A DNA stretch of 64,000 nucleotides from Cloeon dipterum (taxonomy: Eukaryota > Arthropoda > Insecta > Ephemeroptera > Baetidae): the NCBI RefSeq assembly GCF_949628265.1, contig NC_088789.1, positions 34,403,883 through 34,467,882 on the forward strand. The letters run 5' to 3'. Positions 1 to 64,000 of the stretch are shown here, one piece after another. Position numbers and translations under genes: made by a program. Every line of letters begins with the position of its first letter. Positions within the stretch are counted from its first letter, which is position 1. The notes beneath the pieces were generated by a model. The model saw only the letters and a list, made by a program, of their open reading frames with translations, was not told the origin of the DNA and made no database searches.

Positions 1-349
1 ACGCGGTTCGCGACCTCTCAATTTCGCTAACCAAAACTCATCCGCTCCACTTAAAATTATTTGTAAATTTCTCAGTCTCTTTAAACCAGCATTTTTTGCC
101 TGTTTAACCCTTAATTGTTTGTCCCAGTTGAGCAAATAAATATTTCTGCTGGCTCACACGCAACCTAATAATACTTCTGCATCCAAACTGTTGGTTCTGA
201 TTGAAAAATAAAGTCCAGCCGATTTAATTAGCTATCAAATCTATCACAATATTGGTAAAATTAAAATTAAACTAATCAATTCTGAAAATAAGCTTTTTAT
301 TTTGGATCTTGAATTACAATGAAATTATTGAAGATGAGCTAAATTCATT
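1..349. other. 3' flank of the caspase-NLR gene
   Basis: AT-rich DNA beyond the stop codon of the minus-strand gene that ends at 350. An AATAAA-like signal read on the minus strand lies near 296-301 and could serve as its polyadenylation signal. I see no other gene here. Confidence 0.5.
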
Positions 350-3300
350 TTACTGAGAGTTAATCGCGGTTTGAAGTTTTCTCAACAGTTGCCTCGCTTT
401 CAAGCCTTCTTCTTTTGTAAATCCGTCAATTGTTGTGTTTTCTACAATGTCCAAAGCGCTCCTACCGTTATTATCCCGTGCAGTAACATCAACGTTTCTG
501 GTCAACAAAAAATTAACATTTTTCCAGCAACGGTTTTCACAAGCAACGATCAGCGCTGTTTTCCCATCGAAATCTTTCACGTGTATCAAATCGGCATCGA
601 TTTCGTCCAAGAGCCAAGGCAGCAAATCACGGTCAGCAGCATATTCAACCGAAGCCAGATGCAGCGACGTGCTTCCGTTTTTGGTAATCTGCTTCGCCAA
701 ATTTCTATTTATGTCGTGCAGGAAGAGGACCATCTTGAAATCGCGCCCGAGAGCGTGGTGCAATGCGTTCTTCCCTTCGTCGTCCAGCAAAGTCAGGTCG
801 GCTCCGTGTTCAAGCAACCTCTGAACCATCTTCATGTTTTCATAACCGGCAACAGCGTGGTGCAGGGCGGTTCGACCTTTCAGGTCTTGCTTGTTGCAGT
901 CCGCCTCTGCGGTCAGCAATAAATCAACCACGTCCAAATCTAGAGATCGAGGACAGATCAACATGAGTGCGGTCTTCCCATCGATTCTACTGGCATTCAC
1001 TTTTGTTCGCGTCAATAGCCAAGAAACCGTGTCTTCGTCGATCAGGCATTCATCGTCTTTGTCCAAGACAAAATGGAGCGCGGTGCTGTTGTCCGCAGTT
1101 ACTTCGTTCACCAGATTGCTGTCAAGCCTGTGCAAGAATGATATCATTTTTAAATCTGAGTGAATCACAGCGTAATGCAAAAGGTTTTTGCCCTCATTGT
1201 CCTTCAGAGTCAAATCGCCGCCATGTTCCAGCAGTTGTTGCAATGCCCCGTAATTTTCAGCAATGACACATTCGTGTAAGGCGGAAGTGCCTTGAGAGTC
1301 TTGTTTGTTGACGTCTACCTTTTTCGCCAAGAGAACATCGGCTATGCTCCAATTGCGTTTTTCGCAGGCCAGAATCAGTGCGGTTTTTCCGTTGTCATCT
1401 CCAGCGTCCAAATCGACGGCTGTTTCGTCCAAAAGCAAGGAAACAACTCTGTCGTCGTAATTATCACGCCTCACCTTCAAGGCCAGGTGTAAAGCAGTGC
1501 ATCCGCTTGCTGTTTTCCCTTTGGCCAGGTCTTTGTTTTGCTCCAGCAGGAGCGAAACCAATTCGAAATTCGGGATGGCGAGGTGCAGCAAGTTTTGCCC
1601 TTCGTCATCTATTGCAGTCGTATCAGCGCCATTTTCGATCAAAAGCTGCACTGTTTTCTTGTCTCCTGTGACGACAGCGTGGTGCAAAGCAGTCCGCTTC
1701 TTCTTCAAATCTTTTTTGTTGACATCGACACCTTTGGAAAGCAGAAATCTGACGTATTCTACATTTCCCTTCATGCATGCCAGCATCAATGCCGTTTTTC
1801 CATCGCGGTTGCATCCATTGAAATCAGCAGTGAGACTCTCCAGGGTTGAGAAATCATCAATTCTACTGTAGGCCAGGTTGTGCAGTGGAGTATTTCCAGA
1901 AGAGTCCATTTTGTGAATTAGATCCTGGTTTCGCTCGTGTAAGATCAACACTAATCCCATGGAAGCATGATGTAGTACGTTACGTCCTTCATCATCCGTC
2001 AAAGCAGGGTTAGCGCCATGGTCGAGCAGCTTTAGCACCACCTCCCTGTTTCCGGCGTTGCCAGCATAGAACAGAGGAGTCCGCCCTCTTTTGTCTCTTC
2101 TGTTGACGTCAGGGTTTTTGGCAAGCAACATATCGACGCTGGTCCATTTCTTCCTCTGGCAAGCAAGAATCAGTACTGTTTCTCCTTCGTCATTGCTGGC
2201 ATCTATGTCAATGTTCTTTGTGACGATCCATTGAAGTACTCTTTCATCGCCGGTTTTCAAGGCCAGGTGCAATGCCGTGCTTCCGTCATTAGTCTGTTCC
2301 GTCGCCAGGTCTCCGTTTTGGTCGAGCAGGAACGAGACTAGTTCAAAATGGCGTATGGCGTGGTGAAAGGCGTTTTTACCTTCAACGTCCTTCAAAGTCA
2401 AATCGGCGCCGTGTTGAAGCAGCTTTTGCAGCGCCTCTAAATTTCCTTCGCGAGACGTGTGGATCAGGGCGGTCATCCCTTTGATGTCTTTTACATTGGC
2501 GTCAGCATTTTTGGTCAGCAAGAAATCGATGGTTTCTACATTGCTGTGGAAACTACTGCACGCAAGCATGAGTGCAGTTTCGCCATTGTCCTTGACAGCC
2601 TCCAAGTCGGCTCCGTGGGCCAGAAGTTCCTGCACAAACCGCAAGTGGCCTAATTTTGAAGCCCAATGCAGTGCCGTTGAATCATCACTTTCGTCTTTCA
2701 CGTTCAAATCTCCACCCGCTTCGACCCACTTTCGCAGAGCATCCAAATCGTCTTCTTGTGCTGCGTAGTGCAGACATGATAGTCCCCGCACTGTGATTGA
2801 AAGGTCAATGTCTTTGGTCATCAAGTAGCGTACACATGATGTTAGATTTCTGTCAATAGCAATCCGCAAAGCTGTCTCTCCTCGCTCGTCCAGTGCTTTT
2901 ACGTCCACTCCGACCTCTACCAAAAACTGAACTTTGTCAATTTTATCACCCTGACACATTCCCATCAAAATATGCAAGGCTGTTCTTCCGTCGTTTGTTC
3001 GTGCCTTGGCCAGTGAACTGTTTTGACCGTGCAAGTACTTGATGATGTCAAATACACTGATCTCTGCAGTGCAATAACACGAAAAGTGAACGGCATTCCA
3101 CCCATTTTCGTCCGTTGCCCCAATTTCTGCACCGGATTCGACCAACTCGCGGACCAGATCCAAATGACCATACTCAGCGGCGCAATGAAGACTAGTCTTG
3201 CCTGTTGAGTCCCTTTTCCTGGCGTCTCCTTGCAGCATCAGAAAGAAGTCGAGCTGATTCCTGCTCCAAGACCCACCCTTGCAGGAAGTCAGAGAGTTCA

Positions 3301-6300
3301 GGTTGAAACCCGTGTTTTCCAGAAGGAAACGGCACATTTCCAACCTTCCGCTTCGCACTGCTAGATTCAGTACGTCTTCACCGTCAGTTGTGCTTCGATC
3401 CTTGAAGTCTGGGTAATGTGAGAGTAAATATTGAGCGACTTTCTCATGTCCGTGGTAAACAGCATGATGTAAAGCATTCCAACCGAGTGAATCTTGATCT
3501 CCTTCCTTACTTGTTTCCTCGTGAAGGAACGTGACGAGCTCCAGGTTACCAAATTTTGCCGCCACGTTCAGAGCAATGTGATTTTCATAAAAGTCCCGTG
3601 CTTCTCTTGCTCCGTGCTTGAAAAGAACCTTTACGCACTCCACACTGCCCTTTGCACAAGCCTCAAAAAGGACATTTCGCTGTTGCACCAGGTAATCTTT
3701 ATCAATGCCGTTCTCGAGAAGCAAGTCCAGCATTTTGCTGTGTCCTTTGGCCACCGCAAAAAACCCTGCATCGATTTCATGGCTTCTTGATCGGATCAGA
3801 TCGGGCAAACTAGAGAACTTCTCTTTTAACTTGTTGAAAAGGTCTGTGGCATTGTGTATAGCTGCTTGGCTCAGCAATGGAGGTAAGATTTCAATCAACT
3901 GTTGCTCGTGGTCAATCACGCCCATCTCGAGCAGTTCAACGGCGATTTCTTCACTCTGAATTGAATCTATCAATAATTCTCGTCTGAAATATTTCAGGTT
4001 GATGTCTTTAGAATTATTGAAGGAAATTTTCGGCTTCAAGAGATCAAAAACATGTTTCAGGTTCTCTGAAAAAACACGTTTGAAGAATGGCAAGGGAAAT
4101 TCCAACCGCAGGTTGAAGTATTCCAAATGCAATCCTCTATCTTCCTCGTCCGTCAGAGTTTCGTAAAAGTAATTCAGAGTGCGTCTGCACTCCTTAAATT
4201 TGCTGTCCTGGTCAACTTCAAACATCTGTATTTCAGATTCACCAGTTTCCTCAACGTCACTAATGAACTGCTGCGTGGTGAGGAATTCGGCGAATGTGTG
4301 ATGCAAGAATGTGACATTTCCCTCCTCAACGATTGCAACCCCAAAATCGTTCATTCTCTCCAAATCTTTTTCAGTCACGCCAGGGCCAACGAGGCTGATG
4401 TTCCTCAGAAAGCGTGATGCAATCAGTCGAATCGATTTCAAGGCCAGTTCCGTTTGTTCCGAGAACACATTCGCGTTGTTGCGGTCGTACCCTTTCCTCA
4501 CCAAGCACAGTTCCAACTTTTTCCGGACGACTTTGTCATAGACTTGGTATAAATTTCCTTCACCGTCGCACTCGGCTAACATGGAGAGATGCAGAGGGTT
4601 TTCCAGAATGTCCTTGTTTGGAAACATGTCCAAAAACTGCTCGCACTCTTGCTTAGTTTTTTCGCTGATCATCTGTAGGAGCTCGATTTGCTTTTCTTTG
4701 TTGAACGGATCGATTTTAGCGAGTGCCGCTTTGTTTATCTTCGCCAGGATCGCATCGGCCTCGTGAGGTCTCGTTCCGATCAAAATGGGGACGCCTTTCT
4801 TATTCAAGGTCTCCACGAAATTCAGAACCTTTTCACGGTGGTTTGGACAGATTTCATCAAATCCGTCGAGAAGAACCAACGCCTGTTTGCCGTCGATCCA
4901 ACTCTTCACTTCCTCGCTAGAAAAGTGCGTGCTCTTCGCGAGGAAATTTACTTCATTCAACTTTCTTCCTACAAAGCAAACCGCATGCTCTGGAAGTGAG
5001 ACGTGCAGAATTTTCAAATTGGAATCGTTCCTTCCAAGCTGATAAGCGACTTCTCTGAGAACGGTTGTCTTTCCAGCACCAGCCACGGAACTCACGAGCA
5101 AAACTCTGCTTTCTTGAAAGAACTTTCTCGCTTCTTCCAGCAACTCATCAAAGCTTAGATTTTGCACGGGAGCAGGAGCTCCAGAATTTAGTCGGGAAAA
5201 GTCAGGCTTGACAAAAGATCTAGGCTGTTCTGGAAAATTGAGCAGATATTGCAGTGTAGAGTTTAGAAAATCTTCACATGGTTTATCGTCAGGCTTCAAT
5301 ACAAGTAGAGTCGAGAGGAGTTCCTGCAGGCTTTTGCCCTGTTTTAATTCGTTTCCTTGGAATATTTTGATCAGGTTCTGGACATTTTCTGCCGGGAATG
5401 TTTAAAAGAATTAGTTTTTCAAATATTAAGTTTCAAGAAGTTGTACCATTGGATTTCAAAACTAGGACTAGCCACCCACTATGGTTTGTTGCCGAAATAC
5501 TCATTAAAGGGTTGAATAGAGGAATCTGCAATACGAAACGATTAATTATATCTTATAATTTAGACTACATTAAAATCTGACGTTTTCATGGCTTAGCGTT
5601 TTGGGCTGATGAACCAGGAAAAGTATTTTAGGCCTTCCGATCCATTTATGATTTTTCGGGCCGATAAATCCGAGCAAAATGTCCGTGATTGCAACCTCGT
5701 CGTTGTCCACTAACACGCAAACTTCCTTTGACTCTTCTTTCTCGCTCACTTCGCCAAACAAACAGGTCAAAACGCAGCCAACGTCTTGTTCCAATTCAAG
5801 AACTATAAAAAATAATTAAATATAATTTTGTCAGATGAATCTATAAATACCTTCGTTTAAATACGAGTCCAAAGATTTCCGACTCAACGTCCGCCCGCTG
5901 GTTTGAAAATTTAAATTCCTATGGAGTGCATTTTCAAGAAGCTCTATTTCTTTCGTAAGCTGTTCAAAAAAGAAGAACGCTCGTCTCCCTCGAATATTTT
6001 GCCCTGATTCCGACTTCCAAGGAAACTGCTCCATGTTTGACGTTGTTATGGTCGCTTTTTTCCGTATTATTGCGTCTGTGGTCGAATGTTTTTGGGATTT
6101 TAAGCTACTCCTAATACCAAAAATTAAAAATTAGAAAACTATTTTCAAAAGTTCAACAAATTAACACTCACTTTGCGACGGTGAAGGTCTGGTTTTGCGC
6201 GAACATTTTTATTTCAGGGGTCTGGCCTTGGTACTTTTGCGTCACAAGGTTGCAGCCTTGCGACACTTTGTGAATTTGAAACTGCATCATCGAAAGAACA

Positions 6301-7339
6301 ACCAGCAGGGGTTTGTCATCGCCAATAGAGTTTAGGACGTTGCAAAATGAATTAGTTATCCACGATCCTTTTTCACTTCGAACAGCCATTGTTGCTGAAA
6401 TTTTATTTAAATTTAGAAAATCCGGAGATTTATGAGAGTTAATTATACTTTCAACAGTTGAGTAGAAAATGAATAAATTGTTCATGGCTGGGGAGGACGT
6501 GATCCTGCAAGAATTCCGGTTGTCGTAGTTGGAAATGTCTTTGCTAGGACTGAAAATTTCATCTTCCAGTTTCCCTCGACACGGCTGAAATTCGTATAAT
6601 TAATTCAAAATTATGCGGAGACACAATTAATTAACGTACGCCAAAGACCGTAAATTTAAGGCACTTCTCAAATTTGGTCAGGTTCTTTAAAGATCTAAAA
6701 ACGTCCTCTGTGTTGAAGTGAATAAAACCAAGCTGATTATTTTCACTCCTGTGGTCCGTCCAAATTTTTCCATCTCTGTCTCCGTGAGAGAGAAAAAAGA
6801 GCACAAAAACCGACGGTACGTCTAAAAAAAGATTAATTTGAAGAATTTAATCATGCAATAATGGTCTTCTCACCTTTTGAGCTAAAGAATTGCAACAGCT
6901 TTTCCTCGTCGGAGAGAAGTTGGAGCAATATTTCTTTTCTCGGCGACAAAATGCTTCGGAAATTGCAATTTCTGTTCTCTTTGAAGGTTTTCCTCAGTTT
7001 TTCCACGTCCTCTGCATCACCCGCTCGAATCCACTGTTTTTCCTTTGCAAAGTCGTAGTGGACAACCAGGACAAAGACACTATTTAGGAAATGTGATATT
7101 TAATAAAATCCTTAAAGCGATTTTTAATTCATTACTTATCTGCATTTTGTTTGGCATTTGTGTGGAAAAAGCCAAGCCGCGCCTTGCCTTCCGGTTGACC
7201 CTGAGCCTCACCTGAGGAGTAAAAGATATAAATATTTATAAATCTGGTCAATTTGCAAATAAATTTGAATGTATTTACCAATTCTTACGACTTCGTCGAT
7301 TGTTTCGATTTGATTTGCAGGCGTAAGGGTCTCATCCAT
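350..7339 (-). CDS. Caspase / pseudocaspase / NACHT / ankyrin-repeat receptor (NLR-like), 2160 aa
   Basis: Ten exons join in one frame with GT-AG borders: 7339-7279, 7211-7136, 7079-6874, 6821-6640, 6584-6449, 6394-6172, 6110-5851, 5802-5582, 5525-5447, 5388-350. Residues about 46-294 are a caspase p20/p10 domain with the expected Arg64, His127 (LSHGD), Cys177 (PCRG) and Arg226 (VRSEKGSW). Residues about 330-510 are a second caspase-like fold in which the His site reads LFG and the Cys site reads HQPK, so it should be inactive. A NACHT NTPase follows: Walker A GAGKTT at 585-590, Walker B LLDGFDE at 654-660, and the NLR-type FLHHTFAEFL at 842-851. Ankyrin repeats fill about 1021-2141. By family knowledge, NACHT drives nucleotide-dependent oligomerisation and ankyrins bind ligands; here the protease would be fused in cis. 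No CARD, death domain, signal peptide or membrane segment is seen. The start is the only ATG that opens the frame upstream of the first donor. Confidence 0.9.
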
Positions 7340-7690
7340 ATTTAATATATCTTTTCTATCCCGCGGACAGTGAGAAACAAAATCTAAAATTGAATTAAGA
7401 ATTCTTTCTCACGTTTGTTTCTTTGCTCCAGCCCAAAAAATCAAACACTGCCCGCGTGTTTTTAAACTCACTGCGGAGAGAATGAAAGACGCGACGACCT
7501 TCCCGTTGTTTTGCTTCTCTCCGACTGCGAGTGCGAGCAGTGCGTGAGTAATTCTCTCGCGACGAGCATGTTTGTGTAATATTTATCTCCCCGCCGCCGA
7601 GACGAAAATAACCTTGACTGTTAATATAATCACTCAACAGCCGCCGCAGTCGCTATCGCGCGTGCTGGTGGAGAGATACAAACTCGATTA
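7180..7690. repeat. Segmental-duplication module, copy 1: 5' end and upstream region of the caspase-NLR gene
   Basis: This stretch covers exon 2 and exon 1 of the caspase-NLR gene and its upstream DNA. Recognisable copies lie at about 13290-13640 and, shorter, at 19495-19640. All share a block ending in CTCGCGACGAGCAT and a following block with AATCACTCA and CAGTCGCT. Between 7340 and 7853 there is no gene. That interval must hold the promoter of the caspase-NLR gene (reading left) and the 3' flank of the first lectin-OBP gene. Confidence 0.75.
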
Positions 7691-7853
7691 TTTAGAATTT
7701 AATAAGCAAATTTGCCTCCGCTCTGGAAATGAAAATTGAAGTAATGCGCAGAAATCGTTTTCATGAACACACACACAGCTTAGTTTTTTCCTTCAATAAA
7801 ACAAGAGATTTCACAAAAGCCAATTTATATAGTATTTTTATTCAAAATTGGTG

Positions 7854-10800
7854 TTACACTTGCTCGCAGATAAATCTAGCAAAGAGCCCAGCAAAAACTC
7901 CTTGAAATTCTGGATTATTTACATTTTTGTAATAGAAGTGAATGTCTGAGATTTCTTTTGTTGCATAATATGGTGTTTCCAACGTATCATATCCGTAAAA
8001 ACCGACAATCGACTCAGCGCAAGGGTACCTTTTGGTCGGATCAGGGTCGAACATGTCGTCTGGAACCAAGGTCCTGCTGCTGCACCAAACCTCGTGCGTT
8101 TTGCTGATGAATTCCGTGTCGCCCAGCAGGAGAGTACCCATATTCATGTCTCCATAGATGTCTAAACATCGAAAAATTTTCATTTTTAACAAGCAAACTC
8201 AACACTTGACATGCTGCTTAAAACCTCTGCTTATTTTATATCATAATAAATAATTTTCTTTTTAATTTGAGCAGATTGCAACCATTTTAAATAATATGCT
8301 TTGAACTTTTAATATTCAAGAGCTATCAATATTTTCCGACCAGAATTTTTTCAATGCTTAAATTCTTAACAAATCAAACAAGAGCCGAGAAGAAAATTAA
8401 ACAAAAACAAACTTAAAAATGGACCTACTTTAAATTTGTGTACGTACCAATTAATTCTTGGGCGATAGAAAGATCAGATAAGGTTTGAGGTTCGAACAGT
8501 CGCATTCCAAGCTTGCAGCAATGCAGATATGCATCAACCGGGTTCTTTATATAGATTAATATATTCATAGTTGGTTCAAAAACAATTGGTAATTAATTAA
8601 TTGTACCCGATCTTTATTTTTGTCTTCATATGACACAAAGTAGGTTTTGCCTTGAAATATAATTTTCTTCCCAATGGTATCTTGGAAAATATTTTAATTT
8701 GAGAATAGCCATAAAGAAAATCTATATGTTCACCATTATTCGCAGTGTTTAGTGAATCGATAGCTGCTTGCTAAAACAAAAAATATTAAATTATTAATTT
8801 GAACTATAGTTTTACAGAATAATGTACATTTTTAATGCACGGATATGAATTTGAAAGCCAACAAGATCTCCAAACTGGAACGCACGGAACTGGTGGTTCA
8901 ACCTAAACTTAAATTAGATCCGCCAAAAATAATAGATAAATCCCTTTATTTGATCTGACCACTGGCCCAGTGCCAAAGTTATTCGAGACTATGTTGAAAA
9001 CCATGTCGGGAGCTTTTTCCTGTCCACACTTGTATACTTCGAACGCAGTCACGCACTCGTCATCGAAATCTTAAAATTTTATTACGCTTGACCCGTAAAA
9101 TAGATGACAAAAAGTTTACTTTTTCCGCCGCACTCGTCATGGACCTTAAGTCCATCTTCCAGTTTTTGAGGTGCACCCTGGGTCGCAAGCTCAATTTGTC
9201 GTAACAATGCAATGCTGTTCACCTCTCCAAAGGACATCTTCAAAATTAGTTGAAATATATTCAAGCCTATTTAATGTCTTATTAAAAACATAAAGTGCGC
9301 TTTAATGAAAAAAAAAATTAATTCCAGAAACGACTCTTTTAAGATTGGGATGCCAAAAGGGAAGTGAGTTACCAATCCAAACATGTTTCCTACGCATCTG
9401 ATGAAGCACTGAATTATTTGGAATAAGATCAGATTTCATTCGACTGAAAAATTGTAGTAAACCTTCTGGCGGAGTGTGATGTTTATTTTTTGCAAATAGG
9501 TCGGTTTCATGAGCGAGTAGAGTTCAACTGTGTTAAAATTCAAAATTATTCTTTTGATCTTAATATTCCTCTCAAAATTATGTACCATCAGTGACTTGCC
9601 AAGTTTCAAGGCATTCATTCAGCTTGGCGACCTGGCTCTGGCCCCGCTTCTGCACATCGCACAGAAACTGTTTCTGTTCATTGCAATCCGCAGTTGCCAA
9701 AAGAACCGAATCGTTCCTCGCTTCGAGGTAAACGCACTCGAGGCCTATCTTAGGGTGACCTTCCTTCCACTTCAGATCTTTGTTATTGAAATCGCGGTCA
9801 AGGAAGCACCAATGAAAGTTTCCATTGCATCCTAGAGCCGTTCCCGACAGCCAAAAATCTCCAATTGTATGTGGTGGAAACTCTTTTAAAATAAATTAGA
9901 CAAATTCTGATTTATTTTAAATAAACCCTACTTGTGATTAAATTGGAAATGCATTGTAATTTGTCTGATGTGTCTAAGAAGGTCATGCTCATTCTAAAGC
10001 TGCAACACGTTTCCCAGGCACTGGCCCAATTCATCTTGAAGGAGACAAAAATATTTGGTCATAATTTAAGAAAATTATCATCGATTTACTCTCATCTTCT
10101 TGTAGAACAAATAATTGCGGCCGCACCCATTAAACCACTCGCCATAAGATGCAAAGTCTGTTAATACAAATTTTAATAAAATTATACAACTTTAAAAAAA
10201 AGAATGGTAGTACTAATAAGTCGATCACCAGGGGCAAACAGTGAGGCCTTTTATTTAACTTCATAAATATTATCTAATATTGATTAATTGTAATTTTACG
10301 TCACGCTGGCAGAATTTCGGACAAGCGACAACGCATGGCTTTGGAGTCACGATAAGTGGCATCTCAAATTTTATAATAAGGTTTAATTATGTGTGTATAA
10401 TTATCGGCAATCAGTCATACTTTGCAAGCGTAAATATATCTGTTGGAGCAATTCCTATCAGTCAGGACTGCTTGCGTGGAATTCATAACAAAGCTGAAGT
10501 GAATGCATTGTTCACTGCCTCCAAGGTTGTCCGGCTGACCGCTTGCCCATTTAAGGCCCTGGTCCAGTGTGCTTGTCCCTGCTGACTCGCACCACGACCA
10601 CTGACCCTCAGGAGCCCCTTTCCACGTTCCGGAAGTCCAGTAGTTGTAATTAATTGGCCAATTGTCTGCAAATTTCTTATATAAACATTTCCACAGAGCA
10701 TTTTACAACCTTTAAGCAAGACGGTCAAGTTTGAGAGGCCTGCTTGCTCCTCAGCGTTGTCAATAGTGAGCGTTTTCATTCCCAAAGAACAACACTGACT

Positions 10801-12719
10801 CCAAGTTCCATCCCAAGTCATCTGGGCGTGTCAAAGTTAAAATCATGATTGCAATAATATCTCTAATAGGTTAAACCAGCTTATTTCCAAAGAGATATGT
10901 GTATATGCCGACGTCAGTCCAATAACCGAATGAATTTTTACCTGGAATAGAAATGAAATGAAATTTCCATATTATCACAAAAGGTCTTGAATTTCATACG
11001 TTTCAAGTTCCCATCCTTGTCAAACAAAGAAACCTGGAATAAAAATGTAAATTATACATTACTTTCTACTTCTTTTTTTGCTAATAACATTTTTCGAGCA
11101 GGTTTTTGGGCAGTCGAACTCCAATTGGCAAATGTAGGGCAGAACATCGTCGCATTTTTTATGCACCAACCCTTTTTGGGAGGTGACAACGGCCAGGCAG
11201 CGTTCCAAAGAGGAAGGGATTGTGTTGGTCGGCAGCCAAAACTTGGACGAAGACGTGAGGGTTGTTGAAATATCGGAGCCCGTCGAGCACCACGCGTATT
11301 TTTTCGCCAAATTGCAATTTTCATCCTCATTAGATCCACTTGTCCAATAAGAACCCTCTAATCAGGATATATTCAATACATGCAGACCTCGATAAATATT
11401 TAGATTAAAAAAACCTTTCAGATTGGAAAGACATTCCAATTCCGCGATAGAAGTGACAGCCAAGAGCGCCATTTTCATCGACTTGCATCGCAAAGCAGCT
11501 TCATTTCTCGGAGCCTGAAGCAAATCTGATATATTTTTCTGATTTTTGTAATTTCATGCTCTTACAGTTACGCTAGAAACATAATATTTCTTTTGGCACG
11601 TGCTCACACCTTGCACAGAACCATCGGCTACAAGAAATTTATTTATAAATCACTCAAATAAAATTTAATGCTACTCACAAGAAGAGGGTTTGATCGATGG
11701 TGTGCTCTGTTTAACTTTAGTAAAATCATACAAATTTAAAAGGAAATAACTTACCAACATAAAGTCGTTGAAATCTGTGCAAGACAAGGTGCACGGCTTA
11801 GGCTATGGAATTTTTATTTGAAAATCCAGATAATCAAATTCAGATTCTATAAAAATACTGTCGCAGTAGTTGGTGGTATTTTGGTGGTTGTTGTTGTCAT
11901 TTTTATCATAGTCGTGGCTGCTGTTGTTGCTGCTGCTTTTGGTGTTGTGGTCGTCACTGTTGTAGATGCAGCATTTGTGGTTGTTGTTGTTGTATCTGCA
12001 GAGGTTGTTGAAGACGGGGAAGTGTTCAATTTAGCCGTCATGGCGCTACTGGACGTTTCAAGGAGAAGAACCGTCGATTTGCTTGATTGATCAGCTTTTT
12101 GAGTGGTGCTAGTCTCAGACTTTACAGTCGATTCCACTCTGTCGTTGGGGCTTATTGATTCCTGTGCTTTTTTTAAGAAAATATTTGACATTTAAAATAA
12201 ATACAGCGATTAATCATAAAATATTTAATGTCGTAAATAATAAGTTCGTGCTGATTTTTACTCATCATCGCTTCGACTGTTGTTGGTTTGGTGACGTCAC
12301 TCTCGCCCCAGTTTCCTGTCGTTTCCACTGAATTCGCCAGCAGCGTTGTTGGCAGCCTGTTGGCCTTGATAAAGCAAAATTTAGGGAGTGGCTCATACTT
12401 TTTGGCCACGTACTTTGCTCTCTTGGTCCAATGTAGTTGGCGTGTTGTTCATCGGCCGTTTCTTCATCACGGAAGGCAAGCATCTTTTGAAGCCGCAACA
12501 CTTGATTATGGTTTTCCTTCGGATAACTTAAAGGCCTATTTTTAAAATAATCTTAATATTTAAGACCCTTGTGATACCTTTAGAGTTTTCCGATTTCCAC
12601 AATTTCTTGTTCTGATTCAGACACAATATTAAACAAGTTAAATATTCCCAGTTAATTCTACTCACGTGAGTTAGATCGAATAATAAAACCAAAGTGAAGC
12701 TCCAATACAGTATTCGCAT
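7854..12719 (-). CDS. Secreted C-type lectin / odorant-binding fusion protein, copy 1 (1019 aa, 28 exons)
   Basis: All 28 exons could be joined in one frame from ATG at 12719 to TAA at 7854, with every phase agreeing. Order: signal peptide (1-18), basic linker (19-101), Thr/Ser-rich mucin-like exon (102-204, Thr runs from about 140), lectin-like domain 1 (238-363), domain 2 (407-525), domain 3 (566-695), an OBP domain (about 700-823), and lectin-like domain 4 (849-1019, ending FICEQV). The OBP cysteines are 705, 736, 740, 783, 792 and 801, spaced C-X30-C-X3-C-X42-C-X8-C-X8-C, inside the classic insect OBP pattern. Domain 2 has QPD at 487-489, the motif linked with galactose-type binding; no domain shows a clear WND. 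The protein should be secreted and O-glycosylated. Lectin domains bind glycans and OBPs bind small hydrophobic ligands in known families; what the fusion binds is unknown. In this copy the mucin exon must use an early donor (ACA|GTATTT at 11859). Confidence 0.88.
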
Positions 12720-12745
12720 TGTTCTCTAGTTCTCTTCTGCATCTG

Positions 12746-12751
12746 AACTGA
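12746..12751 (-). promoter_or_regulatory. Initiator-like TCAGTT upstream of lectin-OBP copy 1
   Basis: A TCAGTT motif, matching the arthropod initiator consensus TCAGT, lies about 30 bp upstream of the ATG in a block conserved in all three lectin-OBP copies (equivalents near 19120 and 24955). I place transcription starts here by motif and conservation only. Confidence 0.35.
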
Positions 12752-13773
12752 ATTTCACCGCGGCTGCTTGTGTTTTTGCGTCGGCCTGACGTGTTTTGTA
12801 TACATCCTGCTGCCATGTTGTTCACACCTTCCTGTGACGACCCAATTTTAAAAGTATCAACGCTTGGATGCTGTGTTTTTCCCTGCCTGAAATATTGTTG
12901 TTTTGTGATACACTGAATCAAAAATTTTCATCTGCCCTCCTGCAACTTAAACTGTTGGTGATTTTCTGGCACTCCTTTATATCATTTAAAAACACAATTT
13001 TATTTTCCTTTGTGAATACAACTTGTTTTGCTCTTGAATTTTCTATGAGATTTTAGTGATCGAGGTGATGCTCTGCTTTTCCGAGCCGGCAAAATCCAAC
13101 TCAAAGGCTCAGGGGGGGGGGGGTTTGGATGTGACACCACTTAAATTGGGGCGGCATAGTGCACGTAAGTGATTATGGGAAAAATACATTTTGGGGCGTG
13201 GGAGAGGTCGAGATACTTTTAGTTTAATAGTTATCTTTCTACGATTAATGAAAAATACATAAATAGTGGTCTGCTGATGCGCGGCGTCAGATCAGGCTAA
13301 AGAGTGTGACGACACCAAGCCACGCCTTTTGCCTTCATGTCGACCCTGAGCCTGAAATATCTATCACTTCCCGTGTATATTTAAACTTACTGACTAGTGA
13401 CCAGAGAGAAGACTTGACGACTTTCTCGTTGTTGCTCTTCGGCCTGTGAGTTTCACCCTCGCGACGAGCATAATATGATACTTATTATCTACCCGCTTAG
13501 AGACAAAAACAACATTGACTGTACAATATATAATCACTCAAAAGCCCGCAGTCGCTATCGCGCTGCCTGGTGGAGAGATAAACTCGATTACTTAGAATTT
13601 ATAGCCGATAAGTTAATAAGCAAATTTGCCTCCGCTCTCTATGGGATTTAAAATTGCAGTAACACGCAGAAATCATTTTCATGCACACAGTTCAATTTTA
13701 TTTCTTCCATAAAACAAGACAGTTCACACAAACCGATGAAACCAAGTAATATTTTTTTTATTCAAAATCCGTG
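12752..13773. other. Intergenic: lectin-OBP promoter region, poly-G tract and duplicated NLR 5' fragment
   Basis: The first 150 bp are conserved upstream of each lectin-OBP copy. A run of about 13 G lies near 13111-13123. From about 13290 to 13640 is a diverged copy of the 5' end of the caspase-NLR gene, including part of exon 2 near 13310-13360. It keeps no usable reading frame and the rest of that gene is absent. The remainder is AT-rich 3' flank of the next gene. Confidence 0.65.
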
Positions 13774-16700
13774 TTACACTTGCTCGCAGATAAATCTAGC
13801 AAAGTGACTACTCTGAAAATTTTGAGTTTTTTCATTGATGTAATAGGAGTGAATGTCTAGCAGTTCTGAATCGGTAAGCATTGTCATCGTATCATCTCCA
13901 TAATATGTGACAATCGACTCAGTGCAAGGGTACCTTTCGGTCGGATCAGGGTCGAACATGTCGTCTGGCACCAAGGTCCTGCTGCCGCACCAAACCTCGT
14001 GCGTTTTGTTGATGAATTCCGTGTCACCCAGCACGATAAATTGGACATCCTTGAAGAAGTCTCCAAGCAAGTCTGCATACCGTAAAATTTTCATTTTTCA
14101 CTTATAACCTTACAATATATATTATATATTCATATTAATTTGAGCAGCTTGCAACCATTTTTGTTGATATTTTGTGTTAAAATAATTTTTCTGGCTAGAC
14201 GAGAGAAAACAAGAGCCGCAAGAAAATTTAACAAACACAAAATAAAAGTTGGCGCTGCATAATGTTTTTTTAATTGTTTATATACGTACTAGTTAAGTCC
14301 TTGGTGATGTAAAGATCTTTTAAGGTCTGAGGTTCGTAAAGTCTCATTCCAATCTTGCAGCAATGCTGATATGCATCAATCGGGTTCTTTATAGATCCAT
14401 TTATTTAGCAGGTTTAAAAAACTTGGTATATAACCGCACCAAATATATGTCAGGATTATGATTTGCCACATAATAGGTCTTTCCTAGATATGTAACTTTC
14501 TTCCCTCTAGAATCTTGAGAAAATATTTAATTTTGAGTATAATATTCATTAAGAAAGTCAAATGTTTATATACCATTCTTCGCAGTGTTTAGTGAATTGA
14601 TTGCAGTTTGCTGAACAAAAAAAATTTAATTGTTAATTTGAACTATGGTTTTACACAAAAATATACGTCTGGAATGCACTCGAATGAATTTGTAAGCCAA
14701 CAAGATCTCCAAACAGGAACGCACGGAACTGGTGGTGACACCTAAACTTTAAAATTAGATCCGCAAAAAATATTAGATAAATCTCTTTGATCTGACCACT
14801 GGCCCGGTGCCGAAGTTATTCGAGACCATGTTGAAAACCATGTCGGGAGCTTTCTCCTGTCCACACTTGTATACTTCGAACGCAGTCACGCACTCGTCAT
14901 CGGATGCTTAAAATTTTTTAATGCAAGACCCGTAAAATACATGCCAAAAGTTTACTTTTCCCGCCGCACTCGTCTTGCACCTTAAGTCCGTCTTCCATTT
15001 TCTGAGGTCCACCCTGGGTCGCAAGCTCAATTTGTCGCAACAACGCAATGCTGTTCACGTCTCCAAATCCCATCTTCAAAATTATTAGAAATATAATTAA
15101 GCATAATTTAATATCATATTGAGAACATAAGGTGCTTTGTACAAAATAAATATAATCTTTAATCGACAAAATTAACAACTGTTTTAAGGTTAGTATGCAA
15201 ATAATGATGTCACTGTGGTCCCCTTGTAGTTCCCGCCCGCTAGAGTCAAAATTTCATGTTTGTTTTGAGCGCCACAGGTCAGCCTTGCGCTCGGCCAATC
15301 AAAGCGCAGCGCGGGGACGCCATTAGTCCGAGTCTGGAGTTGAGTAGAAGCACGTGTTGGACTCAGGCGGCGTGGCGTCATTCCAGACTTTTGTGTGCGA
15401 TCAGGGCGCCCTGAGTGACCGAGGTGAGGTTTACGATGAGCGATCTTTTGAGTTATTTTGCGAGCGAGCGAAGCGATTGACGTGGGACATTATTTTTCTC
15501 ATATGAGTTACGTTAGTGTTTCCTCTTAGCCAAAACCCGCTCGTTTCCATTGCGACAACATTTCCTTAAACCAAGTCAGGCTTTATAGAGTTGATTCTAA
15601 GGTCCCATATTATATATAGCGCTAAGATCAGGTTATGAGAGTGTGAGTTTGCTAACTATTTGTGCCGCGAGCGAGAATATAATCTAAAGTGAGATCCCCT
15701 ACCCCCTAGACACCGACCCAACCCTGAACCGAGTAGCCCCGAGCAGCAACCGGCACAAAAAGGGGAAATGAGTTACCAATCCAAACATGTTTCCGATGCA
15801 TCTGATGAAGCACTGAAATATTTCGAATCAGGTCAGAATGTATATAACTGAGAAATTGGAGTAAACCTTCTGGCGGAGTGTGATGTTTGTTCCCTGCAAA
15901 TATGTCACGTTCATGAGCGAATAGAGCTCACCTGAAATAAAATTCAAAATCTTTCTTTTAATCTTGATGCAAGTCTGTCAAAATTACGTACCATCATTGA
16001 CTTGCCAAGTTTCGAGGCATTCATTCAGCTTGGCGACCTGGCTCTGGCCCCGCTTCTGCACATCGCACAGAAACTGTTTCTGTTCATTGCAAGCTGCTGT
16101 TGCCAAAAGAACCGAATCGTTCCTCGCTTCGAGGTAAACGCAGTCGAGGCCTGCCTTCGGGTGACCTTCCTTCCACTTCAGATCTTTGTTATTGAAATCA
16201 CGGTCAAGGAAGCACCAATGAAGGTTTCCATCGCATCCTAAACCCGTTCCCGACAGCCAAAAATCTCCGATTGTGTGTGGGGGAAACTCTTTTAAAATAA
16301 ATTAGACAAATTCTGATTTATTTTAAATAAACCCTACTTGTGATTAAATTGGAAATGCAATGTAATCTGTCTGATGTATCTAAGAAGGTCATGCTCATTC
16401 TAAAGCTGCAACACGTTTCCCAAGCACTGGCCCAATTCATCTTGAGAGATACAAAAATATTTGGTCATAATTTAAGAAAATTATCATCCATTTACTCTCA
16501 TCTTATTGTAGAACAAATAATTGCGGCCGCACCCATTAAACCACTCACCGTAAGATGCAAAGTCTTATTTCTGTTTTAAAATATATGAGTTTCAACAAAT
16601 AAAAATAGTACTTATAAGTTGATCATCAGGGGTAAACAGTGAGGTCTTTAATTCACTTAATTAAAATTTCGTTCAAAGGATTAAATATTATTTTACGTCA

Positions 16701-19094
16701 CGCTGGCAGGATTTTGGACAAGTGACAACGCATGGCTTTGGAGTCACGATAAGTGGCATCTGAAATTTTATAATAAGGTTTAATATATGTATAATTATCG
16801 GCAATCAGTCATACTTTGCAAGCGAAAATGTATCTGTTGGAGCAATTCCGATCAGTCAGGACGGCTTGCGTTGAATTCATAGCAAAGCTGAAGTGAATGC
16901 ACTGTTCGCTGCCTCCAAGGTTGTCCGGCTGTCCGCTTTCCCATTTGAGGCCCTGATCCAAGGTGCTTGTCCCCGCGGACTCGCACCACGACCACTGACC
17001 CTCAGGAGCCCCTTTCCACGTTCCGGAAGTCCAGTAATTGGAATTCATTGGCCAATTGTCTGCAAATTTCTTATATAAACATTTCCACAGTACATTTTAC
17101 AACCTTTAAGCAAGACGGTCAAGTTCGTGAGGCCTGCTTGCTCCTCAGCGTTGTCGATAGTAAGCGTTTGCATTCCCAATGCGCAACACTGACTCCAGGT
17201 AGCATCCCAAGTCATCTGGGTGTGTTAATGATAAAATCATGATTGCAATAATATCTCTAATAGGTCAAACCAGCTTATTTCCAAAGAGATATGTGTAGCT
17301 GCCAACATCAGTCCAATAACCGAATGATTTTTTACCTAGAATAAAAATGAAATGAAATTTCAATATCCCATGTAATATTTCTTGAATTTCATACGTTTCA
17401 AGCTGCCATCGGTGTCAAACAAAGAAGCCTGAAATAGAAATGTTAATAGAACATTATATTTTAACACTAAATTTTAATTTCTAACATTTTTCGAGCACGT
17501 TTTAGGGCAGTCGACCTCAAACTGGCAAATGTAGGGCAGAACATCGTCGCATTTCTTATGCACCAACCCTTTTTGGGAGGTGACAACCGCCAGGCAGCGT
17601 TCCAAAGAGGAAGGGATGGCGTTGGTTGGCAGCCAAAACTTTGACGAAGATGTAAGGGTTGTTGAAATATCGGAGCCTGTCGAGCACCACGAATACTTTT
17701 TCTGCGTGTTGCAATTTTCATCCTCATTCGATCCACTAGTCCAGTATGTACCCTCTATTTAGGATATATTCAATTCGTGGAAACTGATAATATTCAGGTT
17801 CAAACAACCTTTTACGCTGAAAAGACAGTCCAACTCTCCGATAGAAGTGACTGCCAAGAGTGCCATTTTCATCGACTTGCATCGCAAAGCAGCTTCATTT
17901 CTCGTTGCCTGAAGCATATCTGACATATTTTTCTGATTTTTGTCATTTCATGCCCTTACAGTTACGCTAGATATATAATATTTCTTTTGGCACGTGCTCA
18001 CACCTTGTACAGAACCATCCGCTGTACAAAATAAATTGTTAACCATTCAATGACATTTCAATGCAACTCACATGGAGACGGTTTGATCGACGGTGTGCTC
18101 TGCTTAACTTAAGTAAAATGATGTACATTTTAAAGAATATATCTTACCAACATAAATTTGTTGAAATCGGTGCACGACAAGATGCACTTTGGCTGTGGGA
18201 TTTATATTTGATACCAGATAATCAAAATTAGTTTCCAAACAAACCGCCGTAGTAGTTGGTGGTATTGTGGTGGTGGTTGTTGTCGTCGTAGTTTTGATTA
18301 TGGTCGTGGTTGCTGCTGCTGTTGTTGTTATTGGTGCATTTGTTGTTGTTGATGTGGTTGTTGATGCTTTTGTTGAAGTTGTACTTGACGGGTTAGTTGA
18401 AATTATTTCCGTTGAGGTTGTTAAAGACGGAGAAGTGTTCAGTTTAGCCGTCATGGCGCTACTGGTTGCTTCAAGAGGAGGACCAGTCGTTTTGCTTGAT
18501 AGGTCAGATTTTTGAATAGTGGTGCTCTCAGATCTTCCAGTCGTTTCCACGCTGTCGTTGGGACTGATTGATTCCTGAACTTTATTTGAAGAAATCATAC
18601 AATTTTTCATGTAAATAGGTTCGTGCAGATTTTTACTCATCATCGCTTCGACAGTTGTTGGGTTTGTGACGTCACTCTCGCCCCAGTTTCCTGTCGTTTC
18701 TACCGGACTCACCAGCAGCGTTGTCGGCAGCCTGTTAGCCTTGGAAATGCAAAATTTAGGGTGTGGCTTGGAATTTAATGTCATTTACTTTGCTCTGTTG
18801 GTCCAATGTAGTTGGCGTGTTGTTCATCGTCCGTGTCTTCATCACGGAAGGCAAGCATCTCTTCAAGCCGCAACACTTGATTATGGCAATCCTCCGGTTA
18901 CCTTTAAGTGTCCCACTTTACACAAATTTAATATTTCAGCCCCTACGATACCTTTAGAGTGTCTCGATTTCAACGGTTTCTTGTTCTGATTCAGTCAGGA
19001 TATTAATCATATTAAAAGTGTACCTATTTAATTAACTTACATGAGTTACATGGATTAATAAAACCAAAGTGAAGCTCCAATACAATATACGCAT
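13774..19094 (-). CDS. Secreted C-type lectin / odorant-binding fusion protein, copy 2
   Basis: This has the same exon plan as copy 1, from ATG at 19094 (hydrophobic start MRILYWSFTL) to TAA at 13774. The exons I checked keep frame and splice sites: signal exon, basic exon 3, mucin exon, lectin-like domain 2 with QPD, the OBP exons and the final FICEQV exon. The OBP exons keep the six cysteines, and exon 20 gains an N-glycosylation site (NVT). The mucin exon (about 18210-18570) is longer than in copy 1 and uses a later donor after NFDYL. The intron between the second and third OBP exons carries a 550-bp LTR-type insertion (15208-15757). I expect about 1030 residues but did not count every exon. 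Confidence 0.85.
15208..15757 (+). mobile_element. Solo-LTR-like insertion in a lectin-OBP intron
   Basis: Copies 1 and 3 of the lectin-OBP gene lack this DNA at the equivalent intron position, so it is an insertion. It starts TGTCACTGTGG and ends CCGGCACA (TG...CA form). Its two ends match the two ends of the element at 43389-44564. It has no coding capacity and is read as a fossil LTR of the same family, shorter than the other member. Confidence 0.6.
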
Positions 19095-19839
19095 TGTTAT
19101 CTAGTTCTCCTCTGCATCTGAACTGAATTTCACCGCGGCTGCTTTTGTGTTTGCGGCGGCCTGACGTGTTGTACATCCTGTTATCATGTTCCTCACACCT
19201 TCCTGTGACGACCCAATTTTTGTTTTTAAAGTATCAACGCCAGCTGCTGTGGTTTTCCCCACTGACGTATTGATGTTGGATGGTACAGCTTCATACTGAA
19301 CTAAAAGGTTTCTGCTGTGTTTCTCCTTCAACTTTAACTTTCGATCAAGCAAGCTATCCATCAACCTTCGTGGTTGGGTGCCAGGCAGGAGATCAATAGG
19401 CAAGGATGAGCTTCACCAGGGACAGGTAGAGGCTACCATTTTGACCTTTTGTGGTCATCTACAATCTACACAGGTGTGCTTCTTAAGGAGACTCTCCTTA
19501 GTGCTTCTCGTCTCCGACTGCGAGTAGTGCGAGTAATACTCTCGCGACGAGCATTTAATACTAATCTCCCCACCTCCGAGACAAAAATTGACTTGACTGT
19601 GCTAATCACTCACCAGTCGTCAGTCGCTCTCTCGCGAGCGCTGACTTAACATCGATTTGTTCACAAAGATGAAATATTCACTGCGTTAATATGCAAATTT
19701 GCCTCCGCTCTGGAATTAAAAATTGAAGTAACACGCAGAAATCGTTTTCATGCACACAGCTCAAGTTTTTTCTTCAATAAAACAAGAGAGTTAGAAGTAA
19801 ACCAAAGAAAACAATTAAAATTTTTATTCAAAATCCGTG
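19095..19839. other. Intergenic between lectin-OBP copies 2 and 3
   Basis: Nearest copy 2 is the conserved promoter block, with an initiator-like TCAGTT near 19120. About 19495-19640 is the third, shortest copy of the module that lies upstream of the caspase-NLR gene. A 100-codon minus-strand reading frame at 19101-19403 falls in promoter/5' leader DNA and has no counterpart of the same form in the other copies, so I do not call it a gene. Confidence 0.6.
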
Positions 19840-22800
19840 TTACACTTGCTCGCAGATAAATCTTCTAACGACACCAGAACCAGGTGTTTGATGTTGTATG
19901 TAATAGAAGTGAATGTCAAGGATGGATTTATTTTCATCGATCGCCATATACATCGTAGGGCCATTGTTATAACTGACAATCGACTTAGTGGTAGGGTACC
20001 TTAAGGTCGGATCAGGGTCGAACATGTCGTCTGGAACCAAGGTCCTGCTGCCGCACCAAACCTCGTGCGTACTGTTGATGAATTCCGTGTCGCCCAGCAA
20101 GATAAAGATGGCATCATGGAATTCAGGTCCACCAGCCAGTTCTTTCAATCGATAAATTTTTATTTTTAACAAGCAAACAAACTTAATATGCTGTTCATAA
20201 CTAGGGCTGTGAATTTTAAGCCAATTTTTTGGCTGAAAATGTCGACTATTTTTATAATATTTCTAAGAGCAAATTAGTCGATTTTAGACGGTTTTATTTT
20301 TCATTGTTTCCTTCACATTTTTTTCATATATTTCATATAAATTCATGTTTAACTTGTGTATTTTATTGTATTTTTCAGAGCCAATTTGCAGATATTATTA
20401 AACCTTTTAATATATATCAGTATATATACATACTTTATTTAATTTGAGCAGCTTGCAACCATTTTTTGCAATATTTTTATGTTTCAATATCAAAGAAATA
20501 CAATCTTTTAATCAATATTTTTTGCCAAGACGCGAGATTCCATCAAGTTTTAGAATGCTTAAATTTTTTATATATGAAACAAGAGCCGCAAGAAAATTAA
20601 ACCAAAACAAGCTTAAAAATTGCCCTGTATATGATTTTTTAATTGCGTATACGTACCTGTTAAGTTCCTGGTGTAATAAAGTTCTTTTAAGGTCTGAGGT
20701 TCGTACAGTCTCATTCCAAGCTTGCAGCAATGTTGGTAAGCATCAACCGCGTTCTTTATAGATTAATTTATTTGTAGTTGGTTTAAAAAAATTGGTAATT
20801 AATTTACCAAATTCCAAGCAGGGTCATCATATGACACAAAAAAGGTCTTGCCTTGAAATGTAATTTTTATCCCACTGGCGTCTTGGAAAATATTTTAATT
20901 TGAGTATATAACCACCAGGAAAATGAATGCTTACCAGTATTAGCATTTATTGCATTGATAGCTGTTTGCTAAAAATTATTAAATTGTTTATTTGAACCAT
21001 ATGGTTTTACAGAATAATATACGTCTGAAGCGCACGGAAATCCAGCACCTGAAAGCCAACAAGTTCTCCAAACCGGAATGCCTGGAACTGGTGGTTCAAC
21101 CTAAACTTAAATTAGATCCACAAAAAAATAATAGTTCTATCTTTTGATCTAACCACTGGCCCGGTGCCGAAGTTATTCGAGACCATGTTGAAAACCATGT
21201 CGGGAGCTTTTTCCTGTCCACACTTGTATATTTCGAACGCAGTCACGCACTCGTCATCGAAATCTTAAATTTTGTGTGAAAAAAGTGTGATTTTTAGAAT
21301 ACATGCCAAAGTTTACTTTTCCCGCCGCACTCGTCTTGGACCTTCAGTCCGTCTTCCATTTTCTGAGGTCCACCCTGGGTCGCAAGCTCAACTTGTCGTA
21401 ACAATGCAATAGCGTTCACGTCTCCAAAGCCCATCTTCAAAATTATTAAAATCAAGAGCCTAATAAAAATCTTATTGAGAACATAAGGGGCGCATTGTTG
21501 AAAAGAAATTTAGTAGCAGAAACAATTTTTTTTAAAATTTGTACGCAAAAGAAGGAAATGAGTTACCAATCCAAACATGTTCCCGATGCATCTGATAAAG
21601 CACTGAAAATTTTCGAATAAGGTCCGAATGTATTTAACTGAAAAATTGGAGCTAACCTTCTGGCGGCGTGTGATGTTAGTTTCTTGCAAATAGGTCGCGT
21701 TCATGAGCCAGTAGAGTTCCTCTGTGATAAAATTCAAAATTATTCTTTTGATCTTAATATTCCTCTTAAAATTATCTACCATCATTGACTTGCCAAGTTT
21801 CGAGGCATTCATTCAGCTTGGCGACCTGGCTCTGGCCCCGCTTCTGCACATCGCACAGAAACTGTTTCTGTTCATTGCAATCCGCAGTTGCCAAAAGAAC
21901 CGAATCGTTCCTCGCTTCGAGGTAAACGCACTCGAGGCCTATCTTAGGGTGACCTTCCTTCCACTTCAGATCTTTGTTGTTGAAATCGCGGTCCAGGAAG
22001 CACCAGTGAAGGTTTCCTCCGCATCCTAAAGCCGTTCCCGAAAGCCAAAAGTCTCCAATTGTATGTGGTGGAAACTCTTTAAAAATGAATGAGACAAATT
22101 AGGATTGTATTATAAAAAACATATACTTGTGATTATATTGGAAATGCATTGTAATTTGTCAGATGTATCTAAGAAGGTCAGGCCCATTCTAAAGCTGCAA
22201 CAGGTTGCCCAGGCACTTGCCCAATTCAACTTGAGAGATACAAAAATATTGAATCATAATTTACGTAATAATTCTCATCGACATACTCTCATTTTATTGT
22301 AGAACAAATAATTGCGGCCGCACCCATTAAACCACTCACCGTAAGAAGTATGGTCTTATTTCTGTTTTAAAAAATAAAAGTTTAAAAAAATAAAAATAAT
22401 ACTTATAAGTTGATCATCAGGGGTGAACAGTGAAGCCTTTATATCAACAATATATTATAATGTTCTTATTAAGATGTAAGTTATTTTACGTCACGCTGGC
22501 AGGATTTCGGACAAGCGACAACGCATGGCTTTGGAGTCACCATATATGGCATCTGAAATTAAACAAAATGTTGATTAAACATGCATCTGTATGGCAATCA
22601 GTCTTTACTTTGCAAGCGTAAATGTATCTGTTGGAGCAATTCCTATCAGTCAGGACGGCTTGCGTGGAATTCATAGCAAAGCTGAAGTGAATGCACTGTT
22701 CGCTGCCTCCAAGGTTGTCCGGCTGACCGCTTTCCCATTTGAGGCCCTGATCCAAGGTGCTGGTCCCCGCGGACTCGCACCACGACCACTGACCCTCAGG

Positions 22801-24925
22801 AGCCCCTTTCCACGTTCCGGAAGTCCAGTAGTTGTAATTAATTGGCCAATTGTCTGCACATAACTTATAGAAACATGTCCAAATTGCATTTTACAACCTT
22901 TAAGCAAGATGGTCAAGTTTGAAAGTCCTGCTTGCTCCTCAGCGTTGTCAATAGTGAGCGTTTTCATTCCCAAAGCGCAACACTGACTCCAGGTTCCATC
23001 CCAAGTCATCTGCGGGTGTGTCAAAATTAAAATCTTAATCGCAATAATACTTGAATATGCTAAACCAGCTTATTTCCAAAGAGATATGTGTAGCTGCCGA
23101 CGTCAGTCCAATAACCCAATGAATTTTTACCTAGAATAAAAGAGAAATCAAAATTCTGGATCCCATATTGTCTTTAATTCTATACGTTTTAAGTTCCCAT
23201 CCAAGTCAAACAAAGAATCCTGGAGTAGAAATGATAGTAAATCAATAAACTTTAACTATGAAATTTCATTTCTAACATTTTTCGTGCAAGTTTTTGGGCA
23301 GTCGACCTCAAACTGGCAGATGTAGGGCAGAACATCGTCGCATTTCTTATGCACCAACCCTTTTTGGGAGGTGACAACAGCCAGACAGCGTTCCAAAGAG
23401 GAAGGGATTGTGTTGGTCGGCAGCCAAAACTTGGACGAAGACGTGAGGGTTGTTGAAATATCGGAGCCTGTCGAGCACCATGAGTATTTTTTCGCCAAAT
23501 TGCAATTTTCATCCTCATTAGATCCACTCGTCCAATATGTACCCTCTAATCAGGATATAATCAATTCATCCAATCCGTGATACACATTCAGGGTTAAAAA
23601 CCTTTCACACTGAAAAGACAGTCCAATTCCGCGATAGAAGTGACAGCCAAGAGCGCCATTTTCATCGACTTGCATCGCAAAGCAGCTTCATTTCTCGGAG
23701 CCTGAAGAATATCTGACATTTTTTTCTGATTTCTTTTAATTTTAATCCCTTACAGTTACGCTAGATACATAATATTTCTTTGTGCACGTGCTCACACCTT
23801 GCACAGAACCATCGGCTGCAAGAAATTTATTTATAAATCACTCAAATGAATGTTTATGCTACTCACAAGAGGAGGGTTTGATCGATGGTGTTCTCTGTTA
23901 ACATTCAGTAAAATCATATTATATAAGAGTTAAAAAAATAACTTACCACCATATAGTTGTTGAAATCTGTGCACGACAAGATGCACTTAGGCTAAGGAAT
24001 TTGTGTTTAAAATCAAGATAGCTAAAATCAGATTCTAAGCAAACCGTCGTAGTAGTTGGTGGTGTTGTTGTGGTTGTTGTCATCGTCGTCGTTTTGATCA
24101 TGGTCGTGGTTACTGTTGTTGTTGTAGTTGTTGGTGCATTTGTTGTTGTTGATGTGCTTGTTGGTGCTATTGTTGAAGTTGTACTTGACGGGTTAGTTGA
24201 AATTATTTCCGTTGAGGTTGTTAACGGCGGAGAAGTGTTCAGTTTAGCCGTCATGGCGCTACTGGTTGCTTCAAGAGGAAGAACAGTCGTTTTGATTGTT
24301 AGATCAGATTTTTGACTGGTGGTGGTCTCAGATCTTCCAGTCGTTTCCACGCTGTCGCCGTGACTGACTGAGTCCTGAGCTTTTTTTTAAGAAAATATTT
24401 CACATTAACTACATACAGCAATAAATCATAAATTATTTCGTGTAAATAAGTTCGTGCTGATTTTTACTCATCATCGCTTCGACAGTTGTTGGTTTGGTGA
24501 CGTCACTCTCGCCCCAGTTTCCTGTTGTTTCCACCGAACTCATCAGCAGCGTTGTTGGCAGCCTGTTGGCCTTGATAAAGCAAAATTTTGGGAGTGGCTC
24601 TTACTCTTTGGCCACGTACTTTGCTCTTTTGGTCCAATGTAATTGTCGTGTTGTTCATCGGCCGTTTCTTCATCACGGAAGGCAAGCATCTCTTCAAGCC
24701 GCAACACTTGATAATGGTTTTCCTTCGGATAACTTAAAGGCCTATTTTTAAAAATTATCTTAATATTTAAGACCCTGTGATACCTTTAGAGTGTCTCGAT
24801 TTCGACTGTTTCTTGCTCTGATTCAGACCCGATGTTAAACAAGTTAAGTATTCCAAATTAATTCTACTCACGTTAGCTACATCGAATAATAAAATCAAAG
24901 TGAAGCTCCAATACCATATACGCAT
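19840..24925 (-). CDS. Secreted C-type lectin / odorant-binding fusion protein, copy 3
   Basis: Third tandem copy, ATG at 24925 (MRIWYWSFTL) to TAA at 19840, with the same 28-exon plan. Exons inspected are in frame: basic exon 3 (near 24610-24730), Thr-rich exon (24040-24390), lectin-like domain 1 (23265-23550 plus 23600-23705), domain 2 with QPD (22607-22852), domain 3 (21780-22080), OBP exons (21170-21800) and the terminal lectin exon (19840-20150). OBP exon 20 carries two N-glycosylation sites (NAT, NIT). The donor of the mucin exon is uncertain, either a weak ACG|GTTTGC or a later site. Its position next to the other two copies shows origin by unequal crossing over. Confidence 0.85.
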
Positions 24926-26170
24926 TGTTCTCTAGTTCTCCTCTGCATCTGAACTGAATTTCACCGTGCATGGCTGTTGTTTTGTTGTATGCGGCGGCCT
25001 GACGTGTTTTACATCCTGTTACCATGTTGTTCACACCTTCCGGTGACGACCCAATTTGCTATTGAAAGCGTCAACGCCAGCTGCTGTGGTTTTCCCTGCC
25101 TGAAATATTGACGTAAAATGATAAAGCAACACAGTGAAACAGGTGACACATTTTCTAGCACTCTCTTCGCCTTTTATTTTCGAAAAAAATATGTGACACA
25201 AAACTACATAAATTCACATAATACGCATGAAGAAAATGGAAAATTGATCTAACAATTTTCTATCTAGATTAAAGTAAGTCGTACAAATATATTTGTCAAC
25301 CACACAGCTAGATGGCGTTAACTAACTTTTCTCAAATAAAGTCAAGGAGGCTCCTAAAGCATGCAACCTGCGTAGTTCAAGTGCGTCTCAAGTTGCAATA
25401 AGTTTCCCCCATCAAGGCTAAAATGTAAAAAAGATTTCCCATTTAAAAATTTAGCGCAGTTGGTTTTTCACGAGAAATACCAATCCGCGGCGTTAGAAAA
25501 ATCCTGATCCTGACAGGGTCCGTGGTGAAAAATCTTCGCTAAGTATCGCCAAGTGTATTCGAAGGCGCGGAAAAGGCATCAAAAACTATGCTTTCTATCC
25601 TCACGGAAATTGAATTTTATTGCAGCTTAAATGTAGAAAATTGAGTTTCCGTGCCAGAATAAGGTATGCCACCTGCACGACATTCCTGAAGTGCAGGTTG
25701 CAGGCGTTTCTTTCATTCAATGAGCAGTTAATTTATTGTGATTGAATGGCTTGGTTCGCATCTTGTGTTCACGCTTGCATTTTCCAATACCCCGCTAAGA
25801 GGATACATTTTTTGGTCACTTTTTCAAAGATTTTTTCGTCATTTTTAATTGATTGATGACATAATATTGTTTATTTCGGATAAATGTTTTGTAGACGATG
25901 CTACCCCTCGCATTTTAATCAAAAGTAAATAAATTTATGATATTTCATGGGTTTGAAGTTGATTCTTTTACATTAAAGATTTTCGTCTATTGAAGCTCGT
26001 ATCTTTTTAATAAAATAACAAACAAGCATTTGCGAATTTTTTAATATTGACAGTCGTGAAGGATTTATTGATTTTCTATGTCCAAAAAATAAAACAAGAA
26101 GTTATTCATTATTTTTTATCGTGCCAATTTATTTGATCTGATTCGATATGCCAACAAACGATGGATCGCT
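24926..26170. other. Intergenic between the lectin-OBP array and the small secreted-protein cluster
   Basis: The first 190 bp repeat the conserved lectin-OBP promoter block. From about 25640 to 26160 is a repeat found again, well conserved, at about 35900-36420; both copies lie directly downstream of a gene of the secreted family. It contains a small hairpin, ACCTGCAC...GTGCAGGT, near 25671-25698. Nothing coding is seen. Confidence 0.6.
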
Positions 26171-28048
26171 TTATTTGATGTCAACACTGGGGATGGCATT
26201 TATTATGTCGCTGCGGTAGGAATTGATGTTATCAAACAGAAAGTGGCCACCCATGTCACCATTGGCATTGCACCAAATGTTAGCGTTAACGCCTTGCACT
26301 TGGCCATTGATCGCTAACATCAGATACCACTGGTAAGTGGTAGTGGGGCCAGACGAACTGTCGGTAAATATCTACACAAAATTAAAATCAAGATTAATCC
26401 ACGCGTTATATAATTTCGAACGCACCGTGCAAAATCCCACGGTGTCATCCTTCTTCATGCAAATTTTTTTAGTGGTATCTCCAAATTTTTCTGCGGTATC
26501 GCAAGTCACGGAGTCATATGCAATTGCAGCAACCTTCCTCGGTACGGGCTAAATTGCAAGATAACCCACTCGAAACATTGGTAATCAATGGATTTATAAA
26601 ACTTACCGAGGTGTTATTGAAAAAAATCACCGTTGCGCTAACGTTTGTTGAGAGGTCGTTAAAAAGCGACGCCGTCATGGGAAACTTTGTGCCTCTGAAT
26701 ATTCTGCAAAACTTGACGTACGTGAATAGGGCAGAAACAATTTGCTGAATCTTAAAAGGTGTTCGAAACACGCCCAGCTGGTCGATGATTTCCATGTTCG
26801 AAACATTTCTGCAAATAAAAGTAGTGTGAAGTTTAGAATATGCGTTTTGATCGATTATATTGATGTAGATTAATCGATGTACAGTGCGATTAGGCTTCAC
26901 TGGGGCGGAATACGGCAACGAAACCTTGACAAGCAATGGCAACGCTGGGCATTAGGATTGCATTGTACAGTGTTTCAAGGTCGAGATAAAAAACGGTGCC
27001 GTGTAATCCGCCCAATTAGAAATTTTTCTCAAGAAGATAAAGAATTTAATTCGCCACTCTAACCAGCAGTATTAATATGGGAAAATATTAAATGGCAACA
27101 AAGTTATTAAACCCGTTAACGTTTGCTTCATTTGAAGTCAGGAGATATCTGCCACTGACAACAAGTCCTGGAACCGTTTTCGGGTACGTCTCATCCAGCA
27201 AATTAAGCTTCACCTGCGTTAAAATCATCATTTCAGCGAAATCCCCGAGGTAAACGAGATTTCCCATCACTTACCACGTAGGGGAATTCACCGGGGCTGG
27301 CATCCATGGCCACTGTCTGACTCTTCACACCTGGAAAGGGATAAGCAAGCAGATTTAAAAAAAAATGATATGTCTGTTAGCTCAAAGAATTGGTATTTCA
27401 AAATGTTTTTTTTTCTCTTTTTATCCCTGTCCTCTCGGACCGGGAAGGGCGCGCACTGCACTAGCACGAATGCTGAAACCCGGGTCCCAATAACACCGCG
27501 AACAGATAACATGGGCGCAGCAGGCCGCACAGGGACCCAGCCCACCTGAAGGGCCACTTGCCTCCGCACCGAGGACTGCATTGAAACGCTACACATTCGT
27601 GTCCCGTGAAGCCAAATCACGATGCTGGAAAGGTGCAAACCAGCAAGTGGCGCTTTGTACCAGCCCGTTGAGCAATTTGAGCATTTCGAGTCACTAAACT
27701 AACCACTTTCTGCCATCTCCGACATTGGGTAGCCAGTATTAGAACTCAGAACTGCTCAACCCACCGAAAAAAAAGTCAACCAAAAGGTGCCCATTGGGTG
27801 CCCGCGTTCGGTCACTCGGCTACCCCCCGTGGGCACCCAGATGGGCACCCATTGGTTATACCGCATGTCCAACCCTTCGGGCACCCGCGAGTAAATACCT
27901 CCCATTGCTTTGACACTCCTGAGAGTGCCTTAACAATGCGAGCCAACGGGCTGATATTGGAGTGAAAGGGAAGTTCAAAATAATTACGTGTCGCTGGAAG
28001 GGCGCAGAGGCAGAGGAGGACGCCAAACAATACGGTTGACCACTTAAT
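26171..28048 (-). pseudogene. Secreted-family copy A: six exons, start codon lost
   Basis: Exons 28048-27988, 27330-27275, 27213-27113, 26808-26607, 26548-26426 and 26371-26171 join in frame to 248 codons, ending IPSVDIK. In the other copies the first codon is ATG before AAGTGG; here it reads ATT, and no other in-frame ATG precedes it, so translation is doubtful although the rest is intact. The family has a signal peptide, a short mature N-terminus ending GEFPYV, then a fold with VVSGRYLLTS and a C-terminal INSYRSDI. These faintly recall chymotrypsin-fold proteases with the catalytic residues missing. I do not recognise it with certainty. Intron 1 holds a GC-rich block shared with copies C and D. 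Confidence 0.6.
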
Positions 28049-28092
28049 TATGTCTTCAAGAAAGAGAGTGTGACATACCGTGCGCGCCGCCA

Positions 28093-28101
28093 CCTTTTAT
28101 A
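28093..28101 (-). promoter_or_regulatory. TATA box of copy A
   Basis: TATAAAAGG on the minus strand, 45 bp before the former start codon, in a block conserved before every copy of the family. Confidence 0.75.
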
Positions 28102-28374
28102 CCTGTCTCAGGACGCAAGTGCTCGTGTTCTGTCGTGCGGCGTATCAGTTTTTTATAATCTAGGTCAAAAGGCACAATTTCCGCCTGTAGCTGCGCACAA
28201 AAGTGATAACTTAAAAAATAATGAAATAAGAAAAATGCTCGCAATCACCGGAAACGAAGAACCCGCGAGAGGTTTTTATTTTTCCCGTGTAAAAGGTGGA
28301 ATATCGTATTTAATTGCTGAGTCGTTTTCCCCTTTGCTTTGTAAGTTCTTCAATATTCTTTTTTGTTGCCGGTG

Positions 28375-28560
28375 AGAAAGAATAATTACTGACCTGAAAA
28401 GCGAAACGCAGGTGAATATCTCCTTCGATTGTACCTTCCGGCCAGGGTAGCGTGTTTTATCTCTGGTGAAAATGCTTCGTAAAAACACGCTGCCCTGACC
28501 GGAAGGTGCTATCGAAGGAGACTATGCGATGCACTTCGCTTTTCAGGTCAGCAGTTATTC
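28375..28560. repeat. Palindrome core 1 (axis near 28470)
   Basis: An inverted repeat: ACCTTCCGG...AGCGTGTTTT on the left pairs with AAAACACGCT...CCGGAAGGT on the right (28433-28507). Arms continue outward through CTGAAAAGCG / CGCTTTTCAG. It sits between two outward-facing TATA promoters, of copy A and of the 46-residue ORF at 28896. Confidence 0.8.
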
Positions 28561-28895
28561 GTTATCACCTTCAACACAAAAGAAAATTGAAGAACTCACA
28601 AAGCCTAAGGGAAATACGAAAAGCACGACTCGTTATTCCACCTTTTATATGAAAAAAAAATTAAAAGCTTCTCTCGGTCCTTCGTTTCCGGTGATTGCGA
28701 ATTTAATGAGTTTTTACCTATGACATATATCATTTTTTTTCAGTTATCACTTTTGTGGACAGCTACGGCCGGAAAATGTGCCTTTTGACCTAGACTATAA
28801 AACTTATACGCTGCTCGACACAAAACGAACACGCGTGTACTGAAACTGGTATAAAAGATAAAGTCTACGGTTGCGCCATCTGTTGGCGGCTTCGA

Positions 28896-29036
28896 TCACT
28901 TAGAGTTTATACAACTGGTCAATTGGTATGGTTCAAAGTGTTCGGAGAGAAAGGGAACAGCTTGAAAATAATTACGTGTCGCTGGAAGGGCGCAGAGGCA
29001 GAGGACGGCGCCAAACAATACGGTTGACCACTTCAT
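28896..29036 (-). CDS. Exon-1-only copy of the secreted family (46-aa peptide)
   Basis: It begins with the family signal peptide (MKWSTVLFG...), reads through the position of the intron-1 donor and stops after ...LTSCINSK. A TATA box (29081-29089) lies 45 bp upstream. No exons 2-6 follow. Near-identical versions occur at 29529 and 38946. It may be a truncated gene copy or a gene for a short secreted peptide of about 26 residues; the sequence cannot decide. Confidence 0.4.
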   Translation of the reverse strand: MKWSTVLFGAVLCLCALPATRNYFQAVPFLSEHFEPYQLTSCINSK

Positions 29037-29528
29037 GATGTCTTCAAGAAAGAGAGTGTGACATACCGTGTGCGCCGCCACCTTTTATACCTGTCCCAGG
29101 ACGCACGAGTACGTGTTCGTTTTCCATTGTTCACACCGTATCAGTTTTTGATCGAGGTTAAAAGCCTTGTTTTCCGGCCCTTTGTCCTGTTCACAAAAAG
29201 ATAACAAAATAACATGTAAATTTGATAAGAAAAAACTCATTGAATTCACTATCACGGAAAACAAAGAAATGCGAGAGAGGTTTTTAATTTATTTTCTCAT
29301 TTAATTTATTTTTTTTCATGCTTTATTTCTTTTGAGTGTAAAACTTCTTGATAATAAATATGTTATCTTTTTTGTGAACTGCAAGGGCCGGAAAACGAGG
29401 CTTTTAACCTCGATCAAAAACTGATACGGTGTGAACAATGGAAAACGAACACGTACTCGTGCGTCCTGGGACAGGTATAAAAGGTGGCGGCGCACACGGT
29501 ATGTCACACTCTCTTTCTTGAAGACATC

Positions 29529-29669
29529 ATGAAGTGGTCAACCGCATTGTTTGGCGCCGTCCTCTGCCTCTGCGCCCTTCCAGCGACACGTAATTATTTT
29601 CAAGCTGTTCCCTTTCTCTCCGAACACTTTGAACCATACCAATTGACCAGTTGTATAAACTCTAAGTGA
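29529..29669 (+). CDS. Exon-1-only copy of the secreted family (46-aa peptide), mirror copy
   Basis: Mirror image of the 28896-29036 ORF about axis 29283, with its own TATA box at 29476-29484. The peptide differs by one residue (Val to Ala after MKWST). It ends LTSCINSK and lacks exons 2-6. Same two interpretations: truncated copy or short secreted peptide. Confidence 0.4.
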   Translation: MKWSTALFGAVLCLCALPATRNYFQAVPFLSEHFEPYQLTSCINSK

Positions 29670-29999
29670 TCGAAGCCGCCAACAGATGGCGCAACCATAG
29701 ACTTCAGCTTTTATACCAGTTTCAGTACACGCGTGTTCGTTTTGTGTCGAGCAGCGTATAAGTTTTTTAGTCTAGGTCAAAAGGCACATTTTCCGGCCGT
29801 AGCTGTCCACAAAAGTGATAACTGAAAAAATAATGATACATGTGATAAGTAAAAACTCATTAAATTCGCAATCACCGGAAACGAAGGAGCGAGAGAAGCT
29901 TTTAATTTTTTTTTTTTCATATAAAAGGTGGAATAACGAGTCGTGCTTTTCGTATTTCCCTTAGGCTTTGTGAGTTCTTCAATTTTCTTTTGTGTTGAA

Positions 30000-30190
30000 G
30001 GTGATAACGAATAACTGCTGACCTGAAAAGCGAAGCGCATCGCATAGTCTCCTTCGATAGCACCTTCCGGTCAGGGCAGCGTGTTTTTACGAAGCATTTT
30101 CACCAGAGATAAAACACGCTACCCTGGCCGGAAGGTACAGTCGAAGGAGATATTCACCTGCGTTTCGCTTTTCAGGTCAGTAATTATTCT
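30000..30190. repeat. Palindrome core 3 (axis near 30099)
   Basis: Same inverted repeat as at 28433-28507 (ACCTTCCGG at 30062, CCGGAAGGT ending 30136), with arms running out to a mirrored, TATA-like promoter block on the left (near 29705-29755) and the copy C promoter on the right. Confidence 0.8.
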
Positions 30191-30488
30191 TTATCACCGG
30201 CAACATAAAAGAAAATTGAAGGACTCACAAAGCAAAGGGGAAATATGAAAAAAAACGACTCAGCAATTAAATACGATATTCCACCTTTTATGTGGAAAAA
30301 AATAAAAACCTCTCGCGGGTTCTTCGTCTCCGGTGATAGCGAGTTTTTTCTTATCAAATTTCTCATTATTTTTTAAATTTTCAATTTTTGTGGGCAGCTA
30401 TACGGGCGAAAATTGTGCCTTTTGACCTAGATTATAAAAAACTGATATGCCGCACGACAGAAAACGAACACTTGCGTCCTGAGACAGG

Positions 30489-30497
30489 TATAAAAGG
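30489..30497 (+). promoter_or_regulatory. TATA box of copy C
   Basis: TATAAAAGG 51 bp before the ATG at 30540, within a promoter block shared by all copies of the family. Confidence 0.8.
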
Positions 30498-30539
30498 TGG
30501 CGGTGCAAACGGTATGTCACACTCTCTTTCTTGAAGACA

Positions 30540-32169
30540 ATGAAGTGGTCAACAACTTTGTTTGGCGTCCTCCTTTGCCTCTGCGCCCTTCCAGCGACAC
30601 GTAATTATTTAGAACTTCCCTTTCACTCCAATATCAGCCCGTTGGCTCGCATTGTTCAGCGGCACTCTTCAGGAGTCAGGAGTGTCAAAGCAATGTGAGG
30701 TATTTGAGCAGTTGGGAGATCTAATACTGGCTACCCAATGTCAGAAATGGCAAAAAAGTGGTCAGTTTAGTGACTCGAATTGCTCAATTGCTCAACGGGC
30801 TGGGAGGCGACTCGCCACTTGCTGGTTTGCACCTTTGCAGCATGCGTGATTTGGCTTCACGGGACGAATGACTAGCGTTTCAATGCAGTCCTCGGTGCGG
30901 AGGCAAGTGGCCCTTCAGTGCAGGGCTGCGTCCCTGTGCGGCCCGGTGCGCCCATTCAATCCGTTCGCGGTGTTATTCGCACTCGGAATTCAGCATTCGT
31001 GCCAGTGCAGTTCGCGCCCTTCCCGCTCCGAGAGGACACGGATAACAAGAGCAAAAAAAAAATTTTTTGAACTACCAATTCTTTGAGCTAACAGAAATCA
31101 TTTTTTTAATCTGTTTCCAGGTGCGCAGAGTCAGACAGTGGCAACGGATGCCAGCCCCGGTGAATTCCCCTACGTGGTAAGTGATGGGAAATCTCGTTCA
31201 CCTCGAGGAATCTGTTAAAATGATGATTGAAACGCAGGTGAATCTTAATTTGTTCGAGGAGATGTACCCGCTAACGGTTCCAGGACTTGTTGTCAGTGGC
31301 AGGTATCTCCTGACTTCGGATAAAGCATACGCTAAAGGGTAAATTTTTGTTTAGATTTGTTTGTTATATGTCCTCATAAAAACTGGGAAACTAGACTTTC
31401 GAGTTATCACTTCTCAGAGTGGCAAATTTAATTTTAGGTAATTTTCGAAAGAAATCTAATTTGTTTGGGGCAATTTGATTTTTTGTCTACGCATTTATAA
31501 AATGATCAAAAAAGTAACTGAACTGTCACATATTCCTTTTGATTGCAGAAATGTGTCGAACATGCAAATCATCGATCAGCAGGGCACAATTCGAGCACCG
31601 GTGAAGATTGTGAAAATTGCTTCTAACAAATTCATATACGTCAAGTTTTGCGAAAAGTTTAGTGGGGCAAAGTATCCGATGACGGCGTCGGCTTTTAACG
31701 ACCTCGCAACAAACGTTAGCGCGTCGATGATTTTGTTCAATAATGGCACCTCGGTAAGTGATATACATCTTCTGATTACGGAATTTTAGTTGGCGTATTC
31801 TTGAAATTTAGCCCGTTCTGAAGAAGGTCGCAGCACTTGCATTCGACTCCGTGACTTGCGCACCCTTAGCAGGAGGGAACAGTAAGGCTATTTGCGTGAA
31901 GCAAGATGCCACCCCAGGATTTTGCAATGTGGGTGAAAATTTATTGCTCGCAGATTTATCATGATTCGTTTTTTGTGCAGATATTTTACGAAAGTACAGT
32001 CAATTACCGGTTGACTCCGATGTTGGCGATCAATGGCCAAGTACAAGGAAGCAACGTATTTTTCAACTGCTTGCAGAACGGTGACACGTCTGATAACTGG
32101 TTTTTTGACAACATCAATTCCTACCGCAGCGATATTATAAATGCCATCCCCAGTGTTGACATCAAATAA
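30540..32169 (+). CDS. Secreted protein of uncertain family, copy C (242 aa, six exons)
   Basis: Exons 30540-30600, 31121-31176, 31238-31338, 31549-31753, 31812-31928 and 31981-32169 join in frame to 243 codons with GT-AG borders. Signal peptide MKWSTTLFGVLLCLCALPAT, then SQTVATDASPGEFPYV, then a domain with VVSGRYLLTS, YVKFCEKF, several N-glycosylation sequons and a C-terminal INSYRSDI. Length and the pattern of segments resemble a chymotrypsin-fold protein in which LTAAHC has become LTSDKA and no GDSGG is left. It is therefore possibly a secreted protease homologue without activity, which is a weak assignment. It lies head-to-head with copy A across a palindrome, and its intron 1 (520 bp) holds a GC-rich block shared with A and D. 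Confidence 0.8.
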
Positions 32170-35100
32170 AGCAGACCTTCATGATGTGTTAGTTGGCATC
32201 TCGAATCAGATCAAATAAATAATTGGCATATTGTAAAAAAAACTAGAAAAAAATTTGCTTGTTTTAATTTCTTATGACTGAGAAAAGTCCTTAAACCACT
32301 GGCAATTTCAAGAATATGAAGCTCGATCGATCGTCAATGCTTACGTTTCCCTTTTTCTTTTTACGAAGATGGATCTTTTAACACAGAAAATCAACTATAA
32401 AACAACATAAGAAAGAATAAATTTATTTTCTTTGCAACTGCGATGAGCAACGAGAGCCGTCCAAATTTTAATCGAGTTTGGAAAACAATTTTTTTGGTAA
32501 ATTACGCAAAGTGCTCCTGGGACACTTTTGAATTCAGTTGATTTCTAGCGTAAAATATTCAAATAAATTCAAATAAATCTATTTTCTTTTTTAAATGCAA
32601 TTAATTTAAATTTCTATAGGAATTTTAAAGCATTACCGATGATTGCTATAATATGATGCTCGGTCGTTTTGGACCTGGACCATCAAGTGACTTAAAATTG
32701 CAAGACTGAGCTAAATATAATTTTGCCAAATATTACCTCCGAAATTTGGATGAAATTTATTTTATTACCAATAAGTCGTTTCTATCGTTTGCTTCAATTT
32801 TCCTTTTTGTTGGAGGTGATAAAGAAAAATTGCTGACCTGAAAAGCGAATGTCACCTTCGATAGCACCTCCCGGTCAGGGTAGCGTGTGATATTGCGAAA
32901 AAACTTTTGTCTCCCCTAAAAGGTGCACCCTTTTAGAAAAGGTGAATTAGAAAAATTAAATTTATTAAATATCAACCATTTTTTTACTATTTTTATCAGT
33001 AAAAATATCACCACCACCTGACCCACCCTGATGACCTTTTTCAGGGTTGCCCGACCTAAGGTCCTGTCCGCCGCTGGTTTTTATTGCTATTTCTGCGTTT
33101 TCGCTCACATTTGACGATACTGGCCGCTACTGTTTCTCACCATACTGCCTGCTGCTGTTATCGACCTTCCGCAGGCCGTGCGACCTGATAGTAGCAACAC
33201 CGTCGCTTCCTTCTGGCAACACTCCGCGCCTTTTCAAACACCGCCGACTATTTTGACGCGCAAAAAGGACGCAGTTATTTTTCTAATAATTCAACGAGTT
33301 CACTGACATTTCCAGGGTACCCCCCCTACCCTGAAATCTGCACCAATTATTGGGTTACAGCTAAAAAATATTCCAAGATAGCCAAAAGTTGATTTTGGGC
33401 TATTGTAAGACTAACCAGAGAGTGTTACGCCCGTCCGAGCTCCTCAGGGTCCAAGGCGATTTTTCCATTTGCCCATTTGTTCCTTTTGTCAGGTACGGTG
33501 GTAAGTCAAAATACGTTCAAATCTCGATTTACAGCACTTTGACTTAGCTAGAAATAATTTTATGCGGATTTTTCAGTTTTTCACACGCGTGCACAGCGCC
33601 CGCCGAAAATGGATTTATTTTTGGGAAAATTCGACCGTTCGTCGGAGAGTCGACCACGGCCCCTCATTCGACAGGGCTCGCGGCAGGCTTTGATCTGGCT
33701 TGCCTAAATGACCTTTGTCAGGGTATCGCGACATGAGATTCTTTCCCAGGCCGAATTGTAATGCTTTTTCAGAGTTTTTGGGCACTCTGCAGCGATTTTT
33801 CGGCATCGCCACCACCGACCTTCCTCAGGTCGCACCTTTACGCGGTTTTGCCGGCGGCAGTGATTATTAGTGCTCACCTTCAGCGGATTTCGCACTCCGG
33901 AGCTGTGCTGCGCGAAAACTTTTGGTTTATTTTTTTTTGTACAAATTCAACCGTTCATGCTACCAACGACCACAACCCCTCGTCCGACGCGTCTTAGGGA
34001 GGGCTATAACCTGACCTACTCGAATGACCTTTTTCAGGTTACCCCGACCTGAGGCCGAATTTTAATACTTTTTCAAGCTCATTTAGACATACTTGGCGAA
34101 GATTTTTCACCTTTCGCATGTCGACGACGTTCCTCATTTCTTTTTGGCCTTTTAGAGTTTCTCCTTGCGGATTTTGCACTCGCGGATAGCTGCAAAGTGC
34201 ACACGTGCGGTGTACGGCGAAGCACTTTTCAGCGGCGCGGTGCGGCGGTGCGAGATACGCCACCTGAACGACTCTTTTCAAATTCCGCAGAAATTATTCA
34301 GAACCGCATTGTTGGAAGTGAGCCCACGCAGCGATAATTTTTAGTTTTTAACCAATTTACCAATAGTTTAAGGGTTTTTATTGTGTAATAATTCGACGGG
34401 GCGAGGGAATGTGGGTCAAATTCTCTACCTCGACAGGTCTCGCCGAGCCCTGGCAACCTTTTTGCAGGAGGGCCCTCTCTAAGATCGGACCTGTGCGGAA
34501 ATGGGCCATTTTTGGGCACCACTTGCGCCGAGAGGCCCTCTGTGCGGCCGGAGGGGGTCTTACGCTCCCCGCGTTACATAAAATGGCAGAGAAATCAGCG
34601 TTTACTTAAATTGGCGTGCAAATCAGCAGAGAACTGCGCTGGCGGGACGTGCACACCGACTTCGTGCACGGCTTTGCGACCCGCAACCTGCGTGGATGCA
34701 CTCAGAAGGTCAAAAGAGTAAGCCTGGTGAAGCTTCCCTTATATACCTTCGGACTCCCTGCCGGGCAGCCAACCACCCAGGTTGACGGATAGGGTGCAGA
34801 AGAGGGCGCTTCAAGAGATTATAAAGCAACTTGGAACTATGTACGCGCGGATTTTAATTATTTTTAAAAGCGAGGTTTGAAATATACTGCTGCGAAACGA
34901 CGCCAATAGTCGGCACCCACGGCTGTGCGAACGCGCACTTTGCTGTTGCTGCCACCTGAGCTTAGGAATTGTACATATGCAACGCGAGACGCGCTGCAAC
35001 TACGCAGGTTGCATACTTAAAGCTAAACAGGTTCTACAAATCGGAAAATTACAACTACATTCAATTTTTGCGTCTGCGAGCAAAGGGCGCACCACCGACC

Positions 35101-36430
35101 TTTGAACCTTTGGTCCTTCGGACGCCTGACCGTCGAAAAAAATGCGCCGCGCTAAGGCCAGTGTTGCCAGTGAGCGCAAAATTGTTGTGCTTATGCGAGC
35201 CGGCCAGAAGAACAAAGAATTATAAAGCAGAAAATTTATTTTCGACTCCAGAAGGTACGCAACCTGCACGACATTCCCGATGCGCCGGTTGCACGCGTTT
35301 CTTGCCTAGAATTAGCAGTTTATTTTTCACGTTTGAATGCTTTAGTTTGCATCTTTTAGGTCTTGAACGCGGGACAACAATTAAAAAGAGCCAATTTAAT
35401 CGATGCGAAATTTATCTGGGAATGTTGTAGCACTAAATTCGACCCGATCGGATTAAAATCCTCGGACGAAACAATTTTGGCGCGCGGTGCGGAGTAATTT
35501 TCATCTCCCATTCAAAGTTAATTAGTGATAAATTTAATGCAGCTTCGATTACTATACTATACTCTTCCGATCGACTTGCATTGACGGAAAACCGAGTTTG
35601 AAAAATTTGGGGCCCATGTGCGAATTGCGGCGGATTTTCGAAAAATTCTGGTTTCGCACAGACGGCAACGAGGGCCGCTGGAAACGCGCGCACGAGCATG
35701 GCGGAGCTCCTGGGCAATTTCTTCCTATTTCGGCGAGCGAATCAGAAGGTCAAATTACGCTCATATCTCGATTTACAGCAATTTGGCTTTGATAAACTTG
35801 ATTTTATGCGGAATTTTCGGTTATTCGCACGCTTGCGTGTGTGCACAGCAAAAGGAACACTGCCAGCCGATAAATGGATTTATTTTTTGAAAATTCGACC
35901 GTTCGCCAGAATAAGGTACATGACATTCCTGACGTGCAGGTTGCAGGCGTTTCTTTCCTTCAATGAGCAGTTAATTTATTATGATTGAATGGTTTGGTTC
36001 GCATCTTGTATGCAGCTTGACAGTGTTCACGCTTGCATTTTCCAATACCCCGCTGAGAGGGTAATTTTTGTCACTTTTTAAAGATTTTTTCGTCATTTTT
36101 AATTGATTGATGACATAATATTGTTTATTTTGGAGGAATGTTTTGTTGACGATGCCATCGCATTTTAATCAAAAGTAAATAAATTTATGATATTTCATGG
36201 TTTTGAAGTTGAATCTTATGCGTTAAAGATTTTCATCAATTGAAGCTCGCATCTTCTTTATAATATCAAACAAGCATTTGCGAGTTTTTTTTTAATATTG
36301 ACAGTCGTGAAGGATTTATTGATTTTCTTTGTCTAAAAAATAAAACAAGTATATTTATTCATTATTTTTTTGTATCATGCCAATTTATTTGTTCTGATTC
36401 GATATGCCAACTAGCACACGATGGATCGCT
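32170..36430. repeat. Mosaic of dispersed repeats, no gene
   Basis: About 32820-32900 is half of the palindrome core. About 33005-33430 matches 44668-45105 closely. About 34890-35310 matches 42420-42800 and 45165-45490. About 35900-36420 matches 25640-26160. Between these are unique AT-rich stretches. Reading frames here are short, overlap on both strands and follow repeat borders rather than gene structure. Confidence 0.7.
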
Positions 36431-38183
36431 TTACTTGATGTCAACACTGGGGATGTCATTTATTATGTCGCTGCGGTAGGAATTGATGTTATCAAACAGG
36501 AAGTGGTCACTCATGTCACCATTGGCCATGCAGCTGAGGTAAAAGTTAACGCCTTGCACTTGGCCATTGATCGCAAACATCGAATACCACGTGTAAGTGG
36601 GGCTGGACATATTGTCGACAAATATCTACACAAAATTAAAATCAAGATTAATCCGTGCAATAATCATAATTTCGGACGCACCTTGCAAAATCCCACGGTG
36701 TCGTCGTTCTTCATGCAAATTCGTTTAGTGGTATCTCTAAACCTATCTTCGGTATCGCAAGTCACGGAGTCATATGCAATTGCAGCAACCTTCCTGAGTA
36801 CGGGCTAAATTGCAAAATAATAACCCACTCGAAACATTGGTAATCATGTTATTTATAAAGCTTACCGAGGTGCCATTGAAAAAAATCGCCGTTGCGCTAA
36901 CGTTTGTCGAGAGGTCGTTAAAAAGCGACGCCGTCATCGGATACTTTGTGCCTCTGAATATTCTGCAAAACTTGACGTACGTGAATGTGCCAGAAACAAT
37001 TTGCTGAATCTTAAAAGGTGTTCGAAACACGCCCAGCTGATCGATGATTTGCATGTTCGACACATTTCTGCAAATAAAAGTAGTGTGAAAGTTTAGAAGA
37101 TGCGTTTTGATCGATTTTATATTGATGTTTAGTGCGATTAGGCTTCGCGGGGGGGGGGGGGGGATCACGGCACCGTATTTTATCTCGACCTTGAAACACT
37201 GTACAATGCTTGCCTTATGCCCAGCGTTGCCGTTCCGTTCTCAAGGTTGCGTTGCCGTGATCCGCCCCCGTGTAATCCGCCCCATTAGAAATTTTTCTCA
37301 AGATAAAGAATTGAATTCGCCACTGTAAGCAGCAGTATTAATACAGGAAAATATTAAATGTCAATATAGTTAATATTATACCCTTGAACGTATGCTTTAT
37401 CCGAAGTCAGGAGATACCTGCCACTAACAACAAGTCCCGGAACCGTGTACGGGTACGTCTCATCACGCAAATTAAGATTCACCTGCGATTAAATCACCAT
37501 TTGAACAGATTCCTCGAGGTGAGCGAGCTTTCCCATCACTTACCACGTAGGGGAATTCGCCGGGGCTGGCATCCGTTGGCACTGTCTGACTCTGCACACC
37601 TGGAAAGGGATGATCAAACAGATTTAAAAAAAATGATGTCTGTTAGCTCAAAGAATTGGTATAGTTCAAAGTGTTTTTTTTCCCTTTTTATCCCTGTCCT
37701 CTCGGACCGGAAAGGGCGCGCACTGCACTAGCACGAATGCTGAAACCCTGGTGCGGAATAACACCGCGAACGGATTGAATGGGCGCACCAGGCCGCACAG
37801 GGACCCAGCCCACTCAAGGGCCACTTGCCTCCGCACCGAGGACTGCATTGAAACGCTAGACATTTGTCCCGTGAAGCCAAATCACGCATGCAGGAAAGGT
37901 GCAAACCAGCAAGTGGCGCTTTCTACCAGCCCGTTGAGCAATTTGAGCATTTCGAGTCACTAAACTAACCACTTTTTGCCATTTCTGACATTGGGTAGCC
38001 AGTATTAGATCTCCGAACTGCTCAAATACCTCCCATTGCTTTGACACTCCTGAGAGTGCCGCTGAACAATGCGAGCCAAAACGGGCTGATATTGGAGTGA
38101 AAGGGAAGTTCAAAATAATTACGTGTCGCTGGAAGGGCGCAGAGGCAGAGGAGGACGCCAAACAATACGGTTGACCACTTCAT
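36431..38183 (-). CDS. Secreted protein of uncertain family, copy D (245 aa, six exons)
   Basis: Exons 38183-38123, 37599-37544, 37482-37382, 37067-36866, 36804-36682 and 36625-36431 join in frame to 246 codons. The start is a proper ATG (unlike copy A) 46 bp after a TATA box. Features: signal peptide, GEFPYV, VVSGRYLLTS, YVKFCRIF, several NxS/T sequons, the cysteine pair around TVGFC, and INSYRSDI before the end IPSVDIK. It is closest to copy A, sharing about 500 bp of downstream DNA with it, which shows a direct duplication of the A block. A run of about 15 G lies in intron 3 near 37149. Function is unrecognised; an inactive trypsin-like fold is a guess. Confidence 0.8.
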
Positions 38184-38204
38184 TATGTCTTCAAGAAGGA
38201 GATT

Positions 38205-38905
38205 GTGACATACCGTGCGCGCCGCCAGCTTTTATACCCGTCCCAGGACACGTACTTACGTGTTCGTTTTCTGTCGTGCAGCCTATCAGTTTTTAATCTA
38301 GGTCAAAAGGCACAATTTCCGCCCGTAGCTGTCCACAAAAGTGATAACTTAAAAAATAATGAGAAATTTGATAAGTAAAAAACATAAAATTCGCTATCAC
38401 CGGACACGAAGAACCGAGAGAAGGTGGAATAACGTGTAGTGTTTTTCGTATCCCCCCTATACTTTTGCGAGTTCTTCAATTTTCTTTTTTGTTGAAGGTG
38501 ATAAAGAATAATTGCTGACCTGAAAAGCGAAACGCAGGTGAATGTCCCCTTAGATAGCACCTTCTGGTGAGGGCAGTAATTATTCTTTATCACCTCCAAC
38601 AAAAAAGAAAATTGAAGAACTCGCAAAGCAAAGGGGAGATACGGAGGAAACTACGCAGCAATTAAATACGATATTCCACCGTATACGTGGAAAAAAATAA
38701 AAGCTTCTCTCGGTTGTTCGTTACCAGTGATAGCGAAGTTCGTGGTTTTTTCTTATCAAATGTCTCATTATTTTTTAAGTTATCACTTTTGTGAACAGCT
38801 ACGGGCGGAAATTGTGCCTTCTGACCTCGATTAAAAAACTGATAGGCCGCACGACAGAAAACGAACACGTAAGTACGTGTCCTGAGACGGGTATAAAAGC
38901 TGGCG
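38205..38905. repeat. Palindrome with axis near 38563 between divergent promoters
   Basis: 38309-38331 (GGCACAATTTCCGCCCGTAGC...) pairs exactly with 38796-38818. Pairing runs outward to both TATA boxes (38229 and 38892). The centre is a shortened version of the palindrome core seen at 28470. Confidence 0.8.
38229..38236 (-). promoter_or_regulatory. TATA box of copy D
   Basis: TATAAAAG on the minus strand, 46 bp before the ATG at 38183. Confidence 0.8.
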
Positions 38906-38945
38906 GTGCACACGGTATGTCACACTCTCCTTTCTTGAAGACATC

Positions 38946-39086
38946 ATGAAGTGGTCAACCGTATTGTTTGGCGCCGTCCTCTGCCTCTGCGCCCTTCCAG
39001 CGACACGTAATTATTTTCAAGCTGTTCCCTTTCTCTCCGAACACTTTGAACCATACCAATTGACCAGTTGTATAAACTCTAAGTGA
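38946..39086 (+). CDS. Exon-1-only copy of the secreted family (46-aa peptide), third copy
   Basis: TATA box at 38892-38899, ATG at 38946, signal peptide MKWSTVLFG..., read-through of the intron-1 donor and stop after LTSCINSK. The protein equals that at 28896. Exons 2-6 are missing; the next downstream sequence is again palindrome-core DNA. Confidence 0.4.
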   Translation: MKWSTVLFGAVLCLCALPATRNYFQAVPFLSEHFEPYQLTSCINSK

Positions 39087-39419
39087 TCGAAGCCGCCAAC
39101 AGATGGCGCAACCATAGATTTCAGCTTTTATACCAGTTTCAGTACACGCGTGTTCGTTTTGTGTCAAGCAGCGTATAAGTTTTTTAGTCTAGGTCAAAAG
39201 GCACATTTTCCGGCCGTAGCTGTCCACAAAAGTGATAACTGAAAAAAAATGATATATGTCATAGGTAAAAACTCATTAAATTCGCAATCACCGGAAACGA
39301 AGGACCGAGAGAAGCTTTTAATTTTTTATCATATAAAAGGTGGAATAACGAGAGTCGTGCTTTTCGTATTTCCCTTATGCTTTGTGAGTTCTTCAATTTT
39401 CTTTTGTGTTGAAGGTGAT

Positions 39420-39610
39420 AACGAATAACTAACTGCTGACCTGAAAAGCGAAGCGCATCGCATAGTCTCCTTCGATAGCACCTTCCGGTCAGGGCAGCGT
39501 GTTTTTACGAAGCATTTTCACCAGAGATAAAACACGCTACCCTGGCCGGAAGGTACAATCGAAGGAGATATTCACCTGCGTTTCGCTTTTCAGGTCAGTA
39601 ATTATTCTTT
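39420..39610. repeat. Palindrome core (axis near 39517)
   Basis: ACCTTCCGG from 39480 pairs with CCGGAAGGT ending 39554, with arms through CTGAAAAGCG / CGCTTTTCAG. It lies about 950 bp from the axis at 38563. Confidence 0.8.
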
Positions 39611-39886
39611 CTCACCGGCAACAAAAAAGAAAATTGAAGAACTTACAAAGCAAAGGGGAAAACGACTCAGCAATTAAATACGATATTCCACCTTTTACGG
39701 GGGAAAAATAAAAACCTCTCGCGGGTTCTTCGTCTCCGGTGATAGCGAGTTTTTTTCTTATTTCATTATTTTGTAAGTTATCACTTTTTATTAGCAGCTA
39801 CGGGCAGAAATTGTGCCTTTTGACCTAGATTAAAAATTTGATAGGCTGCACGACAGAAAACGCACATGTACGTGTCCTGGGAAAGG

Positions 39887-39895
39887 TATAAAAGG
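39887..39895 (+). promoter_or_regulatory. TATA box of copy E, separated from its gene
   Basis: TATAAAAGG in the usual context, but about 430 bp of other DNA (39925-40358) lies between it and the ATG of copy E. In other copies this distance is about 50 bp. Confidence 0.7.
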
Positions 39896-40281
39896 TGGCG
39901 GCGCACACGGTATGTCACTCTCTCTCTCATAATTTTTGTAATCCAGTGATTTTTAAATAAATTTACTCGGTTTGTCTCAAATTAATTGCGAGAGCATCGA
40001 CCTACACAGAAGCGCACGCGTTTTCCTTTTAATTCACACCGACCGATTTTTGAATATTTTCCTTCCATGGCATTTTTCCAATACATGATGTCTCCTTTCG
40101 CGTAATTCGTATACAGCTAAACGCCAGTATAGAACCAAGAATTATACTTTTTAAAACTTCAAATATATTAAGGAAAAGAAGAGAATATAAAATTATTATT
40201 GAGTTTTACTTTAATTGTTTATAGACCTTGACCAAAGAGAATTATTTCCATCAAGCACATAATTGATATGTAAATCTAAAG

Positions 40282-40283
<2 letters not shown>

Positions 40284-40358
<75 letters not shown>
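40284..40358. repeat. (CT)n microsatellite, about 75 bp
   Basis: A nearly pure CT run that ends 8 bp before the start codon of copy E. The other copies have only the short CTCTCTTTC at this position, so it is an expansion at the edge of inserted DNA. Confidence 0.95.
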
Positions 40359-40360
<2 letters not shown>

Positions 40361-40366
40361 AAGACA

Positions 40367-41588
40367 ATGAAGTGGTCAACAACTTTGTTTGGCGTCCTCC
40401 TCGGCCTCTGCGCCCTAGGTGCGATGGGTACATATTCTGAAGATGTCCTCTTTCATAGCTTCTCCTTCTGAAAATTACCACACGCACTACATATATCTCG
40501 AAGACATAATTTTTATTTCATTTTATATCAAATCCTTTTTGCTGATCCCTCTCCAGGTGTGCAGGGTCAGACAGTGCCAACGGATGCCAGCCCCGGCGAT
40601 CCGAATTCCCGTACGTGGTAAGTGAGGGGAAATCTTGCTTACCTCGAGGAATCTGTTAAAATGGTGATTTAAACGCAGGTGAATCTTAATTTGCTGGATA
40701 AGACGTACCCGTACACGGCTCCAGGACTTGTTGTCAGTGGCAGGTATCTCCTGACTACGAAGGACGCATACGCTAATGGGTAAATGTTTAATCGATATTT
40801 TTGTATCATATATTTCCCTTTTTAACATTTGGAAACTTGGAATTTCATGTCATCACTTATCAGAGTGGCAAATTCGAATATTTATCTTCTTGAGATTAAT
40901 TGCGAATGAAACCTAACAGCCTCCTTTATCGAAGAGGCGTCTATAGATCCATATTTGATTATTAATTTTTGATTGCAGAAATGTGTCCAACATGCAAATC
41001 ATCGATCAGCAAGGCAGAGTTCGAGCACCGGCCAAGATTGAGCAAATTGTTTCTGGCACATTCACGTACGTCAAGTTTTGCGAAAAGTTTACGAGTGCAA
41101 AGTATCCCATGGTGGCGTCGGCTTTCAACAACCTCTCAACAAGCGTTAATGCAACATTGATTTTGTTCAACGGCACATCGGTGCTGAGTGACGATTAATT
41201 ACACGGATTTACAGTAATAGTTTTTGATCATTTTGTAATTTAGCACGTACTGAAGAAGGTTGCAGCAATTACACTCGACACCCTAGGTTGCGAATTTTAT
41301 AAGACCAGAGCAGTTTGCATGAATGTTGATACTACAGTGGGATTGTGCAAGGTGGGCGAAATTTTGTTAATAAAGCTTATGTATTTTGTGTAGATATTTT
41401 TCGACAGTTTGACCAGCCCCACTTACTGGTGGTATCCGATGATAGCGATCAACGGCCAAGTTCAAGGCGCTAACTTTCAAATCACCTGCAACGAGCAGGG
41501 TACTATGGTTAGCTATTCGGTTTTTGATTACATCGATTCCTACCGCAGCGACATAGTAAATGAAATCCCTAGTGTTGACATCAAATAA
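40367..41588 (+). pseudogene. Secreted-family copy E: six exons, out of frame in exon 2
   Basis: Exons 40367-40418, 40557-40617, 40679-40779, 40979-41180, 41244-41351 and 41394-41588 follow the family plan. Exon 1 is shorter than usual (donor CTAG|GTGCGA). Exon 2 is 5 bp longer than in copies A, C and D, in the GEFPYV segment, which takes exon 3 out of frame. Exons 3-6 are otherwise open and end IPSVDIK. The GC-rich intron-1 block of A, C and D is absent. Together with the displaced TATA box this suggests a decaying copy, unless an unseen splice form restores the frame. Confidence 0.65.
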
Positions 41589-43249
41589 AGTAAATCTTGT
41601 GTTTGTATCTCGAACAAGATCAAATAAATTGGCACAATTCAACGAACTATTCAAAATCTGCTAGTTTTACTTAGAAAATTAATAAATCCTTAAAACATGA
41701 CTGTCAATGTCAATATCCAGATTTAGAAACTCGTCAATGCTTGTTTTCCTTTTATATTTTTACGAAGATAAAAACCCTATGGCATAAAAATTCATCCACA
41801 CGACAATGAAATATCATAAATTAATTTTTTTATGATCAAAATGCGATTAGTAGCATCGTCAAAATATATTTTTTTGTTAAAGACTTCTATGGACCAGAAT
41901 ACTTTTTTCTTAAAAAAAAAACATTCCATACCAATGATTCGGACGTTGGACCTGGAACATCAAGAGAGAATAAAAATTGCAAGACTGAACAAAATGTAAA
42001 TTTGCCATATACCTCCGAAACGAACAATCTGTCTCAATACTATTCGTTTTAATTAGAAATGGTGAAAAAATCTTTAAAAAATGACACTCAGTTAGAAAAA
42101 CATTTCAGTAAAAAGTGTGGAATTTGGAAATTGCACGTAATGAAGCAGAACAAAAGAAAAGTGTTTCGCGATTAGATCGCTGCTCTACTTTGAGTTATCG
42201 GTCGGCGTATGGCGTATGACTTCTTGGCGTGCACATCAACCTGCGCAGAAGGTCAAAAGGGTATACGTTTCCCTGGTGAAGCTTCCCTTACCTTCGGCGG
42301 ACACCCAACCGCCCAGGAGAAAAGGGCGCTGCAAGAGACAAATCAATGAATGCAACGACGTTCGCGCGGATTTTAATTAATTCAAGAAGTGCCAGCGAGG
42401 TTTAAAATATACCGCAGAGAAACGACGCCAATAGTCGGCACCCACGGCTGTGCGAACGAGCACTTTGCTGTTGCTGCCACCTGAGCTTAAGAATTGCGCT
42501 GCGCCGGCAAATACATGCAACTCGAGACGCACTGGAAATACGCACGTTGCATACTTCACGCTAACCAGGTTCAAAAGGCGCACCACCGACCTTTGAACTT
42601 TTGGTCCTTCGGACGCCTGACCGTCGAAAAAAATGCGCCGCGCTAAGGCCAGTGTTGCCAGTGAGCCCAAAATTGTTGTGCTTATGCGAGCCGGCCAGAA
42701 GAACAAAGAATTATAAAGCAGAAAATTTATTTTCGACTCCAGAAGGTACGCAACCTGCACGACATTCCCGATGCGCCGGTTGCACGCGTTTCCTATAATT
42801 AGCAGTTTTCACGTTAGAATGTTTTGTTTCGCATCTTTAGGTCTTGAACGCTGCTGCTGAAATTGTTTGCTGTGTTCACGCTGGGAAGCTCAAAGAAGCC
42901 GAGCAACGTGTCAGTGTGCACGTCCTTGCGCAGCTCCTACTTCAATACCTGTCCAAAGCACTTGTCCAGTTTGACAGAGCACGATTTAAATAAGAAAAAA
43001 AATGGACACTGTTACTCTTTGCATTTCAATCTTATTCAAAAGAGATTTATGATTTTTCATGGTGTTTAATTATTGCTTTTCTATGTAAAAAGGTTTCCAT
43101 CATTTCTTCGTAAAATAAAAAAGAGAAAACAGGCACTGACGAGTTTCTAAATCTGCATATCGATAGTCGTTTAAGGATTTATTGATTTTCTAAGTAAAAC
43201 AAGCAAATTTTCTTTAGTTTTTTTACCATGCCAATTTATTTGATCTGAT
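41589..43249. repeat. Intergenic with dispersed repeats
   Basis: AT-rich 3' flank of copy E up to about 42180, then a repeat block (42200-42850) also found at 34700-35370 and in part at 45165-45560. The latter contains GCAACC...GGTTGC hairpin sequence. No gene is seen. Confidence 0.6.
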
Positions 43250-43335
43250 TTGAGATGCCAACAAAAGATGGACTGCCTTATTTGATGTCAAGAATGGGGA
43301 TTTTTTTACTATGTCGCTGCGGTAGGAATCGATGT
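43250..43335 (-). pseudogene. Remnant of exon 6 of the secreted family
   Basis: This matches the last exon of copies A and D around the stop codon (GATGTCAA...TATGTCGCTGCGGTAGGAAT on the plus strand) but is diverged and ends abruptly in palindrome-core sequence. It shows the gene cluster once extended to this point. Confidence 0.6.
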
Positions 43336-43388
43336 GTGTTCACCAGTGATAAAACACGCTGCCCGGAAGTTGCTATCGAAGGAGACAT

Positions 43389-44564
43389 TGTGCCGACTGC
43401 TCGGGTGTCGCGGGGCTCGGTCCGCGCGCTCGGGCGCGCTCACGGGGTTCTGGGGTCGGTGTCTAGGGGGGAGGGTTGACCTCACTTGGGATTCTTCGCT
43501 CGCGGCACAAATTAGCTAGCTTACTAACAATATCTAACCTGACTTAAAGCGCTATTGGTCTTAAAGAAACAATTCTACCTAGTCCTGGTTTAAGGGTAAA
43601 TGTTCAAAAGGGAAACAAGCAGGGTTTGGCAAGCAAGGAAACTGATTTTATTACAAAGTGAAATTGGCTCTACTTTAATAGGGCAGGAAAACAGCTCTGA
43701 AGGAGCTGTGAAAAACCTCCCGAAAGAACAAGTGGCTTTAATCTACTGAATTTAATTGATTTTAATTTGAGAGAAATTACAAAGATTGGGTTTGGTGTGT
43801 TCGCCGGTGGCGGCCAATTAGCGGGCGCCCAAGTCAGGCGGCGGCCTCCTCACAGAGAGGCCATGCCCTGGACTTGGTGACAGCGCGCCCCACACAGGCC
43901 ACACCGACTAGCACAACCGTTTCCCCAATTTGCAAGCCAGTCGCGGAACTCACGGGCGAGAAGCGGGCTAATAACTGTAACATAACGCGACAAAGTCACG
44001 TCCAGAATGCCGCGTACAGTCCCAGCCACGCAAGTTCCACGCAATCTGACGCAATCGGCCGCCAGAAACAGAAACTTAATCGATCCGCGATCATCCGCTC
44101 TAAATCGCACTTTAATCCGGTGAGCGGCGCACGCCCGGCTCACCGACAAGCGATATCTCTCACAAAACAAAGAAAATTACAAAGAAAAACCGAATAATTC
44201 GCCAAATTCGCGCGGGACCACGTCAAGTCTCACTACCTGCGTGCTCTGTCCCGCGCTATTCTCGCTTCACAACTCGCTAAATCCCACTAAATCCCGCTAA
44301 CCTTTCTCTCGCCTACGTCGCTCAGGGTTCCTGGACCTCCGCAGGTCGCCAGGACCGCCCCGAACGCTCACAAAACGCGCTGGATCGACGCCACGCCGTG
44401 TGCTCCTTGCACACGCGTTCGCTCGCTTCCAGACTCTCTTCCAGACTGCTGTCTAGCGCGCGCAGCGCTCTGATTGGCCGCGAGCGCTAGGCTCGCCTAT
44501 TGCGCTCAAGTGCCAACTTATCTTTTGACTAGGGCGGGCGGGAACCAGGGGGATCACGGCCACA
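43389..44564 (-). mobile_element. Solo LTR of an LTR retroelement, 1176 bp
   Basis: The element runs from TGTGGCC to GGCACA on the minus strand (TG...CA ends) and is flanked by a 4-bp target duplication ACAT (43385-43388 and 44565-44568). Joining the two flanks across the insertion matches the palindrome-core repeat found elsewhere, GGAGAcATTCACCTGCG, so the empty site is known. An AATAAA signal lies inside. The 4-bp duplication suits Ty3/gypsy elements. No internal region or genes remain; it is a fossil. Confidence 0.75.
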
Positions 44565-46852
44565 ACATTCACCTGCGTTTCGCTTTTCAGGTCAGCGCAA
44601 TTATTCTTTATCACCTCCAACAACAAAGAAAATTGAAGAACTCACGAAGCAAAGGGGAGAAACGGAGGAAACCCACCCTGACGACCTTTTCCAGGGTAGC
44701 CCGACTTGAGGTCCTGTCCGCCGCTGGTTTTTATTGTTATTTCTGCGTTTTCGCTCACATTTGACGATACTGCTGGCCGCTACTGTTTTTCACCATACTG
44801 CCTGCTGCGTTATCGACCTTCCGCAGGCCGTGCGACCTGATAGAAGCCGCACCGTCGCTTCCTTCTGGCAACACTCCGCGCCTTTTCAAACACCGCCGAC
44901 TATTTTGACGCGCAAAAAGGACGCAGCTATTTTTCTTATAATTCAACGAGTTCACTGACGACATTTCCAGGGTACCCCCCACCCTGAAATTTGTCCCAAT
45001 TATTGGGTTACAGCTAAAAAATATTCCAAGATAGCCAAAAGTTGATTTTGGGCTATTCTAAGACTAACCAGAGAGTGTTACGCCCGTCCGAGCTCCTCAC
45101 TCAGGGTCCAAAACGATTTTTCAAAGCTAAAATTTGCCTATTTTCGGTGCTCGCAGCCCTCGCTGCCACCTGAGCTTAGGAATTGCACATATATGCAACT
45201 CGAGACGCACTGCAACTACGCAGGTTGCATACTCAAAGCTAAACAGGTTCGAAAAATCGGAAAATTCCAATCATACGAGGCGCTTTTTGCGTCTGCGGGC
45301 AAAGACCACACCACCGACCTTTGGTCCTTCGGACTCCTGACCGTCGAAAAAATGGCGGAACCCAAAATTGTTGTGCTTATGCAAGCTGGCCTGAAGAACA
45401 AGGAATTATATAATGTGGAAAATTTAGTTTCGATTGCAGAAGGTACGCAACCTGCACGACATTCCCGAAGCGCCGGTTGCAGGTATTTCTTGCTTTGAAG
45501 AAACAGTTTTATTTGTTACGTTTGAATGCTTTGGTTCGCATCTTTTAGGTCTTCAACGCTCCTGCTGATAGTGTTTGAAGTGTTTGAAGTGTTTGGAGGG
45601 AGTGGAAAGCTCAAAAAAGCAGGCATTTCACAAATAAATAAGCTTGTCGTTCAGGGACGGGAAGAAAAGGTTCGTCATCAAGTACGAGAGGACAGCCAGG
45701 ATGGCAAGCAAGACTAAAAATTCACTTCTAACTTATTTCTTGATTATTTAGGATTTTTTAATATTATTTTCGAATATTGTTAACAAGAATTATAATTTAT
45801 TACTTTCAGTCCGGATTTTTTTAATTTTCGTTGGATGGAACGCAGGCAACTCGCGATACTTTGGAGCTGCGCAGGTTGCATACAGTCTTTCCAGTCTCAT
45901 TTAATACTATCTGTTAGTCCAAAATCCTTTTCCTCGTTGCTAAAATTTTATTTATTTCAATTCTGTCAATAAAAATAGGTGTGTGTTCACCTGAGTGCCA
46001 GGTGTTTTTTGTGTTTTATTGCAAGGGTCAACGCGGTTTTCCAGGGACCCCAGAGAGACTATGAATAGTTGCAATAAATAATGCTTTCGCCGCTGACGAG
46101 AAACAATTTGCCAGCATCTCCTCCTCAAAAAACTCTCTCTTCCATTTTAAATTGAATAAAAATGATTTAATTTGAATAACTACTTTTTTAACTGTATAAA
46201 CAGCTGCAAAACTATATTCTGTCTATGTAGACTGTTCTGCTTTGCTCCTCTTCTCGCACGTCAAAATAAAAAAAAAATTATTTCAGCCCTCAGGAATCGA
46301 TTGGAATTGAAAAAAAACACTCTGGTCTCTTAGATTATGCCGGATGAAGTATCAATTTGTGAGTGTCAGTGGGCGTGAAGAGCAGGTTTTGGTTAATCAG
46401 CAGAAGGCGACATCCGTAATAGGCTGCGACGACACCTGTCCTGTCCCCCTTATTTTATTTGTCGGGCGGCGCTTTACCTTTGCCATATCTCGCGGTGCGG
46501 CAACAAAATCGAGCGCAGCGGTGACTTTGATTGATGTCATTAGCGAGCGGGCGGCCGACATCGAAACGTAATTAATTTCCAGCCACTATATATACAGCAG
46601 AGTACATTGTAAGGATTTTATTTTGATCAGATTCGAGTCTGCATTTTAAAATATAACCTCGTTAAAACGGCTGTCACTGCAACAAAATATGTAAAGACGT
46701 GCGACCGGCGTGCTAAAAAATTAATTCAGATTTTAAATTTTTACAACCAGGCCGTCGCACGTCCTGAAATTTCTTTAATCGCAGATCAATCTTCAATGTC
46801 GCGTGAAAATAATTCAGTTCGTCTCAGGGCTAAAGATTATTATTTTATTCTT
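44565..46852. repeat. Repeat mosaic and 3' flank of legumain
   Basis: 44569-44640 is the other half of the palindrome core split by the solo LTR. 44668-45105 repeats 33005-33430. 45165-45490 repeats 34890-35310. From about 45560 to 46852 the DNA is AT-rich without convincing coding content. Confidence 0.6.
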
Positions 46853-49800
46853 TTAAATGACGTGGTCGGTTAGAAATCCGGCGCTGGAGTTGCGCTCGCA
46901 GACGGATTTGATCGAGTGGACGAAAAGCTCGGCTTCCAGGCCCATCTCGCACACGTTGACCAACTTGTACAGGTGGCCCAAGGCGTGAGAATTCTGCAAA
47001 AATACAAACATTTTAGTTGCAAGTTGCAGTTAACATGAAATTGGCTTCGAAAATTTATTTAAACAGCTGATTAGCCCGGTAATTGGTGAATCGACCGTTA
47101 GATGGCACGTTAGGCTGATGGAAATGGAACAAAATACGCGGGAATGAAATTATTAGGTCGGCACGCCTCTTTTTCGACGCTTCTGATTGGCCGCTGGATT
47201 TTCTCCTGATTGGCCTCCATTATTTTTTACTTCTGACCGGCGGGAAAACCAACACAGATCGCAACTTGGCCCCCGGTGGGAATAACGACTGCGCAGAAGG
47301 TTTTAATTTTGGTCACGCATGCGCAGTGATGAGTTTTAGCCTCCCTTTGACATAAAGAAGCGATCTAAACATACTGCGCATGCTTGCGATGCGCACAAGT
47401 CTACTGCGCAGCTTCACAATGGGCGAATTTTCAAACAACTATAAATTTCGATGCCATATTGACTTCTGACCGGCGGGAATCAACACAAATCACAATTAAT
47501 CGGTCGGAAATGTACCTGAGCGATGTTGTAGCAGTAACGGTGGTAGGCCTGCACCAGTTTCTCGTAGCACTTGAGGTTCCTCAGCTGCTTACGCGTGTTG
47601 AAAACGGTGTTCAGTTTGTCTTTGGACTTGATCACCGACTCTATGATCGCCCTGAACTGCGTCGACATCATTTTCCGGTGCTAAATATTTTTAATAATTA
47701 TTATTTCAAAAAATTCAGGTAAGTTTGCCCCTCACTTTGTTCATCCTGTGCAGCTTCTGGCGCAGGACGTGCTTCTTTGCCGCGTCTTTTTCCGCCCTGA
47801 TGCTCCGTTTGAGCACCTCAATGGGCACGTCCCGAGATGAAACCACATCCTACGATTTAGAAAATTAGAACCAGCCACCTTTTAAATCTGAAATTTACCC
47901 TGAGAGGGTGTCTGATGGCCGAGCGGAAGGAGTTGACCGGAAGGGCGCCGATAAAGTCCTTCACGAAGGTGGCACCGACGTTCAGGTCGCCGTACTCCTC
48001 CACGTGACTCGTATTGGTGCGTGTGCGCACAGTCTCGAACTGGTGGTGCAAGGTTGCCCGGCTCAGGTCCTCCTATAAAGGGCCAAGATATATTTAAATT
48101 CGGTTTTGAGCCAAATGTCGAAAGGTTCAGGGTGTACCTGTTCAGCATCCTGCATCCACATGGCGCTGAAGACGTCGGCCAGGTAGGCTCGGCGGAAATC
48201 GTCAAAGTAGCACGCATAGGACGACTCCGCAGGGTCTGCAGCGGTCACCACGAAAACTAAAAGAAGAACTCAGGTTGCAACAGGGTTCAAAAAGGTAAAA
48301 TTCATTTACTGTTTGTGTCGTCAGGAAGGATACCGTCAAACATGGAGCCAGACTCGCACGCTTCCACGTACAGCACCATCTATATAAGCAGGAGAAAATG
48401 ATTAAATTAATATAGCTTAAGTCGTCTTGCACCCTTTGGGCCCTGAAGAAGGTCGGCGACATGCAAGGATGAAAAATCGCCGCCGATTTAAGCCAATTGT
48501 GCTCTAAATTACTAAAAAAAGCATTAAAAACTAGTTTTGAGTGGATCTCAGGTCGGAGTACCCTGAAAAAGGTCAGTATGATAGCTCAGGTATAAGCGCA
48601 TTAGAAGACATGTCTGATGAGGGGTCGTGGTCGATGATCAGACATACGGCCGAATTTTAATAAAAATAAAACAATTTCTAAAAATTTTAACTTTTATAAA
48701 AACTTGGCAGAAAAAAATTCATAAAAATTCGAAAAATGGTTCGATTTTGTAAAACCACACACAAGCGGACGCCCCTTGCCAAGGGGCATCGATTGGTACT
48801 TGAATCAACACCGTCGGGCCCATAGGTCCCCACCTGGGCCCCGAAAACAAAAGTTTGAAATGTCAAATATCACGTTTTTTGGAATTTGAAAATTAATAGC
48901 TCGGCTGCTATGGGTCGTACAGTAAAAAACCAAAGTTTATCAGACTTGTCCTGAAATTCTACTTGCTTTAAATTCAATAATAATTGTAACCACCAACCGC
49001 CCCCGCTGACGCCAACGCCCCCAAAATCTGTGCTATTTTAAATTGTTAGTTAATGTTTTTTTTTAAATCCACCTATGGGCCGATATTAACATTTTAACTG
49101 CTAGATATTAAAAAAACACAATAGACAATTCAAAAGTTACTGGGTTCTGTGAGTAAATTTAAAAAATTGACTGGTGGCGCCACTCCGTGGACACTCTGAT
49201 AACTACAACTGAATTTCTGAAAATTGGTCTAACTTCCTCAATTTTGGCCCGATTTTGATTTCCAGCATATCAATAAAAAGCTCGCAACTTCTAGATTTTG
49301 ATTTTCGCTGTTACCTTGGCGAATTTGCTCTTGGCAGACATGTCCTGTAGGGTGCTGAGCAGGTTGGAGGCGTAAACCACGTCCGTAGGCATGGCCAGCA
49401 GACCTGGAGCCCCGTGGTCCACGAAATTGACGAAAATGTGGTCATGCGGCCCACTGAAAACAAAAATTTAATCGTTTTTTAGATTAAGGGGGTAAATTTA
49501 CGATTCCAGGACGCGTCCGGATCCGACTCCCGTGACCGCTTCCTTGTCTCCGCGAAGAACTGCCAAAAAGGTGGACGCGTTCACCGCCTGAAATTAATTT
49601 TTTAAATTAAATTGTGGGGTTAATAATTATTTATTTTACGTCTCCAATGTAGTCCTTGGAAATGTTCACGTAGACGTTGGAGCCGCCAGGTTCGTTGATG
49701 ATTTCTCCTTTGATTGGATTTCTGTAAATAATTAATTTAAAATAATTTACACTGTCGGCGATTAATTTTAAATTTACTCGTTGCTGTTGGCAATGTCGTC

Positions 49801-50171
49801 GTACATCATTACAATTATCTGCTCGTCCGGGATGCCATTTCCGCGCAAGATTTGATACGCGTGGCAAACGTCGGCCTGGAATACATGATTAAAAAATAAA
49901 ATAAATAAATAATCACAGCTCGGAAGCTAACTAAGGGCTTTTCCATGTATTTTTAAAAAGATAACAACTGATTTAAGGTGTGTTATTGACACTGAATAAA
50001 TATTTTAAGCAGAAAAAAATGTACCTGGTGCCTGTAGTTTTCGTAGCCGCTGGAGCCGGCGACGAGCAGGGCCCAAGTTTTGCCGTTGTGCGGCAGATGA
50101 GATGACGAAGCCGGGCCGGCGACGAGCACCAGCACCGACACCAACGCGGTCGACAGTCGCCACATCCTCAT
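46853..50171 (-). CDS. Lgmn: Legumain (asparaginyl endopeptidase, C13 family), 444 aa
   Basis: Eleven exons (50171-50025, 49875-49778, 49721-49640, 49587-49502, 49453-49315, 48379-48310, 48256-48138, 48072-47899, 47849-47736, 47680-47516, 46993-46853) join in frame to 445 codons, the usual legumain length. Residues 1-23 are a signal peptide, followed by [19 protein letters not shown]. Catalytic His151 ([10 protein letters not shown]) and Cys192 (VEACESGSM) are both present, each offset by three from the human enzyme. The C-terminal half is the helical prodomain with conserved cysteines. By family knowledge it is a lysosomal or gut protease that cuts after Asn and activates at acid pH. The start is the first true ATG; a GTG lies just upstream. 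Intron 6 (930 bp) is the only long one and holds dispersed repeat motif. Confidence 0.95.
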
Positions 50172-51730
50172 CCTCACTGCCTCTGCTCGAGGCTCGAGTG
50201 CTCGACAGCGACGCTATGCTCTAATCTCTCGTCAATTGCTACACCCTCACATATTGTTTTCCGCTCGATTGCAACACCGCCGGATGCAAACAACACCATC
50301 AAGAAGAGAAAAACAACTTTCAAATTTTTTTAATAATTAAATACCGTTTTTGATGAACTTTCTGAGCTCACCAATCGATTCCTGAGGGTCGAATTAGGCA
50401 AAATTGATATTTTTTCCGTTAAAAAAGTGCAGAGCGACGTGCGAATTTTTTTCCCGCCAAAACAATTTGAATGGGAGAAGTGCGCATGGCGGGAAAAAAG
50501 ATCTGATGGCTTTCCAAGGGTCTAATTACACATTTTTCTAACCTGGCCGTTCCAAAGGTGCGCAAATTTCACAATTAAAGTGGCTACGAAAAGAGATTTT
50601 AATTATGTCGAACGGTCGAGGGCTACCCTGACGCCAGGGTTCGATTTCTAACCTGTTCTGATGGTCTCGAATGACCTCAGGGATGACACCAAGCACGTTT
50701 CAAAGGTTAAATATTGACTGATTGTGTAAATTTGATTTTTATCAGTCTCCACCTGAGCTAAAAAACCACATTTTTTAACTTTTGACCCTTTATTTTTAAA
50801 AAACTTCAGGTTCAATTACCCTGAAATTTACTAGGCGTGTTATAAACATTTAGGGCAACATTTCATATAACGGTTAGTAAATTTAAAAAAAATTCCATTT
50901 TTGATTTATTCAAAAAATAAAAATTAACTCAAAATTTATTCAAATTTTAAAAATTTAAAAAATATGGTTTAAATTTAAAAGTTTTAGGCCGTCTCATTGG
51001 GCATCTTTTGGCACCAAATTTAATGTTCTAGCATAATTAGATCTCGAGATAATCTAATTTTAATAAATTCCGAAAAGGCTGTTTTCCAGATTTAATTATT
51101 TTTAATTTCCCCTTTTCTAACTATTTGTACACAATTTTATTTCTTTGATTTAGAATACCCTGGGAATTTGAAAACCGATACACCGACCAAATGAGAGGCA
51201 GGAATTCGAGTTTGTGTGTTGGTTCGGTTTCGAGTTAATGCTCGGACAATTTCGGGCAATTAGACGGCGAAAAGGGCGGTTGGCTGTGGCTTGGCCGGCT
51301 CGCCATGCCACTCTAATTGTAAGTGAGGGTTTTGTTGAAAAATGCGGCTCGCTTGATGGGATAATTACACGTCCCGAAAAATCTGTGCTGTCCGCCGCGC
51401 CACCGCTATTTATTCTCCCCGCGTGTATTATTGCGCGCTAAGTGCTGCCGTTTCAGACTCGTTTAATTGGGCCAAACAAATGAGCCCAGGTGCTCGCTCG
51501 CCGGAAAACTAACGTGGGAGGCTCCACGCACGCACTGATCACAAAAAATACACACAGATAAATTTCATCTCCTTCACTGCGGACGCAGCAAGATTATTAA
51601 CGTGAAATCCTCCTCTTCATCGGATTGCACCTATTTTTTATAACAGGTCAAGTTCAAAACACACTAATTTATACAATTCGTTTAAATTAAATTTAAAGCT
51701 AGAAAAAATAAATGCTTCTATGTACGTTTT
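50172..51730. other. Upstream of legumain, no gene seen
   Basis: Presumed legumain promoter region with no TATA box that I can place, then AT-rich DNA with scattered CAGGGT-type motifs (near 50630-50680 and 50805-50840). Confidence 0.5.
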
Positions 51731-51734
51731 TTCT

Positions 51735-53000
51735 GATTTAATTGTAGCGAGGGGGATGAAAGGGGTGGGTTTTGCACCCCTTAAACCCTTTATTTATTTA
51801 GAGGAGGCCGAGATGTGTCTAATGGTGGGTAATTTTTGTAATTCTGATGGATACAACTCGAGATTTGGAGTTGGCAATAATTACAAAAACACGAAAATGA
51901 CGATTTTTGTGACTTTTTCGTATTTTTGCAACTCCAAATCTCGGGTTCTAAGCATCAGAATTGCAAAATCTACCCACCACTACAGAACTCTTAACCTCTT
52001 TTAAAGGACTAAAGGGTATAAGGGGTGCTTACCCTCCACCCCTAATCGCTAAAATATTTTTAAAATCGGGAAAAACGCTTTTGAGTACATTTTTACTAAG
52101 AAAAGAAATAGCAAGGGGTTAAAAAGGGTGGTGGTTTTGCACCCCCTAAGCTCTGCAGATGATTAGGGGAGATTAAAATGAGTCTAACGGTGGGTAGTTT
52201 TTGTGATTCAGACGGTTAGAACCCGAGATTTGGAGTTTTAAATGTTTGCAAATTTGAAAATCACGAATTTTTTGACTTACCTATTTTGCAAATTCTAAAT
52301 TTCGGGTTCTAACCTTCAGAATTGCAAAAACTAAACACCAAAAGACCTACCCTGACCAGCTGAAGAGTTTAGGGGGTGGAAACCCTCCACCCCATTCAAC
52401 CCCCTGATAATCTTTATTTTAGTAAAAATGTACTCAAAAGCGTTTTTCTCAGTTTTAAAAATATTTTAGCGATTAGGGATGGAGGGTAAACACCCCCTAA
52501 GCCCTTTAAATCTATAGGGGAAGTTGAGATGTGTCTAATGGTGGGTAATTGTTGCAATTTTGGTGGTTAAAACCCGAGATTTTGAGTTGCAAAAATACGA
52601 AAAAAGCGAAAATTTCACGATTTTTTGTTTTGTCGATATTTGAAACTCCAAATTTCTGGTTCTAATTATCAGAATTGCAAAAAATACCCACCATTCAACT
52701 CGTCTGAACTTCCCCTAATCAGCTAAATTGATTAGGGGTGCGTATATTCCACCCCCAAAATTATATATGTCAATAAACCCCCATCAAAAGTACAAACTTT
52801 TAGATCACAGGGAGTTTTTACTGTTTTTCATAGCAGGGAAGTTAAAAGGGGTGGACTGGTAAGCACCCCTAAACCCTTCAGCTGATCAGGGAAGGTTTAG
52901 ACGAGTCTAATGGTAGGCAGTTTTTGCAATTCTGATGGTTAGAACCCGATATTTGGAGGTGCAAAAATTTGCAAAACGCGAAAAAATTCTTTTTTTTAGA
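51735..53000. repeat. Array of nested palindromes
   Basis: About three and a half units of roughly 370 bp. In each, TGGTGGGTAATTTTTG...CTGATGG...GAGATTTGGAGTT is followed by its inverted copy AACTCCAAATCTCGG...CAGAATTGCAAAA...ACCCACCA. The spacers are themselves mirrored: 52045-52105 (TAATCGCTAAAATATTTTTA...) against 52420-52480, axis near 52260. Confidence 0.85.
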
Positions 53001-54265
53001 TTTGAAGAGAAAACCACTCTGAAATTTTTACACAAGTTCACACATGCCACGGGACAACTTAAAGGCACATTTCCAAAATCCTGAACTCATATTCTCTAAT
53101 TTTAAATATTTTTTATTATTATTTGGTGAAAATTCTAGCGGTAAAAACTGATTTCATAGAGTTTGCTTGATTTAAGCCGATTTTGTCCTGCAACCCTTAA
53201 CATTTCATCAATTTAAAATTAAAATAAACCAAGAAGTAGCCGTCCTAAACCCGGCTTTATCCGAAATTAAGCCTATTAATTGCAGTTGTCTGAGTTTCGG
53301 CGGAGCAATTTCCATATAATGCTTTTTAATTTTGCTTCCTCGGCGGCGGTCGCGACGAGTAAGTGTCGGCTGCTGGAAATTGGATCATTACGCATGCCAG
53401 GAGGTATTTTATTTTATTTTTTTCTGTTCCCAGGCCGCGCGGCATAATCGGCTTTAATCGGCTGATAATAGCTGCAGCCCGGCCGGCCTGCCGGTCGGTC
53501 GGCCGGCGCGTCCATTAGGCAGGGCTTTTAGCTCATCTCGCGACGCGAACACTATGCTCCGTGCTTTTATGATTCCAATATTAGCATAAAACGCACCTGC
53601 GCGCCCGCCGAGCCATCTCGTAAAAATGATATTAATTTATTCCTGTGCCGCCACTCTGTAAATTATTCTATTAAACCGAGCGATTTTATTTTTATTTTCG
53701 CCCCGCAATTTACGATCGAGCGACGTAAATTTTCGCCAGGCCACCGAGTGAAAGGCCGCGCGCTTTTTAATTAATGCTCACCGAGAGATGAGACACTTTT
53801 GGTCCAGTTCAAATAATATCCGTGCTTCCCACATTCATTGCGCGACCTGAAACTCTAAATTTTTTTAGTGATTGTCACTCGAGAAACAGCTATTCCCTAC
53901 TGCATTAAAACCCTTTTTATTTCTATCCACTCACCGCTCATAAATTTTCTGAACGGATAATTTATATACTTATATTTTTAGGACTGCCCTGATTTGAGAA
54001 TTTAAAAATAACAAAAAAATATAAAAATAAAAATAAGAGATTCACTTGAGTTTTGTTCAAATTAAGATATCATCCTAACCTTTAACTCTAAACCCGTTTT
54101 GAATTTGGACAAACGTTGTAGGTCAAAGTTTATAGTCACCTTTTTCGACCTTTTAGCGAAATAATGATTTTTCAGGGGGAATATGAAAAACCCCTACGCC
54201 TTTTACCAGTTAAAGAACCAAAATGTAGCTTATGAATTCTGCATAATCATGCATAATACACACAA
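53001..54265. other. Non-coding, with GC-rich island
   Basis: AT-rich DNA enclosing a GC-rich stretch (about 53340-53620) with GCCGGCC-type runs. No open frame with coding character. Confidence 0.4.
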
Positions 54266-54269
54266 ACGA

Positions 54270-54850
54270 AGAAGTTCAACCGCAATTCAGGTTGAAGGTT
54301 CGCACCCTGGCTGACCTTTGAACCGAAAATTAGGTTCCCCTTTACGAGAATTCTATTTTTTTTGTGTTTAAAATGCCTTGCCACATTCAGGAGACCTAAA
54401 TTCCAGGTTTTACCTTCAGGGCCTGACCCTGAAGGTTGAAGGTTCAAACCCTGACCGACTTTTGAACCGTAAATTAAGTTCTCATTGACGAGAACTCCAA
54501 TTTTTTCGTATTTAAAATGCTTTGCTACATTTAGAAGACGTGAATTCCAGGTTTGACCATTCAGGGCCAGACCCTGAAGCTACCCTGAAGGTCGAAAATT
54601 GGGTTCCCCTTGACGAATTCAATTTTTTGTGTTTAAATTGCTTTAATACATTTATGAAACCTAAAGGACATGTTCTGATGTTACCCTGAAGGTTGAAGGT
54701 GTAAACCCTGACTGACCTTTGAACTGAAAATTTGGTTCTCCTTGACGAATTCCATTTTCATCTTTTTAACACACTTTGTGAACCTACTAAAACTAGGTTT
54801 GACCCTCAGGGCCCTACCCTGACATTACCCTGAAGGTCAAAATTACAATA
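54270..54850. repeat. Diverged tandem repeat with CCCTGAAGGTTGAAGGTT units
   Basis: Four or five copies of a unit of about 140-180 bp: CCTGAAGGT(T/C)GAAGGTTC, then CCTGACCGACCTTTGAACCG, AAATTNGGTTC and CTTGACGA. The copies are diverged and non-coding. Confidence 0.7.
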
Positions 54851-57759
54851 TTGTCAAAATTTTGCGATCGAGGTGTCGTTTTATAGGTTTTTGACCATGA
54901 GAAACTCAAATTTGGGATCAAATTAGCAAAATTATGACTGGTAGAGTGAATTCCTAAAATATTAAGAATTAGATAAATATTATTTCCATATTTTTTATTT
55001 TTAAAAATTCCTTATAACTGTATGAGAAAATAAGACTCTTGACAGACGGTCGTTGGGTGCAACAAGCGTGAAACCTGATCGGCATGTGCGGCTGACTGAA
55101 GGGGTCGGAATGCGATTTTGTTGCAACTCGAGAGGCCGCGCTTTTGTTTGTGTCTTGATCCGCTTTGCTCCCTTCTGCCAACCCTCTGTGTACGTACGAA
55201 TGTTTCCAAACACAATACAAAACAGCTAGAACTCTTTTGCCCGAAAGCAAAAATCAGATAAAAAAATTCGATCTCGTCACTTCTGCTCGGCTTGTTCGGG
55301 GATTTTTTTTTTCAGGTAAATTATTACGCAATTTAGTTTGGATGCGAGCACTCCGCCCAAGAAACAAGCATGTTGTCTTTAAATGACGTAATTAAATCCA
55401 ACTCTGGCGAATACGTGCCTCTACTTTTAAATATCAAACGCGCGGCTGCTGTTCGTCCTCTCACCGACACACACTCGTAATTAGTCGCTTTTTCAAACAA
55501 GTTAAAATTTGATGGAGTGCTGGTCGAACATTCCATTTCTCTCGGCTGATCCTCTTATTTTAAGACTCGGATCTGCCACAAACAATGACGGTTTGTTCGG
55601 CCGCTCGCTTAATTCCACATGCACACGCAAACTGACGTGAGACAAGTGTCCTAATCCCCCGGCAACAGATTAAACTTTTGTTTCGTGCTCCAGTCTACAC
55701 AATTCATTAAATCGTTTTTATTGTAATAAATTTTTGAATTAATTGTAAATGAGAGAAACAATTTTTCAAATTAGATTCTCTGATAAATGTTTCTCGGGGA
55801 AACCCAATACATATATTGTCTCGTTGGAAAAGCAGCAGGCGATTAAAATATTTGTTTTCAGGCGGTGCAGAGATGCGACATTCGAGACTGCTCTCGCGGA
55901 TTATTATTGTGCTGCTGCATCTCGAGTGCGTCAGGTGCATCGCTCTTCTCGTCGATCCGTCGGTCGAGGATTGCATTTCACGCACCACCACTCGCCGCAC
56001 TCTCCCTCGGCTGCCGCGCGGCTCAAAAGCTATTTAATCGTTTTTCTCTCCTCTCTCTCTCTCTCTCGAATAGCTAGGCTCGGGTGACTGCTGCCTGATT
56101 ATGCAAATCGCCGCGCGGCTCTATTTTCTATTGAGAGTAAAACGAAGGAAATTTATCGGAAACTCCCATGAAGCCGAAAATATGGGCCTGACAGGGGCGC
56201 AACGGGAGTTTTTATTTATTTGTTTATGTACAGTAAAGATTATTACAGGTCTGGAAATTTTTAAAAGGGGCGGGGCAGGTACAAAAAACCACGGGAAATT
56301 AAAATTGTCATTTTTCACGTGTAGAAAATAGAAATTTGCTGTTAAAAGATTGGGGGCGCAATTCGCGGAACTTTTAAAAAGAGGCGTGTAGATGGGCGTG
56401 GCTCCAGAAATTTTTGAAAGCGGGAAATTAGAAAATTTGTCCTTTTATAGTTGAAATTAGAAAAAAATAATCGATTTTGCATATTCCTAGACGAGTTTTT
56501 TATTATTTTAAATTATTTATTAAAAATTATTCGAAATTTCCTAACGATAAATATAATTTAAAACTAAAAAGATATTTTAATTAATTTTGTGTGTTGGAAA
56601 TTGTTGCAAAGATCCGCCACTGGTTGCTGGGTTGACGCGAGAAATGAAAAGGAGCGATCGACATTTTTATTAAAGCGTCTGAATAAATCTGCATATATGG
56701 GAGATAGAGAGCATCAAGAGGATGAAAACCAGTAGCCTGGCTTCCGAATTGATCTGCTTTTTTCTCCTCCACTCCATTCGACTCGACTCAAGACGCGGTT
56801 TCCGAGGAGGAAAACAGGTTCACCCTCGGCTTTCGGCGCGGATTGGAACGGCGGCGGCGGCTGCACGATCCCCTCGGGTCGTCCGGCGCTCAGAGAAGAG
56901 ATCGGGAGACGCGGCGTGTCCGTAATTGCGGTGGCACCCCGAGGCCGCGGCTACCTCACTTTCTGCGCCTCTAATAAGTCACTACTATCCAAGTTAATTG
57001 CCACGGGCCGCCCGCCGAAATGATAGAGAGCAGAGGGACAGACCAACGAACGAGAAGCCGCTTTGTTTGAATTCTCTCGATCTCGTGCGCGCGAGTGTCG
57101 CCCTGAATTTTTCATGAGGGAGCACCCAACAAATTGGTGGTTTACGAACTGCTCCACAATTCCAAACGAATATTTTTGAATTCATTAGTTTTATGGTCAT
57201 GAGAACATTTCCAATCCCATTCGGAGAATGCATAAATTTATTAAACCACCATTCAGCTGCGATTGTAAATTCTTGTCCATCAATTTTTCGAATTTATTTA
57301 TTTCAATGCATTTGATCCGCTCAGGCTCAGGGCAGGTCAGGTTGTGGCACAAATGGCTGATTTCCTGTGCATCATCCGATCGTTTAGCCAGCAGTCTTCC
57401 CCAATTATTTCCATCTTTTGCTTCGGAGAAGGCTGCAGCTCCTGCATAATTGCATACGTGCGGACGACCAACACAGAAGCTGTACCTTCGGATGGCTGGC
57501 TGGCTGGATGGATGCGTGCGTCTAATCGCTCCGTGTGCCGTGCCGCTGCCGCCGGTCTCTTTGCTCGCTCGACATGCGAAGCGCAGAAAAAAAACACGTC
57601 GAAATTCGCCTCTGGGACGAATGAATGGCTCCCGACGAGGAATAAAAGTTAAAAAAAGCACGATTCCCACTCGCACAGATGAAAACTTACGCTCGAATCA
57701 TTAGAGCTTTTTTAATTATCGATTTTTGAAGAGCAGAATTTTCAAGGATAACAATTTTC
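54851..57759. other. Non-coding interval
   Basis: Short reading frames on both strands, none with support from splice structure or recognisable domains. GC-rich patches lie at about 55860-56090 and 56790-57100 within AT-rich DNA. It may hold regulatory DNA for a gene beyond the window. Confidence 0.4.
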
Positions 57760-58760
57760 AGGGTATATTTGAACCTCTCAGGGTGCAAACCTTTTTCCGG
57801 TCAAAAATTTTAATTTTACAATTAGTTTGAAATTGATAAAGTAATAATTTGACCTGATAGTTACCCTTTATTCAGGGTATATCCAAATTTCCGGGTTAAT
57901 CGACCTTGCCTGATCTCAGGGTCTACTGAAAATATAATTTAAAATTCAGGGAAATGGATTGATAGGTCGATATCTGTAAAAAAGGGCATTTTAAGTACAA
58001 TGATATTAAATTTTCAGGGTATGCTAACCTTTTTCAGGGTGTTTATACCTTTTTCAGGGTATATTTACCTTTTTCAGGGTTAAAAGTCAGGGTTTCATTA
58101 GATCTCTTTGTAATATAACTTATTTCAGATGGTAAAATTTAAATTTTTTGTTATTTTCAGGGTCTGTTACCCTTGAACCTTTTTCAGGACAATTTTACCC
58201 TATTATGAAGTGATCTTTTCCTATATCATCTCTAATTCTTTTGCAGGGTGCCTGATCCTTTTTACTTTATCGTCTTGTAATGTCTCATATTTTGCAAGGA
58301 CGAATACCTTCTTAATACCCTTTTTCAGGGTGGATTCCTTTTTTATGTAGGAAATATAATTACCAAGTTTTCAAGCCAGTTTTTCAGAGGCAAATGACAT
58401 GTTTGGTCTAGTTTATTTAAACTTTGGTGATTTTTAATTTCTCAGGGTAGCATTTCAGGTCGAATTTTTCAATATCTGACAAACTTTGCTTCAATTTAGC
58501 TTCCGACAGTAACTCCATTATTAAAAAATGGTTTCTATTCTATATGTCACCTCTCAGGGTAGATTAATATTCAGGGTACATACCTTTATCAGGGTAAGAT
58601 TTATATTTTAAAAGTTCTTTGGGAAAGATCACCACGCCTGAGAAATTTTCAATCCCTTTTTCAGGTTCCTCAACTTTTTTCAGGGTAAGAATTTCTAATT
58701 CTCAGTTTTTTTCCTAAATTTTGATGACAACTAACCTAGAGTGACACAATTTTCAGGAGA
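57760..58760. repeat. Dense cluster of the ACCTTTTTCAGGGT motif
   Basis: More than twenty matches to CAGGGT, many extended to ACCTTTTTCAGGGT, mostly in one orientation. Three lie close together at about 58029-58081. No coding content. Confidence 0.8.
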
Positions 58761-60585
58761 TTTAAGAAAAATGGAGGCGGTGGTGGGTCGCCGGGCGGGA
58801 TGGCGAGCGCGCAGAAGAAATTGAAATGCGGAGGAAGTCTCTGCGCGCCGACTTAATGAAGTCGCTTAATATTCAATGCAAGCAGCGCGCGGCTAGCGTC
58901 TGCTGCAAATGCTATTATTATTATTCCTCGGCGGCGCTCAATGGCCGCTGTTGGGTCGTTCGTTCGTGTTCGTGAGTGTATATAAATTTAATAAAATATG
59001 GAACGCATTTTAATGCTCGGCGGCAGCGGCGGCAACGGCGGCGGCGACTGGGTGGGCCAATAATAATCGATCACTGCTGCTGGTGCGATGGCGCCTTTGT
59101 GTTACGTGAAAATAAATTTCCGATAATAGCCGCCGTTTGAGCGCATAATGAGCCCCGGCCGACCGAACCGATTGTTGCCGACTCACTCTCGGCTAATTGC
59201 CAGCGATCGGCTCTCTTTATTTTTTTTTGCTGCTCCTCGCGACGACGAGCACACAGCACGTTTCGTTCCACTACTTGTAACCCTTTGGGTGTGTTTTATA
59301 GTTATTCCCCCGGCCGCTGCGCTGCGACGGGACGCGAACCGGTGTGTGTGTGCTCTCGAAAAATGGCCTTAATGGCTCTTTAAAGCCGAACACGAGCCAT
59401 AAAAGTGAGCCCAAATGGACACGATGCAAATTTCTAACAATTACACATTCATCGGCAAAGAGCTCGCTTAAAAGCTGCCTTCAAATTGCCGATCCGAACC
59501 GAGATAAACGGTTTGGGTGGTGCAAAAAATGGCCGAGTACCCTGAGAAACGGTCACTTACCCTGGAAATGGACCATATAATCTTACAAATTCCAATAATT
59601 GGCCATTTAACGTGAATTTACAAAATGTGAAATAGAAAAGTTCGTTTCGAACCCTGAAAACCTGGCCTGACCCTGAAAAAGGTAAAATATGAACCTGATA
59701 TATTTCAACCAAAAGCAAATTTTGCGAGTAATTTTAACTGAAATTCTTGCAAAACCCTGAGAAAGGTCGAGTACCCTGAAAACCGTCGTCAAACCTGAAA
59801 TCTAATGAAAAAGCCTCGATTTCTCCAATAAATTCCAACAATTTGCGATCAAAACGAAAGTGAGCCTGATAAAAAGGTCTGAAAAGGTTAGACACATCCG
59901 TTTGGTGGCGACCTTTGCGATTTACAACCTGCGTAGGATCTTTTGGGCGCGAAATGGCCGGTTTCATTGACGCCGCCGCTGCCGAGAAGAATCGGCCGCT
60001 TAATTGAAAGCCATAAAAAGTAAATTAGGAAGGCACGCGAGCGCTGAATGAACGAACCTGCAGGGTGGAGTCGCGGGTCGAAAGGTCGCGCAGGTGCTGC
60101 CGCCGCCGCCGCAATCATCGCGATATGTGCTGAATGGCGCAACGCACGCGATTTATGTTATGAGAGAGAGAGGAAGAAAAGCAATGGTGTCGCCCGATTA
60201 ATCGCCGCGCGGACAAGTTGACACTTGGTCGCTTTGCTTGTCGAGCGGACAATCGTGTCTGGCCGACGACAACTCTGCAAATCACGGCTTATTGCTCGAG
60301 ATCGGAACTGCGTGTACCCGCAAATCAACAAGCGACTTGTTGATTGCAAATTAAATCGTTCGGTAAACAGGTTAATAACAATTTCATTACTTTTTACGAC
60401 GGCATTTCAATGGTTATTAGTTAATTGATGCAATTATTTTCATTCTTTTATAGACGGAGGGGAGGTAACAAAGGTTTCCAAATTAAAAGCAGGGAACGAA
60501 TTGTATAGGCATGAGTGTTGTTTGAAATTGATAGCGTAATTAGGAAGCTGATATTTGATGTAAGGGGAGGGATCTCAGGTTGGAT
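58761..60585. other. Non-coding interval with GC-rich islands
   Basis: GC-rich stretches at about 58780-59350 and 59940-60150, the former with CGG/CAG-type triplet runs near 59020-59050. Reverse-orientation motif copies (ACCCTGAAAAAGGT and similar) lie at 59535-59885. No gene recognised. Confidence 0.4.
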
Positions 60586-60589
60586 CATT

Positions 60590-61190
60590 TGGAGGGGAAT
60601 GGAGTGAAGGTACATATGAAACTGGAATTAATTGTTGAATTTTTATATTAATTTTGGTTCTAGAGTAAAATTCAGGTGATGGTAGGGATGGACGGTTGTG
60701 TTTTACAGGTTTTTAACTCTTTTAAACAAGGGGAAGTATCTCAGGGTAGGAACATTAAGTTATGTCATGGAATTATTTAGAATTTTATTAGATTTGATCG
60801 GTATTTTATTCTCCTCTACGATTAACATGGCAGTAGGGGAAGTATATATGAAGGTTTTTCAGGGTAAAATGTATGTGGGGGTGATTCAGATGGAGGGGAA
60901 GGGAGTAAAGGTACGAAACTTGAATTATTGAATTTTAACCTTCAGTTTTAATAAAGATGTTCTGGCGTAAAATACTTTTCTCCTGCTGTGTTTTATAGGT
61001 GTTAAAACTCTATCAAGCAGGGGAAGTATCAAAAGGTTAAGGCAAATGAAGGGGAGGGAAATTAAGGTATATTGTAAAATTATATCTCCTTTTGCTATAG
61101 ATTTTATTTCATTTCACTCTACGATAAATATAGCAGTAGGGGAAGTACAGGAAGGTTTTTCAGGGTAAAATGTACGCGGAGGTGTGTCGG
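60590..61190. repeat. Tandem duplication with GGGGAAGTAT motifs
   Basis: Two diverged copies, about 60700-60920 and 60985-61180, share CTCTACGATxAA, CAGTAGGGGAAGTA and AAGGTTTTTCAGGGTAAAATGTA in the same order. Non-coding. Confidence 0.7.
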
Positions 61191-62149
61191 CAGTTTGAAA
61201 AACGCCAGTTTTGCTGTCGTTCTATCAGTCAGTTGGAATTCATCCGCGTTTTGTCGTGAGTGCAAGAGCGATGGCCACATTATCTCCGTCGCTGCGAGTT
61301 GTGCATGTTGTGCAGCGCGCAGATTTATTTTATTATCACCGCTCTTGAACATCACCTGCGCGCCGAGATGTACTCGCGGACAAATAATCTCTCGGCCGAG
61401 CAGCAACACAGAGCGCAGAGAAGAGAAGAGATAACTTGTTTCCTTTTGTGCCTCTCTGGCGCGTCGCGAATAACGAATTTAATACACACTCTGCTACACT
61501 CCTCAAACAAAAAGCTGAAATCCGATCGGCGCATTTTTATTTTCACTCGGTGTGAGGTGGAATCGAAAGGTTGTGAACTATGTTCCCCTCGCCGAGTTTT
61601 GTACCGACACGCTCATGACCGTGTAAATGCCTTTTTGTATTCGGCCGATGCGTGTAGTCGCCGTGTTTTATGTCCCTCAGCCCAGACACAAAAGCCTTTT
61701 ATTTGTTTATTTATTTATTTATCGGCCTTTTAACGCGTGCGCGCGTTATGTATATTTAAAACTAATTGTTGCTGAAAATAAATTTATTTATTTTTACTCC
61801 CGATTTATTCAAATTGTCTTTTCGAGCGTTGATTCCTCGAGTTGCAACCCGCCCATTTTGCATACATTCGAATGTAATTATTTATGTGTGAGTGTGTGCA
61901 TTAAAAGCGAGGAAGGAGTGCGGGAATGAATAAATAAATAATTTGCGGCGAAAAACACACAGACACATCTGCTTGGCGCGCGGCGTAGATTACAATCTCT
62001 CGCCGCGCGCTCTCGAATTAATATGTATTTTTATTGAATTTACATTCATTTTAATTGATAATTCAGATGTGAGTGTGTTTCGCAATCCGTGTGAGAGATT
62101 AAAAAGCGTTTATCGATTTCTCAGCCGCAATGTGAGCCAAATAATAAAT
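61191..62149. other. Non-coding interval
   Basis: Mixed composition, with many stop codons in all frames apart from one 157-codon frame (61260-61733) whose composition is arginine- and cysteine-rich without a recognisable domain. I call no gene. Confidence 0.4.
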
Positions 62150-62975
62150 ACTCGATCACACGCAAAGAAATTCGGACCGAGACACACGCAGAGGGAATTT
62201 TAATTTTCCCCTCCATTCGAATAGGAGACAATTTTCAGGGTTTTACCATAAGTAGGGGCAAAAATGAGTAAATTCAAAACAATATTTTTATCTATTTCTC
62301 TCTAGAATAGTTATTATAGAGACCAAATTGCAAATAAGGGAGGAGAGGGGATAAAGGTGAGGATTTTAATAAGGGGAGGTAGCTGAAGGTTTCCATTGAA
62401 ATTCAATTTTTCCAACGCAAAATTTGTGGAGGTTACTATGAATGAAGATTTTCAGGTTAATACAGAACAACATTAGGGGAGGTACCTGAAGGGAGAGACA
62501 AGTTTAGGGGAAGTAATGAAGGAAGTATTCAGATTTTTAAGTAATTTTTCGTTATTATACTCGATCACATGGAAAGAAATTCGGACCGAAGACACACGCA
62601 GAGAGAATTTAAATTTTCACCTCCATTTAAATAGGAAACTATTCTCAGGGTTTAACCATAAATAGGGGAGGTAGCTAAAGGGAAAATAAATATTTTCCAT
62701 TTCTTTAGAAAATAAGTTATTATAGAGTCTAAATTGCAATTAAGGGAGGAGAGGGGATGAATAAGAGGGTTTAATAAAGGGGAGGTACTGAAGGTTACTT
62801 GAAATTTCAATTTTCCCGAGCGGAATATGTGGAGGAAATCATTGTTTTCAGCCATTTATGAAGATTTTTCAGGTTTAACAAACAAAATTAGGGGAAGTAG
62901 CTGAAGGGAGAGACAATTTTAGGGGAGGGAATAGAGGTTTCATAGTTTAATTTGACAATTTGAAGCAATTTTTCG
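62150..62975. repeat. Tandem duplication, two units of about 411 bp
   Basis: CTCGATCACA...AAAGAAATTCGGACCGA...ACACACGCAGAG at 62151 recurs at 62561. The following AGGGGAGGTAGCTGAAGG-type motifs and the TTATAGAG...CTAAATTGCAA segment recur in the same order. Non-coding. Confidence 0.8.
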
Positions 62976-64000
62976 TTATTATTTCAGTCGATTTAAAATT
63001 TAAAGACAAGGGGAGTTAATAAAAGGTCGAAAATGAACAATTTTGAATGAATATGGATAGAAATTTGTGGTGTATCGCAATTAAAAGGCATTGACGAGGC
63101 GTTGCCAGGCACAAAAGCCGTGTTTGCACTTCATTATTGGCCTGCGTCGGACTCTCCCGTGCATTTTAAATAATATTGCCGTTTGTGCTTCTTTAATCGT
63201 CGCTTGTACTGGCTCTCAGGTTGTCGGGCGGCGCGATTGCATCAACGCCGGATATAAATAATAAAAAGAGATTTATGCAAAACGAGTGTGGTTATGTGTT
63301 TATTTATTTGTGTTTCGTTATATTCGCGCGAGCATGGATATCGTGGGAAGAAAACGCTCTCGCTCTCTGCTCGCGCAACAAACTCATCTCGGCGGCCGCA
63401 TGCAAATCACTTGAACTTGATTTCCATTTATTCATCGGTCAGAGAGATGTTTTAATAGAAAATTTTGAGTTGCCCGCATGATGCTTTCTTTGCACACGAC
63501 GCAGACGTGTCAAAAAGCGTAGAAAATGGAATTAGGAAGCCACGCAGCAGCTGCTGGCTGTGTAACATATTAATTTCAACACGCGTGACACCAGGCTTTG
63601 TGACGAATTTTTCTCATCCCAAGCAAGAGATTTATGTCGCTGGCTCCTCTGCTCTGGCGAAAGAGAAATTTCACGTCTCCATATAATCGTATAGTTTGTG
63701 AACAGAAAGTTTATTACACACGCAGAGCTAATTACGCTGAGAGACAGTGACAGTCTAAAATTATTTTGCACAAGAGTGAGAGAAAAAATCTGAAGCACTA
63801 AAAAGTCGCCGCGACGTTCAATCAATTTCGGCAACTGGACCGTGAATTTTGAGAAGGATTTAGTGCGAAGCAGCTAATGGAAATGGGCAGAGTGCTGGGC
63901 TGTCACGAATCAAAAGTAGCAGTCGTCGAACGCCGGCGGATCGGGCAAATGCGAGCAGCAGGCTTGATTACTAATTAAACAAGGTGGTGCGCGAGAGAGA
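62976..64000. other. Non-coding end of window
   Basis: AT-rich DNA with short reading frames only; I see no supported feature. Confidence 0.4.

What the first reader, a model, noticed from the sequence alone, without database searches (positions are those of the whole stretch)
7854..24925. C-type-lectin domains fused to an odorant-binding protein domain in one secreted protein, three tandem genes
In copy 1 the 28 exons splice in frame and place six cysteines with spacing 30-3-42-8-8, which fits the insect OBP signature, between the third and fourth lectin-like domains. OBPs are normally single-domain proteins of about 140 residues. A glycan-binding plus small-ligand-binding secreted protein with a mucin stalk is an architecture I do not know from the literature.
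Basis: partly seen in the sequence, partly recalled or inferred. Interest (0 to 1): 0.93.

Follow-up and report, generated by a model that had tools for sequence, protein, structure and literature searches.

The report
Lectins fused to odorant-binding domain
Three neighbouring, apparently intact insect-type genes each encode one long, probably secreted protein in which lectin-type (sugar-binding) domains are joined to an odorant-binding-protein domain, a combination I did not find described, which suggests a protein that holds a surface with one part and a small oily molecule with another.

Summary
Pfam PBP_GOBP and Lectin_C both match all three whole proteins (PBP_GOBP E 9e-11, 1e-10, 1e-11). 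The six OBP cysteines are spaced 30-3-42-8-8 in all three. Exon 19 alone carries the end of lectin domain 3 and the first OBP cysteine in each copy, so the fusion does not hang on one guessed splice. The OBP part is under purifying selection (dN/dS 0.26, bootstrap 0.13-0.48), like lectin domains 1-3 (0.16-0.22). The only AATAAA shared by all copies lies just past the stop. The fourth 'lectin-like' domain is doubtful: no Pfam hit in the two copies tested, a partial match to the others, dN/dS 0.77. Ten paper searches listed no OBP-lectin fusion. Verdict: real; a new variant of known families; function inferred.

The parts
7854..12719 (-). Copy 1 of the fusion gene: 28 exons, 1018 aa
   Evidence: Spliced in frame, no internal stop; PBP_GOBP 9.1e-11 and Lectin_C 4.1e-12
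13774..19094 (-). Copy 2: 28 exons, 1023 aa
   Evidence: Exons transferred by alignment, open, 27 of 27 introns GT-AG; PBP_GOBP 1.4e-10, Lectin_C 4.9e-12
19840..24925 (-). Copy 3: 28 exons, 1024 aa
   Evidence: Exons transferred by alignment, open, 27 of 27 introns GT-AG; PBP_GOBP 1.2e-11, Lectin_C 1.6e-11
12666..12719 (-). Copy 1 exon 1: hydrophobic start, probable signal peptide
   Evidence: Hydropathy only; highest 12-residue window in copies 1 and 2, second highest in copy 3; no signal-peptide predictor was available
11859..12364 (-). Copy 1 exons 4-5: Ser/Thr-rich mucin-like stalk
   Evidence: About 32-40% Thr and 14-17% Ser over 105-113 residues in the three copies
11089..11802 (-). Copy 1 exons 6-10: lectin-like domain 1 with a Cys-rich linker at each end
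   Evidence: Lectin_C 26.1 bits, cut-off 22.6
10421..11033 (-). Copy 1 exons 11-14: lectin-like domain 2 with QPD motif
   Evidence: Lectin_C 27.1 bits; QPDN in 3 of 3 copies; residues 451-500 have the lowest dN/dS of the sliding scan, 0.02
9586..10362 (-). Copy 1 exons 15-19: Cys-rich linker, lectin-like domain 3, and in exon 19 also the start of the OBP domain
   Evidence: Lectin_C 23.0 bits, just above cut-off; exon borders
9586..9882 (-). Copy 1 exon 19, the junction exon: last cysteines of lectin-like domain 3 and first OBP cysteine, 16 residues apart
   Evidence: 297 bases in all three copies; cysteine positions 689 and 705
8963..9649 (-). Copy 1 OBP domain (end of exon 19 to exon 23)
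   Evidence: PBP_GOBP 48.3 bits excised; six cysteines 30-3-42-8-8
14800..16055 (-). Copy 2 OBP domain (end of exon 19 to exon 23)
   Evidence: PBP_GOBP 47.1 bits excised; same cysteine spacing
21157..21843 (-). Copy 3 OBP domain (end of exon 19 to exon 23)
   Evidence: PBP_GOBP 50.9 bits excised; same cysteine spacing
7854..8902 (-). Copy 1 exons 24-28: Cys-rich linker and C-terminal, doubtfully lectin-like, fast-evolving domain
   Evidence: No Pfam hit; partial profile match to domains 1-3, hhalign probability 59 over 80 columns; dN/dS 0.77 for residues 849-1018
7837..7842 (-). AATAAA just past the copy-1 stop, the only AATAAA found at the same place in all three copies
   Evidence: Alignment column 12 after the end of the stop codon

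Best explanation
Each gene makes one secreted multidomain protein: probable signal peptide, basic stretch, Ser/Thr-rich stalk, three C-type-lectin-like domains, one classic six-cysteine OBP domain, a Cys-rich linker and a fast-evolving C-terminal domain. SHOWN: the spliced frame, the domains by profile, the uninterrupted lectin-OBP junction exon, three open copies, purifying selection on the OBP part. INFERRED: secretion; that lectin domain 2 (QPD motif) binds galactose-type glycans with calcium; that the OBP domain keeps a pocket for a small hydrophobic ligand; and that together they act as a glycan-tethered ligand trap or presenter on mucus, cuticle, gill or gut surface, or on microbes. I put about 0.95 on the architecture and about 0.4 on this mechanism; the figure below lies between.
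For: PBP_GOBP and Lectin_C in 3 of 3 proteins; OBPs among solved structures; junction exon and 28 shared exons; dN/dS 0.26 for the OBP part and 0.16-0.22 for lectin-like domains 1-3; QPD in domain 2 in 3 of 3 copies at the most constrained place of the scan; mosquito lectin mosGCTL-1 as best solved relative of the lectin profile, 1.6e-11; single AATAAA shared by all copies lies just past the stop.
Against: No RNA, protein, ligand or structure data. In domain 2 the usual WND is LTD, so calcium-dependent sugar binding is uncertain; domains 1 and 3 lack QPD and EPN by eye. In copy 3 the hydrophobic start is only the second most hydrophobic 12-residue window. An ATTAAA in intron 25 is shared by all copies and could end a shorter transcript after the OBP exons. 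The first 67 residues show no clear constraint (dN/dS 0.91, 0.44-2.34).
Confidence: 0.6

Rival explanations
1. The fusion is real, but the OBP module no longer binds small ligands: it is a disulphide-stapled helical spacer, or a protein-binding module, between lectin-like domains.
For: OBP folds are reported as structurally similar to venom allergen and tick families of unlike use (passages of PMC9779611); most lectin-like domains here lack sugar motifs, so the protein may be partly structural (and sequence).
Against: The whole six-cysteine domain is kept over profile positions 17-112 of 113 in 3 of 3 copies, and it is as constrained as the lectin-like domains; but constraint alone cannot tell ligand binding from fold keeping.
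Confidence: 0.25
2. The region makes separate transcripts: a lectin protein and an OBP from an inner promoter, or early-ended forms, so the 1018-aa chain is rare or absent.
For: No RNA evidence for the full chain; an ATTAAA shared by all copies in intron 25; 9, 5 and 11 AATAAA lie in the aligned regions of the three copies.
Against: The first OBP cysteine shares an exon with the end of lectin-like domain 3 in 3 of 3 copies; introns 15-18 are 48-57 nt, which leaves little room for a promoter and signal-peptide exon; no AATAAA inside the gene is at the same place in all copies.
Confidence: 0.08
3. Assembly artefact or decayed copies: an OBP gene and a lectin gene misjoined, or pseudogenes.
For: One window only, no reads or second assembly; copy 2 has about 570 extra bases in intron 21 (703 nt against 132-135).
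Against: Three copies that differ at 11-13% of aligned exon sites and 21-24% of aligned intron sites keep the same structure and frame; dN/dS well below 1 in the OBP part and lectin-like domains 1-3.
Confidence: 0.03

Closest known systems
Insect C-type lectins of class CTL-X (definition from passages of PMC8702095)
   Same: One or more C-type-lectin domains plus additional domains; a QPD motif of the kind that paper links to galactose.
   Different: The passages seen name no OBP domain ('OBP' and 'odorant' occur 0 times in that text); here the extra domain is an OBP.
Classic insect OBPs (passages of PMC3428353)
   Same: Six cysteines, PBP_GOBP profile, sequence similarity to solved OBPs.
   Different: Internal domain of a 1018-1024 aa chain, not a small single-domain protein with its own signal peptide.
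Double-domain OBPs of Nasonia, Drosophila OBP dimers (passages of PMC3428353) and mosquito D7 proteins (listing only)
   Same: OBP domain inside a longer secreted chain, in tandem gene clusters in Nasonia.
   Different: Those join OBP to OBP; here one OBP domain is joined to lectin-like domains.
OBP expansion of the mayfly Cloeon dipterum, 191 genes, some gill-specific (passages of PMC7250882)
   Same: A large, partly non-antennal OBP set found by profile search; a fusion like this could sit among such counts.
   Different: Its main text has the word 'lectin' 0 times and the passages describe no fusion; I do not know whether this window is from a mayfly.

Membership tests
Classic insect OBP (as a domain) | PBP_GOBP profile above Pfam's cut-off | tested here: met
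   3 of 3 copies, 41.7-45.2 bits whole protein, 47.1-50.9 excised, cut-off 22
Classic insect OBP (as a domain) | Six conserved cysteines with three residues between C2 and C3 and eight between C5 and C6 (the spacing rule is recalled; six cysteines as the mark of classic OBPs from PMC3428353) | tested here: met
   30-3-42-8-8 in 3 of 3 copies
Classic insect OBP (as a domain) | Six-helix fold with disulphides C1-C3, C2-C5, C4-C6 (pattern from passages of PMC9779611) | not tested
   Structure prediction was not requested because the protein is spliced; sequence similarity to solved OBPs only
   Internal domain of 1018-1024 aa proteins
Classic insect OBP (as a domain) | Binds small hydrophobic ligands | not testable with these tools
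   Needs recombinant protein
C-type lectin, class CTL-X | At least one C-type-lectin domain plus an additional domain (PMC8702095) | tested here: met
   Lectin_C and PBP_GOBP in 3 of 3 proteins
C-type lectin, class CTL-X | Sugar/calcium motifs EPN or QPD together with WND (motifs from passages of PMC6275457) | tested here: inconclusive
   QPD in domain 2 of 3 of 3 copies, but LTD in place of WND
Double-domain OBP / D7 | Two OBP domains in one chain | tested here: not met
   One PBP_GOBP stretch per protein in 3 of 3

The most novel reading that the evidence does not exclude
A new class of extracellular two-input binder: lectin domains grip a glycan surface (mucus, cuticle or microbe) while the built-in OBP pocket captures a lipophilic molecule at that place, so that a scent-carrier fold has been recruited into surface-bound recognition, with a fast-changing C-terminal domain that differs between the tandem copies.
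Probability: 0.3. Interest if true: 0.87.

Novelty: new variant of a known kind. Interest (0 to 1): 0.7.

Why it matters
The multi-domain OBPs that I saw described in print join OBP to OBP. An OBP-lectin fusion that is kept open in three copies under purifying selection would show that the OBP fold can be built into a large surface-type protein, and offers a direct handle on what OBPs do outside the antenna. It also warns that OBP counts from profile searches may include domains of larger proteins.

Tried and rejected
Own genome: none is held for this window, so copies elsewhere could not be counted; within the window tblastn at E 0.01 finds only the three. One scan of viral contigs with the OBP alignment: 57 pattern matches, none confirmed. 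The bacterial/archaeal and metagenome collections were not scanned. Rfam at gathering thresholds and the tRNA scan of the window found nothing.

Fourth lectin-like domain: no Pfam hit in the 2 copies tested singly; the solved-structure profile search gave only 2 weak hits, both named BH2092 protein, E 0.37 and 0.54; hhalign against a profile of the other domains gave probability 59, E 9.2e-5, over 80 columns in its first part. Positive selection on it was considered and not claimed: 0.77 overall (bootstrap 0.56-1.07), tail 1.00 (0.59-1.70).

An independent OBP gene nested in the lectin gene was rejected because of the junction exon. TIL_2 and Maf_N hits to the excised OBP parts are below their cut-offs. 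One weak solved-structure hit of the OBP part is not an OBP by name (landiscernin, E 0.054).

No listed title or start of abstract showed an OBP-lectin fusion. Three listings were capped: 20 of 25 papers, 8 of 144, 20 of 288. (0 papers) used a spelling that could not match the Pfam names and was put again in another form (5 papers). Only openly licensed PubMed Central papers are covered. UniProt and InterPro architecture tables could not be consulted, so automatic annotation may already list this combination.

Full report
What was checked. The window was read on the minus strand and copy-1 exons were chosen by eye for GT-AG and frame. They give 28 exons and 3057 coding bases including the stop, that is 1018 residues. 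A three-way DNA alignment carried all 28 exons to the two neighbours; both read open from ATG to stop, with GT-AG at 54 of 54 introns. Copy 1's own 27 of 27 are partly by construction. Introns are 44-62 nt in all three copies except intron 4 (57-95), intron 21 (132-703) and intron 27 (217-515). Aligned exon sites are 87-89% identical between copies and aligned intron sites 76-79%.

The OBP domain. Pfam PBP_GOBP matches the whole proteins at 9.1e-11, 1.4e-10 and 1.2e-11 and the excised parts at 1.3e-12, 2.9e-12 and 2.0e-13, each time over profile positions 17-112 of 113. The six cysteines are spaced 30-3-42-8-8 in all three copies. Among solved structures the copy-1 part finds 21 sequences up to E 10, the best an odorant-binding protein at 4.7e-5. 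A profile of the three gives five hits up to 0.01: four are named OBPs, and the fifth, AGAP010489-PA, aligns with the same letters as one of those four.

The fusion. Exon 19 carries, without interruption, the last cysteines of lectin-like domain 3 and, 16 residues later, the first OBP cysteine; it is 297 bases long in each copy. Introns 15-18 are 48-57 nt, which leaves little room for a hidden promoter and signal-peptide exon (inference). On the other side, OBP exon 23 ends in phase 0 and is followed by a phase 0-0 linker exon. So the right border of the OBP module lies at an intron and the left border does not. AATAAA occurs 9, 5 and 11 times in the aligned regions, but only once at the same place in all three copies, 12 columns past the end of the stop. 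ATTAAA occurs 10, 13 and 8 times, once at a shared place, in intron 25, which is a result against the full chain being the only product.

Selection. Pooled over the three pairs (Nei-Gojobori, 1000 codon bootstraps), dN/dS is 0.16, 0.17 and 0.22 for lectin-like domains 1-3, 0.26 (0.13-0.48) for residues 691-823 with the OBP domain, 0.51 (0.35-0.74) for residues 68-204 with the stalk, 0.91 (0.44-2.34) for the first 67 residues, and 0.77 (0.56-1.07) for the last domain. Pairwise OBP values are 0.25, 0.40 and 0.17. The three pairs are not independent and dS varies by region, which may mean gene conversion, so the intervals are too narrow.

The lectin part. Domains 1-3 each pass the Lectin_C cut-off in copy 1, domain 3 barely. 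Domain 2 has QPD in 3 of 3 copies, with LTD where WND would stand, and residues 451-500 have the lowest dN/dS of the sliding scan, 0.02. A profile of four lectin-domain sequences (three of copy 1, one of copy 2) has mosquito lectin mosGCTL-1 as best solved relative at 1.6e-11; domain 2 alone finds mincle first, at 5.4e-6. The last domain is unproven as a lectin fold.

How it most likely works. Shown: an open spliced frame, the domains, the junction exon, selection. Inferred: secretion, from a hydrophobic start and no strong membrane segment (best 19-residue hydropathy 1.25, 1.34 and 1.45 in the three copies; no predictor was available, and in copy 3 the start is only the second most hydrophobic 12-residue window); an extended stalk that may be O-glycosylated; glycan binding through domain 2; small-ligand binding by the OBP domain. 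I commit to a glycan-tethered ligand trap or presenter at a body surface: about 0.95 for the architecture, about 0.4 for the mechanism.

Literature. Seen as passages: PMC7250882, PMC6275457, PMC5381652, PMC3428353 (12 of 14 places), PMC8702095, PMC9779611. Seen only in listings: the mosquito D7 paper PMC2994686, and papers on OBPs in tsetse blood-cell formation, PMC5231409, and in beetle pathogen resistance, PMC10928693, which make a role in defence conceivable. No listed title or abstract start showed an OBP-lectin fusion; some listings were capped. OBPs are reported lacking in mites, though a tick family with an OBP-like fold is described; an insect or other hexapod source is therefore likely, but I did not identify the species.

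Noticed in passing
353-6599, minus strand: Next to the cluster, a 1683-codon open frame with a NACHT domain (7.5e-8) and many ankyrin repeats, and just upstream of it a frame with a caspase match barely above cut-off (Peptidase_C14, 21.7 bits, cut-off 21.4). They may be one caspase-NACHT-ankyrin gene; the joining was not tested.
   Followed up: partly
7854-8827 and the matching part of copies 2 and 3: The C-terminal domain evolves nearly without constraint (0.77, and 1.00 in its tail) while the rest of the protein is constrained; a central block around residues 928-964 is almost identical between copies.
   Followed up: partly
15074-15776: Intron 21 of copy 2 holds about 570 extra bases compared with copies 1 and 3 (703 nt against 135 and 132), probably an inserted element.
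   Followed up: no
26517-26951 (-), 31460-31786 (+), 36773-37240 (-), 40959-41195 (+): Four open frames that look alike by eye (shared CRNVSNM-like stretch) on both strands among repeats; no Pfam hit for the two tested.
   Followed up: partly
49986-50213, minus strand: Likely first exon of a legumain-like gene (Peptidase_C13, E 3.3e-5, first 22 of 258 profile positions).
   Followed up: no
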